DNA from: Deltaproteobacteria bacterium
GTDB lineage: Bacteria > Desulfobacterota > Binatia > UTPRO1
Length of the DNA stretch: 36,850 nt
Direction of reading: 5' to 3'
NCBI GenBank assembly: GCA_020848745.1
Contig: JADLHM010000072.1
Span: 1-36,850 of the forward strand
In this document: one piece after another, positions 1 through 36,850 of the stretch
Numbering within the stretch: the stretch's first letter is position 1
How the letters are laid out: every line of letters begins with the position of its first letter
Translations under genes and position numbers: made by a program
Notes under the pieces: model-generated
The model's database searches: none
Seen by the model: the letters and a program-made list of their open reading frames with translations, nothing else
Told to the model about the DNA's origin: nothing

Positions 1-3
1 CAT

Positions 4-50
4 GGGACTCCCCTTCGTGTGGCTTTGAGCGGCTCACGGAGGGGAGTCCC
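4..50. other. Long hairpin, 16-bp stem
   Basis: Arms 4-19 and 35-50 are complementary at 15 of 16 positions, separated by a 15-base loop. The arms begin and end with GGGACTCCCC / GGGGAGTCCC. No T-run follows on the plus strand. It may be a terminator for a gene left of the window or part of a palindromic repeat. Its function cannot be decided from this sequence. Confidence 0.5.
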
Positions 51-88
51 GTCGTTAGACTCCCGGAAATGTCAAACTTCGGCTGCCT

Positions 89-105
89 CCCCGGCATAGC
101 CGGGG
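89..105. other. Short perfect hairpin
   Basis: CCCCGGC, ATA, GCCGGGG: a perfect 7-bp stem with a 3-base loop, about 40 bases after the longer hairpin at 4-50. A GGGACTC-like string (105-111) recurs just after it, echoing the first hairpin. The rest of 106-245 shows no gene or clear signal. Confidence 0.4.
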
Positions 106-245
106 GGACTCCTGGATTGGTCTAGCCCGGCGCACGCGCCATCCGCTCCCCGGCGCCGAGCGCCGCCGCGACTTCGGCGGCTACGGAACGGCCGACGGGA
201 GAACGGCCGCCCGGAGCCGCCGCGTCCGCTCCGATCGCCGTGCGC

Positions 246-1040
246 TCAATGATGACCGTGCGCGCCGTGGTCGTGGCGGCCCGGCGCGGCGTCGGCGCCG
301 GACGGAAACGGCAGGGTCATGAGGATCCGCGCTCCCCCGAGGTCGACGTCGACCGTCACGTCGTCGTCGTCCGCACGCCGGCTCTCACCGGTGACGACGA
401 GGCCTCCCCGTTCGGGCGCCGGGGTCAGGCGACCCTCGCGCGCACGGCCGGCGCGATCACGGATCCGCGCGCTGCCGGACGCTGCGGCGACGTCGAGCGG
501 CTGCATGAAGGCGTCGAGCAGATACACGCGCACCTCGCCGCCGACGCGGCCCACGAGCTCGACGTGGCGGTCGCCGGACATGCCGATCACGCCGCCGTGC
601 GGCGCCAGATCGTGGTCGTGGGCGCGCCACACCTCCTCGACCGCGATCGAGCGCAATCCCGCCTCCTCGCCGACCCGACCCGCGACGCGCACGCGGGCGC
701 CGTGCTGCGCCAGCCACCGCGCGCGCTCGGCGGGCACTCCCCGACCGACCCGCAGCAGCCAGAGCTCGCCGGTCGCCTCGTCGCGGAGAAACCGCGTGGT
801 CCCGTCCCGCGCGACGCCGGCGAGCCGCGCGCAGAGGTCGTCCGAGCCCGCGTCGCTCCGCGGCGCGCACGGATCGGGCACGACGTCGCCGGCCGCCGTC
901 GCGCGGTCGGCCGCGTACCCGTACGCCCACGACGCCGCGACGAGCAGCGCGGCGCACGCGCTCCGTCGCAACGTACGCCCGGGTGATGGGCTCGTCATCG
1001 AGCGGCCGCCGCGGCCGCCGCGCTCTCGCATGTCGTTCAT
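246..1040 (-). CDS. Exported protein with His-rich tail, unknown function
   Basis: 264 residues. The start at 1040 is preceded by GGAG at suitable spacing; in-frame Met codons at 1031 and 998 are alternatives. Residues about 24-44 are a hydrophobic export signal ending near Ala-rich sequence. A Gly-Val-Ile-Gly-Met segment near residues 150-175, followed by a Tyr-Leu-Leu-Asp-Ala-Phe string, recalls small periplasmic domains I associate with heavy-metal efflux loci, but I cannot name a family securely. The C-terminus ends in a His-rich tail (HDHGAHGHH) that could bind metal. It lies 43 bases downstream of the beta-lactamase-kinase fusion gene on the same strand and is probably cotranscribed with it. 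Function unknown. Confidence 0.65.
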   Translation of the reverse strand: MNDMRERGGRGGRSMTSPSPGRTLRRSACAALLVAASWAYGYAADRATAAGDVVPDPCAPRSDAGSDDLCARLAGVARDGTTRFLRDEATGELWLLRVGRGVPAERARWLAQHGARVRVAGRVGEEAGLRSIAVEEVWRAHDHDLAPHGGVIGMSGDRHVELVGRVGGEVRVYLLDAFMQPLDVAAASGSARIRDRAGRAREGRLTPAPERGGLVVTGESRRADDDDVTVDVDLGGARILMTLPFPSGADAAPGRHDHGAHGHH

Positions 1041-1083
1041 CGTGATCTCCGAAAACGGGGCATGAGACGTCCGGGCGGTCTCC

Positions 1084-3015
1084 TCAGCGGACGGCGATCT
1101 TTCCGGCGTCGACGTCCGCGAGGAGGTCCGCGATACGTTGCTTCAGCAGTCGGATCTCCTTCGTGGTGAGACCGAGCTGGATCCTGTCGGGGGCGATGCG
1201 GACGCCCTTCGCCGGATCGATGGGGGCGGTACCGCGGGCGAGCCGGAAGATGCCGCTCGCGTCCCTGTTCATGTCGAACAACGCCGCGAGCCGGTCCACC
1301 TCCTCCGTCGGCAGCGCGCGCAGGCGCGCGATCGGATCGGCGCGGAGCCAGGGCACGCGGATCTCGTTCCAGTTGGGAACGAAGAAGTTCCACGGGAACC
1401 CTTCGAACGAGATGCCGTTGTCGATGGCGAAAATGCGGGGGTCGTTCGGATCCGTGGAGATGAGGAAGTTGCCTTCCCGACCGTCACGATGGTCGATGAG
1501 GTACGTGACGAGGTTCAGGTCGGCGAGATGCCGGGCGAGATGCGGATTCTCCTCGACGCGCCGCGCGATGTCCTCGTCGAGATCGTCCACGACCTCCACG
1601 TCGTTCATCCAGACCGCGAACAGTCCGAGGACACACGACGTCCTCGGGACGCTCGGGGTCGCCTTCGCGTCGGCGACGCCGTACACGTCGAGCGGGATGC
1701 AGCGAGGCACCGGCGTCGGCACGACGTAGTCCTCCTCGTCGAAGAGCCAGCGCTGGATCACGTAGGCCGCCAGCTCCTTGCGGGGCGAGTTGTTCCAGCC
1801 GTCGAGCGTCTTGTCCGGGAAGCGCTTCCACTTCACCTTCAACGTCTGTCCGTCCGCGAACCGCACGATGAACCGGGCCGCACCGGTCACACCCGCGCCC
1901 GCGCTCTTCACCTCGGTGATCTCGAAGTCGTCGAAGGCGAGCTTCAAGTCGAGCACCGATGGCGCCATCGGCCAGTTCCGCGGCAACGGCTTTCCGACCT
2001 GCTCCGGAGGTCCGAAGAGATACTGCGCCGCGCGATGGGTGAGCTGCGCGATCAGCTCGCCGCGGTAGGCGGGTGTCGCCTCGGTGAAGACGGCGAGCGC
2101 GAACTGGTGCCCGTCGGGAGCGCGCACGATGCCGGCGTCGGCGTAGTCCGGACCCCAGGTGCCGCTCTTCGCGTACACCTCGAGGCCCGGGATGCGCGCC
2201 GCGCCGCCGGCGATGCGACGCGCCAGGTGCGGCTGCTGCTTCGGGTCGCGCTTCATCCGGCGGCGGACGGTGGCGGAGTCCCCGGGCGTGAGCGCGCGAT
2301 CGGTCGCGAGCAGCCCGAGCAGCTTCGCCGTGCCGATCGCGCTCATGGCCTGGCGGTTCGGGTACTCGCCGTCGTCGCTCACGAGGCCGCCGGTGAGGGT
2401 GCGATCGCGCAAGAACTGACGATCGCGGCCGGCGAGATCGCCGCCGCCGTCGTAGGTGGGATTCACGCAATGGAGGTCGTCGATGCCGAGATCCTGGAGC
2501 CAGCGTTTCACGACCTGCCGGCGCTCGCGGTACGCACGGTACTCGTGCGGCGGCAACTCCGGTCCGGGCGTGGTCTCCGTGAGTCGTGCGAACACCTTCT
2601 GCGTCGCCTGATTGCTGCTCTCGCGGATCATCGCCTCGAGCTGCTCGTCGAGCGCGGGGTCGATGGTGAGCCGCCCTTCTTCCCGCCAGCGGTAGGCCGC
2701 CATCAGGTACACGAACTTGACGACGCTCGCCGGGTAGATCGGTCGATCGCCTCCGACGTGCGCGAGACGGGGCGGCCCGTCCGTCGGAATATCGAGCAGC
2801 GCGACGCCGATCGTGGCGCGCCGCAGCGACGGATCGGATCCGGCGAGGGTCGCCATCGTGCGATCCAGGAACGTCTGCAGCTCGGGCGCGGGACGGGTCG
2901 TCGCGAGCCAGGCTCGCGCCGCCATCGCGGCGGGCGGCCCGGTCGCGGCCGCGGCGAGGCCGCTCATCGACCCGAGGAGCAGCGCGGCAAGTGCCGATCG
3001 CGTGATCGCACGCAT
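1084..3015 (-). CDS. Exported beta-lactamase-like hydrolase fused to a kinase-like domain
   Basis: 643 residues. I start at 3015 because the next residues form a signal peptide (MRAITRSALAALLLG, Ala-rich cleavage region); the frame is open to 3132, and 3030 is an alternative start. Residues about 40-330 carry the serine beta-lactamase/DD-peptidase motifs: SVVK at 97-100 (nucleophile Ser97, Lys100), SSN at 133-135 and KSG at 283-285. Residues about 355-640 look like a protein- or lipid-kinase fold: a possible ATP-binding lysine in LKVKWK (393/395), a candidate helix-C Glu414, HRD at 509-511 with Asn516 exactly five residues after the Asp, and DNG at 532-534 in place of DFG. Both domains retain their key residues. 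What is phosphorylated, if anything, is unknown. A divergent operon of envelope enzymes lies next door. The hydrolase assignment is firm; the kinase assignment is motif-based. Confidence 0.85.
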   Translation of the reverse strand: MRAITRSALAALLLGSMSGLAAAATGPPAAMAARAWLATTRPAPELQTFLDRTMATLAGSDPSLRRATIGVALLDIPTDGPPRLAHVGGDRPIYPASVVKFVYLMAAYRWREEGRLTIDPALDEQLEAMIRESSNQATQKVFARLTETTPGPELPPHEYRAYRERRQVVKRWLQDLGIDDLHCVNPTYDGGGDLAGRDRQFLRDRTLTGGLVSDDGEYPNRQAMSAIGTAKLLGLLATDRALTPGDSATVRRRMKRDPKQQPHLARRIAGGAARIPGLEVYAKSGTWGPDYADAGIVRAPDGHQFALAVFTEATPAYRGELIAQLTHRAAQYLFGPPEQVGKPLPRNWPMAPSVLDLKLAFDDFEITEVKSAGAGVTGAARFIVRFADGQTLKVKWKRFPDKTLDGWNNSPRKELAAYVIQRWLFDEEDYVVPTPVPRCIPLDVYGVADAKATPSVPRTSCVLGLFAVWMNDVEVVDDLDEDIARRVEENPHLARHLADLNLVTYLIDHRDGREGNFLISTDPNDPRIFAIDNGISFEGFPWNFFVPNWNEIRVPWLRADPIARLRALPTEEVDRLAALFDMNRDASGIFRLARGTAPIDPAKGVRIAPDRIQLGLTTKEIRLLKQRIADLLADVDAGKIAVR

Positions 3016-3134
3016 GTGCCCCGGCACCATAGCGGGAACCCGAGGCAGCGTCAGCGCCCGACGACACGCCCGACGAGGTTTCTCACCCGCGGGATTTCCG
3101 GTACAACCCGCGCCTTTCGACGGAGGGGGCACAG
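3016..3134. promoter_or_regulatory. Divergent intergenic region of the envelope locus
   Basis: This 119-bp spacer separates the two divergent transcription units and must hold both start regions. A GGAGGGGG string sits just before the ATG at 3135 and can serve as its ribosome binding site. A TACAAC hexamer in the middle could be a plus-strand -10, but no good -35 lies upstream of it. I see no clear operator palindrome. Confidence 0.3.
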
Positions 3135-6100
3135 ATGGAACGATGGCAACGTGGGCTCGCGGCGACGGTGCTGTTGTCGGCGGCGCTCGGCCTGACGGCT
3201 CCGGGGGAGACGTTCGAGGCGCCGACGCTCTCGCCGGCTCAAGAAAAGACCTTGAAGCAGAACTTCGCGCTCTGCCTGAGCAAGCTGAAGGGTCCCTACA
3301 CGGAGAATTTCTGCCTCTGCCGCGACGGCGAGAAGCGCGCCGTACAGGCGCCGAACGGCGCCGTCCGCATCCCGTGCCCGAACCCGATCTTCTGCGCCGC
3401 GTACCGCGCGCCCTGGGCTGAAGCGCTCGCCAAGGAGCGCATGTACATCGCGAACATCTTCTCGCGCGACGCGAACCTCTGGTCGACCTTCCCGAACCAC
3501 CACGACCTCGTGCGCGGCTACGTCCTCGAGAAGTATTTCATCGAGACGCACCCCAACCACAAGCTCGCGCAGATGAAGCAGTACCGCGGGCTCTCGAGCG
3601 CCGAGGAGGAGATTCCGGCGGCGCTGGCGTTCTTCGAGAAGTACCTCGGCTCCGACGAGTTCGACGGCAACCGTCACTACGTCCTCGCCTACGAGCTGCA
3701 ACGCCGCTACTTCGCGCGCGACGACGTCGGCCAGGTGCAGAAGGTGCGCAACCTGGCGGTGCGGATCGAGCAAGCGCGCGCCGATTTCAAGCCGCTGAAG
3801 GACGCCGTCCACAACCAGGTGTCGGCGGGGTTGATCCCGGGCCTCGCCGCGTACCGCGCGAAGCTTCCCGCGGGGGCCACGCGCGACCAGCTCGACGACC
3901 TCATCCGCGAGATCCAGAAGCTGACCGTTCTCGACGAAAGCGCCCTCGCGCCGCAGGTGCAGGGGATCGCCGACCAAAAGACGCGCGACGAGTTGGCGGC
4001 GCTCCTGCCGAACACCGCGGCGGCGCCGGTCGACGCGGTGGTCGCGCTCGGCAAGATGATGGCGGCGGCGCGGCGCGCCGTCGCCGCTCGCGCCGTGCCG
4101 CCCGCCGACATGCGCCGCCTCGTCGATCTCGCGATCACCGCCGCGCAGGTCCTCCAGCACCGCGGCAGCTCGCTCCTCGCCACCGCGGGCACGACCGCGC
4201 AGCAGCACGTGGCGATGCTCGGCGCGCTCACCGAGGCCGCCTACGGCACCGGGCTGCTGAACGCGCGCGAGCGCGACGCGGCGGGCGCCGCCGTCCGCGA
4301 CCTCGGGGCGCACGCCTCCCCGGACCGCACCGAGTTCGCACGCCGGCTCCGCGAGGCCAAGCGGGTCGTCGAGTGGGCCCAGGGCAACGCCGAGCTCGGC
4401 TTCGCCGAGGTGATGGCGCCCTGGACCTTCCTCCTCCCCGACACCGCCGGCATCCGCGACGACGTGCTGCGCGGCTCGCCGCTCATCCTCTACGCCGAGG
4501 TCGCGAGCCGGCTCGACGACTTCGTCGCCGGCGGCGACCGCCCGAAGCACCGCTTCTTCGGCGCCACGGTCGAGAGCGACGTGCGAGCGCTCAACCCGGG
4601 CCTCGCCTACGGACGGCTGCGGGTCGGCCCGAAGGACCACGGCTACACGCGCGACGAGATCGTCGCGCTCACGGAGACGCCCGCCGACCTCGACCCCGCG
4701 GCCGGCATCCTCACCCAGGGCGAAGGCAACGTGCTCTCGCACGTCCAGCTCCTCGCGCGCGCGCTCGGCATTCCGAACATCGTCCTCGGCCCCAAGGCCT
4801 TCGATCGCCTCCGCATGCACGACGGCAAAGCCGTGGTGCTGATCGCGACCCCGGGCGGCCGCGTCGTCATCGAGGAGGCGACGAGCCTGTCGCCCGAGAT
4901 CCGCGAGGCGTACGCCGAGTACACGCGCAACGAGACGCGCACGGCGGCGGGAACGCTCGGCGGCGGCGCCAAGCGCCTCCACATCGACCGCGCCAAGATC
5001 GACCTCGGACCGAAGCTGCCGATCGACCTGCGGAACGTACGGCGCAAGGACTCGGGTGTCTTCTGCGGCCCGAAGGCGGCGTTCCTCGGTGAGCTGAAAT
5101 CGCTCTTCCCGGACCACGTGGCGCGCGGGATCGTGGTGCCGTTCGGCGCGTACCACGCGCACTACTCGCGGGCGACGGTCGTCGTTCCCGACGCGCTGCG
5201 CGGTCGGAGCGTCGCGACGCCGGGCGAGCCGCTCCCGGCGTTCGTCGAGCGCACCTACCGGACGTTCTTTGACGAGCTCGCGCCGTCGGGAAAGAGCGAG
5301 CGCGAGCTCTCGGAGTGGATCGAGCCGCGCCTCGAGGTGATCCGCTCCACCATCCGCGCCACGCCGCTCGACCCGGCGCTCCGCCAGGCGATCCGCGACG
5401 GGCTCGCGAAGAACGGCCTGCTGCGCGGCGGCGACGACACGGTCGGCTGCTTCGTGCGGAGCGACACCAACGTCGAGGACCTCGACAACTTCAACGGCGC
5501 CGGGCTGAACCTCACGGTCTTCAACCGGCGCACGCTCGACGACATCTACGCCGGTCTCACCGAGGTGTGGGCGTCGCCGTTCCAGTTCCGCTCGTTCTCG
5601 TGGCGGCAGACCCTCATCGACGACCCGATCTGGGTGCTCTCGTCGGTCGTCATCCTCGAGTCGGTGCCGTCGGAGAAGTCGGGCGTGCTCGTCACCGCCG
5701 ACGTGAACGGCGGCGAGCCCGGGAAGATGCTGGTCGCGACGTCGGAAGGCGTCGGCGGCGCGGTCGACGGGACGTCGGCGGAGACGCTCCTCTGGTCGCC
5801 CCACGGCGTCGAGCTCCTCACCCTCTTCAAGTCGCCGTGGCGGAACGCGCTCGACGTCGACGGCGGCAGCAAGATCGTCCCCTCGACCGGACGCGACACC
5901 GTCCTCGAGCCGGCCGAGCTCGAGCAACTCGTCGCGGCCGGCAAGAAGATCACCGACGAGTTCACGCCGGTTCGGAACGCCGCCGGGAAGCCGAAGCCCT
6001 GGGACATAGAGTTCGGATTCACCAACGGCAAGCTCTGGCTCTTCCAGTGCCGTCCGTTCCTCGGCAACGACGAGCTCAAGAACATCCCGGCCCTGGCGGC

Positions 6101-6164
6101 GCTCGACAGCCCGCCGAGCGGCGCCCGCACGGCCAAGCTCTCGCTCGCGCAGGTCCTGAGATGA
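3135..6164 (+). CDS. Exported dikinase-like protein (His domain then C-terminal ATP-grasp)
   Basis: 1009 residues. Residues 1-22 are a signal peptide. Five cysteines between residues 47 and 87 (47, 60, 62, 81, 87) fit disulfides outside the cytoplasm. Residues about 90-500 are largely helical and unrecognised. A phosphohistidine domain of the PEP-utiliser family follows: GEGNVLSH with His536 in the catalytic position, then ARALGIPN. The C-terminal part is the pyruvate-phosphate-dikinase-type ATP-grasp domain, with VRSDTNVEDL around Arg775 and a closing DIEFGF...QCRPF block near 953-973. His domain before ATP-grasp is the order in alpha-glucan water dikinase, the reverse of PEP synthase. The RSD-x-N-x-EDL motif also resembles that family. 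No starch-binding module is evident. First gene of an operon with two L,D-transpeptidase-like genes; its stop overlaps the next start. The substrate is unknown. Confidence 0.85.
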   Translation: MERWQRGLAATVLLSAALGLTAPGETFEAPTLSPAQEKTLKQNFALCLSKLKGPYTENFCLCRDGEKRAVQAPNGAVRIPCPNPIFCAAYRAPWAEALAKERMYIANIFSRDANLWSTFPNHHDLVRGYVLEKYFIETHPNHKLAQMKQYRGLSSAEEEIPAALAFFEKYLGSDEFDGNRHYVLAYELQRRYFARDDVGQVQKVRNLAVRIEQARADFKPLKDAVHNQVSAGLIPGLAAYRAKLPAGATRDQLDDLIREIQKLTVLDESALAPQVQGIADQKTRDELAALLPNTAAAPVDAVVALGKMMAAARRAVAARAVPPADMRRLVDLAITAAQVLQHRGSSLLATAGTTAQQHVAMLGALTEAAYGTGLLNARERDAAGAAVRDLGAHASPDRTEFARRLREAKRVVEWAQGNAELGFAEVMAPWTFLLPDTAGIRDDVLRGSPLILYAEVASRLDDFVAGGDRPKHRFFGATVESDVRALNPGLAYGRLRVGPKDHGYTRDEIVALTETPADLDPAAGILTQGEGNVLSHVQLLARALGIPNIVLGPKAFDRLRMHDGKAVVLIATPGGRVVIEEATSLSPEIREAYAEYTRNETRTAAGTLGGGAKRLHIDRAKIDLGPKLPIDLRNVRRKDSGVFCGPKAAFLGELKSLFPDHVARGIVVPFGAYHAHYSRATVVVPDALRGRSVATPGEPLPAFVERTYRTFFDELAPSGKSERELSEWIEPRLEVIRSTIRATPLDPALRQAIRDGLAKNGLLRGGDDTVGCFVRSDTNVEDLDNFNGAGLNLTVFNRRTLDDIYAGLTEVWASPFQFRSFSWRQTLIDDPIWVLSSVVILESVPSEKSGVLVTADVNGGEPGKMLVATSEGVGGAVDGTSAETLLWSPHGVELLTLFKSPWRNALDVDGGSKIVPSTGRDTVLEPAELEQLVAAGKKITDEFTPVRNAAGKPKPWDIEFGFTNGKLWLFQCRPFLGNDELKNIPALAALDSPPSGARTAKLSLAQVLR

Positions 6165-7834
6165 GGGGGCGCGCGCGGCCGACCGCGGTGCGGATCGGCG
6201 TGTGGACGCGGAGCCTCGTCGCGATCGCAACCGTCGCGGCCGGGCTCGCGGCGCCGCTACGCGCGCACGCAGCACTCGCGGCGGGCGACACCACCTGGGA
6301 CGGCAGCGAGCCCCCGACCGGCATCTATTTCCATTGGTACGAGCCGTCGTTCTACGCCGGCTTCGCGCCCCGGACACAAGACCCGAGCCGGGTCCACATC
6401 GAGCTCGCACGCGGCAATCAGGTGCGGGTGACGGTCGTCCTCGGCGACGCCGAGCTCGCCGCCTACCTCGGCGACCTGCAGGAGCGCCGCGCGGTCGTCC
6501 AGGAGCTCGTGGACCGGAAGATCCTCACCCTCAGCACGAACCGCGAGTGGGAGCGCTTCACGAAGGCGCTCGACGACGCCGGCGTCGGGGCGGCGCTCGG
6601 CGCCCGCGCGAGCACGAGCCCCGAAGCGTGGCGCGCGAAGAGCCTCGCGGTGATGAAGACGTTGAATCCCGAGCGCGTGTTCTCGATCACGATGCCGCTC
6701 GCCGGGGTCGCGGCGCGCTGGCGGCCCGTGGTCGCCGCCATCGACGGCACGGACCCGGCGCAGCGCCTCGACGCCGCAAACGCCGTCCTCCCCGGCCGGA
6801 TCGTGCTCGAGCAGCTGCCGCCGCCGGTGGACAGCGCGCTCGGCCGCTGCATCGACCCGGCGCGCGGCGGCAAGGACCTCGTCCCCGCCTTCGAGCTCTG
6901 CGTGAAGAACTTCGTCGAGCTCGCGAGCGGATCCCATTACCGCGTGCCGAACGATGCCGTCGTCGCCGACGAGTTCACGGCGATCTATCCCGCCGGCACG
7001 GTCGAGGGAACGACGACCTACAAGGGCGAGAAGCTCCCCGACTTCGGCGTGACCGGCGTCTGGCCGCTCATCCGCCGCACGCACGGCCGCGGCATCCTCG
7101 GCATGGTCGACTACCTCTCGCCGAATCCGGGCTACGGCTACATCGTGATGCTGCCCTACCAATACGCGGGCGGAATCACCTACAACGCGTTCCACAACGC
7201 CGGCGTGCGCTGCCAGCTGAACAGCACGCCCTTCCTGCCGAGCGCCTGGCGCAAGGTCGCGGGCGAGCGCAGCGGCAAGCCGTACGAGAACCTGTGGATC
7301 GTCGGCCGCGGCCCGACGTCGCACGGCTGCACGCGCCTGCCGTCGGGGCACATGAGCGAGCTCCGCCAGATCGTCCCGTCGGAATCGGACACGCTCCTGC
7401 GGGTGCAGACCCACCGCAACCTGCCGGGCTGCTACGACGCGTTCGACATCGACGGCGACGGCGCGCCCGAAGTGATGGGCGTGCAGTACTACCTCGCGTA
7501 CCGCAGCAACGAGCACACGCCGGTGAAGGCGTGGGTGAGCAACCGGCGCGAGCCCTTCTACCGCTGGCTCTACGGCGACAACGTGGTGCTCGGCGCCGTC
7601 GGCGCGACGCGCCTGAAGGACGTACCGGTCTGCCGCTTCGTCGGCAGGAAGGCGTCGGAGCGCACGGTACTCCACGACCTGCCGCTCCACGAGGCTCCAT
7701 ACCAGCCGGAGCAGATCCAGTTCTTCCGCGCCAAGGTCGCGCCCGAGAGCACGCCGGGATTCGAGCTGAACCGCGAGTTGCGTAAGGTCGGCGCCGGGCA
7801 CACGCTCGACCGCTCGCGTCTGCTGCTCCAGTAA
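6161..7834 (+). CDS. L,D-transpeptidase-like exported protein, copy 1
   Basis: 557 residues. The ATG at 6161 overlaps the preceding TGA (ATGA), so translation is probably coupled to the dikinase gene. A signal peptide covers about residues 1-37 (cleavage near AHA-A). The catalytic signature SHGCTR occurs at 387-392 with Cys390 as nucleophile, as in YkuD-type L,D-transpeptidases, which cross-link or anchor to peptidoglycan. The likely partner His345 lies about 45 residues upstream, more than the usual 14-17, so the domain has an insertion or a divergent fold. After it comes FDIDGDGAPEVMG (428-440), which resembles a calcium-binding DxDGD loop. The protein is strongly similar to its downstream neighbour along the whole length (shared FAPRTQDP near 68-75, EAPYQPE near 511-517). 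The family call rests on the Cys motif; the substrate is unknown. Confidence 0.8.
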   Translation: MRGRARPTAVRIGVWTRSLVAIATVAAGLAAPLRAHAALAAGDTTWDGSEPPTGIYFHWYEPSFYAGFAPRTQDPSRVHIELARGNQVRVTVVLGDAELAAYLGDLQERRAVVQELVDRKILTLSTNREWERFTKALDDAGVGAALGARASTSPEAWRAKSLAVMKTLNPERVFSITMPLAGVAARWRPVVAAIDGTDPAQRLDAANAVLPGRIVLEQLPPPVDSALGRCIDPARGGKDLVPAFELCVKNFVELASGSHYRVPNDAVVADEFTAIYPAGTVEGTTTYKGEKLPDFGVTGVWPLIRRTHGRGILGMVDYLSPNPGYGYIVMLPYQYAGGITYNAFHNAGVRCQLNSTPFLPSAWRKVAGERSGKPYENLWIVGRGPTSHGCTRLPSGHMSELRQIVPSESDTLLRVQTHRNLPGCYDAFDIDGDGAPEVMGVQYYLAYRSNEHTPVKAWVSNRREPFYRWLYGDNVVLGAVGATRLKDVPVCRFVGRKASERTVLHDLPLHEAPYQPEQIQFFRAKVAPESTPGFELNRELRKVGAGHTLDRSRLLLQ

Positions 7835-7858
7835 CGACCCGCCGCCGAAGGAGGATCC

Positions 7859-9586
7859 ATGCGAACGACGACGAGCATCGTGACGGCGCTGGCCCTGCTT
7901 TCCGCGGCGGTCGGCGCGGCGCCGGCCGCCGCGAAGGACTTCGCGGCGCCCGCGCTCGTCGGCGACCGCGCCGAGCCCGGCCTGATGGTCCAGGAGCCGC
8001 CCCGCTACGGCGTCTTCTACGACGCGCCCGAGCCGTCCTTCTACACGGGATTCGCGCCGCGCACGCAGGACCCCGCGAGCCTCCACGTCCACCTCGGACG
8101 CGGCAACCAGCTGCGCGTGACGGAGGTGCTCTCCGAGGCGGTCGTCCGCGAGTACGCGCGCGACCTCGCCGAGCGTCGCCGCGCCTATCGCGCGCTCGTC
8201 GACGAGGGCCGGCTGCAGCTCACCCAGAACACCGCGTTCGAGGACTTCGAGCGCCGGCTCGACGCGGTCGGCCTCGAACGCATGACGCGCGAGGAAGCGA
8301 CGCTCGCGCCCGACGCGCTCCGCGCCCGCAATCTCGACCTCATCGAGACGCTCAATCCCGGGCGCGTCTTCCGGATCGCGATCCCCGTGCGGAAGCTCGT
8401 CGCCGACTGGGTGCGCGAGCTCGACCGCATCGCCGCCGGCGCACGCGCCCGTCTCGACGCGGGCCGGAAGCTCGATGTCCTGAACGCCCTCCTGCCGACC
8501 CGCCTCTGGCTCGCCGAGATGCCGGCGGACGCCGCCCCGGCGCTCGACGAGCTCGTGCGCCGCGCCCCCGCGAATGCCGACGACGCGGCCGGCATCGATG
8601 CCCTCGTGCCGGCATATACGGCGCTCCTGACGCGCGTCGGCGACGACCGCTACCCGGTGCGGGACGGCGTCGTGCGCTTCGCCGAGTTCACCGCGATCTA
8701 CCCGGTTGGCAGCGTCGCCGCGTACACGACGTGGCGCGGGCGGCCGATCCCGCAGTACCCGACGCCCGGACGCCGCGCCCTCACCAACCACCAGCGCTCG
8801 CTCGTCGCCGACCACATCCCGATCGACGACTCGTACAGCTGGTCGCCCTGGCTGCCGTACATGCACGTCACGCCGACCATGCACAACGCGATCCACACGC
8901 CGTGGTGGAAGATGGGCCCCGGCGACGCGAAGTTCCTACCGGCATCGTGGCAGAAGGTCACCGAGGGCAGCCGCGACGGGGCGCCTTTCAAGAAGCTCTG
9001 GCTGCTCTCGCGCGGCCCCATGTCGCACGGCTGCACCCACCTGAACACGGGCCACATCGCGGAGCTCCGCCAGATCCTCCCCGCCGACGGCGACCGCCTC
9101 TACGACGTCGACGTGTTCCTCACCCGCTCCGAGGACTACGACGTCTTCGACATCGACGGCGACCTCGTGCCCGAGGTGATGGGCGTCCGCTACTTCATCG
9201 CGTACTCGCTGACCTCCGGAAAGCCGGATCGCCTGCGGGTCAAGAACGAGCGCCGCGCCTTCTACGACTGGCTCTACGGCGGCGACCTCCAGTGGGAGGG
9301 CGACCGGGGCGTCTTCCGCGACGCGCGCGACGCGCGCTTCGTCGGGCGCGACGCGCGCGAAGGCCGGAGCTACGCGCGCGTCGCGCTGCGCGAGGCGCCC
9401 TATCAACCCGAGACCGTGCAGTTCTACCGCATGGTCGACATCCCGTTCGCGCGCGCGCTCCGCCAGGTGGGTCTGCACCAGCGCGCACCCGGAGCACTCG
9501 ACGGCCGGCAGGCGTCGAACGTGCGGGTGATGCGCGTCACCGCCGAGGACGGCGCCACGCCGCACCCGCGCCGGCGCGCCCGCTGA
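7859..9586 (+). CDS. L,D-transpeptidase-like exported protein, copy 2
   Basis: 575 residues, 24 bases after copy 1, with a strong ribosome binding site (AAGGAGG) five bases before the ATG. Residues 1-25 form a signal peptide ending AAA. It is a tandem paralogue of copy 1: the N-terminal PEPSFYTGFAPRTQDP block, the central NAIH segment, SHGCTH with Cys392, the FDIDGD loop and the EAPYQPE block are all shared. The residue after Cys-Thr is His instead of the Arg found in copy 1 and in most YkuD enzymes, so the two copies may differ in specificity. The last 30 residues are basic and probably disordered. It is presumably periplasmic, acting on peptidoglycan stem peptides. It is the last gene of the operon; a GC hairpin follows. 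Confidence 0.8.
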   Translation: MRTTTSIVTALALLSAAVGAAPAAAKDFAAPALVGDRAEPGLMVQEPPRYGVFYDAPEPSFYTGFAPRTQDPASLHVHLGRGNQLRVTEVLSEAVVREYARDLAERRRAYRALVDEGRLQLTQNTAFEDFERRLDAVGLERMTREEATLAPDALRARNLDLIETLNPGRVFRIAIPVRKLVADWVRELDRIAAGARARLDAGRKLDVLNALLPTRLWLAEMPADAAPALDELVRRAPANADDAAGIDALVPAYTALLTRVGDDRYPVRDGVVRFAEFTAIYPVGSVAAYTTWRGRPIPQYPTPGRRALTNHQRSLVADHIPIDDSYSWSPWLPYMHVTPTMHNAIHTPWWKMGPGDAKFLPASWQKVTEGSRDGAPFKKLWLLSRGPMSHGCTHLNTGHIAELRQILPADGDRLYDVDVFLTRSEDYDVFDIDGDLVPEVMGVRYFIAYSLTSGKPDRLRVKNERRAFYDWLYGGDLQWEGDRGVFRDARDARFVGRDAREGRSYARVALREAPYQPETVQFYRMVDIPFARALRQVGLHQRAPGALDGRQASNVRVMRVTAEDGATPHPRRRAR

Positions 9587-9593
9587 GCGAAGC

Positions 9594-9647
9594 GCGCGAC
9601 CGCGCCGCAGCGCGCGCGCCGGGTCGTCCGGTGCGGCGCGATCGCGC
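9594..9647 (+). terminator. Hairpin after the envelope operon
   Basis: Arms 9594-9609 and 9632-9647 pair at 15 of 16 positions around a 22-base loop, eight bases after the stop codon at 9586. No T-tract follows, so it may be a barrier to 3' decay instead of an intrinsic terminator. Its position fits the end of the three-gene operon. Confidence 0.45.
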
Positions 9648-9722
9648 GGGCCCGCGCCGCCTACTCGCAGCGTTGCCCTCGGCGCCGCGAAGCCGCTAGC
9701 ACGGCCCCGTGAGACCGGCCCC

Positions 9723-10919
9723 GTGACCGCCGCCGATCGCCGCCTCGTCGCGCTCCTCGGAGGCGCGATCTTCTTCGAGGGCTACGGACGCTCGCTCGTC
9801 ACCGTGGCGCTCGCCTACGTCGGACGGGACCTGGGCGCATCGTCCGACGCGCTCTCCTACGCGCTCGCCGCGATCGCGCTCGGCTCGCTCGGCGTGCTCG
9901 CGCTCGGCCCGATCGCGGATCGCATCGGCCGGCGGCGGCTCCTCCTCGCGAGCACCGTGCTCTTCGCGCTCCTCGGTGCGGGAACCGCGCTCGCCGGATC
10001 GCTCGCCGGCCTCGTCGCCTGGCAGCTCGCGGCGCGCGTCTTCCAGGAGGGCGCGCTCTTCACCGCGGCCGTGCTCGCCGCCGAGGAGACGTCGCCCGCG
10101 AGCCGCGCCGCCGCGCAGGGCATGCTCGGCACCATGAACGCGCTCGGCGCGGGATTCGCGGCGCTCCTCCTCGCTGCGATCGGGGTCGTGCCGGGTGGCT
10201 GGCGCGGCCTCTGCCTGATGAGCCTGGTCCCGCTCGCGCTCGTGCCCCTGCTGCGCCGCCGCGTCCCGGAGAGCCGCCATTGGCTCGCGCATCGCGGGCC
10301 GCGGATCGCGCTGCCGCCGAGGGCCTGGCGCGGTCGCGTCGCCGCGACGCTCGTCGTGGTCGCGCTCGCGATGAGCTACGACGTCGCCGCCTTCGCCTTC
10401 GCGACCTACGTCCCCGTCGAGCGCCACGGCTGGAGCGCGGCGGAGGTGAGCACGATGTTCATCGGCGCCGGCTTGCTCGGGCTCCCGGGCTGGTCGGTCG
10501 GCGGCATGCTCGCCGACCGCCACGGACGGCGGCCGATCGGCGTCCTCTTCCTCCTCGGCCTCACGATCGCCGAGCTCGTCTTCTTCCTCGGTGGGCGCCG
10601 CGCGCTCTGGCCGGGCTTCGCGGCGATGGTTTTCTTCCAGGGGGGCAAGATGACCATCATCCGCGCCTGGGCCGCGGAGCTCTTCCCGACCAGCTTCCGC
10701 GGCGCCGCCGCGGGATGGCTCACCGCCGCGGGCGCCGTCGGCGGCATGGGCGGGCTCGCGATCGCGGGGGCGCTCGCCGCGAGCGTCGGCGGCATCCACG
10801 CCGCGCTCGCGATCGTCGCGAGCGCCGGCGTATTCGCGGCCGCCGCGGTCCTGGCATGGCTTCCCGAAACGCGCGGCATCGACCTCGGCCGACCCACGGC
10901 CGATCGGGTCGCCGAGTAG
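9723..10919 (+). CDS. MFS transporter, sugar/organic-acid porter type
   Basis: 398 residues, GTG start. About twelve hydrophobic segments are visible. The loop 2-3 signature DRIGRRR and its second-half repeat ADRHGRRP mark a major facilitator. PESRHWL in the middle and LPETRGIDL at the C-terminus are typical of the sugar-porter and aromatic-acid branches. It would move a small solute by proton-coupled secondary transport across the inner membrane. No substrate can be assigned, because no catabolic genes lie beside it. The start codon lacks a clear ribosome binding site. A hairpin at 10932-10957 follows, so the gene is probably monocistronic. Confidence 0.85.
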   Translation: MTAADRRLVALLGGAIFFEGYGRSLVTVALAYVGRDLGASSDALSYALAAIALGSLGVLALGPIADRIGRRRLLLASTVLFALLGAGTALAGSLAGLVAWQLAARVFQEGALFTAAVLAAEETSPASRAAAQGMLGTMNALGAGFAALLLAAIGVVPGGWRGLCLMSLVPLALVPLLRRRVPESRHWLAHRGPRIALPPRAWRGRVAATLVVVALAMSYDVAAFAFATYVPVERHGWSAAEVSTMFIGAGLLGLPGWSVGGMLADRHGRRPIGVLFLLGLTIAELVFFLGGRRALWPGFAAMVFFQGGKMTIIRAWAAELFPTSFRGAAAGWLTAAGAVGGMGGLAIAGALAASVGGIHAALAIVASAGVFAAAAVLAWLPETRGIDLGRPTADRVAE

Positions 10920-10931
10920 GCGCCATCTCCC

Positions 10932-10957
10932 GCGCCGTGCCGCAGGCGGCACAGCGC
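10932..10957 (+). terminator. GC hairpin after the MFS gene
   Basis: Stem GCGC-C-GTGCCG against CGGCAC-A-GCGC with one C/A mismatch and a four-base loop, 13 bases after the stop codon. There is no T-run, so termination is plausible but not shown. Confidence 0.4.
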
Positions 10958-11066
10958 AACGCGGGTCCGGCGCCGGCGAGCACCTCGACGGTTTCGTGGC
11001 GTTCATGTCCGCGCATCCAACGCGTGCGGCGTCGGCATCGCAACCGATACCTGCTACAGATGCGCG

Positions 11067-11321
11067 ATGGACGAGCCGCGCGGTGTCGAGGTGCCCTACA
11101 CCGCCCTCTCCGAAGAAGCCCTCGGCGGGCTCATCGAAGAGTTCGTGACCCGCGCCGGCACCGACTACGGCGCCGTCGAGCGGACGCTCGCAGAGAAGGT
11201 CGCTGACGTCCGACGACAGCTCGCGCGCGGCGAGGCCGCCATCGTGTACGACCCCGAGACCGAGACGGCGAACGTCGTCGTCGACCCGCGCCGCGCCGGT
11301 GCCGCCAAGACGAGCCCCTGA
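11067..11321 (+). CDS. yheU: YheU family protein (UPF0270)
   Basis: 84 residues. The family core is almost complete: VPYTALSEEAL at the start, LIEEFVTRAGTDYG in the middle, and VRRQLARGEA then DPETETANVVV at the end. The family averages about 70-80 residues, so the length is normal. Its biochemical role is not established. It is cytoplasmic and probably monocistronic, between the MFS gene and a small hairpin. The family call is secure; the function is unknown. Confidence 0.88.
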   Translation: MDEPRGVEVPYTALSEEALGGLIEEFVTRAGTDYGAVERTLAEKVADVRRQLARGEAAIVYDPETETANVVVDPRRAGAAKTSP

Positions 11322-11322
11322 C

Positions 11323-11339
11323 CCGCGCTTCATGCGCGG
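11323..11339 (+). terminator. Short hairpin after yheU
   Basis: CCGCGC, TTCAT, GCGCGG: a perfect 6-bp stem starting two bases after the yheU stop. It is short and has no T-tract, so it is only a weak terminator candidate. Confidence 0.3.
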
Positions 11340-11404
11340 CCGGTCGGAGAGCGCGAACGCGGCCTGGCGCAAGATCACAACCCCGAACACGGGCCCGAGC
11401 CGGC

Positions 11405-11635
11405 TCAGCCGGCGGCGAGCGTCCGCCGGCCGGCCTCGGTCAGCGTGAACGTGCCGTCGGCGAAGGCGACGAGCCCGTCGCCGACCAGGCCCTCCATGAG
11501 CTCCGAGAACGCCTGGTGCCCGGCCTGATAGAAGAGGAGGCTGTGGGTATGGAGCGCGCGGATCGGGAGCGAGCCGCCCTGCTTGGCGAGGAAGGCGAGG
11601 AGACCGCGGCGCGCGGCCGGCACGTCGGTGGCCAT
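11405..11635 (-). CDS. Small winged-helix-like protein
   Basis: 76 residues. Two helical blocks (residues about 8-35 and 38-52) are followed by a GLVAFADGTFTLTEAG segment. This pattern, helix then beta-hairpin then a TEAGR ending, is common in winged-helix transcription factors of the MarR/PadR style, but the protein is shorter than those families and I do not recognise a named one. The start ATG at 11635 lacks a strong ribosome binding site. It is divergent from the Cys-rich lipoprotein gene, with 118 bp between the two starts. It could be a small DNA-binding protein; function uncertain. Confidence 0.6.
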   Translation of the reverse strand: MATDVPAARRGLLAFLAKQGGSLPIRALHTHSLLFYQAGHQAFSELMEGLVGDGLVAFADGTFTLTEAGRRTLAAG

Positions 11636-11753
11636 GGCGCCGTCTTAGCAACACCGCGCATGCCTCGCACGCGAGGTGCTCCACGCGGCCGAGGGCGGGT
11701 AGCATCCGCGCGCGGATTCTCGTAGCGTGGCCCGCCAAGGAGGGTTCCACCGC

Positions 11754-12125
11754 ATGCGATTGTCGAAGACCTTGATCGTCGTTCCCGTGCTCGCGCTGCT
11801 CGCGATGGGCTGCGCACCGCACCGCCACGGTCGACCCGGCTGCCCCCTGGGCGCGGCGTCGGCGTGCGCCGCCGACGGGTGCGTCTACAAGAGCCGCTGC
11901 TTCTCGAACGGCGCCGTGCGCTCGAACGACGGCGTCTGCCAGTCGTGCAACGGCGGCCGCTGGGTCGAAGCGAGCGGCTGCAAGGACCATCACGGCCACG
12001 ACGGCTGTTGCGGCCACCCCGGCTGTTCCGGCCCCAAGGATTGTCCGCTCCTGAAGGGCAAGAATCCTGGTCCGGGCGGGCGGGACGGCGGGCCGGGCGG
12101 TCCGCCCCCCTGCCACAAACGCTGA
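11754..12125 (+). CDS. Small Cys/His-rich lipoprotein
   Basis: 123 residues. I start at 11754 because AAGGAGGG lies eight bases upstream and the next residues are a lipoprotein signal; the open frame from 11727 is longer. The lipobox is LAMGC with Cys20 as the lipidation site. The mature part has about a dozen cysteines, including a CVYKSRCFSNGAV segment that faintly recalls the DUF1496/YnjH pattern, then a His/Cys cluster (HHGHDGCCGHPGC) and a Gly/Pro-rich tail. The cluster suggests metal binding or disulfide knots in the periplasm, but neither is shown. A strong hairpin ends the transcript at 12147-12184. Confidence 0.75.
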   Translation: MRLSKTLIVVPVLALLAMGCAPHRHGRPGCPLGAASACAADGCVYKSRCFSNGAVRSNDGVCQSCNGGRWVEASGCKDHHGHDGCCGHPGCSGPKDCPLLKGKNPGPGGRDGGPGGPPPCHKR

Positions 12126-12146
12126 GACAGTCTCCTACCGACGGAC

Positions 12147-12184
12147 GGCCGCGGTCCAAGCGCCTCCGCGCTCGGACCGCGGCC
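12147..12184. terminator. Strong bidirectional hairpin between convergent genes
   Basis: Outer arms 12147-12157 and 12174-12184 pair perfectly over 11 bp; after an A/C mismatch the inner AGCGC/GCGCT adds 5 bp around a CTCC loop. It sits between the stops of convergent genes (12125 plus, 12210 minus), so it can end both transcripts. Neither side has a real T-run. Confidence 0.7.
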
Positions 12185-12209
12185 CGCACCGATCGGGCCC
12201 GATCCGCCG

Positions 12210-13754
12210 CTATTCGAGCGGATCCCAGGCGGTCGCGACGACGCGCGCCACGAACGTCGCTCCGCCGAGCCCGTCGGGCTTGAAGATCGCGGCCTCGGCC
12301 CAGGCGAGCTGGTCCAGCAGCGCGCACGTGAAGCCCGCGTGCCCGATGATCGCCGTGTTGGTCGCCGCGGCCGGTACGGACCCGATGAGCGCGTAGGAGG
12401 CCGCGCACCGCCCCGGCTCGTCGTGGACGAAGTACGTGACGTCGGGATCGAGCTCGATCGTCGGCCCGAAGTCCATGAGCTCGGCGGTCGTGACGTTGCG
12501 GCAGAACTCGCTGCTGATCACGCGCCCGACCGGGATGCCGAGCGCGTCGAAGGCCTGGCCGATGGTCGTCGCCTGCGTGACGCCCGTGGCGTTCAGCTGG
12601 CGCGCGGTCGCGGTGGCGCAGTTAGTATCGCAGCTCTTCCACCAGTTCGGCGACATCGTCGTCGCCGCGGTCCCGAGCGCGAGGTTGTCCTGGCAGACGT
12701 CGGCCGCGGCGTGCCGCCAATGGAGCACGTAACCGCCGGCGCGCAGCACCTGCGCGAGGGTCGGTACGAGCGTCGTCCGACTGCCCGTCGACTCGCACAC
12801 ACCGCCGGCGGTACAGCCGAACGCCGCGTAGTGATAGGTGCGGGGCGTGCCCGACGTCGTCGGCAGCAATTCCGAGAGCGGGTCGGACGCGCCCGACGCG
12901 GCGCCGAAGAACACGAGCGCCGCGGCGACATCGGTTGGATCGGCGGGCGCCTCGTTCAAACGGCGCAGCACGCGGACGTGGGTGTTCCCCGAGCCCGGAT
13001 CGGGCGACGTCCAGGTGAGCGCGGCGTGATCGGCGTCGACGGCCACGGCCAGATCCGCCGGTGCCCCGCCGACGCTCGGCGTCGCGGTCGCGCTCACCGT
13101 CGGCGTGGCGGTCGCCGTCGGCGTGGCGGTCGCCGTCGGCGACGGCGTCGGCGACGCGGCGCCGTCGATGATGCGCCCGGCCGCATTCGCCACGAACAGA
13201 TCGACGATCGCCGCGACCGCGGCCGCATCGCCGGCCGCCATGCACCCCGATCGCCTGTCCGCGCGGGCGAACGCCGCGAGGAAGCGCTCGGCGGCCTTCT
13301 CCAAGCACGCCGGCGCGGGTGGCTCCTCGCGTCGTACGCCGACCCGGCGACACGCCAGCGCGTTCGACGCCTTCTGACCCGCCACGCGGAGCTTGGCCGC
13401 CCCGCACCGCCCCGGCGATTGCGTGCCGAGAAGGGCCGTGAGCAGCTCGTCGATGGCGGCGTCGACCGCGCCCTCGTCTTCGACGAACGGGCAGCCGCCG
13501 CGCGCCTCGAGGCGTGCGAAGGCAGCGTCGAGGCGGCTGTCCGCCGATGCGTGGCACCCGGCGCGCACCGGCTTTCCCGTTTCGAGCGCTCGGGCCTGGC
13601 AGGAGACGTGCGCAGCGACGGCACGTGCCGTGGCGTCGAGCTTTCCCGCGACACATCTCTGCGCGGCGGTGGCCGCGGGGCTCGTACTCGCGGCGAAGGC
13701 TGCGACCACGAGCGCAACCACGGTCGACACGGCGACTCGAAGCGACGAGGCCAT
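12210..13754 (-). CDS. Exported multidomain protein: two 4-Cys repeats, FnIII-like, histidine-phosphatase-like
   Basis: 514 residues, start 13754 (TAGGAG upstream, then a signal peptide ending near residue 31). Residues 33-193 are two tandem repeats of about 83 residues, each with four cysteines at identical spacing 18/15/21 (Cys34, 52, 67, 88 and Cys117, 135, 150, 171). A Thr-Pro/Ala-Thr linker covers about 201-227, then an FnIII-like beta domain (about 231-330). The C-terminal part is a histidine-phosphatase-type domain: Arg347-His348 replacing the RHG motif as RHA, Arg419 in SSEFCR, and His472 in IGHAGF. These match the catalytic His, Arg and second His of the superfamily, so activity is possible. 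Probably surface or periplasmic. It lies 10 bases after the SDR gene on the same strand. Substrate unknown. Confidence 0.8.
   Translation of the reverse strand: MASSLRVAVSTVVALVVAAFAASTSPAATAAQRCVAGKLDATARAVAAHVSCQARALETGKPVRAGCHASADSRLDAAFARLEARGGCPFVEDEGAVDAAIDELLTALLGTQSPGRCGAAKLRVAGQKASNALACRRVGVRREEPPAPACLEKAAERFLAAFARADRRSGCMAAGDAAAVAAIVDLFVANAAGRIIDGAASPTPSPTATATPTATATPTVSATATPSVGGAPADLAVAVDADHAALTWTSPDPGSGNTHVRVLRRLNEAPADPTDVAAALVFFGAASGASDPLSELLPTTSGTPRTYHYAAFGCTAGGVCESTGSRTTLVPTLAQVLRAGGYVLHWRHAAADVCQDNLALGTAATTMSPNWWKSCDTNCATATARQLNATGVTQATTIGQAFDALGIPVGRVISSEFCRNVTTAELMDFGPTIELDPDVTYFVHDEPGRCAASYALIGSVPAAATNTAIIGHAGFTCALLDQLAWAEAAIFKPDGLGGATFVARVVATAWDPLE
13099..13134. repeat. 18-bp tandem repeat encoding Thr-Pro/Ala linker
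   Basis: Two perfect 18-bp units (GTCGGCGTGGCGGTCGCC), with a degenerate continuation to about 13155, lie inside the exported histidine-phosphatase-like gene and encode its ATATPT linker. Copy number could vary by slippage and change linker length without shifting frame, because the unit is a multiple of three. Confidence 0.6.
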
Positions 13755-13764
13755 GCGTGGACTC

Positions 13765-14544
13765 CTAGGCATTGCGCACCGTGACCCCGCCGTCGACGAC
13801 GAGGCAGGCGCCGGTGATGTACGACGCGGCCGGCAGCACGAGGGCGAGCGTCGCGTGCGCGACCTCCTCGGGATCACCGTAGCGGCCGAGGATGGTGCGA
13901 CGGCGCGCGAACTCCTTCTTCGCCTCCTCGGGGATCGCGTCGGTGATGCCAGTGCGGATCGGGCCGGGGCAGATGGCGTTCACCGTGATCCCCTCGCGGC
14001 CGAGCTCGACGGCGAGCGCGCGCGTGAAGCCGATCACCCCGTGCTTCGCCGCCGTGTAGGCGCTCGCGAAGCGGGTGGCGCCGAGACCTTCGGTCGACGA
14101 CACGTTGACGATGCGGGCGGCGTCCGAGCGCCGGAGGTGCGGCAACGCCGCGCGCACCGTGCGCGTGTGCGCCGTCAGCAGCACGTCGATCGACGCCGTC
14201 CAGATCTGCTCGTAGTCGGGCGCGTCGATCGCGGTGACGAGCGCGAGTCCGGCGTTGTTAACGAGGATGTCGAGGCGACCGAAGCGCGCCGCGGCCTCGT
14301 CGACGACCTGATGCACGCGGGCACCGTCGGTGACGTCCATCGCCCAGCCGTGGGCGCTGCCGCCGGCGCCGACGATCTCGCGCACCACGGCCGCGACCGC
14401 CTCCTCGGAGCGGTCGGTGACGGCGACGTGAGCGCCCTCGTCGGCGAAGAGGTGAGCCGTCGCGCGGCCCATACCGCTCGCGGCGCCCGTGACGAGCGCC
14501 GCGCGCCCGGCGATCGAGCGGCTGAGGGTGGTCAGACGGGGCAT
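13765..14544 (-). CDS. Short-chain dehydrogenase/reductase
   Basis: 259 residues, classical SDR length. TGAASGMG at 19-26 is the nucleotide-binding glycine motif, NNAG at 96-99 the structural motif, and Ser149/150, Tyr163 and Lys167 (YTAAK) the catalytic set. PGPIRTGI near 195-205 is also typical. It catalyses NAD(P)-dependent oxidation or reduction of an alcohol or ketone; resemblance is to the FabG/3-hydroxyacyl and sugar or steroid dehydrogenase group, but the substrate cannot be assigned. GAGAGGAG precedes the ATG. It lies 21 bases after the gamma-glutamylcyclotransferase gene and just before the exported phosphatase-like gene, so the three may form an operon. Confidence 0.9.
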   Translation of the reverse strand: MPRLTTLSRSIAGRAALVTGAASGMGRATAHLFADEGAHVAVTDRSEEAVAAVVREIVGAGGSAHGWAMDVTDGARVHQVVDEAAARFGRLDILVNNAGLALVTAIDAPDYEQIWTASIDVLLTAHTRTVRAALPHLRRSDAARIVNVSSTEGLGATRFASAYTAAKHGVIGFTRALAVELGREGITVNAICPGPIRTGITDAIPEEAKKEFARRRTILGRYGDPEEVAHATLALVLPAASYITGACLVVDGGVTVRNA

Positions 14545-14565
14545 GCGCGCTCCTCTCGGCGGCGT

Positions 14566-14940
14566 TCAGCGGATCGTGTGCGACGCGTGCGTGTAGGTGA
14601 AGGCCCACGCCTCGACCGTCTGGCCTTCCGTCTCCACCGTCACCGCGATCCGACGGAAGAGGAACGGCACGTTCTCGTATTCGTCGACGTGGTCGAGCGC
14701 CGCGCGGAAGCGCGACGGTTCGATCCACACGATCTCGCCGGCGAGCCAGCCCTCGTCCGGACCGAACACCGCGCCCGGATACGGCGCCTTGAGGTCGAGC
14801 AGACGACCCCGCGTCCGCGCCGGCGCCCGCCGCACCACGTCGGCCGCGATCACGTGCGCCCCCGACTCCCCCTTGCGGAGGCTGCCGTAGAGAAAGAGCG
14901 GCAGCTCGCGATTGCGGTGGTCGTCAGTGGGGTCGGTCAT
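14566..14940 (-). CDS. Gamma-glutamylcyclotransferase-family protein
   Basis: 124 residues. The N-terminal LFLYGSLRKGE is the diagnostic substrate-loop motif (YGSLR) of the AIG2/GGCT fold. The acidic stretch LDHVDEYE near residues 80-90 supplies the likely catalytic glutamate, and the C-terminal beta strand AWAFTYTH fits. Members release 5-oxoproline from gamma-glutamyl peptides or act on related amides; which reaction applies here is unknown. The start at 14940 overlaps the end of the VapC remnant in another frame, so its first residues (MTDPTDDHRN) may have been captured from that old gene, and the true conserved domain begins about residue 13. Confidence 0.82.
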   Translation of the reverse strand: MTDPTDDHRNRELPLFLYGSLRKGESGAHVIAADVVRRAPARTRGRLLDLKAPYPGAVFGPDEGWLAGEIVWIEPSRFRAALDHVDEYENVPFLFRRIAVTVETEGQTVEAWAFTYTHASHTIR

Positions 14941-15185
14941 GGGTACGAGCGAGGACGCACAGATGCTCCGCCATGGCCTGCGCGAGATCGAGCGGCAGCA
15001 CCGCGAAGGCCGGCTGGGCGGTAACGAGAGCCTGGAGCTGCGGAACGCCGACCGTCTTGCGTCCGGCTCCCCGCAACCACGCCAGCTCGATGGCAACGAT
15101 CGAAGGAACCCAGCACGTCGACGCGTCCACGATCCGCCAGCACCTCGGGATCCATTCGCACCGTCATGATCGTGGACGCACTCAT
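14924..15185 (-). pseudogene. VapBC toxin-antitoxin remnant
   Basis: From ATG 15185 the frame reads MSASTIMTVRMDPEV, which looks like the N-terminus of a ribbon-helix-helix or VapB-type antitoxin, then loses similarity after about 20 residues. In a second frame (14924-15130) a 68-residue piece reads WVPSIVAIELAWLRGAGR and later FAVLPLDLAQAMAEHL, the middle of a PIN-domain toxin. The toxin start and its first catalytic aspartate are missing, and the end breaks at a HxDP-like string. The simplest reading is a deletion that joined the antitoxin start to the middle of vapC, plus a frameshift. It is non-functional as a toxin. Confidence 0.6.
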
Positions 15186-15246
15186 GTATTCGCTCGTAAT
15201 ACACCGGCCTCGAGGCGACAAGGATGGACTGTGCCGAATACCGGGA

Positions 15247-16893
15247 TTACGACCCGCCGAGCGCCGCAGCCACGATACGCTGCGCCTCGGCGACGATCGC
15301 TTCCAGGTGGCACGCGTCGCGAAAGCTCTCGGCGTAGATCTTGTAGATGTCCTCGGTGCCCGAGGGGCGGGCGGCGAACCAGCCGTGCTCGGCGACCACC
15401 TTGAGGCCGCCGATCGCGGCATCGTTGCCGGGCGCCTTCGTGAGCTTGGCGACGATGGGCTCCCCGGCGAGGGTGGCGGCGGTGACGGCGGCGGGCTCGA
15501 GCTTCCCGAGGCGCGCCTTCTCGGCGGGCGTCGCGGGGGCATCGATGCGGGTCGAGCGCGGCGTGCCGAGCTCGCGCGTGAGCTCGGCGAAGTGCTCGCC
15601 CGGATCGCGGCCGGTGCGGGCCGTGATCTCGGCGGCGAGGAGGCTCGGGACGATGCCGTCCTTGTCGGTCGTCCAGACGCTCCCGTCCATGCGGAGGAAC
15701 GACGCGCCGGCGCTCTCCTCGCCCCCGAAGCCGATCGTGCCGCCGACGAGGCCGTCGACGAACCACTTGAAGCCGACCGGGACCTCGACGAGCGTCCGGC
15801 CGAGCCGGGCGGCGACGCGATCGATCAGGCTGCTGCTGACGACGGTCTTCCCGATCGCGGCGGCCGCGGGCCACGCGGCGCGGTTGGCGAAGAGATACGC
15901 GATCGCGACGGCCAGGTACTGGTTCGGCTCCAACAGGCCGCGGCTCCTGGTGACGATGCCGTGGCGGTCGGCGTCGGCATCGCAGGCGCACGCCACGTCG
16001 AAGCGATCCTTCAGACCGACCATGCGCGCCATGACGTGCGGCGACGACGGGTCCATGCGGATCTGGCCGTCCCAATCGACCGACATGAAGCGGAAGGTCG
16101 CGTCGATCACGTCGTTCACGACCTCGAGGTTCAAGCCATGGCGCTCGCCGATCGCCTGCCAGAACGCGAGGCTCGCGCCCCCGAGCGGATCGACGCCGAC
16201 GTGCACGCGCGCGTCGCGGATCGCCCCGAGATCGACGACCGAGGGGAGGTCGCCGACGTACGCGCTCAGGTAGTCGTGGCGATGGGTGGTCGAGGCGGCG
16301 CGGGCGCGCGCGAAGTGGGTCCGCAGCACGCCCTGGAGATCGTCGGCGATGAAGGCGTTCGCCTGGCGCTCGATCCATCCGGTCGCCGCACTGTCCGCCG
16401 GGCCGCCGTGCGGCGGGTTGTACTTGAAGCCGCCCGAGCGCGGCGGGTTGTGCGACGGGGTCACCACGATGCCGTCAGCGAGGCCCGTCTTCCGCCCGCG
16501 ATTGTAGGTGAGGATCGCGTGCGAGACGACGGGCGTCGGCACGTAACCGCCGTGCGCATCGACCATCGTCTCGACGCGGTTCGCCGCCAGCACCTCGAGC
16601 GCGCTCGCGAAGGCCGGCTCCGAGAGCGCGTGGCTGTCGATTCCGATGAAGAGCGGGCCGTCGGTGCCCTGCTCCTTGCGGTACCGGCAGATGGCCTGGG
16701 TGATGGCGACGATGTGGGCCTCGTTGAAGGACGCGTCGAGCGAGGAGCCGCGATGCCCCGAGGTGCCGAACGCGACCCGCTGGGTCGCGACCGAAGGATC
16801 GGGCCGCTCGGTGTAGTAGGCGGTCACGAGCTTCGGGAGGTCGACGAGGATCGAGGCGGGAGCCGGCTTGCCGGCGAGCGGGCTGATGGGCAT
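15247..16893 (-). CDS. pgm: Phosphoglucomutase (alpha-D-glucose specific)
   Basis: 548 residues, close to the roughly 546 of the E. coli enzyme. I start at 16893 (AGGAAGG upstream; the frame is open to 16929). FGTSGHRG at 42-49 and TPSHNPP with phosphoserine Ser147 identify the long bacterial Pgm family. DADADR at 305-310 binds magnesium, GGEESAGAS near 390 contacts the sugar, and RPSGTED near the C-terminus binds phosphate. It interconverts glucose-1-phosphate and glucose-6-phosphate in the cytoplasm, feeding glycogen, trehalose and nucleotide-sugar synthesis. A 226-bp divergent spacer separates it from the small exported protein gene. Confidence 0.95.
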   Translation of the reverse strand: MPISPLAGKPAPASILVDLPKLVTAYYTERPDPSVATQRVAFGTSGHRGSSLDASFNEAHIVAITQAICRYRKEQGTDGPLFIGIDSHALSEPAFASALEVLAANRVETMVDAHGGYVPTPVVSHAILTYNRGRKTGLADGIVVTPSHNPPRSGGFKYNPPHGGPADSAATGWIERQANAFIADDLQGVLRTHFARARAASTTHRHDYLSAYVGDLPSVVDLGAIRDARVHVGVDPLGGASLAFWQAIGERHGLNLEVVNDVIDATFRFMSVDWDGQIRMDPSSPHVMARMVGLKDRFDVACACDADADRHGIVTRSRGLLEPNQYLAVAIAYLFANRAAWPAAAAIGKTVVSSSLIDRVAARLGRTLVEVPVGFKWFVDGLVGGTIGFGGEESAGASFLRMDGSVWTTDKDGIVPSLLAAEITARTGRDPGEHFAELTRELGTPRSTRIDAPATPAEKARLGKLEPAAVTAATLAGEPIVAKLTKAPGNDAAIGGLKVVAEHGWFAARPSGTEDIYKIYAESFRDACHLEAIVAEAQRIVAAALGGS

Positions 16894-17119
16894 GCGGACC
16901 TTCCTAGCGTATCGCCCTACCGTCGGCACGCTGATACCGCGCGACGCGGCCGAGCGATGTCGGCCGGCCGCGCGGCGTCATGGGCGCTTTCGCGAGGATG
17001 ACGTGGGCTTTCCCACCCGTGCGAAGCGCGGGAGGCGGCGCGGCGGGAAACACGCGCGAATCCGGTCGACCGGCGCAGGCACGCGGGATGCTGGCTCCGG
17101 GGGCACGGAGGTATCCACA

Positions 17120-17494
17120 ATGATTCGTCTCGTACTGCTCACGGTCGGATTGGCGGCGCTGACGCTGGCCGTCCCCGCCTACGCGACCGAAGTCGCGACC
17201 GCTCCGATGCTCGGCACCGAGCTTTCCTCGGGCCGGGTGCGCTGCCTCGCGGTCAACATGGACACGAAGCCGAAGCTGCTCACGCGCATGGAGATGGTGA
17301 ACGCGGGCGGGACCGTGATAACGAGCGTCGCGGCCCCCGTGCTCGTCCCGCCGGGACAGATGCACCTGAGCGCGTTCGCGGATCTCAGCTCCGCGAGCCC
17401 GGCGTACTGCCGCTTCGCCTTCCAGGGGAAGTTCCGCGCGTCCTTGATGTACTGGAACGGCACGGCGCTGGAGATCGTGCCCGCGACGAAGTGA
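17120..17494 (+). CDS. Small exported protein, unknown
   Basis: 124 residues. GGAGG lies eight bases before the ATG, and residues 1-22 form a clear signal peptide (ending AYA-T). The mature chain is mostly beta with two cysteines, at about residues 42 and 95, that could pair. It contains a VPPGQMHLSAF segment and ends in a hydrophobic strand before PATK. I do not recognise a family. It lies 164 bp before the peroxidase gene in the same direction, and that spacer shows no strong terminator. It probably works in the periplasm. Confidence 0.75.
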   Translation: MIRLVLLTVGLAALTLAVPAYATEVATAPMLGTELSSGRVRCLAVNMDTKPKLLTRMEMVNAGGTVITSVAAPVLVPPGQMHLSAFADLSSASPAYCRFAFQGKFRASLMYWNGTALEIVPATK

Positions 17495-17658
17495 GCGTCG
17501 GCATCGCGCGCGAGCGCGGTGGTGAACCAGACGACGCTCGCCCGCCGAGCCCGGCGCCCCGGATCGGCGTGCGGGATCGCTCGACAGCTCGCCGGGAATG
17601 CCGTACTGGCGATCGCACCCCGGAAGCACGCCCGAAAGATCAAGAGGAGGTTTCGGTG

Positions 17659-18720
17659 ATGGGTCTTCGTTCGATCGTCTCGACATTGGGACTCTTCGCG
17701 CTGCTCACCGTGTCCACGCTCGCCGCGTGGGCGACGCCGCCGTGGGAGGCAGTAAATCCGATCAAGCCGCTGCCGAAGCCGCCGCTCGGCATCTACTCGA
17801 AGTTCGAGGATCTCCCGGCGCCGCCGACGCCCGAACGCGTCCGGCTCGGCCGCTGGCTCTTCTTCGACAAGCGCCTCTCGGCGGACAACACCATCGCGTG
17901 CGCCACCTGCCACCAGCCCGAGCACGCCTTCTCCGAGCGCACGCCGCACTCGACCGGCATCCGCGGCCAGCAAGGCGCGCGCAAAGCGCCGGGTTTCGTG
18001 AACCTCGCCTGGACGATCTTCCCGAACTTCTTCTGGGACGGCCGCGCGGCGTCCTTGGAAGAGCAGGCGCTCGGACCGGTCGCCAACCCGATCGAGATGG
18101 GGAGCACCCACGAGGCGATGGTCAAGACCTGCGAGATGAAGGGCTACAAGCCCTACTTCAAGGAAGCGTTCGGTTCGGAGGAAATCACCAAGGAGCGTGT
18201 CGTCCAGGCGATCGCCGACTACGAGCGCACCCGCATGAGCGGCAACAGCCCGGTCGACAAGTGGCAGGTCGGCAAGGACGAGAAGGCGGTCTCGGCCGAG
18301 GTGAAACAGGGCTGGGAGCTCTTCTTCGGCAAGGCCGAGTGCAACCAGTGCCACCTCGGCGAGAACTTCACCGACAGCCGCTTCCACAACCTCGGCGTCG
18401 GCTGGGACGCCCAGAAGAAGGAGATGAAGGACCTCGGACGCTATGCGATCAGCAAGAAGGACGAGGATCGCGGCGCGTTCAAGACGCCCGGGCTGCGCGA
18501 GGTCGCGAAGCATCCGCCATACATGCACGACGGCTCGATCGCGACGCTCGAGGCGGTCGTCGAGCACTACAACAAGGGCGGCAACGCGAACCCCTGGCTC
18601 TCGACCCGCATCCGCAAGCTCGATCTGGACAAGGCCGAGGTGCAGGCGCTCGTGAAGTTCATGGAGGCCCTCTCGGGGGAGGGCTACGCCGACACCGCGC
18701 CGACCGCCTTTCCGCAGTAG
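17659..18720 (+). CDS. Di-heme cytochrome c peroxidase (CcpA/MauG family)
   Basis: 353 residues with signal peptide 1-26 and a good ribosome binding site (GAGGAGG). Two c-type heme sites are visible: CATCH at 81-85 and CNQCH at 228-232. GRWLFFDKRLS (64-74) before the first heme, the NFFWDGR block and HPPYMHDGS near 285-292 are standard family landmarks. Periplasmic enzymes of this family reduce hydrogen peroxide with electrons from cytochrome c or cupredoxin; MauG-like members instead oxidise protein residues. The length and WDGR motif favour a peroxidase. The electron donor is not encoded nearby. GC-rich palindromes (GGGCCCGG repeats) follow the stop. Confidence 0.92.
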   Translation: MGLRSIVSTLGLFALLTVSTLAAWATPPWEAVNPIKPLPKPPLGIYSKFEDLPAPPTPERVRLGRWLFFDKRLSADNTIACATCHQPEHAFSERTPHSTGIRGQQGARKAPGFVNLAWTIFPNFFWDGRAASLEEQALGPVANPIEMGSTHEAMVKTCEMKGYKPYFKEAFGSEEITKERVVQAIADYERTRMSGNSPVDKWQVGKDEKAVSAEVKQGWELFFGKAECNQCHLGENFTDSRFHNLGVGWDAQKKEMKDLGRYAISKKDEDRGAFKTPGLREVAKHPPYMHDGSIATLEAVVEHYNKGGNANPWLSTRIRKLDLDKAEVQALVKFMEALSGEGYADTAPTAFPQ

Positions 18721-18897
18721 ACGACGGCCGGGCCCGGCGCGCTGACGACGGGCCCGGCGCCGCGATGTGTCACCGTCGACACGCGCGGGGTCACATCTGG
18801 CGCGCGATGATGCCGTAGATTGCCAAGCGCGCGCGCCGAGACGCGATACGGCAAGCGCTGTGAACTGGTCCATGGCTTGCTCGGTACCGCGCTGGCC

Positions 18898-20433
18898 ATG
18901 CGCGCCTTCGCCGCCCTTCGCCGCTCCATCCTCCACCGCCTCGCGCCCCTCGACCTCCGGCGCGGCGAGGGCCGCACGGCGTCGCTCATGTTCGCCGCCG
19001 TGTTCTCCATCATGTGCGCCTACTACATGGTGAAGCCGCTGCGCGAAGGTTGGATCGCGGTGTCGGCGGTCGGCGGCCTCTCACGCGTCGAGATGAAGGC
19101 CTACTCGAGCCTCGCACAGAGCCTGCTCCTCCTCGGGATCGTCGGCGCGTACGCCCGGCTCGCGGCCCGCTGCACGGCGCGCACGCTGCTGCGCCGCTCG
19201 GCGTTCGCGTGCGCCGTGGCACTCGTCATGTTCTGGATCGCGCAGCCCGGCTTCCTCCTCACGACGGTTCCCGGTCTCGGCGTCGTCTTCTACCTCTGGG
19301 TCGGCATGTTCGGCGTGTTCGTGGTGGCGCAGTTCTGGACCTTCGCGACCGACCTCTACGGCGACGACCGCGGTCGCCGCCTACTGCCGCTGATCGCGAT
19401 CGGCGGGACCTCGGGCGCAGCCGCGGGCTCGTGGCTCTACGGCGCGCTCGCCGGACTCGGCCCGACCGGGGCGCACGCGATCCTGCTCTGCGCGCTCGTG
19501 CCCCTCCTCGCCGCGACCGCGCTCGCGCACGCGGCCGCGGGCTCGCTCGCCGACCTCGGCCGCGCGCCGCGCCGCGAGGGCGCCGCGAGCCTCCGCCGGG
19601 TCGTGAGCGACCGCTTCGTGCTCGCGGCCGGCATGCTCGCCCTCCTCCTCAGCTGGGCGACGACGAACGGCGAGAACCTGCTCTTCCAGGTCGTGCAGGA
19701 CGGCGTCGCCCACGCGACCACGGCCTCCGGCGTCGACGGCGCCGCCGCGCTCGAGCACGCGCGCGCCGCGACGACCGCCTTCTACGGCGACTTCTACCTC
19801 TGGACGAACGTCGCGGCCCTCGTCGTACAGCTCCTCGTGACGTCGCGCCTGCTCGCCCGCGGCGGTCTGGCGGCGATCATCTTCGTGCTGCCGCTCCTCG
19901 CCCTCCTGGCCTCGGCGGTCGCCGCGCTCGCGCCGGTGCTCGCGATCCTCAAGTGGGTGAAGATCGCCGAACAGGCCACCGACTACTCGCTGAACCATAC
20001 GGCGCGCCAAGTCCTCTGGCTCCCCGCGAGCGCCGAGACGAAGGTCGAGAGCAAGCCGACCGTCGACTCGTTGTTCGTACGCCTCGGCGACGGGCTCGCG
20101 GCCCTCACGGTGCTCGCGAGCGGCCACCTCGGCGGCCACACAACCGAGGCCCTGATCGTGGTGAACGTCGTGCTCGCGGCGCTCTGGCTGGTGGCCGCCG
20201 GCGTCGTCGTCCGCGAGCACGGCCGGCTCGTCGCGCTGCGCGCCGCGGAAGCCGCGGCCGCCGTGACGCCAGCGCTCCGGCGCGCCGCCCGCCGTCTCGT
20301 CCGTCGCGCGGCGCGCGCCCTCCGCACGATCCTGGCCGCGCCGACCGCGCTCTGGGACGGCGTCGCCGCGAAGCGGCTCGAGCTCTTGCCGATCGGCCGC
20401 GGCCACCCGCCGCCCGTCGCCCTCGCCGCGTAG
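18898..20433 (+). CDS. ATP/ADP translocase-like membrane protein (Npt/NTT type)
   Basis: 511 residues from the ATG at 18898; the frame is open from 18820 but that extension is not hydrophobic. Eleven to twelve membrane segments are visible. YYMVKPLREGW early on, and the block EQATDYSLNHTARQVLWLP followed by a Lys-rich TKVESKPTVDSLFVRLGDG loop, match the NTT branch known from plastids and intracellular bacteria and also present in free-living bacteria. Parasite members exchange ATP for ADP; the substrate in free-living bacteria is generally not known. The last 70 residues are basic and cytoplasmic-like. Monocistronic by appearance. The family call is good; nucleotide transport is not proven here. 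Confidence 0.8.
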   Translation: MRAFAALRRSILHRLAPLDLRRGEGRTASLMFAAVFSIMCAYYMVKPLREGWIAVSAVGGLSRVEMKAYSSLAQSLLLLGIVGAYARLAARCTARTLLRRSAFACAVALVMFWIAQPGFLLTTVPGLGVVFYLWVGMFGVFVVAQFWTFATDLYGDDRGRRLLPLIAIGGTSGAAAGSWLYGALAGLGPTGAHAILLCALVPLLAATALAHAAAGSLADLGRAPRREGAASLRRVVSDRFVLAAGMLALLLSWATTNGENLLFQVVQDGVAHATTASGVDGAAALEHARAATTAFYGDFYLWTNVAALVVQLLVTSRLLARGGLAAIIFVLPLLALLASAVAALAPVLAILKWVKIAEQATDYSLNHTARQVLWLPASAETKVESKPTVDSLFVRLGDGLAALTVLASGHLGGHTTEALIVVNVVLAALWLVAAGVVVREHGRLVALRAAEAAAAVTPALRRAARRLVRRAARALRTILAAPTALWDGVAAKRLELLPIGRGHPPPVALAA

Positions 20434-20500
20434 CGCCGTCGATCACGCCGGACCGCGCCCCGCTCTTGCGACCCCGCCGGCGGGTTGATACCCCGCGCGC

Positions 20501-21307
20501 ATGGACGATCGACGTTCCCTGCGTGCGTTCCTGTCGGTGGTGCTCGTGATCGCCGCCGTCTCGGCGACGGCGATGAGCTGCGGCGGCGGAGGCGGCAGCG
20601 GCGGCGACTCGAACGGCGCCCTCTGCGAGCAGTGCGGCGACTCCGACGGTCCCTGTCAGGAGACCGCCGTGACGACGGGCGACGATCGTCCGGCCGGCTG
20701 CACGACGGACCCGTGCACGGTCCAGCTCCGGTGCGTGCGCAAGGTCGACAGCGGCCAGCGCCGCTGCTTCCCGCAGAACCCGAGCACCGGGGAGCTCGAT
20801 TTCCGCTACGAGTGCGACGGGTCGCGGCCGATCGAGAGCTTCGCGCCGACGCTCACGCCGACGCCGACCAAGACGCCGACGCCCGAGGCGACCCTCACGC
20901 CGTCGGCGACGGCCCCGACGCCGACCGGCGCGACCCCGACCACGACCGGCGTGACGCCGACCGCCACACCGACGCCCACCGTCCCCGAGGACGCGGACGT
21001 GACCATCACGATCACCGAGCCGAACGGCAACGACGTGCCCGCCGTCTTCTCGGTCACCGTCACCTACCCGGCGAGTAAGGGGAGTTTCATCGGGGAGGAC
21101 GGCGTCGACTGCGACCCGAGCGACTTCACCATCCAGGACGGCGCACGCGGCACGCTCCTGCTGTCGTTCACGGGCGATGCCGTGCTGACCGGCGACTCCG
21201 TCGACGTCGACTGCACCTTCCATCACGCCGACGGCGCCCCGCCGCTCACCGCGGGCGATCTCACGGGGGAGGCGGGCGACCTGCTCGTCACCTTCGACGT
21301 CTCCTGA
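20501..21307 (+). CDS. Lipoprotein with Cys-rich head, Thr-Pro linker and beta domain
   Basis: 268 residues. The signal ends at a lipobox-like TAMSC, giving Cys27 as the lipid anchor, followed by a Gly-rich spacer. Residues about 40-105 hold nine cysteines, probably a disulfide-rich module. Residues about 113-163 are a Thr-Pro/Ala linker. The C-terminal 105 residues look like an all-beta sandwich with an ITITEPNGNDVPA opening and two cysteines, possibly cohesin- or Ig-like, but this is not certain. It is likely anchored at the cell surface. The convergent glycosyltransferase gene ends 27 bases beyond its stop. No catalytic motif is seen. Confidence 0.78.
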   Translation: MDDRRSLRAFLSVVLVIAAVSATAMSCGGGGGSGGDSNGALCEQCGDSDGPCQETAVTTGDDRPAGCTTDPCTVQLRCVRKVDSGQRRCFPQNPSTGELDFRYECDGSRPIESFAPTLTPTPTKTPTPEATLTPSATAPTPTGATPTTTGVTPTATPTPTVPEDADVTITITEPNGNDVPAVFSVTVTYPASKGSFIGEDGVDCDPSDFTIQDGARGTLLLSFTGDAVLTGDSVDVDCTFHHADGAPPLTAGDLTGEAGDLLVTFDVS

Positions 21308-21334
21308 CGGACGCCAGGCGCGCCGCGCGGACGC

Positions 21335-22909
21335 CTACTGCGCCCGGCGGGTCAACACCCGGAACGGATCCGCGTCGAGGGCGTCCGCGTAGCGTCGCCG
21401 CAGGTAGTCGTCGAGCAGTGCCGCGCCCATGGTGCTGCTGCGGTTCGGCTCGGGCCACCAGCATCCGGCCGCGCGCAGCACCACGACCGGCGGCCGGCTC
21501 CTCTCCAGCTCCGCGATCATGGCGCGCTGCACCTCGGCGCGCGTGACGATGTCGGGGTCGAATTGCATGATGCGCGTCGCGCCGGGTCGGTCGGCGAGAA
21601 AGTACAGGTCGACGTCGTCGAGGATCACGCGGCGATGGTCGCCACAGCCGACGAACAGCGGATCCCCGGGCCGGGAGTGCGCGGTCACGAAGTCCACCAC
21701 GCGGCGGCGTGCGGCGGCGTCGTGGGACGGCACCGGCGCCGCGTGCGCCACCGACCGCGCCGCGTCGAAGGACGGCAGGCGCGCCCGCGGATCGCGCGCC
21801 CACCCCGCCGCACCGAGGAGCGCGCACGCCGCCAGCGCCCAGGCGGCCGGGCGGAAGCGTCGCGCGAAGCGTTCGAGGAGCGCGGCCGCGAGCACGAGGG
21901 CGGGCGTCACCGTGTAGGCCGCGTGGATCGCGTCGCTCCGATTGAGCAACTGCGGCAGCACCGCGCCCGCTGAGACCCCCAGCACGAGAAGCGCCCGCCG
22001 TTCCAGGTGCCACCGCCGGGCGAATGCGACGCCCACGCCGGCGCAGAGCGGCGCCCCGAGCGTGAGCAGGCAGGAAACCGGAAACCGCCCGGGGAGACTC
22101 ACGAAGGCGAACGCGCCGTGCACCGGCGAGAGCTGGAGTGAGCGGGGCAGCGGCAGCGCGCGGGCCGGCACCACGTACCGTACCTGGTCGAGAAAGAGAT
22201 CGTGGAAGGGTTGCGCCAGGCCGGCACGCAGGAGCGCCGGCAGCCAGACCGCGATGAGGGGCGCGAGCGCGCCGACCGCGAAGCGCGCGAGCGCCCCGCG
22301 CAGCGCACCGTCGCGCGCGAAGCCGCCGCGCCCGCCGGCGAGCGCGACCGCCGGCAGCGCCAGGAGGGACGCGTAGACGAAGAGATCGTGGCGAAAGCAG
22401 CCGACCGCGCCGAACAGCGCGCCGGCCGCGAGCCAGCGACCGCGGAGCCCGGCCGCGCCCGCCGCGAGGAGCAGCGCCAACGCCACCAGGTACGCGTACG
22501 GAACGGCCTCCGTCGGGAGGAGCCCGTCGAGGACGAGTGCCGCCGCCAACGGCGAGAAGCGCCGCCCGCCGATGCGCGCGGCGAGCAATCCTCCCACGCC
22601 GGCGAGCGCGAGACGCACGGCGAGCCCGAGGACGCGCACCCCGATCACCTGCACACCGCCGACGCTCCAGATGCCCGCGACGAGGAGGAAGATGCCCGGT
22701 GGGTAGTTGGCGTAGAAGTCGCGGTACGGAGCCTGCCCGCGCCGGATCAGATGCGCCCCGGTGAGCACGATCCCCTCGTCGTAGGACACGATGGCGGCGC
22801 CCAGCGCGTGCGTCGTCACGAGCACCAGCACCAGCGCCAGCGCCGAGCCCGCCGCGTCGACCGCCCGCAGGGACGAAGGCCGCTCCGCGCTCCGCGTCGG
22901 CGTGGTCAC
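21335..22909 (-). CDS. GT-C fold glycosyltransferase-like membrane protein (GT39/PMT type)
   Basis: 524 residues with about ten to twelve hydrophobic segments and a soluble C-terminal domain of about 130 residues. The first external loop contains SYDEG (Asp44-Glu45) and then RRGQAPYRDFYANYPPG, the arrangement of the lipid-linked-sugar glycosyltransferases related to ArnT and protein O-mannosyltransferase, in which the acidic pair is catalytic. It would transfer a sugar from a polyprenyl-phosphate donor to a lipid, glycan or protein on the periplasmic side. The acceptor is unknown. The surface lipoprotein gene next to it carries a Thr-rich linker, a conceivable O-glycosylation target, but this is only a guess from proximity. 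Confidence 0.8.
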   Translation of the reverse strand: MTTPTRSAERPSSLRAVDAAGSALALVLVLVTTHALGAAIVSYDEGIVLTGAHLIRRGQAPYRDFYANYPPGIFLLVAGIWSVGGVQVIGVRVLGLAVRLALAGVGGLLAARIGGRRFSPLAAALVLDGLLPTEAVPYAYLVALALLLAAGAAGLRGRWLAAGALFGAVGCFRHDLFVYASLLALPAVALAGGRGGFARDGALRGALARFAVGALAPLIAVWLPALLRAGLAQPFHDLFLDQVRYVVPARALPLPRSLQLSPVHGAFAFVSLPGRFPVSCLLTLGAPLCAGVGVAFARRWHLERRALLVLGVSAGAVLPQLLNRSDAIHAAYTVTPALVLAAALLERFARRFRPAAWALAACALLGAAGWARDPRARLPSFDAARSVAHAAPVPSHDAAARRRVVDFVTAHSRPGDPLFVGCGDHRRVILDDVDLYFLADRPGATRIMQFDPDIVTRAEVQRAMIAELERSRPPVVVLRAAGCWWPEPNRSSTMGAALLDDYLRRRYADALDADPFRVLTRRAQ

Positions 22910-22964
22910 CCAGGACCCGTCGCACGCTCGGGCGCGCGCAGGACGACCGCCCCCGAAGCGCCGG

Positions 22965-23744
22965 CTACTCGACGATGCTCGGCCACGCGGCGAGGATCTG
23001 CCGCAGCGTCCCGTCCGCGCGCCAGCGCCGCAGCACGTCGTTCGCTGCCTGACGGAGCGCCACGTCGTCGGGCCGGAACGCCCAGGCGAGCGCTTGTTCG
23101 CCGACGGCCCGCGGATACGCCACGAGCTTGTCGGGGTGCGCGAGGACGGCGGCCTCGATGACGGGCGCGTCGCTCACGTAGGCGTCGATGCGATAGTTCA
23201 TCAGCTCCCAAACGGCGTCGCGCGACCGGCGGTAGACGACGATGTCCTCGTCGGAGCGGCGCTGGCGCACGAGCGCCTCGCCGGTCGTCCGGGACTTGAC
23301 CCCGATCCGCGGCGAGGTCCGCAGGAGCGCCTCCGGCGTCGGCCAACGCTCGGCGTCCTCGCGCCGCACCACGCCCTGCAGCGACGTAGTGAGATAGCCG
23401 TCGCCGAACGCGACGCGCGCCGCGCGCGCGGGCGTGATCGACATGCCCGACATGATGACGTCGGTCCGGCCGGCGAGCAGCGCCTGGATCTGCTCGTCCC
23501 ACGGCACCCGCACGAGCTCGAGTGGACGGCCGAGCGCGCCGGCCAGGCGCTCCGCGAAGTCGATCTCGAGCCCCGCGAAGCCATCGCCGCGCTGGAAGAC
23601 GTAGGGCGCCATGTCCGGTGTCACGCCGACACGGAGCGGAAGAAGAGGAGGAGGCTCGGGCGCAGGGGAATGCGTCGTGGCACAGCCGAAGCAGAGCGCG
23701 GCGAGCGCGCCGGCGAGCAGACGAATGATCGTGAACGACATCAC
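22965..23744 (-). CDS. Family 3 extracellular solute-binding lipoprotein
   Basis: 259 residues. The signal ends in a lipobox LCFGC with Cys21. The mature sequence shows the SBP_bac_3 landmarks: LRVGVTPDMAPY at the start, GLEIDFAERLA, a GRTDVIMSGMSITPAR segment and a DAYVSDAPV block. This family usually binds amino acids for ABC uptake or forms the sensor half of lytic transglycosylase MltF. No permease or ATPase gene is adjacent and no lysozyme-like domain is fused, so it may be an orphan receptor or partner of a remote transporter. Two Met codons start the frame; either could be used. Confidence 0.87.
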   Translation of the reverse strand: MMSFTIIRLLAGALAALCFGCATTHSPAPEPPPLLPLRVGVTPDMAPYVFQRGDGFAGLEIDFAERLAGALGRPLELVRVPWDEQIQALLAGRTDVIMSGMSITPARAARVAFGDGYLTTSLQGVVRREDAERWPTPEALLRTSPRIGVKSRTTGEALVRQRRSDEDIVVYRRSRDAVWELMNYRIDAYVSDAPVIEAAVLAHPDKLVAYPRAVGEQALAWAFRPDDVALRQAANDVLRRWRADGTLRQILAAWPSIVE

Positions 23745-23833
23745 CGCGCGCCCTTATCGGGCGTCGGAACGCGACGCAACACCCGAGGCGGAAGAAGGAA
23801 GGATGCCGTCGCCATACGCGCTTGAAGTGAAAA

Positions 23834-23906
<73 letters not shown>

Positions 23907-23981
23907 ACGCGCTTCGGTTGGCGAGAGCGCGCGAATCTAGACGATTCGTCGCGCGCTGTCACGCGTTGGTGAAGTGGAAAG

Positions 23982-24055
23982 GGTGACTGAAGGGCTTCGA
24001 ACCCTCGACCCCCGGAGCCACAATCCGGTGCTCTACCAACTGAGCTACAGTCACC
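23982..24055 (-). tRNA. tRNA-His (GTG)
   Basis: Minus-strand cloverleaf with acceptor GTGACTG/CAGTCAC, anticodon loop TTGTGGC (GTG), and T-loop TTCGAAG. The extra G at position -1 faces C73, the identity signature of histidine tRNA. CCA is not encoded. Third in the cluster. Confidence 0.96.
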
Positions 24056-24092
24056 ACGTGTCGCTGCTCGTCTTCGATGCGTCCTATCAGAG

Positions 24093-24166
24093 CGCGCCAG
24101 AGGGGATTCGAACCCCTGACCTACGGCTTAGAAGGCCGTTGCTCTATCCAACTGAGCTACTGGCGC
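24093..24166 (-). tRNA. tRNA-Arg (TCT)
   Basis: Minus-strand cloverleaf with acceptor GCGCCAG/CTGGCGC, anticodon loop CTTCTAA (TCT), T-loop TTCGAAT, and discriminator G. It reads AGA/AGG, which are rare in such a GC-rich genome. CCA is not encoded. Second in the cluster. Confidence 0.96.
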
Positions 24167-24194
24167 AAGCCGGAAGCGGAAACGTGCCAGCCAA

Positions 24195-24268
24195 TCGGGG
24201 CGAGAGGATTTGAACCTCCGACCCCCTGCGCCCAAGGCAGGTGCGCTACCAGGCTGCGCCACGCCCCG
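24195..24268 (-). tRNA. tRNA-Pro (TGG)
   Basis: Minus-strand cloverleaf with acceptor CGGGGCG/CGCCCCG (the C1-G72 pair typical of bacterial proline tRNA), anticodon loop CTTGGGC (TGG), T-loop TTCAAAT and discriminator A. First tRNA of the cluster after the putative promoter. CCA is not encoded. Confidence 0.96.
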
Positions 24269-24339
24269 TCTAGAGCTCGCACTTCCCGCGCCGTCTCGCA
24301 TGATCGTTCGGTCGTACGGGCGCGCCCTGACCTTCGAGG

Positions 24340-24368
24340 GGAGTACCATCGCGTATCCGGGCTTTCAA
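24340..24368 (-). promoter_or_regulatory. Putative sigma-70 promoter of the tRNA cluster
   Basis: On the minus strand, TTGAAA (24368-24363) is followed after exactly 17 bases by TACTCC (24345-24340), about 70 bases before tRNA-Pro. The -35 is good and the -10 is weak (three of six). It lies between the rdgB stop and the first tRNA. Confidence 0.35.
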
Positions 24369-24380
24369 GCGCGTGGGCGC

Positions 24381-24998
24381 TCACGGACGCGCCGCGAGCG
24401 CCCGCGCGAGGGCATCAAGGGCGCGCCGGCGATGACTGAACGCGTTCTTGGCCTCGGTGGGGAGCTCGGCGAAGGTGCGGCCGCTCGCGGGGTCGACGAA
24501 GACCGGGTCGTAGCCGAACCCACCCGCGCCCCGCGGCGTCCGCGCGATGACGCCCTCGCAGCGGCCTTCGGCCTCGACGCTCCGGCCGTCGGGCCAGGCG
24601 AGCACGAGCGCGCAGCGGAAGGCGGCGGCGCGCGCGTCGTCGGGAACGTCGGCGAGCTCGCCGAGGAGCCGGGCGGTGTTCTCGGCGTCGGTCGCGTGCG
24701 CGCCGGCGTAGCGGGCGGAGCGTACGCCGGGCCGCCCGCCGAGGGCCGCCACCTCGAGCCCCGAATCGTCGCCGAGGGCCGGGAGCCCGGTCCGCCGGGT
24801 GAGGCTCTCCGCCTTGAGGCGCGCGTTCGCGGCGAAGGTCGCGCCGTCCTCGACGACGCGCCACTCGGGCGCGACGTCGGCGATCCCGACCACCGTCACC
24901 CCGGCCGGCGCCAGGATCCTGGCGACCTCGCGGAGCTTGCCGCGGTTCCCCGTCGCGAAGACGAGGCGCGGCGGCCACCCCGTGCCCCTCGTCGCCAT
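24381..24998 (-). CDS. rdgB: XTP/dITP pyrophosphatase (RdgB/HAM1)
   Basis: 205 residues. FATGNRGKLREV at 14-25 is the family's nucleotide-binding signature (TGNxxK), followed by GDDSGLEV near 76-83 with the metal-binding acidic residues, and the C-terminal GFGYDPVF and FSHRRRAL blocks. It hydrolyses deaminated purine nucleoside triphosphates such as dITP and XTP to monophosphates, cleaning the nucleotide pool in the cytoplasm. It lies 16 bases downstream of rph on the same strand, the usual rph-rdgB pairing, so the two are cotranscribed. Confidence 0.95.
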   Translation of the reverse strand: MATRGTGWPPRLVFATGNRGKLREVARILAPAGVTVVGIADVAPEWRVVEDGATFAANARLKAESLTRRTGLPALGDDSGLEVAALGGRPGVRSARYAGAHATDAENTARLLGELADVPDDARAAAFRCALVLAWPDGRSVEAEGRCEGVIARTPRGAGGFGYDPVFVDPASGRTFAELPTEAKNAFSHRRRALDALARALAARP

Positions 24999-25014
24999 GC
25001 TCGCCGCCCGCCCC

Positions 25015-25785
25015 TCAGGCCCCCGCGCTTTCGGCGAGCACCTTCTTCTGCAGCGCGACGAGCGTCCCGACGCCCTCGGTCGCGAGCGCGGTCATCGCTT
25101 CGAGCTGCGTCGCGGTGAAGGGCTTCCCCTCGGCGGTGCCCTGCACCTCGATGAACCTGCCCTTCCCCGTCATGACGACGTTCATGTCGACCTCGGCCTT
25201 ACTGTCCTCCTCGTAGGCGAGGTCGAGGCAGAGCCGCTTGTCGACGATGCCAACGCTCACCGCGGCGACGTGATCGAGCAGCGGCGAGGCCTCGAGCAGG
25301 CCCGCTTTCTGGAGCTTCCGCACGGCGAGCGCGAGCGCGACGTAGGCGCCGGTGATCGCGGCCGTGCGGGTGCCGCCGTCGGCCTCGATGACGTCGCAGT
25401 CGATCCAGATGGTGCGCTCGCCGAGCGCGGCCATGTCGATCACGGCGCGGAGGCTCCGCCCGATGAGCCGTTGGATCTCCTGGGTGCGTCCGCCGATCTT
25501 GCCCCGCGCCGCCTCACGGTCGGAGCGGGTGTGGGTCGAACGCGGCAGCATCCCGTACTCCGCCGTGACCCAGCCGCGTCCGCTGTTCCGCATCCATTGC
25601 GGCACACCCTCCTGCACCGACGCCGCGCAGAGCACGCGGGTCGCCCCGAACGCGATCAACGCCGACCCCTCGGCGTGGCGGAGATAGTTCGGTGTGATCT
25701 CCACCGGGCGCAGCTCGCGCGCGCGTCGTCCGTCGGGACGCGGCCCCCGGTCCTTCCGCCGCGCCGATCGCGATTTCACCGTCAT
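25015..25785 (-). CDS. rph: Ribonuclease PH
   Basis: 256 residues, slightly longer than the common 238-250 because of a basic N-terminal tail. [13 protein letters not shown] at the start, [24 protein letters not shown]-type sequence (residues about 85-110) and the catalytic-site [14 protein letters not shown] block identify it. It is a phosphorolytic exoribonuclease that trims the 3' ends of tRNA precursors, which fits its place upstream of a tRNA cluster whose genes lack encoded CCA. GAGGAGA-type sequence precedes the ATG. First gene of the rph-rdgB unit. Confidence 0.96.
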
Positions 25786-25984
25786 CGGATCTCCTCTCGT
25801 CCGCCGTGCGAGTCGGCGTTGCGTGTGCCGCTCGCGGCGTGGCGGGTCGATTCATCGCACTCACGCACTGATGTCAACTTCCCGACAGCGCGCGCACCGC
25901 GCACTGCGCATCGCGCACGACGGCTGACGTGCGCTCACCGGCCATCGACGCGGGTTTCAGGGCACGCTCGCTAAAGATTTCGTC

Positions 25985-26013
25985 TTGTCCGCCCGAAACA
26001 CCACTGTTACGTT
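25985..26013 (+). promoter_or_regulatory. Putative sigma-70 promoter of the sigma-54 activator gene
   Basis: TTGTCC (25985-25990), a 17-base spacer and TACGTT (26008-26013) lie 48 bases before the ATG at 26061, within an AT-richer stretch that stands out from its surroundings. No GG-N10-GC sigma-54 element is obvious upstream. Confidence 0.35.
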
Positions 26014-26060
26014 TTTCACGCACGCGACACATTTTCAGAACCATCGGAGAGCGAGCGCGT

Positions 26061-27059
26061 ATGGATCAATTCCCGTTTCTCATTGGGCAGCACCCGACGG
26101 TGCAAAAGATCCACGCTCTCATCAAGAAAGTGACGGCGACCGATGCGACGGTCCTCGTCATGGGCGAGAGCGGAACCGGCAAGGAGCTCGTGGCCCGCGC
26201 GACGCATCAGCTGTCGCCGCGCGCCGACCGCCCGTTCATTCCCGTGAACTGCGGCGCCATCCCGGCGGAGCTGCTCGAGTCGGAGATCTTCGGTCACGAG
26301 CGCGGAGCGTTCACCGGCGCCATCGGCGCGCGGGCGGGCATGTTCCAGCTCGCGAACGGCGGCACGATCTTCCTCGACGAGGTCGGCGAGATGAGCCCGC
26401 GGCTGCAGGTGAAGCTGCTCCGCGTGCTCCAGGACCGCGAGGTCCGGCCCGTCGGCGCGGATCGCACCATGAAGGTCGACGTCCGCGTGCTCGCCGCCAC
26501 CAACAAGGATCTCCAGCAGGAGGTCGACCGCGGCATGTTCCGCGAGGACCTCTTCTATCGGTTGCAGGTGATTCCGATCGTCATGCCGCCGCTGCGCGAG
26601 CGCCGCTCGGACATCCCGCTCCTGATCGCGCACTTCCTCGAGAAGCACAACCGCAAGCGCCCCGATCGCCCCGCGCAGATCACCGACGAGAGCATGGTGC
26701 ACCTGTGGGAGTACGATTGGCCGGGGAACGTGCGCGAGCTCGAAAACCTCATCGAGCGCATGGTGATCCTATCCGAAGACGGGTGGATCCGCGTCGAGAA
26801 CCTGCCGAGCAACATCCGATCGTTCATCTCGGAGAAGCGCATCCCGAAGCCGTCGCTCTCCGAGAACGGCCTCGACCTGAACAGCGCGGTCGAGGAGTTC
26901 GAGAATCGCCTCATCGAGGAAGCCCTGCGGCGGACGAAGGGCAACAAACAGGCGGCGGCGCGGCTGCTCGGCCTCAAGCGCACGACGCTCGTCGCGAAGC
27001 TCCGGCGGAGGAAGCCGGGTGCGCCGTACCAGGGCGCTCAACAAAGCTATCTGCTGTAG
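26061..27059 (+). CDS. Sigma-54-dependent activator without sensor domain
   Basis: 332 residues. The AAA+ domain fills most of the protein: Walker A GESGTGKE (35-42), GAFTGA at 82-87 for contact with sigma-54, Walker B IFLDEVGE (103-110) and the FREDLFYRL arginine-finger region. A Fis-type helix-turn-helix ([21 protein letters not shown]) lies at about 295-315. There is no N-terminal receiver, GAF or PAS domain; only about eight residues precede the AAA+ domain, as in PspF. It would therefore be controlled by a partner protein or constitutively active. The downstream response-regulator gene begins 14 bases later and is the obvious candidate partner. The upstream frame (from 25929) is open but has no signal for a longer start. 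Confidence 0.92.
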
Positions 27060-27073
27060 GGGAGAGAGCCGCG

Positions 27074-27493
27074 ATGGATCCGAAGCGAGAGGGGAACGTG
27101 CTGGTGGTGGACGACGACCGGAACGCGGTCGACATCCTGGAGCGCCTGCTCATCAAGGAGGGGTTCGCCGTGCAGTGCGCCCATGGAGGGCGCGAGGCGC
27201 TGGCGGCCGTGGCCGCGCATCCCATCGACGTGATCCTCCTCGACGTGATGATGCCCGGCATGGACGGCTTCCAGGTCTGCGAGGCGCTCCGCAAGGACGA
27301 GCGCACGCGCGAGATCCCGGTGATCCTCTTGACGGCGAAGGACGACATGGAAACCCGCGTCGTCGGGATGCGGCTCGGGGTGAGCGAGTTCCTGACCAAG
27401 CCGATCAACAAGACCGAGCTCTTCCAGCGGCTGCGCGCCCAACTGCACCAACGCAGCATCGAGCACCGCATCGACGACATGCTGAGCTCCTGA
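27074..27493 (+). CDS. Stand-alone response regulator (CheY-like receiver)
   Basis: 139 residues, a single receiver domain with no output domain. The acidic pocket VVDDD (11-15), phospho-acceptor Asp57 in LLDVMMPGMDG, Thr87 and Lys109 (LTKP) are all intact. It probably relays a phosphate or binds a partner. It follows the sigma-54 activator by 14 bases with GGGGAGAG as ribosome binding site, so both come from one transcript; it may supply in trans the receiver the activator lacks. No histidine kinase gene is nearby. A good terminator follows. Confidence 0.92.
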   Translation: MDPKREGNVLVVDDDRNAVDILERLLIKEGFAVQCAHGGREALAAVAAHPIDVILLDVMMPGMDGFQVCEALRKDERTREIPVILLTAKDDMETRVVGMRLGVSEFLTKPINKTELFQRLRAQLHQRSIEHRIDDMLSS

Positions 27494-27500
27494 AGCGCGA

Positions 27501-27532
27501 ACGCGCCGAGGAGCGCAGGCCCCTCGGCGCGT
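27501..27532 (+). terminator. Rho-independent terminator, probably bidirectional
   Basis: Perfect 11-bp stem ACGCGCCGAGG/CCTCGGCGCGT with a 10-base loop, eight bases after the response regulator stop, followed by T-rich sequence to about 27547. It lies between convergent genes and may also end the minus-strand transcript. Confidence 0.75.
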
Positions 27533-27570
27533 CGTTCGTTTCGGTTTCGAGCGGGAGAGCGACGAGCCGC

Positions 27571-27843
27571 TCAGTGCGCCCCGCCGGCCTCCGGCTTCTT
27601 CTCGGCCGCGGGCTTCTCGCCACCGGCGGCCTGCCCTTCCTTCGGGGCTTCGGCCGCCTCCTTCTTGCACTTCTCCACGTCGTCCGTGGAGATCATCATC
27701 GTCTCGGCGATATCCTGGGCCGAACGACCCATCTTCACCGACTTCATGACGATGCCGCAGTTGACGTCGCTCGCGAAGCTCGACGAGAGACTCGCGAGCA
27801 CGAGAGCGGCCGCTCCGGCGATGCTCAACGACGCTGTGCGCAT
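27571..27843 (-). CDS. Small exported protein with Lys/Glu-rich tail
   Basis: 90 residues. A strong ribosome binding site (AAGGAGG) precedes the ATG at 27843; the longer frame to 27906 lacks one. Residues 1-24 are a signal peptide ending FAS-D. The mature core (about 25-63) is a compact helical segment with two cysteines (CGIVMKSVKMGRSAQDIAE... then EKCKKEA), and the rest is a charged Ala/Glu/Lys/Pro tail, probably disordered. I do not recognise a family. It is likely periplasmic and expressed alone. Confidence 0.8.
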   Translation of the reverse strand: MRTASLSIAGAAALVLASLSSSFASDVNCGIVMKSVKMGRSAQDIAETMMISTDDVEKCKKEAAEAPKEGQAAGGEKPAAEKKPEAGGAH

Positions 27844-27924
27844 GCTCCAACCTCCTTGCGATTTGACGGTGCCCGATTGCACCGGGTGGGGACGAGGCGA
27901 TTGCACGGAAGCACGCGGATTACA

Positions 27925-28923
27925 CTATGCGGCCGATTCGTACACAAGGGATCCGGCGGCGGCGAGGAGCGCGCGCATGGCGGCGGTGGTGGGCGCGCGT
28001 GTGAGCGCGGCGCGGAGCTCGGCGCCGCCGCGGAGGTGCTTCACCATCCGGCACGCGAGCCCCCGCGAGCGCCCGAGCGCGGCCTTCGGGGGCAGCTCTT
28101 CCTCGAGGCGCGCGATCATCTTGTCGACCGCCGCGATGCGCTCCGCCGGGGTCGGCGGAGCCGTCGGGAACCCCCGCTGCAGGGCCTCGATCTCGCGGAA
28201 GATCCATGGGTGCGCCAACGTGGCGCGCCCCACCATGATGCCGTCCACGCCGGTCTCGGCGAAGCGTGCGAGCGCGCCCGCCGCGCTCGTGACATCGCCG
28301 CTGCCGATCACCGGCACCCGGACCGCCTGCTTCACCTGCGCGACGAGCTCCCAGTCCGACTCGCCGCTGTAGAGCTGCGCCCGCGTCCGGCCGTGGACCG
28401 CGATCGCCTGGGCACCCTCGCCTTCCGCCAGGCGCGCCACCTCGACGGCGTTCCGCGACCCCTCGTCCCAGCCGGCGCGGATCTTCACCGTGAAGGGAAT
28501 CTCGAGCGCGCGGCGCAGCGCTCCGAGGACCTCCCGCAGCACGGCGGGCCGGCGCATGAGTTCGGCGCCGCCGCCCTTCTTGGTCACCTTGGGAGCGGGA
28601 CAGCCGCAGTTCACGTCGACGATGTCGGCGCCGAGATCCTCCGCCATGCGCGCCGACTCGGCCATGCGGACCGGATCGGCGCCGAAAAGCTGGATCGAGA
28701 TCGGCCGCTCGAGCGGGCGGAAACGCATCATGTCACGGGTGCGGACGTTCCGGCGCGTCAGCGCCTCGATGCTGATGAGCTCGGTCACGACGAGGCCGAC
28801 CGCGTCCGCGTTCTGCTCCTTCACGAATGAGCGATACGCGGAGTCGGTGATGCCCGACATCGGGGCGAGCACGAGGTTCGGCGCGACCGTGACGCCGCCG
28901 ATCGAGAACCGCTGCGCCGTCAC
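27925..28923 (-). CDS. dusB: tRNA-dihydrouridine synthase
   Basis: 332 residues, GTG start. LAPMSGITDSAYR (19-31) opens the FMN-binding TIM barrel; VNCGCPAPKV contains catalytic Cys108, KIRAGWD (147-153) and HGRTRAQLY (177-185) contact flavin and tRNA, and GSGDVTSA and GRATLAHPW follow. It reduces specific uridines in tRNA D-loops with NADPH. The GTG overlaps the TGA of an upstream truncated amidase frame (GTGA), implying coupled translation. Sub-class B is the best fit from the CGCP/PAPKV sequence, though the Dus subfamilies are close. Confidence 0.93.
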   Translation of the reverse strand: MTAQRFSIGGVTVAPNLVLAPMSGITDSAYRSFVKEQNADAVGLVVTELISIEALTRRNVRTRDMMRFRPLERPISIQLFGADPVRMAESARMAEDLGADIVDVNCGCPAPKVTKKGGGAELMRRPAVLREVLGALRRALEIPFTVKIRAGWDEGSRNAVEVARLAEGEGAQAIAVHGRTRAQLYSGESDWELVAQVKQAVRVPVIGSGDVTSAAGALARFAETGVDGIMVGRATLAHPWIFREIEALQRGFPTAPPTPAERIAAVDKMIARLEEELPPKAALGRSRGLACRMVKHLRGGAELRAALTRAPTTAAMRALLAAAGSLVYESAA

Positions 28924-29300
28924 GCCCCGAGCTCCGGCCGGCGGCCGTTCCAGGGCGGCGCCTGATCGCGGACGTACGAGCCCCGCAGCACGAGATCGTC
29001 GCGGAAGCGCGGTCCGACGATCCAGGTCCGAACGGCGAGACCCGCGTCGTCCCCCAGGTCCTTCCCGCCGATCGGCAGCCCTGCACGGGGTCCGAAGCGC
29101 TCGCCGGCGACGATCGGGCGCCGGAGCGCCGCCGCCGCCCCCGGAGCTTCCTCGCGGCGCAAGACCACGAAAGCACTTAGCGGCGGATTCAGTGCATCGA
29201 TGCGATCCGGGCGCGACTGCACGAGTTCCGTAGGCGCGAGCTCACCATCGCGCACGGCTTCCGCGCGTTCGAACGGCGGTCGGAACACGAGGTCCTTCAT
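28920..29300 (-). pseudogene. Truncated amidase remnant upstream of dusB
   Basis: 126 residues. The sequence follows the N-terminal quarter of amidase-signature enzymes (GatA/FAAH-like): AVRDGELAPTELV (15-27), RIDALNPPLSAFV (33-45) and GPRAGLPIGGKDL with Lys80 in the place of the catalytic lysine. A normal enzyme runs to about 450-500 residues and needs two catalytic serines about 75 and 100 residues further on; here the frame ends first, and similarity fades after about residue 95. It is a 3'-truncated, probably inactive gene, yet its stop overlaps the dusB start, so the leftover frame may be kept for translational coupling. Confidence 0.7.
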
Positions 29301-29348
29301 ACGCGATTTCGCTTGCTCGACGACACGAGAGGTGTAGAACCTGGGCCC

Positions 29349-29426
29349 ATGGATGGCCTGTTCGTCGCGCTTGGGATCGCGGGCGGCGCCATGATCGTCG
29401 CCGTCGCGTACCTCATCATCAAGTAA
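29349..29426 (+). CDS. Possible 25-residue membrane peptide
   Basis: ATG at 29349 opens a 25-codon frame (MDGLFVALGIAGGAMIVAVA, then YLIIK) ending in TAA. It is a single hydrophobic helix with an acidic start and a Lys at the end, the usual shape of bacterial small membrane proteins. A GAGAGG string lies about 20 bases upstream, a little far for a ribosome binding site. It stands in a 140-bp gap between a minus-strand amidase remnant and gltA. It could be a chance frame; function unknown. Confidence 0.35.
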   Translation: MDGLFVALGIAGGAMIVAVAYLIIK

Positions 29427-29440
29427 AGTAGCCCCCAGGA

Positions 29441-30733
<1,293 letters not shown>

Positions 30734-30925
30734 GGCGTCCGTCCTTTCCTTTTCGCGCGCGGATTCTAGCGGACCGAGCGAATGCCGCAACGCGACGAGA
30801 ACCGGATCCTCACCATGCGGGGCCGGCGGCGCGGTCGAATGGATCGAATCCCGGGCCCGGCACGGCACGACCCGCCATGATCGCCCGCGCCTCCACCACC
30901 GCGTCGCCGAGCGACGCCATGCGGC

Positions 30926-31975
30926 TCAGCTTCGCGCCGAGAGCTCGTGGACGGCGGCGATCACGGCGCCGACGTGCTCGAGCGGGGTCTCGGGCAAGAC
31001 GCCGTGGCCGAGGTTGAAGACATGGCCCGGACGCCCGCCCGCACGCTCGAGGACGCGCGCGACGCGCCGGCGGATCTCGTCCACCGGCGCGAAGAGCGCG
31101 ACCGGATCGAGGTTGCCCTGCACCGCCACGTCGTACCCGACGCGCCGCCACGCGTCGGCGAGATCGACGTGCCAGTCGAGCCCGATCACGTCGCCGCCGG
31201 CCTCGCGGACGAGCTCGAGCAGCGCCGCGGTGCCGGTGCCGAAATGGATCGCCGGCACACCGGTGTCCACGAGCGCCGTGAACGTGGCGCGCATGTGCGG
31301 CAGCACGTAGGCCCGATAGTCGTCGGGCCCGAGGCACCCGACCCAGCTGTCGAACACCTGCACCGCCTGCGCGCCGGCCGCGACCTGCGCTCGCAGGTAC
31401 TCGACGATCGTCTCCGAGAGGCGCTCCATGAGCGCATGCCAGGCGCCGGGGTCGGTGTACATGAGCGTCTTCGTGTGCCGGTACTGACGCGAGCCGCCGC
31501 CCTCGATGACGTACGAGGCGAGCGTGAAGGGCGCGCCCGCGAAGCCGATCAACGGCACCCGACCCGCGAGGCGCCGCCGCACCAGGCGCACCGTCTCGAG
31601 CACGTAGCCGAGCCCGTCGGCGACCGGCACGCGGGCGAGCGCGTCGACGTCGGCGCGCGTCCGCACGGGACGGTGGATCACCGGCCCGTCGCCCTTGGCG
31701 AACTCGAGCCCGACGCCCATCGGCTCCAGCACCAGCAGGATGTCGGCGAAGAGGATCGCGGCGTCGACCGGGAAGCGCTCGACCGGCATGAGCGTCACCT
31801 GCGCCGCGAGCTCGGGCGTCTTGCAGAGCTCGAGGAATCCGTGCCGGGCGCGGAGCGCCCGGTACTCCGGCATGTAGCGGCCGGCCTGACGCATGATCCA
31901 GACCGGCGTGCAGTCGGTCGGCTCGCGACGGCAGGCGCGGAGGAATCGCGTGGCGGCGGACACCAGCGCGGACAA
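30926..31975 (-). CDS. hemE: Uroporphyrinogen decarboxylase
   Basis: 349 residues. WIMRQAGRYMPEYR (26-39) with substrate-binding Arg29 and Arg33, and FADIL with catalytic Asp78, identify the enzyme; FAGAPFTLASY and the NLGHGVLPETP block near the end agree. It removes four carboxyl groups from uroporphyrinogen III to give coproporphyrinogen III in heme synthesis. The frame opens with TTG at 31975; GTG at 31963 is an alternative, and neither has a strong ribosome binding site, so the start is uncertain by a few codons. A palindromic repeat element lies just upstream and separates it from hemD. Confidence 0.94.
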   Translation of the reverse strand: MSALVSAATRFLRACRREPTDCTPVWIMRQAGRYMPEYRALRARHGFLELCKTPELAAQVTLMPVERFPVDAAILFADILLVLEPMGVGLEFAKGDGPVIHRPVRTRADVDALARVPVADGLGYVLETVRLVRRRLAGRVPLIGFAGAPFTLASYVIEGGGSRQYRHTKTLMYTDPGAWHALMERLSETIVEYLRAQVAAGAQAVQVFDSWVGCLGPDDYRAYVLPHMRATFTALVDTGVPAIHFGTGTAALLELVREAGGDVIGLDWHVDLADAWRRVGYDVAVQGNLDPVALFAPVDEIRRRVARVLERAGGRPGHVFNLGHGVLPETPLEHVGAVIAAVHELSARS

Positions 31976-32005
31976 TGCCAGGCTCGCCGCGCGGCGTCGA
32001 GTCTA

Positions 32006-32130
32006 GCAGGTTGCTGAAAAGGGCCGATCTGCTTCGTTGCTCGGGTCGCTCAGTCGTGCGGCGTAGCTCCGCTACGCCTCCTCCTTCGCTCGCCTCGCGC
32101 CTCGCATCTCGACCCTTTTGAGCAACCTGC
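32006..32130. repeat. MITE-like palindromic repeat, copy A
   Basis: 125 bp with terminal inverted repeats GCAGGTTGCTGAAAAGGG and CCCTTTTGAGCAACCTGC (near-perfect), and an internal palindrome GCGTAGC-TCC-GCTACGC at 32061-32077. No coding capacity. It lies between hemD and hemE. A second copy begins at 36717 in the opposite orientation. Transposition would need an enzyme supplied from elsewhere. Confidence 0.85.
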
Positions 32131-32243
32131 CGGGAGTACCATGTGCGCATGGTGTGAGCGTCGCTCCGCTCCGCTCATCCCATTTCAACTTCAGTGTGAC
32201 CCTGCGGGACGTTCGACGAGCCGGAAGCTCGGTAGGAATGAAA

Positions 32244-32268
32244 GATGGCCCTTCCTCAGCAACCTGCC
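32244..32268. repeat. End fragment of the same repeat family
   Basis: GATGGCCC...CAGCAACCTGCC resembles one terminus of the repeat elements at 32006 and 36717. The string AGCAACCTGCC occurs at 32121-32131 and again at 32258-32268, as 11-bp direct repeats around a unique 126-bp stretch. It touches the 3' end of hemD, so an older or decayed insertion is likely. Confidence 0.55.
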
Positions 32269-32270
32269 AG

Positions 32271-33113
32271 CTAGCGCACCTCGGCGCGCCGCTTGCCGGC
32301 GAGCAGGCCCGGCGCGGCGCGCAGGGTCTCGGTGACGAGCGGTCCCATCTTCGGACGGCTCGGCTCGAGGTCGGCGGCCAGCCCGGCCGCCGCGAGCGCC
32401 GCGCTGCAGACGGGGCCGATCGAGCCGACGACGACGCGTGCGAAGGCGACGCGAAGCGGGTCGGCGACTCCCCGCGCGTCCGCGACCTGCAGGAGGTGCA
32501 CCACCTGCGTCGCACTCGTGAAGAGCGCCACCTCGATGTTCCCGGCGACGAGCCGCGCGATCGCCTCCGCGAGTGGTCCGAGATCTTCCGGCAACGCCCA
32601 GCGGTACACCGGCACCGCCGTCACCCGCGCCCCGCGCGCGCGGAGCCCGTCGAGCAGCTCGGGATTTGCCGCCCCGTACTCCTGCACCGCGACGCGCGTG
32701 CCCGCGAGCGGCCCCGCCGCGTCGAGCGCCGCGAGGAGCTCGCGCCACGTGCCCGGCTCGGGCACCGTGAGGGCCGGCACGAGGCCGAGTGCGCGGAGCG
32801 CCGCCACCGGCTTCGGTCCGCGCGCCACGAGCGTCGTCCGGTCGAGCAGCTGCGCCGCCCGCTCGCGCGGGAGCACCGGCGCCATGGCGTCGACGAGCGC
32901 GCGCGTCCCGACGCCCGTCAGCAGCACGACGACGTCGACCTCACCCGCCGCGAGCGCATGCGCGAACGCGAGCGCCGCCGGCCGCTCCGCGAGCGGCACC
33001 TCGCGCATCGACGGGGCGACGAACGGCTCCGCGCCCTGCTTCCGGATGAGCGCCGCGATCTCCGCCGCCCGGCGGCTCTCGAAGGCGACCACCCGAAGGG
33101 GAGCGTCCGCCAT
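32271..33113 (-). CDS. hemD: Uroporphyrinogen-III synthase
   Basis: 280 residues. The HemD fold is recognisable from its two-lobe pattern: LRVVAFESRRAAEI at the start, VVVLLTGVGTRALVD near 61-75, GTRVAVQEYGAANPEL near 138-153, VYRWALP and the ALFTSATQVVHLL segment near 195-207. It closes hydroxymethylbilane to uroporphyrinogen III, the step before HemE. It starts 18 bases after the FKBP gene stop on the same strand. The HemD family is poorly conserved, but the hemE neighbour supports the call. Confidence 0.88.
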   Translation of the reverse strand: MADAPLRVVAFESRRAAEIAALIRKQGAEPFVAPSMREVPLAERPAALAFAHALAAGEVDVVVLLTGVGTRALVDAMAPVLPRERAAQLLDRTTLVARGPKPVAALRALGLVPALTVPEPGTWRELLAALDAAGPLAGTRVAVQEYGAANPELLDGLRARGARVTAVPVYRWALPEDLGPLAEAIARLVAGNIEVALFTSATQVVHLLQVADARGVADPLRVAFARVVVGSIGPVCSAALAAAGLAADLEPSRPKMGPLVTETLRAAPGLLAGKRRAEVR

Positions 33114-33131
33114 GCGCGCTCGCGCGCGGCC

Positions 33132-33596
33132 CTACCGGATCTCGAGGAGCTCGACCTCGAAGGTGAGCGTCGCGTTCGGCGGGATCACGCCGCCCGCGCC
33201 GCGCGCCCCGTAGGCGAGGTCCGGCGGGATGACGAGCTTGCGCGTGCCGCCGACCTTCATCGTGGCGACGCCTTCGTCCCAGCCCTTGATGACCTGGCCG
33301 CGACCCACCGCGAAGCTGAACGGCTGGCCGCGATCCTTCGAGCTGTCGAACTTCTTCCCGTCGACGAGCCAGCCGGTGTAGTGCACCACCGCGGTCTGGC
33401 CCTTCTGAGGCGACGCGCCCGTGCCGGCCTCGAGGTCCACGTACTGGAGCCCGCTCGGCGTCGTTTCCAGGTTCTCGGCCATCGTGCCCGCCTTTTCCGC
33501 GGAAGCGCCGGCCTCGTGGCCGGCTTCCTGCGACCGCTCGCAACCGATCGCGAGCGCCGCGATCAACGCGAGAGAGAGTATGATCCGATTCGTCAT
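33132..33596 (-). CDS. FKBP-type peptidyl-prolyl isomerase lipoprotein
   Basis: 154 residues. The signal ends in lipobox LAIGC with Cys19, so it is a lipoprotein. A charged spacer (20-45) leads to one FKBP domain (about 46-154): [34 protein letters not shown] and a final [14 protein letters not shown]. It would speed proline isomerisation during folding of envelope proteins. It lacks the N-terminal dimerisation domain of FkpA/Mip. The gene lies 62 bases downstream of the P450 gene and 18 bases upstream of hemD. Confidence 0.93.
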
Positions 33597-33658
33597 GGCG
33601 CGGCGCACGCTATCGGCGCCGTCGGAGTCGGTCAACCACGCGACGCCGGTCGCGCGTG

Positions 33659-34867
33659 TCAGTCCGCGGCCACTGCGGCGGAGGCGCGGCGGGCAAAGCG
33701 GATCGGCAGCCGTTCCGGTCCGTTGATGCCGAGCGGCGGGCGCCAGACGCTCCCGGCCTCGACGGTCGGACACGCGCACCGCGCGACGAGCGCCGCGAGC
33801 GCCTCCTGCAGCTCGGCGCGCGCGAGCGCCGCGCCGAGACAATGGTGCGCCCCGTGTCCGAAAGCGAGGTGCGGCGCCGCCGCGCCGTGCGCAGCGTCCA
33901 CGCGCTCGGGATCGGCGAAGACGCGCTCGTCGTGGTTGGCGCTCCACACCGAGAGGAAGACCGTCTCGCCCGCCGCGATGCGCTCGCCGTCGACGTCGAC
34001 CGGCTCGGCCGCGGTCCGCCCGACGCCGGTCACGGCCGAGCGGAAGCGCAGCACCTCTTCGACGACATCCGCCACCGCCACCGTACCGGCCGCCGCGGCG
34101 TCCCAGAGATCGGGATGCTCGGAGAGCACCTGGATCGTCCATCCGAGCTGATTCTTGGTGGTCTCGTGGCCGGCGAAGACGAGCCCGGCGATGAAGCCGT
34201 GCACCTCGAAGTCGGACCAGCCGTCCTCGAGCGCCGCCTGCGCGATGCGGCTCACCAGGTCGTCGCGCGGCTCGGCGCGGCGGCGCGCCGCAAGCTCCGC
34301 CGTGTAGGCGAGGAGCTGGGTCAGCGCCTCGTCGACGGCCGCGATGTGCATCGCGACGAGCGGGCTGAAGCCGAGCCCGATCGTGTTCGCCCAGCCCCGG
34401 AAGCGCTCGCGGTCGTCGGTGGGAACGCCGATCAGCTCGCAGAGGCCGAGCGAGGGATACGGGTCGGCGAAGGCGGCCATGAACTCGCAGCGGCCGGCGT
34501 CGACGAACGCGTCGATGAGCTCGTGCGCGGCCCGCCGCAGGAAGGGCCGCAGGCGCTCCACGCTCCTTGGCGTGAAGGTGCGCGACATGACGCTCCGGTA
34601 GCGCTGGTGCTCGGCGCCATCGCGGTTCAGCGGCGAGATCGCCATCCACTCGTAGAACGGCCCCGAGCTGACGCCGACGGCGCGGAGGAAGGCCGGGAAG
34701 TCGGCGCGCATGCGCGGGTCCGTGAGGAGGCCGCGCACCTGCTCGTGACGCATCACACCGGCGCCTCCGAGCTCGAGCGCCACGACGCCGCCGGCGTCGC
34801 GCGCGCGGCGGAGCGTGCCGAACGGATCGGCCGCGAACTGTCCGACGTCGAGTCGTGTGCGGGTCAT
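33659..34867 (-). CDS. Cytochrome P450
   Basis: 402 residues, soluble bacterial type. FAGHETTK in the I helix (AGxxTT; Glu235 and Thr236), the EEVLRFR ExxR motif near 275, and the heme loop [10 protein letters not shown] with ligand Cys343 are intact. It would oxygenate a small hydrophobic substrate using electrons from a reductase or ferredoxin; substrate unknown. Its ATG overlaps the stop of the upstream ferric-reductase-like membrane gene (ATGA), so the two are translationally coupled. That partner could be an electron source, which is speculation. No ferredoxin gene is nearby. Confidence 0.94.
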
Positions 34868-35559
34868 GACGGGTCCTCCACGACGCTGCCTGACACGCGC
34901 GCCGATCCGGGGGAAGACGGGGCGCCGGGCATCCGCCACGCCGCCCACCGCAACGCCGCCGCCGCGAGCAGGACCGCCACGAACGCCCAGTACCCGAGGA
35001 ACGGGTGCGCGCTCTCCTTCCGCCCGACGCTGTCGACGAGGCAGAGGAAGAAGACCGCCCATACGAACCAGACGCCGGCGCGGTGGAGCCGCCGCCAGTG
35101 CGCCTCCGCGAGACGCCGCCGCACGGCGACGAGCGACGTGACCGTCATGAGCGCGACCAGCACGAGACCCGGTACGCCGATCAGGAAGTCGGCGTCGGTC
35201 ACCATGGGCGGACGCTCCGGCGCATAGAGCCCGTAGAGCCGCAGCAGGCAGCCGACGTGCACCGTCATGGTGGCCCCGAACGCGACGCCGAACGCGCGCC
35301 GCCGGCGCAGCAACCACCGGCTCCATGGCGCCGGTCGCAGCCGCGCGAGCGGCGCCGCCGTGAACGCCAGCACGAAGTAGACGAACGAGACGCGCGCGGT
35401 CGCACGCAGCGCGAGGCGGGTCGCCTCGCGTCCGGCCTCGCCCGCGACCAGGACGCTCGCCGCGACCGTCAAACCGAGCAGTGTGGCGCCGACGATCCAC
35501 GCGATCTCTCCCGGGTCGGCGCGCGTGGCGGGCGGCGGCATGGCGGCATGCGCGGTCAT
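34864..35559 (-). CDS. Ferric-reductase-like membrane cytochrome (MsrQ-type domain)
   Basis: 231 residues with about six hydrophobic segments (about 20-40, 55-72, 90-108, 125-146, 162-178, 188-207). RRAFGVAF...[11 protein letters not shown] with His101, and [14 protein letters not shown] with His159, match the heme-ligand pattern of the ferric reductase transmembrane domain found in MsrQ and NADPH-oxidase relatives. It would hold b-type heme in the inner membrane. No methionine sulfoxide reductase MsrP gene is adjacent, so it is probably not the MsrPQ repair pair. It is coupled to the P450 gene by an ATGA overlap. Confidence 0.8.
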
Positions 35560-35892
35560 GGCGAAGCGGAGACGCGATCGCGACGGGTCGCGGTGACAAC
35601 ACGACGACGGGGGGTCACGCCGTCACCGATCATACCCGCCCCCCGCTTCGAAGGCAGCGTTTCGCGCACCGGAGCTCCGCGACGAAGCGTCGTTTCGAGA
35701 AAGTCACGCGGCCTCCGCCATCGCGCGCGGGACCCGTCCCGTCAAGCGCGCCGCTCAAGCGCGCCGCCTTCTTGCCGCAACGCGGCATCGAAATTCTCCG
35801 AGACATCTCCAGAAACCTGTGCTATGCGACAGCACCTTCGCACAGTGGGTCTTGGTCGGTCGTCGTGGTGAGTGCCGTGGAGGGGTTGCGGG
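35560..35892. other. Divergent intergenic region
   Basis: 333 bp between the minus-strand membrane cytochrome gene and the plus-strand acyltransferase gene. I see no open frame with a recognisable product. On the plus strand GAGACA (35800-35805), 17 bases, then TATGCG (35823-35828) is a weak promoter candidate for the acyltransferase. A tandem 13-bp duplication lies at 35742-35767. No riboswitch-like or operator palindrome is apparent. Confidence 0.4.
35742..35767. repeat. 13-bp tandem duplication
   Basis: TCAAGCGCGCCGC occurs twice head to tail with no mismatch, inside the divergent spacer and upstream of the weak promoter candidate. It could be a slippage duplication or a paired binding site; only two units are present. 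Confidence 0.55.
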
Positions 35893-36714
35893 ATGGAAGA
35901 GGCGGAGAGAAACGGCGTTCGTAAGACCAGGACGACGGCGCGAAGCGCTGTCGATCCCTTCGGCTTCGACCCGATCGCACGCGCGCGCGCGAAGCCCTTC
36001 TTTCGATTCCTCTACAAGTACTACTGGCGCGTCGAGGTCGAGGGTCTCGAGCACCTCCCGACCGAAGGACCGGTGCTGCTCGCGGCCAACCACTCGGGAG
36101 CGCTCCCCTTCGATGCCGCGATGATCTCGCTCGCCGTCGAGGACGAGCACCCCGCGCACCGCATCGTCCGGATGCTGTACGCGAAGTTCGTGACCGACCT
36201 CCCCGGGATCGGCACGCTCTTCAGCCGGCTCGGCGGCGTCGAAGCCTCGACCATGAACGGCGCGACGCTGCTCAAGCGCGGCGAGGCCGTCGGGATCTTC
36301 CCCGAGGGCGAGGAGGCGCTCGGCAAGCCGTACCACCAGGCCTATTGTCTCCGTCCGTTCCGCACCGGCGTCGCGCACCTGAGCGCGCGCCATCAGGCGC
36401 CGGTCGTCCCCGTCGCGGTGATCGGCGCCGAGGAAACGACGCGCTCCCTCTTCCGCATCCCGCAGCTGCCGCGTATGTTCCGCGTCCCCTTCATTCCCGT
36501 ACCGAGCCTGCTCTATCTGCTCGGCCCGCTCGGCTACTTGCCGCTCCCCACGAAGTGGCGCATTCGCTTCGGCCCGCCCCTCATGCCCGTGCGCCCGTAC
36601 CCGCGCACCCCGCGCGAACAATTCCTCCACGAACGCGCCGAGTACGTCCGCGCGGAAGTCCAGCGGCTGCTCGACGCGGAACGCCTACGCCGCAGCACCG
36701 TCATCTTCGGCTGA
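35893..36714 (+). CDS. PlsC-type 1-acyl-glycerol-phosphate acyltransferase-like protein
   Basis: 273 residues. GGAGGGG lies about nine bases before the ATG; the frame could also start at GTG 35872. The acyltransferase block is ANHSGALPFDA with His67 and Asp74, FPEGE at 136-140, and the PVVPVAVIG strand near 175. The usual spacing is H-x4-D; here six residues separate His and Asp, a variant seen in a diverged group of PlsC/DGAT-like enzymes. It would transfer a fatty acyl chain to a lysophospholipid or similar acceptor at the membrane. A hydrophobic segment lies near 205-222. A palindromic repeat begins just after the stop. Confidence 0.88.
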   Translation: MEEAERNGVRKTRTTARSAVDPFGFDPIARARAKPFFRFLYKYYWRVEVEGLEHLPTEGPVLLAANHSGALPFDAAMISLAVEDEHPAHRIVRMLYAKFVTDLPGIGTLFSRLGGVEASTMNGATLLKRGEAVGIFPEGEEALGKPYHQAYCLRPFRTGVAHLSARHQAPVVPVAVIGAEETTRSLFRIPQLPRMFRVPFIPVPSLLYLLGPLGYLPLPTKWRIRFGPPLMPVRPYPRTPREQFLHERAEYVRAEVQRLLDAERLRRSTVIFG

Positions 36715-36716
36715 CG

Positions 36717-36850
36717 GCAGGTTGCTCAAAAAGGGGCAGATGCAAGGCGCGACCGACTGAGCGCGGAGGCGTAGCGGAGCTACGCCGCACCCTCTCCGAG
36801 GGCACGGCAAGCGAAGGAGGGAGCAACGCAGCAGATGCCCCTTTTTCAGC
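36717..36850. repeat. MITE-like palindromic repeat, copy B (runs off the end)
   Basis: It starts GCAGGTTGCTCAAAAAGGGG, has the internal palindrome GCGTAGC-GGA-GCTACGC at 36769-36785, and ends at the window edge in CCCCTTTTTCAGC, lacking only the last few terminal bases. It is inverted relative to copy A at 32006-32130 and begins two bases after the acyltransferase stop codon. Confidence 0.85.

Follow-up and report, generated by a model that had tools for sequence, protein, structure and literature searches.

A predicted exported dikinase clustered with acyl-enzymes and NTT-family transporters suggests an ATP-supplied periplasm in many Gram-negative bacteria

The window, by which we mean the whole stretch of DNA analysed, is a complete contig (C72; 36,850 bases) of a 4.88 Mb genome in 155 contigs, whose closest named relatives are 'Deltaproteobacteria' SJ588 and 'Polyangiaceae' UTPRO1. 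We take UTPRO1 to belong to Binatota/Binatia and hence label such genomes 'Binatia-type'. Five adjacent genes lie at 246-1040 and 1084-3015 on the reverse strand and at 3135-6164, 6161-7834 and 7859-9586 on the forward strand, encoding, in this order, a His-tailed protein, a fusion of a serine hydrolase with a kinase, a dikinase and two L,D-transpeptidase-like (LDT-like) proteins, A and B. The first-pass annotation had placed these genes correctly, together with the ATGA overlap of the dikinase stop and the start of LDT-like A (6161-6164), the 24-base gap between the LDT-like genes (7835-7858) and the 119-base spacer (3016-3134) from which the fusion gene and the dikinase operon diverge. It had also credited all five genes with export signals and, judged by eye, their N-termini are indeed signal-like, so that export is predicted for each. 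An Rfam search of the window returned tRNAs only.

The 1009-residue dikinase (3135-6164, forward strand) is predicted to consist of a signal peptide, an all-helical domain (residues ~34-465), a phospho-histidine domain (~466-585) and a C-terminal ATP domain (~626-980). PF01326 (PPDK_N) matches residues 728-976 with 79 bits, over its cut-off, and PF00391 (PEP-utiliser mobile domain) matches residues 518-557 with 20.5 bits, just under its cut-off of 23.1; these positions and the AF2 model (pLDDT 88.7) agree in placing the His domain before the ATP domain, which is the GWD order that had been proposed for this protein. In the model, residues 34-465 are almost wholly helical and the ATP domain superposes on AMPPNP-bound rifampin phosphotransferase (Z 34.9, rmsd 2.0, 311 residues). 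The catalytic H536 (encoded at 4740-4742), K647, R775, E959, Q971 and R973 are invariant across 63 dikinase sequences.

The window dikinase resembles GWD and PWD in that its His domain comes before an ATP domain at the C terminus, and GWD in the SHV motif at its catalytic histidine, which GWD likewise carries. It differs from them in being bacterial, predicted to be exported and clustered with acyl-enzymes; its N-terminal part is modelled as all-helical, and no starch-binding module was matched in Pfam at E<1. With rifampin phosphotransferase and PEP synthase it shares a closely superposing ATP domain and the residues of that domain, but its domain order is the reverse of theirs, it is predicted to be exported and it ends just past the ATP domain, with no match to a C-terminal PEP/pyruvate barrel. 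Foldseek and VIA-align, queried with the whole model, reported no kin of the helical domain. A protein search of a plasmid collection gave only partial matches, which covered 24-36% of the query and almost all bore the annotation PEP synthase.

The fusion gene (1084-3015, reverse strand) is a single open reading frame made of two halves, of which the first (1981-3015) encodes a signal peptide and a class-A-like serine hydrolase that stands alone in relatives. This half matches PF13354 with 53 bits (cut-off 22), and the SxxK, SxN and KSG motifs are kept across its family; the likeness to class-A-like serine hydrolases lies in these catalytic motifs, whereas the score on the class A beta-lactamase equivalog (NF033103) is 18.4 bits where 200 are needed. 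The kinase half (1084-1980) has no Pfam match. Its AF2 model (pLDDT 85) has Hydra Fam20 (Z 16.9), Fam20C and PI4K-II as best matches (5xoo: Z 16.9, 250 residues, rmsd 3.7; 4hnd, a PI4K-II: E 1e-7); as modelled, it is of the Fam20/PI4K-II fold, and 12 homologues all keep K50, E69, D166, N171 and D187. A profile search of solved structures with the kinase placed a Vps34-class PI3-kinase (E 0.067), the one related structure, below tyrosyl-tRNA synthetases, all matches at chance level. The kinase half thus shares its predicted fold with the Fam20 secretory-pathway kinases, of which bacterial CotH is a distant relative (PMC7821199). No significant sequence match to them was found in Pfam or among the solved structures; the kinase half differs from them in its predicted location in a bacterial envelope and in its company, a serine hydrolase (as fusion partner or neighbour) and NTT genes.

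Inside complete clusters of two relatives (G788, G781) the kinase is a separate, predicted-exported gene between NTT-HEAT and serine hydrolase genes. Because hydrolase and kinase are separate, adjacent and predicted to be exported in relatives, the fusion in the window joins two neighbours. In three further genomes (G003, G760/G777) the kinase adjoins NTT genes away from any dikinase gene. Of the 145 genomes that make up the class, nine have the kinase, and eight of the nine are dikinase genomes (p = 3e-7, a statistic that ignores phylogeny). We considered the fusion's kinase as the core of the module and rejected this idea, given those nine genomes and its presence in one genus among the 76 best dikinase loci. 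The first-pass label of a beta-lactamase-kinase fusion therefore survives in its PF13354 half and its kinase fold; the beta-lactamase equivalog does not hold, and the fusion is a lineage-specific form outside the core.

The LDT-like proteins A (6161-7834) and B (7859-9586), both encoded on the forward strand and predicted to be exported, are paralogues of ~37% identity. Neighbours 63-67% identical to A occur in other genera, and B too is kept beside the dikinase. In this family H345, S387, G389 and C390 are invariant and H388 is nearly so, giving the motif H ... SHGC; the family profile makes a short local match to 32 true YkuD sequences (pairwise E 3e-4, with five shuffles at 0.009-0.2). The proteins share this catalytic motif with the YkuD L,D-transpeptidases but differ from them in being ~550 residues long, paired and below the Pfam cut-off: PF03734 scores 13.3 bits (E=0.13; cut-off 23.4) on A and does not match B, and none of 32 family members matched the YkuD profile at E<0.01. 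A profile search of solved structures with the family found nothing. Of all the labels first given to the window's genes, L,D-transpeptidase is the weakest, since motif and local profile match speak for it and Pfam membership fails.

We scanned one genome per species (84,980 species) for the dikinase, which gave at least 576 relatives, and kept the best 80 (76 loci). Hosts among these best 80 include Binatia-type genomes, Desulfobacterota, Gammaproteobacteria, Flavobacteriia, Lewinella-type bacteria and Mariprofundus, among others, and many are cultured and free-living. When the ORFs of the kept loci were clustered blind to annotation, the commonest families were two dikinase clades, a serine hydrolase, BLA (43 loci), NTT (43), another serine hydrolase, BLA227 (42), LDT-like (29) and a second NTT-HEAT group (11). 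Counted over 74 dikinase loci by ORF families and tblastn together, BLA is present in 46, BLA227 in 43, NTT in 42 and LDT-like in 24. The clades differ in their partners: BLA227 accompanies 43/47 clade-2 loci and LDT-like genes 24/27 clade-1 loci, and no LDT-like genes were found near clade-2 dikinases in the 74 loci. Many contigs are short, and of the 33 dikinase loci flanked on each side by 7 kb or more, 25 have NTT. The typical order in Flavobacteriia is dikinase> BLA227> <NTT-HEAT <BLA, and in Desulfobacterota <LDT-like <5'-nucleotidase dikinase> TLC> LDT-like> NTT-HEAT-cNMP>. A four-base overlap between the dikinase and the next gene recurs with LDT-like in clade 1 and with BLA227 in clade 2, the divergent order of hydrolase and dikinase recurs in many clade-1 loci, and a 5'-nucleotidase gene adjoins the dikinase in three loci.

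Since dozens of genomes have these families in the surroundings of the dikinase, a chance arrangement is excluded. The conserved core is a predicted exported GWD-order dikinase with likewise predicted-exported acyl-enzymes and with nucleotide transporters of the NTT (ATP/ADP-carrier) family, the acyl-enzymes being class-A-like serine hydrolases and, in the clade of the window, two LDT-like proteins. The first-pass annotation had pointed to two phosphotransferase folds beside three putative peptidoglycan enzymes; a neighbourhood of phosphotransferases and acyl-enzymes, predicted to be exported, does recur in several phyla, and the scattering of the five genes that it had named as contrary evidence was not found across related genomes. 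Its five-gene unit is partly borne out: in two congeners the dikinase, fusion gene and LDT-like pair keep the order of the window, and dikinase, hydrolase and LDT-like pair recur, while the predicted-exported His-tailed protein (246-1040, reverse strand; no Pfam or NCBIfam match) is an accessory, 80% identical in one of the two congeners examined (L009) and without a match in the other (L010), and the NTT partner had no place in the claim.

Export of the dikinase family is supported by a home-made, permissive signal score that picks the start codon most favourable to a signal: 68/73 members have signal-like N-termini, against 6/23 cytosolic PPS-type controls (ORFs carrying the dikinase motif) under the same permissive score. 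Signal-like N-termini were also scored, again from the most favourable start and with no separate controls, for BLA (39/40), BLA227 (38/42) and LDT-like proteins (42/44).

The NTT partner was missed at first because the contig breaks there. Upstream, both congeners encode a TLC-type transporter and a 1070-residue protein that combines a cNMP domain with a membrane part resembling a transporter; C72 ends just before this position, and an orthologous pair (84-89% identity) makes up a small contig, C6, of the same genome. The window and C6 have no sequence overlap, so linkage in the source genome rests on the two congeners. A TLC/NTT-like paralogue also lies in the window itself (18898-20433, forward strand; PF03219 18.3 bits, under the cut-off of 21), 52% identical to the C6 transporter. 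PF03219 scores in these clusters are modest: the L010 congener's transporters reach 17.8 bits, below the cut-off, and the L041 transporter (12412-13800) reaches 82.4 bits against 21 (E 3.9e-23). The L041 TLC protein matches 9j3n and 9j3j, both solved ADP/ATP carriers (best E 1e-12), and solved carriers of this kind share the motif KS..Y.LF..KE..YIPL....KGKA.ID. The cluster transporters thus belong to, or closely resemble, the NTT/TLC family, including the NTT-HEAT and NTT-HEAT-cNBD fusions of free-living bacteria, which were described in 2017 by Major et al. without a proven role (PMC5381601). According to the same paper, nearly all characterised NTTs fall in a subfamily other than that of the cluster NTTs. 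The available part of its text draws no link from these transporters to exported ATP-dependent enzymes, unlike here, where they are tied to a dikinase module.

Dikinase and NTT also co-occur across whole genomes. A profile (A2) built from the part of the dikinase that precedes its ATP domain matched 39/199 Flavobacteriaceae, all at E<1e-190, the other genomes giving no match at E<=1e-10. PF03219 is present in 38 Flavobacteriaceae genomes, all with the dikinase, and in none of the dikinase-free genomes; the 39th dikinase genome (G334) has an NTT-HEAT gene beside its dikinase (503 bits), so that 39/39 carry an NTT gene (Fisher p = 4e-40, a statistic that ignores phylogeny). In 34 of 38 dikinase-NTT pairs of Flavobacteriaceae the two genes lie within 15 kb, in one they are 2 Mb apart and in three they are on different contigs. 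Among 229 Gammaproteobacteria, PF03219 was found in 22/22 dikinase genomes versus 17/207 others (p = 2e-20, likewise ignoring phylogeny), and the co-occurrence therefore holds separately in two groups. Several of those 17 dikinase-free genomes have very strong canonical PF03219 matches. Control genomes gave 0/14. PF03219 exceeded its cut-off in 27/31 checked dikinase genomes; three below the cut-off (G000, G227 and G322, the last being L110) nevertheless have NTT or NTT-HEAT by homology, and Desulfopila G302 is the only one of the 31 with no detectable NTT.

Signal prediction by so simple a score leaves room for an artefact, in which the dikinase would be a cytosolic enzyme akin to PEP synthase, its signal peptide mispredicted and its neighbours unrelated. 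The signal controls and the conserved context, with a gene order recurring in several phyla and the two co-occurrence statistics, led us to discard this candidate, which we consider highly improbable.

A predicted exported ATP-needing enzyme is thus almost always accompanied by the ATP/ADP-exchange carrier family, which makes delivery of ATP to the periplasm the simplest explanation; conversely, NTTs make an exported ATP-dependent enzyme energetically plausible. We consider it fairly probable that NTT, dikinase and acyl-enzymes form a periplasmic, ATP-fuelled envelope-modification module. Starting from the computed conservation, co-occurrence, predicted export, dikinase and kinase folds and catalytic residues, we infer a direction of transport, an acceptor and a product. 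NTT carriers in the inner membrane would swap cytosolic ATP for spent adenine nucleotide, giving periplasmic ATP. The dikinase would then phosphorylate its H536 at the expense of ATP, with AMP and Pi set free, as its intact catalytic residues suggest by comparison with the PPDK/GWD/rifampin phosphotransferase superfamily; and phospho-H536 may swivel to an acceptor held by the N-terminal helical domain. The 5'-nucleotidase neighbours at three loci fit the disposal of AMP. In some Binatia-type genomes the second predicted-exported enzyme, the Fam20-like kinase, could add ordinary phosphate transfer.

The same genes might instead form an uptake module, the enzymes using environmental ATP or the dikinase running backwards, from phospho-donor, AMP and Pi to ATP, with NTT importing ATP or its breakdown products. 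PPDK-type dikinase reactions are reversible in principle and the 5'-nucleotidase genes would suit such a module too, but we know of no periplasmic phospho-donor. Known bacterial NTT physiology is import by intracellular species (PMC5381601), but many of the hosts here are free-living bacteria in culture, which produce ATP themselves. The tight coupling to serine hydrolases and LDT-like enzymes, and the separate Fam20-like kinase beside NTT genes, would also be left unexplained, and we regard uptake as unlikely. We judge it quite unlikely, too, that NTT is tied to the envelope operon for other traffic, such as NAD or nucleotide-sugar, with the dikinase using a different phosphate donor: a bacterial NTT characterised outside the main subfamily does carry NAD (PMC5381601), but the dikinase ATP domain retains its nucleotide-binding residues and superposes on an AMPPNP-bound enzyme, and the Fam20-like kinase, whose ATP-dependent fold is unrelated to that of the dikinase, has the same NTT association.

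In the periplasmic module that we favour, the acyl-enzymes (serine hydrolases or the LDT-like Cys pair) would act on the same envelope polymer, cleaving its amide bonds or forming them anew; the most plausible substrates are the stem peptides of peptidoglycan, or a peptide or glycan linked to these. LDT-like and BLA227 swap places beside the dikinase between clades, from which acyl-enzyme chemistry on one envelope polymer may be read for both, with peptidoglycan peptides as the first candidate. The first-pass annotation had gone further, with peptidoglycan itself phosphorylated and the product cross-linked or anchored by L,D-transpeptidases. This is possible, in that all parts are predicted to be exported, the serine hydrolases have D-peptidase-type motifs, the LDT-like motif is present and the swap between clades would fit; we nonetheless doubt it, as no result points to the acceptor, YkuD membership fails at the Pfam level, the class A beta-lactamase equivalog score is missed and clade-2 dikinases were without nearby LDT-like genes.

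To our knowledge, the bacterial periplasm is generally held to be ATP-free, envelope chemistry then needing pre-activated substrates. We lean towards the view that many Gram-negatives keep an ATP-supplied periplasm, in which NTT exports ATP and dikinases and Fam20-like kinases phosphorylate envelope polymers. Such a periplasm would, on this joint reading and with the same leaning, parallel in bacteria the secretory lumen of eukaryotes, which carriers feed with ATP for use by a kinase outside the cytosol, and would supply the missing role of free-living NTT and NTT-HEAT proteins. We found no link of NTT or NTT-HEAT to dikinases or exported kinases in the open-access literature, and such a link may have been described elsewhere; the folds of the parts are known ones, and the system is, as far as we can tell, undescribed. 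If the proposal is true, the view of an ATP-free periplasm is overturned for whole lineages, the NTT and NTT-HEAT proteins of free-living bacteria gain a function that was left open in PMC5381601, and a new envelope phosphate modification is predicted in culturable Flavobacteriia and Gammaproteobacteria. C62 and C81 of the dikinase are invariant in 63 homologues, and this pair could form a disulfide.

In one genome (locus L044) dikinases of both clades are encoded about 5 kb apart, clade 2 at 2-2785 (-) and clade 1 at 7794-10871 (+), and a gene of the NTT nucleotide transporter family sits between them. Immediately upstream of another clade-2 dikinase, L042 9643-11856 encodes a protein that joins a metallo-beta-lactamase fold to a cyclic-nucleotide-binding domain; such cNMP domains recur in the NTT-HEAT fusion proteins.

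In three loci a 5′-nucleotidase gene adjoins the dikinase gene (L041 6683-8413, L060 7263-8807 and L067 8024-9523), which fits a role in AMP disposal. A further gene, L136 7026-8321, is flanked by genes for a TLC transporter and a Fam20-like lipoprotein kinase, and its product looks metallophosphatase-like, as judged by eye from the start of the sequence.

The contig that carries the cluster (C72) also holds a second TLC/NTT-like transporter gene (18898-20433), whose product is 52% identical to the cluster transporter encoded on contig C6 of the same genome and which has a counterpart in the congener L054. One gene family, close to the dikinase in most of its 11 loci (L051, L053, L055, L057, L069, L070, L071, L072, L079, L082 and the window, 22968-23744), looks cation/dicarboxylate symporter-like from inspection by eye of a representative; the window member may be unrelated to the rest.

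Palindromic GC-rich repeats are present at both contig ends (window 1-120 and G000:C6 1-140, L169), and are a likely cause of the assembly break within the cluster. Elsewhere in the window, the product of the gene at 12210-13754 (-) includes a long low-complexity linker (SPTPSPTATATPT), and the congener L009 has a gene in the equivalent position; four tRNA genes are clustered at 23834-24268 (-).

Follow-up and report, generated by a model that had tools for sequence, protein, structure and literature searches.

An exported serine hydrolase–kinase fusion in a deltaproteobacterial genome and its recurrent neighbours, an exported dikinase and NTT-family carriers

The stretch of DNA analyzed here (36,850 nucleotides; hereafter the window) contains, at positions 1084 to 3015 of the minus strand, a gene for a 643-residue protein in which a signal peptide is followed by a PBP-A-like serine hydrolase and then by a kinase-like domain similar in predicted fold to Fam20 and to type II PI4-kinases (PI4K-II). 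Comparison of gene neighborhoods places the kinase in a recurrent exported module, new here, that includes the hydrolase, an exported dikinase, often exported proteins with an SHGC motif, and transporters homologous to the NTT family of ATP/ADP carriers. Our explanation as a whole, in which we place middling confidence, is that the exported hydrolase–kinase operates in an extracytoplasmic phosphotransfer module to which the NTTs would supply periplasmic ATP.

A sequence-only reading of the window had described the 643-residue frame and its signal peptide without naming a strand, and we found both on the minus strand. The signal peptide (residues 1 to ~23; 2947 to 3015), as judged by inspection of the sequence, is MRAITRSALAALLLGSMSGLAAAA. 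The plus-strand translation of 1084 to 3015 is likewise open, but we read it as a GC-rich shadow because every homologue matches the minus-strand frame. All three species sampled from the genus have the frame without interruption, the window protein being 87 and 80% identical to its two counterparts, and among these three genus members dN/dS was about 0.16–0.19 for the hydrolase half and about 0.18–0.27 for the kinase half, indicating purifying selection on each. These comparisons confirm, at the level of sequence, that the exported fusion protein is genuine and more than a product of chance. Although the source assembly, from an uncultured bacterium, is draft-level and MAG-like (155 contigs), an assembly error or chance read-through is hardly credible: the fusion is unbroken in each of the three species and selection is purifying on both halves, which, as far as sequence can, rules out an artifactual origin. 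Directly downstream of the fusion lies a gene (246 to 1040, minus strand) whose 264-residue product begins with a signal-like segment and matches no Pfam family; G001 has it in the same position. A PADLOC search gave no match to any defense system for the fusion and three neighbors.

The first half of the protein (residues ~43–335; 2011 to 2889, minus strand) matched the Pfam family Beta-lactamase2 (PF13354) with an E value of 3e-14 and a score of 53.3 bits, above the gathering score of 22. The SVVK (Ser97 to Lys100; 2716 to 2727), SSN (residues 133–135; 2611 to 2619), and KSG (residues 283–285; 2161 to 2169) motifs picked out in the sequence-only reading are present on the minus strand, and the catalytic residues of SxxK (Ser and Lys), SxN, and K[ST]G are invariant in 11 of 11 aligned homologues. 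That reading had also called the domain class A beta-lactamase-like. The motifs bear out this description in part, but we have narrowed it because no omega-loop glutamate (Glu166 of class A enzymes) is invariant in the alignment of 11 homologues and because the closest solved relative in a profile search of the PDB was TLL2115, the DD-peptidase-type PBP-A of Thermosynechococcus (E 3.6e-11). PBP-A resembles the N half in having SxxK, SxN, and KSG and in having no conserved class A catalytic glutamate. Judging from these alignments and profiles, the N half is more likely a PBP-A-like serine hydrolase of the DD-peptidase type than a beta-lactamase. To our knowledge PBP-A carries no kinase fusion, unlike the window protein with its predicted hydrolase.

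Inactivation of antibiotics, by a class A beta-lactamase joined to a domain of the aminoglycoside-phosphotransferase type, would be in keeping with a motif set that is common to beta-lactamases and with the match of one kinase homologue to APH (E 0.036). We nonetheless consider this very improbable, given the unconserved omega-loop glutamate and the closeness to PBP-A, a score of 18.7 bits with the bla_class_A model (far under its cut-off of 200), a C-half fold closer to Fam20 and PI4K-II, and surroundings that are those of an envelope gene cluster.

The second half of the protein, the kinase-like domain (residues ~344–643; 1087 to 1986, minus strand), is not covered by any Pfam or NCBIfam model. 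A search of PDB sequences with the kinase profile yielded only short tRNA-synthetase matches, which we judged to be spurious; this search being uninformative, a comparison of folds was needed. An AlphaFold model of the C half (pLDDT 86, pTM 0.87) contained a kinase core, in agreement with the kinase-like character proposed in the sequence-only reading. Its best solved match was hydra Fam20 (5xoo; Z 17.8, rmsd 3.4, 249 residues), followed by Fam20C (Z 15.9), PI4K-II (15.5), CtkA (12.4), and PI3-kinases (~10). The predicted structure thus supports assignment of the C half as a kinase-like domain with a fold related to those of Fam20 and PI4K-II. Similarity at the sequence level was weak: PI3_PI4_kinase was matched under its curated cut-off by five of 11 C-half homologues (best E 6e-4) and by a Myxococcota homologue (E 2e-4), with the best homologue scoring 21.7 bits against PF00454 (gathering score 27.1). 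Fam20C (PF06702) was matched at an E value of ~0.1, the best homologue reaching 13.1 bits against a gathering score of 26.8, and a PF06702 search with the window protein itself gave no match. The CotH and HipA families of Pfam were absent among matches at E values up to 10, a range in which the HMMER filters drop weak ones.

The residues expected of a kinase are conserved. Lys395 and Lys397 (1825 to 1833), which lie on a predicted beta strand, Glu414 (1774 to 1776), Asp511 and Asn516 of the HRD-x4-N motif (1468 to 1485), and Asp532 together with the Asn-Gly that follows it (DNG; 1414 to 1422), all on the minus strand, are invariant, and nearly so in a further alignment, whereas the other columns are mostly variable. 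The sequence-only reading had staked its assignment beforehand on Asp511, Asn516, and Asp532, and these are kept in nearly all homologues; Asn516 and DNG are missing from L143 and L144, two divergent proteins of one genome. Among its further candidates Glu414 and Lys395 stand, and Lys393 gives way to Lys397, the second of the invariant lysines. Catalytic-type residues are likewise retained in most Myxococcota homologues, the exceptions being L143, L144, and the very divergent L146. C-half homologues were found in two phyla and in one MAG with an Acidobacteriota title. The L146 homologue (9732 to 12926, minus strand, in G413) forms the C-terminus of a 1065-codon frame and may represent a second kind of fusion.

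The C half is like the Fam20 kinases (Fam20A/B/C and hydra Fam20) in its fold, in the Asp-Asn-Gly motif (the equivalence of Asp511 and Asp532 to Fam20 residues being drawn from fold and motif order), in weak PF06702 similarity across the catalytic region, and in a location outside the cytosol, which here is predicted. It differs in being bacterial, in showing about 14–18% identity and scoring under the PF06702 cut-off, and in having a hydrolase fused or adjacent and NTT genes alongside. Type II PI4-kinases (PF00454) gave the best sequence-level matches (E 2e-4 to 6e-4), but the C half falls under their gathering score and is predicted to be exported, and a lipid substrate for it would be putative. 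CtkA/HipA-like kinases share with it the character of bacterial atypical kinases. The CotH spore-coat kinases are bacterial atypical kinases too, and both groups differ from the window kinase in gene context.

Could the C half instead be a pseudokinase or ligand-binding module that transfers no phosphate and acts as the hydrolase's scaffold or sensor? Its sequence resembles active kinases weakly, activity has been lost in many atypical kinases, and export would take the domain to a compartment normally without ATP. Set against these points are the retention of the Lys, Glu, Asp, Asn, and DNG residues in nearly all homologues when most columns vary and the position of the gene next to NTT and dikinase genes, and we regard a pseudokinase as distinctly unlikely. 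We favor an active kinase.

How did the two halves come together? The sequence-only reading had asked whether the fusion recurs, and it does so in the three species of one genus; outside that genus hydrolase and kinase are separate. G054 and G047, which belong to a different lineage of the class, encode hydrolase and kinase as neighboring genes on one strand, ordered as in the fusion. The kinase and hydrolase of G003 are on different contigs, and in G031, G029, and G035 a hydrolase was present and a kinase was not found. On these comparisons the fusion is young. Nearly all of the unfused kinases have a signal peptide or lipobox of their own, as judged by eye and with a simple script (L033 was masked and the start of L131 was cut off). 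Because of these signals, export of the kinase appears to predate the fusion, and the hydrolase is dispensable for placing the kinase at the envelope, a role that the earlier reading had tentatively assigned to it.

Divergently transcribed from the fusion is a gene (3135 to 6164, plus strand) for an exported, 1009-residue dikinase resembling pyruvate phosphate dikinase (PPDK) and PEP synthase. Its PPDK_N domain scored 79.1 bits against a threshold of 27 and its PEP-utilizer domain just below the cut-off; no Pfam match was obtained for a C-terminal PEP/pyruvate-binding barrel. The exported dikinases retain the phosphohistidine (GEG..SH) and ATP-binding (VRSDTNVEDL) motifs. The neighbor is thus like PEP synthase and PPDK in its PPDK_N domain and phosphohistidine motif, but unlike them it is exported, has its swivelling domain before the ATP-binding domain, and has no detected barrel. 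The order of phosphohistidine domain before ATP-binding domain is seen in an exported dikinase family that comprises the window protein, L089–L095, L106, L127, and L145. The pairing of hydrolase and dikinase is conserved: it was observed at nearly every hydrolase-bearing locus, including those of distant paralogues, other families, and Myxococcota. That a dikinase of the ATP type should be exported is itself a puzzle.

Downstream of the dikinase gene are genes for two paralogous exported proteins (6161 to 7834 and 7859 to 9586, both plus strand) that share an H...SHGCT motif, invariant in seven sequences. The first is YkuD-like by motif only: YkuD (PF03734) scored 13.3 bits, under the gathering score of 23.4, a profile of the family found no relative in the PDB, and an AlphaFold model was of low confidence (pLDDT 44). 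In Myxococcota clusters, hydrolase and dikinase genes flank one for a second exported protein, which is divergent (L034, 969 to 2522; L106, 11168 to 12541, minus strand), and the L034 product has weak similarity to beta-lactamases.

The transporter genes were recognized among membrane proteins encoded near the unfused kinases, which gave weak Pfam matches to TLC, the longer ones with additional HEAT and cNMP-binding domains. A profile of the shorter neighbors matched solved ADP,ATP carriers over its full length (9j3n, E 8.2e-23; 9j3j, E 4.3e-19). The window encodes an NTT-family transporter (18820 to 20433, plus strand) that scored 18.3 bits against PF03219 (gathering score 21), and several of its cluster relatives score above 21. 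This is the second copy in the genome; the first lies on contig C6 together with an NTT-like second transporter gene, and C6 aligns to relatives directly ahead of base 1 of the window (10 bp apart in G001). The cluster transporters are like the NTT (TLC) ATP/ADP carriers of plastids and intracellular bacteria in their full-length homology, and the longer ones share the NTT, HEAT, and cNMP-binding parts of the NTT-HEAT-cNBD proteins of free-living bacteria (PMC5381601). They are unlike described NTTs in their recurrent linkage to genes for exported kinases, dikinases, and hydrolases. Alignment with AtNTT1 gave no clear assignment of substrate residues.

Linkage of NTT and kinase genes was pronounced in the class to which the window belongs. 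An NTT gene lies within 5 kb at nine of 12 kinase loci, against an expectation of ~0.65% per locus that is approximate, derived from search tables, and takes no account of phylogeny. Strong NTT matches were obtained in 17 of 143 genomes, and these include every one of the nine in the class that bear a kinase (hypergeometric 5e-10, phylogeny ignored); most of the genomes are MAGs, and co-location counts are inflated by common ancestry. The gap between kinase and NTT genes is 54 bp in G003, and in G023 the two overlap; the kinase gene is separated from an NTT-HEAT-cNMP gene by 22 bp in G054 and ~10 bp in G047. In Myxococcota an NTT gene adjoins the kinase gene at L034, L127, L132, L141, and L145 and lies no more than 4 kb away at L128, and in paralogous clusters that have no kinase it abuts or overlaps the hydrolase gene. 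Outside the class, no NTT was seen in the examined stretch of L030–L032, L035, and most Myxococcota kinase loci; an NTT-family gene was nevertheless present in five of five genomes checked from among those with NTT-less kinase loci (weak in G152). NTT was not detected in G105, which has a hydrolase–dikinase–SHGC cluster, and the exported genes are absent from several NTT-bearing genomes. Proteins of ~1100 residues with NTT/MFS-like, HEAT, and cNMP-binding parts are encoded next to kinase genes at L051 (6746 to 10255), L052 (9378 to 12866), and L054 (4832 to 8122).

In the arrangement that we propose, the fusion protein would be a Sec-exported, two-domain envelope enzyme whose PBP-A-like half binds or cuts peptidoglycan stem peptides and whose Fam20/PI4K-II-type half is an active kinase for an envelope substrate (glycan, lipid, or protein). 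Together with the exported ATP-dependent dikinase and NTT-family carriers of the inner membrane it would make up the module. NTT carriers are a known route for ATP and ADP across membranes. Kinase and dikinase require a phosphoryl donor once exported, and it is simplest to suppose that the carriers bring ATP into the periplasm, probably moving ATP out and ADP in, and so serve both enzymes. The wall-type hydrolase and the SHGC proteins of the module lead us to infer that phosphorylation takes place on peptidoglycan or a wall-linked polymer. A calcineurin-like metallophosphatase with a signal-like N-terminus is encoded at L028 (10879 to 12255) and L029 (2239 to 3534) by a gene that begins before the kinase gene has ended, which would fit a reversible phosphate mark. 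The fuller proposition, that in free-living bacteria of two phyla NTTs export ATP to feed Fam20-like kinases and dikinases that phosphorylate the envelope in coordination with a PBP-A-like hydrolase, is one that we advance tentatively and with some doubt. Some characterized NTT members carry substrates other than nucleotides, a point against ATP export.

The transporters may instead work in the opposite direction, importing nucleotides or a related solute, either set free by the exported enzymes or scavenged (for example, from lysed neighbors), with kinase and dikinase drawing on ATP from the environment or on a different donor; the cluster would then be a module for scavenging or predation. 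A wall-type hydrolase could target other cells, and Myxococcota are known to be predators. Import of nucleotides is what the characterized NTTs of parasites and plastids carry out (PMC5381601). Import would, however, leave two exported phosphotransferases of the ATP type dependent on outside ATP, many of the kinases are predicted lipoproteins, which better suits a resident envelope enzyme than one released onto prey, and hydrolysis of a prey wall requires no kinase. We consider import rather unlikely, though deserving of attention, and prefer the supply of ATP to the periplasm.

ATP is generally held to be absent from the periplasm of bacteria, which makes exported ATP-using enzymes puzzling. 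What NTT carriers do in free-living organisms is likewise unsettled in the literature: Major et al. (2017; PMC5381601) describe NTT and NTT-HEAT-cNBD proteins there that have no known function, suggesting for them a part in ATP transfer or uptake, and the words "periplasm" and "export" do not occur in the text of that study. The two puzzles meet in one cluster, where, in two phyla, genes for an exported kinase and dikinase adjoin NTT genes. If our proposal is correct, a dedicated carrier would power phosphorylation outside the cytoplasm, a function would be found for some of the NTTs in free-living bacteria, and bacteria would possess an analogue of the phosphorylation that takes place in the eukaryotic secretory pathway. 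At minimum, the predicted fold points to an exported family of bacterial kinases related to Fam20 and PI4K-II and outside the coverage of Pfam and NCBIfam. A literature search that took in few subscription journals found no exported bacterial Fam20-like kinase, NTT-linked dikinase, or periplasmic ATP supply.

Finally, we note two other features of the window. Just upstream of the second NTT gene is a gene (17491 to 18720, plus strand) for an apparent di-heme c-type cytochrome/peroxidase with CATCH and CNQCH motifs, and four consecutive tRNA genes (Lys, His, Arg, and Pro) are located at 23833 to 24268 on the minus strand.

Follow-up and report, generated by a model that had tools for sequence, protein, structure and literature searches.

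Where would an ATP-requiring enzyme find its ATP outside the cytoplasm, and what would it phosphorylate there? These questions are raised by a dikinase gene, here called DIK, in a 36,850-nucleotide stretch of deltaproteobacterial DNA (the window). To our knowledge the periplasm is normally held to contain no ATP, and an ATP-needing enzyme in that compartment puts its ATP source in question. The features of the locus are collected in Table 1.

Table 1. Features of the dikinase locus, with positions in the window.
Feature	Position	Strand	Basis
DIK, exported dikinase, 1009 aa	3135..6164	+	ORF, Pfam, alignments, AlphaFold2 model
Predicted signal peptide, about residues 1-23 of DIK	3135..3203	+	Hydropathy score
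Candidate acceptor-binding domain of DIK (putative role), residues 28-470, mostly helical	3216..4544	+	AlphaFold2, invariant columns
Phosphohistidine (swivel) domain of DIK, about residues 480-590	4572..4904	+	Pfam PEP-utilizers
ATP-grasp domain of DIK, about residues 625-983	5007..6083	+	PPDK_N, VIA-align, invariant columns
LDT1, exported divergent L,D-transpeptidase (YkuD)-like protein	6161..7834	+	Motif, weak Pfam, VIA-align
LDT2, exported paralogue of LDT1	7859..9586	+	Alignment A3
Exported Beta-lactamase2-family protein, C-terminal kinase-like domain	1084..3132	-	Pfam, motifs
NTT-type ATP/ADP translocase-like transporter	18820..20433	+	A5 profile, 476 bits

The DIK ORF starts with ATG, no further in-frame start lies between the upstream stop and this ATG, and a third-position GC of 0.95 indicates that it is coding. 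Export was scored by simple 11-residue hydropathy. DIK scored 2.28 at its fixed ATG. Scores of at least 2.0 were obtained for 52/59 DIK family members, with the start codon of relatives picked to favour a signal, versus 0/7 ordinary PEP-synthase-like loci used as controls. Pfam PPDK_N matched residues 728-976 (79.1 bits, cut-off 27) and the phosphohistidine family PEP-utilizers matched residues 518-557 at 20.5 bits, slightly below its cut-off of 23.1. Because both families match 11/11 members of alignment A1 and 30/30 of alignment A6, the order of phosphohistidine then ATP-grasp domain is real and conserved. A script check placed cysteines at positions 47, 60, 62, 81 and 87, His536 in GNVLSHVQL and Arg775 in CFVRSDTN. 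The signal peptide, the five N-terminal cysteines and the His536 domain preceding a C-terminal Arg775 ATP-grasp domain, all described in an earlier note made from the sequence alone, were thus confirmed by script, Pfam and hydropathy.

An alignment of 58 members indicates that, in both the ATP-grasp and the phosphohistidine domain, the family has retained all the catalytic residues of a dikinase. The catalytic His536 (codon 4740-4742) is invariant, as are K647, R775 (codon 5457-5459), D957, E959, Q971 and R973 of the ATP-grasp domain. Only C62 and C81 among the five cysteines are invariant; they lie in the 28-470 region, where the polar residues E157, H226, R313 and R446 are also conserved. 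AlphaFold2 secondary structure predicts this region to be all-helical except for a small cysteine-bearing sheet. A carbohydrate-binding fold, which the earlier note proposed to look for in residues 90-500, was not recognised in the helical 28-470 model.

The DIK family comprises 322 related stretches in Deltaproteobacteria and Gammaproteobacteria. The dikinase was found in 26/274 sampled gammaproteobacterial genomes and in 3/297 genomes sampled from the phylum of the window. Cultured bacteria that carry it include Parahaliea and Mariprofundus ferrooxydans PV-1. Its nearest relatives, a check that had been suggested at the outset, are other exported dikinases and not cytoplasmic PEP synthases. 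Judged by sequence comparison, DIK belongs to an undescribed exported family that is separate from alpha-glucan water dikinase (GWD). Neighbourhoods were counted at 76 loci. Since these came from the best 80 of the 322 stretches by match, close relatives are over-represented among them.

A candidate ATP source is encoded on this contig at a distance of 12.7 kb from DIK. Pfam TLC scored this transporter at 18.3 bits, below the cut-off of 21, and matched 20/23 members of its family. Searching PDB with profile A5 at E ≤ 0.01 retrieved only two distinct sequences, 9j3n (6.6e-42) and 9j3j (1.4e-31), both of them ADP,ATP carriers, and the alignment with 9j3n spans positions 12-427 of 437, nearly the whole length. 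By this full-length similarity the transporter and its relatives are assigned to the NTT (TLC) family of translocases, which includes the NTT-HEAT-cNBD fusions. The best NTT gene of the window genome and an NTT-HEAT gene are on a separate small contig, C6. Joining C6 to the window was considered; the ends do not overlap and no link is claimed.

Because A5 was built from NTTs near dikinases, PF03219 (TLC) was run as an independent model. NTTs were detected in 66 of the 274 gammaproteobacterial genomes by A5 and in 48 by PF03219. With either model, 25/26 dikinase genomes carry an NTT, versus 41/248 (A5) or 23/248 (Pfam TLC) of the genomes lacking the dikinase (Fisher, 1e-16 and 4e-21, respectively). 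In the phylum of the window, NTTs occur in 31 of 297 genomes, including all 3 with a dikinase (p 0.001). An NTT, counted with A5, is in view at 33/76 dikinase loci and at 24/41 of those where at least 3 kb is shown on both sides; one set of 15 loci forms part of the 43/76 without an NTT in view. For counts of NTT or NTT-HEAT, the NTT part came from A5 and the NTT-HEAT part from first family HMMs made from whole-ORF alignments. No TLC match was found in three dikinase genomes, G324, G329 and G337. G324 is Desulfopila sp. IMCC35008, whose record is titled complete, and G337 has an NTT-HEAT-like ORF detected by phmmer.

Might the NTT link reflect only shared ancestry or ecology, with NTTs importing scavenged nucleotides and the dikinase inactive or using another donor? 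The 41 NTT-bearing genomes without a dikinase would fit that explanation. We consider it unlikely, though well worth weighing, since in 19/26 gammaproteobacterial genomes the NTT lies within 10 kb of the dikinase, at differing distances and in both orientations, and other exported proteins, CotH and phosphatase-kinase proteins, adjoin NTTs too. Neighbours were recorded for 44 NTT stretches in gammaproteobacterial genomes lacking the dikinase (L118-L121 and L127-L166), a set that leaves aside some short or weak A5 matches in G342, G368, G380, G438, G442 and G501, one A5 match in G480 and two in G521. CotH adjoins the NTT in 4/44 stretches (L119, L120, L121 and L158), an aldo/keto reductase in 17/44, an exported SDR/NmrA protein in 2/44 and a beta-lactamase (BLA)-type protein only in 2/44; 19/44 have no recognised partner. 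Overall, several dikinase-less NTTs have exported CotH or phosphatase-kinase proteins, or Tat-exported NAD(P)-type reductases, next to them. The 17 reductase-linked transporters are borderline members of the NTT family; when two were scanned singly, one matched MFS_1 only and the other MFS_1 plus a weak TLC. On the general reading given below, a more distant NTT-like branch, whose cargo may be NAD(P)H, would pair with aldo/keto reductases exported by Tat and with short-chain dehydrogenases that are likewise exported.

Characterised NTTs import ATP into plastids and into intracellular parasites, which steal energy by this means, whereas the dikinase-linked NTTs would export it. In the part available to us, a 2017 survey (PMC5381601) reports NAD or other nucleotides as the cargo of some NTTs, records NTTs of unexplained role in many free-living bacteria, speculates on ATP transfer in cyanobacteria, and names no exported ATP-using enzyme as an NTT partner. 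Given the coupling of dikinase and NTTs, exported ATP accounts for the phosphate more simply, and the unusual phosphate donor once entertained for this enzyme is not needed. More broadly, free-living bacteria could use their NTTs to supply the periplasm with energy by exporting nucleotides, and each NTT could have as its partner an exported enzyme that uses nucleotides; the dikinase cluster would then be an ATP-driven system for phosphorylating the wall. We put forward this general reading tentatively, at somewhat below an even chance. Its partner enzymes may include the dikinase, CotH kinases and phosphatase-kinase fusions.

The other neighbours point to the acceptor. The ATG of LDT1 overlaps the DIK stop codon. 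SHGCT and H345 are invariant in 17/17 LDT members, and Pfam YkuD matches 4/17 weakly, under its cut-off. When known structures were re-ranked against LDT1 by VIA-align, which is not a search, the top three rows were all L,D-transpeptidases (Z 6.5, 5.7 and 5.2, then 3.7). Foldseek gave no match to LDT1 at E ≤ 0.001, and the plasmid collection held no match. From the motif and the weak fold scores, LDT1 and LDT2 are classed as divergent L,D-transpeptidase-like proteins. On the other side, divergently transcribed from DIK, is a gene whose likely start is an internal ATG near 3015. Its product matches Beta-lactamase2 (PF13354) at 53 bits (cut-off 22), and the SxxK/SSN/KxG motifs are kept in the alignments of its relatives. 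PI3_PI4_kinase matches weakly the C-terminal domains of 3/4 members (best E 0.023) and is absent from the window member, whose kinase-like domain retrieved nothing meaningful from PDB sequences.

BLA-type proteins occur at 57/76 dikinase loci, a count from first HMMs whose whole-ORF alignments mixed BLA and kinase parts, so that their 'KIN' labels mean BLA-type. LDT-like proteins occur at 29/76, counted with profile A3, which like A5 is a cleaner profile. On this gene-neighbourhood evidence, DIK is genetically coupled to NTTs, to exported proteins of the beta-lactamase fold and to L,D-transpeptidase-like proteins that are also exported. These conserved neighbours, of serine acyl-enzyme type or L,D-transpeptidase-like, make plausible an envelope or cell-wall substrate, as had been proposed earlier. 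SxxK serine enzymes and HGC cysteine enzymes are kinds that cut or join peptidoglycan peptides, which makes peptidoglycan, or a glycan linked to it, the most likely acceptor.

Does DIK then act like GWD? GWD too has its phosphohistidine domain ahead of the ATP-grasp domain, the order that the Pfam positions and the AlphaFold2 model give for DIK. DIK would be expected to share the chemistry of GWD and PWD, in which, according to the available text of PMC7569903, the ATP beta-phosphate passes to histidine and then to the acceptor while the gamma-phosphate goes to water. The GWD1_pHisD model has DIK as its sole match in the window genome, at 14.1 bits against a cut-off of 27 (E 0.108), and gives weak matches, below cut-off, at E ≤ 1 in 5/30 members (best E 0.012). 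Neither CBM45 nor CBM20 matched DIK at E ≤ 1, and neither is one of the 12 families listed by Pfam across 30 members. Unlike GWD and PWD, DIK is bacterial and exported, has no detected CBM45 or CBM20 and has a helical candidate acceptor region. The domain order on which the earlier note based its GWD link stands; GWD membership is not supported. DIK resembles GWD in domain order and, if our guess is right, in polymer modification, but forms a separate family.

In the ATP-grasp part of the AlphaFold2 model, VIA-align ranked rifampin phosphotransferase (RPH) highest (Z 34.4 to 5hv1 over 312 residues), followed by PEP synthase (32.4) and PPDK (23.6). Coordinate alignment equates R775 and E959 of DIK with Arg117 and Glu297 of RPH (chain 5fbs). 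The accessible text of PMC4844700 states that mutagenesis found Arg117 to be needed for resistance, that the mechanism uses a swivelling phosphohistidine domain, and that RPH has its ATP-grasp domain first, then a rifampin-binding domain, and the His domain last. Is DIK, then, a periplasmic kinase that, like RPH, phosphorylates an antibiotic or other toxic small molecule on the way to its target, with its neighbours as a tolerance module? The RPH fold, the closest among solved ATP-grasp domains, suits such a role, as do Beta-lactamase2 neighbours with intact SxxK/SxN/KSG motifs and the LDT-like proteins. The drug-modifying RPH has a different domain order, however, and its NCBIfam model gives DIK 41.8 of 999 bits. 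The dikinase cluster is widespread in environmental bacteria. Plasmid and phage collections yielded only ordinary ATP-grasp relatives, none covering 80% of the dikinase query, and IMG/VR gave no match. The acceptor region also seems to be conserved like that of a housekeeping rather than a resistance enzyme. We regard a drug-modifying role as improbable.

Just as improbable, in our judgement, is a dikinase that activates a carboxylate or hydroxyl for periplasmic ligation or condensation, with the LDT-like or beta-lactamase-like enzymes using the product. The prodigiosin ligases PigC and RedH have the same two domains and catalyse such a reaction. Both were among the weak NCBIfam ATP-grasp matches, and a protein of cysteine acyl-enzyme type is encoded directly downstream in the operon with one of serine type adjacent. 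The PigC and RedH matches, however, score far under their cut-offs, at 43 of 1300 bits, and extend only over the ATP-grasp half.

PEP synthase has the ATP-grasp domain first, the His domain in the middle and a C-terminal PEP/pyruvate barrel. A PEP synthase or PPDK relative of central metabolism with a mispredicted signal peptide is scarcely credible: the two catalytic domains are the same (PPDK_N and PEP-utilizers) and databases use such names, but DIK has the opposite order, no pyruvate/PEP barrel among its matches, 93.9 bits against an equivalog cut-off of 883 and, unlike those enzymes, an export signal, which its family conserves, and the window genome has a better PPDK_N protein on another contig (C134, 1.8e-48). 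Because the order is reversed and the barrel absent, and given the export signal, identity of DIK with PEP synthase was rejected.

We therefore return to envelope phosphorylation. That DIK acts as a dikinase in the periplasm or outer envelope and takes part in NTT-fed phosphorylation of the envelope is, taken jointly and from sequence evidence, close to an even bet. An inner-membrane NTT would exchange cytoplasmic ATP for ADP, presumably in the outward direction. The ATP-grasp domain would move the beta-phosphate of ATP to His536, releasing AMP and Pi. The swivel domain would then deliver this phosphate to the helical domain of residues 28-470, which would hand it to an envelope acceptor, most likely peptidoglycan or an attached glycan. 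AMP is expected as a product of the dikinase, and a return route for it was not identified.

The novelty lies in the neighbours of the dikinase, namely NTTs, exported serine enzymes of the beta-lactamase fold and divergent L,D-transpeptidase-like proteins. Text searches of the open-access literature showed no published proposal that free-living bacteria use their NTTs for ATP export. The NTTs and cell-wall enzymes around the dikinase suggest that free-living bacteria ship ATP outwards for envelope modification. The linked NTT genes give a testable answer to the question of the ATP source, and they offer a testable role for transporters left without explanation in the available part of the 2017 survey (PMC5381601). 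If these NTTs export ATP, the periplasm of these lineages would be provided with an energy supply of its own, much as the eukaryotic secretory pathway is, and ATP-driven phosphorylation could be part of cell-wall chemistry.

The ORF of the exported dikinase (DIK) begins with the earliest start codon available after the upstream stop and has a third-position GC of 0.95. The residue numbers given in an earlier note (His536 and Arg775) were all correct on checking. Pfam places the phosphohistidine domain (PEP-utilizers) at residues 518-557, at 20.5 bits and below the cut-off of 23.1, and the ATP-grasp domain (PPDK_N) at residues 728-976 (79.1 bits, cut-off 27). These positions bear out the claim that the phosphohistidine domain is N-terminal to the ATP-grasp domain. 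Since both Pfam families match in 11/11 and 30/30 members of two dikinase alignments (A1 and A6), this order is a property of the family.

The window's own genome and its relatives were searched, and a match was found in 13/38 genomes (E ≤ 0.001). Over the full length or close to it, the best relatives have 57-89% identity and a second subfamily has 33-35%. When 84,980 species genomes were scanned once with a family alignment, 322 related stretches emerged. The best 80 of these yielded 76 dikinase loci, in records whose titles mostly name Deltaproteobacteria, Myxococcota or Gammaproteobacteria, with a few other labels. In 52/59 loci checked for the N-terminus, a start codon precedes a strongly hydrophobic stretch; the same procedure found this stretch in 0/7 ordinary PEP-synthase-like loci. 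C62 and C81 are invariant across 58 family members, which would fit the disulfide expected of an exported protein.

DIK was modeled with AlphaFold2 using 58 sequences (mean pLDDT 88.7). In VIA-align, which bears on residues 541-980 and by its own warning barely probes the parts outside, residues 625-983 match the ATP-grasp domain of rifampin phosphotransferase (RPH) with Z 34.4 and 2.1 A over 312 residues, followed by Neisseria PEP synthase (Z 32.4) and PPDK (Z 23.6). Foldseek agrees on this domain. K647, R775, D957, E959, Q971 and R973 are invariant in the family ATP-grasp domain, where 11 residues separate D-x-E from Q-x-R, as in PPDK. By coordinates, R775 and E959 correspond to RPH Arg117 and Glu297. 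The mutagenesis study in PMC4844700 reports that resistance is lost in R117A and kept in E297A. Residues 28-470 are predicted to be helical with a small cysteine-bearing sheet. This region contains invariant E157, H226, R313 and R446 and is a candidate acceptor site.

DIK shares its domain order with alpha-glucan, water dikinase (GWD), but the starch-binding module that defines GWD was not detected in DIK and the GWD1_pHisD cut-off, also a defining feature, is not reached. Because these two features failed, classification as GWD was rejected. DIK is neither a PEP synthase nor an RPH, and belongs among the dikinases.

Twenty-three ATP/ADP translocase-type transporters (NTTs) from the dikinase loci and the window were aligned (A5). 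Pfam TLC (PF03219, ATP/ADP transporter) matches 20/23. At E ≤ 0.01 the A5 profile matched just two of 177,635 distinct PDB sequences; each is an ADP,ATP carrier (9j3n, 6.6e-42; chloroplast carrier 9j3j, 1.4e-31) and aligns over nearly the whole protein. NTT-like proteins of larger size that carry a cyclic-nucleotide-binding domain also occur beside the NTTs, and in one of them a HEAT repeat match falls slightly short of its cut-off; Major et al. 2017 (PMC5381601) described this NTT plus HEAT/cyclic-nucleotide-binding architecture. The gene order in sister locus L024 is NTT, NTT-HEAT-type, beta-lactamase-kinase, dikinase and two L,D-transpeptidase-like (LDT) genes. The best NTT of the window genome and the NTT-HEAT-type gene lie on another contig, C6, for which no end overlap with the window was found.

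The dikinase family occurs in 26/274 sampled gammaproteobacterial genomes (E ≤ 1e-60), and NTTs in 66 by A5 or 48 by PF03219. NTTs were found in 25/26 dikinase carriers versus 41/248 others by A5 (Fisher 1.3e-16) and in 25/26 versus 23/248 by PF03219 (Fisher 4.0e-21), p-values that overstate independence because the genomes share ancestry. An NTT lies ≤ 10 kb from the dikinase in 19/26 genomes, where the rough expectation is ~0.01 per genome. Distance and orientation vary between loci, which argues against a single inherited block. In a sample of 297 genomes from the window's phylum, 3 have the dikinase, 31 an NTT and 3 both (p 0.001). Where no NTT was in view at the locus, 11/14 dikinase genomes have one elsewhere. 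Counter-examples are dikinase genomes G324, G329 and G337, with no PF03219 match even at E ≤ 1. The usual gammaproteobacterial-type dikinase-NTT cluster also appears at L075, on a contig of a metagenome bin that bears the title Klebsiella pneumoniae; the contig may have been binned wrongly or the bin misnamed.

Envelope enzymes also neighbor the dikinase. Exported Beta-lactamase2-like serine enzymes (BLA-type) are encoded in 57 of the 76 loci, LDT-like proteins in 29, NTTs in 33 (A5, E ≤ 1e-15) and NTT or NTT-HEAT in 37; among the 41 loci that extend 3 kb or further on both sides, the counts are 35 BLA-type, 15 LDT-like and 24 NTT. SxxK, SxN and K(S/T)G motifs are kept in all Beta-lactamase2-type groups near dikinases. 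Another protein of this type follows the dikinase in the second subfamily, and a third gene of the type lies nearby. H345 and SHGCT are kept in 17/17 LDT-like family members, and Pfam YkuD matched weakly in 4/17. Foldseek gave no match for the LDT-like protein at E ≤ 0.001; in VIA-align the top three rows, with Z 6.5, 5.7 and 5.2, each name an L,D-transpeptidase, and the next row has 3.7. LDT1 and LDT2 are treated as divergent L,D-transpeptidase-like proteins. The C-terminal domain of the divergent Beta-lactamase2 protein weakly resembles PI3K-type kinases. Other neighbors are listed in the table, including a symporter fusion seen near the dikinase in 12 loci.

NTTs away from the dikinase also adjoin exported enzymes. 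Start and stop codons overlap at several CotH-NTT gene pairs. CotH occurs in 19/274 gammaproteobacterial genomes, and coordinate comparison places it ≤ 1 kb from an NTT in 4 (G458, G516, G521 and G539). Among 44 NTT-like stretches from dikinase-less genomes, 17 adjoin an aldo/keto reductase. Most of these reductases carry a twin-arginine-like signal, and their position suggests that NAD(P)H is used in the periplasm. Of the remaining stretches, 2 have an exported short-chain dehydrogenase or NmrA protein, and 19 have nothing recognizable alongside. The general pattern may be a nucleotide transporter beside an exported nucleotide-using enzyme.

Locations of the dikinase, its neighbors and NTT-associated genes (L, locus in related genomes)
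Feature	Location	Remarks
DIK	window 3135-6164 (+)	1009 aa
LDT1, exported	window 6161-7834 (+)	start overlaps DIK stop codon
LDT2	window 7859-9586 (+)	paralogue of LDT1, next in line
NTT	window 18820-20433
Exported Beta-lactamase2 protein	upstream of DIK, divergent	Pfam 53 bits, cut-off 22
Kinase-like domain fused to exported beta-lactamase-fold protein	window 1084-1977 (-)	in window's genus
Same kinase-like domain, alone	L106:11153-12253	beside NTT
Histidine-rich-tailed protein	window 246-1040 (-)	264 aa; apparent export signal; no Pfam match; adjoins beta-lactamase-kinase gene
Apparently exported protein	window 12210-13877 (-)	weak histidine-phosphatase domain, Pro/Thr-rich linker, many cysteines
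Sodium:dicarboxylate symporter fused to periplasmic solute-binding domain	L053:805-3018	recurs near the dikinase in 11 other loci; Pfam domains from one
Exported CotH kinase	L119:6810-8612, L120:6992-8824, L121:6284-8257, L158:3046-4824	immediately before NTT
Exported SH3-CotH protein	L124:8503-13281	1592 aa; adjoins another Mariprofundus NTT
Exported metallophosphatase fused to PI3K/Fam20C/HipA-like C-terminal kinase domain	L115:3351-5393, L122:11751-13667	beside NTTs
Aldo/keto reductase	L128, L131-L133, L135-L142, L144, L145, L149-L151	17 loci; directly after or overlapping NTT-like/MFS transporter
Short-chain dehydrogenase/NmrA protein, apparently exported	L153:3996-4991, L147:3971-4993	beside NTT-like gene

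At the sequence level we could show the export signal, catalytic residues, domain order and gene coupling of DIK. In the mechanism that we propose, ATP would exit via the NTT against ADP and His536 would take its beta-phosphate. DIK would give off AMP and Pi and pass the phosphate on to an acceptor in the envelope, for which peptidoglycan or a glycan linked to it is the likeliest candidate. Should ATP export be confirmed, the system around DIK would be new in kind.
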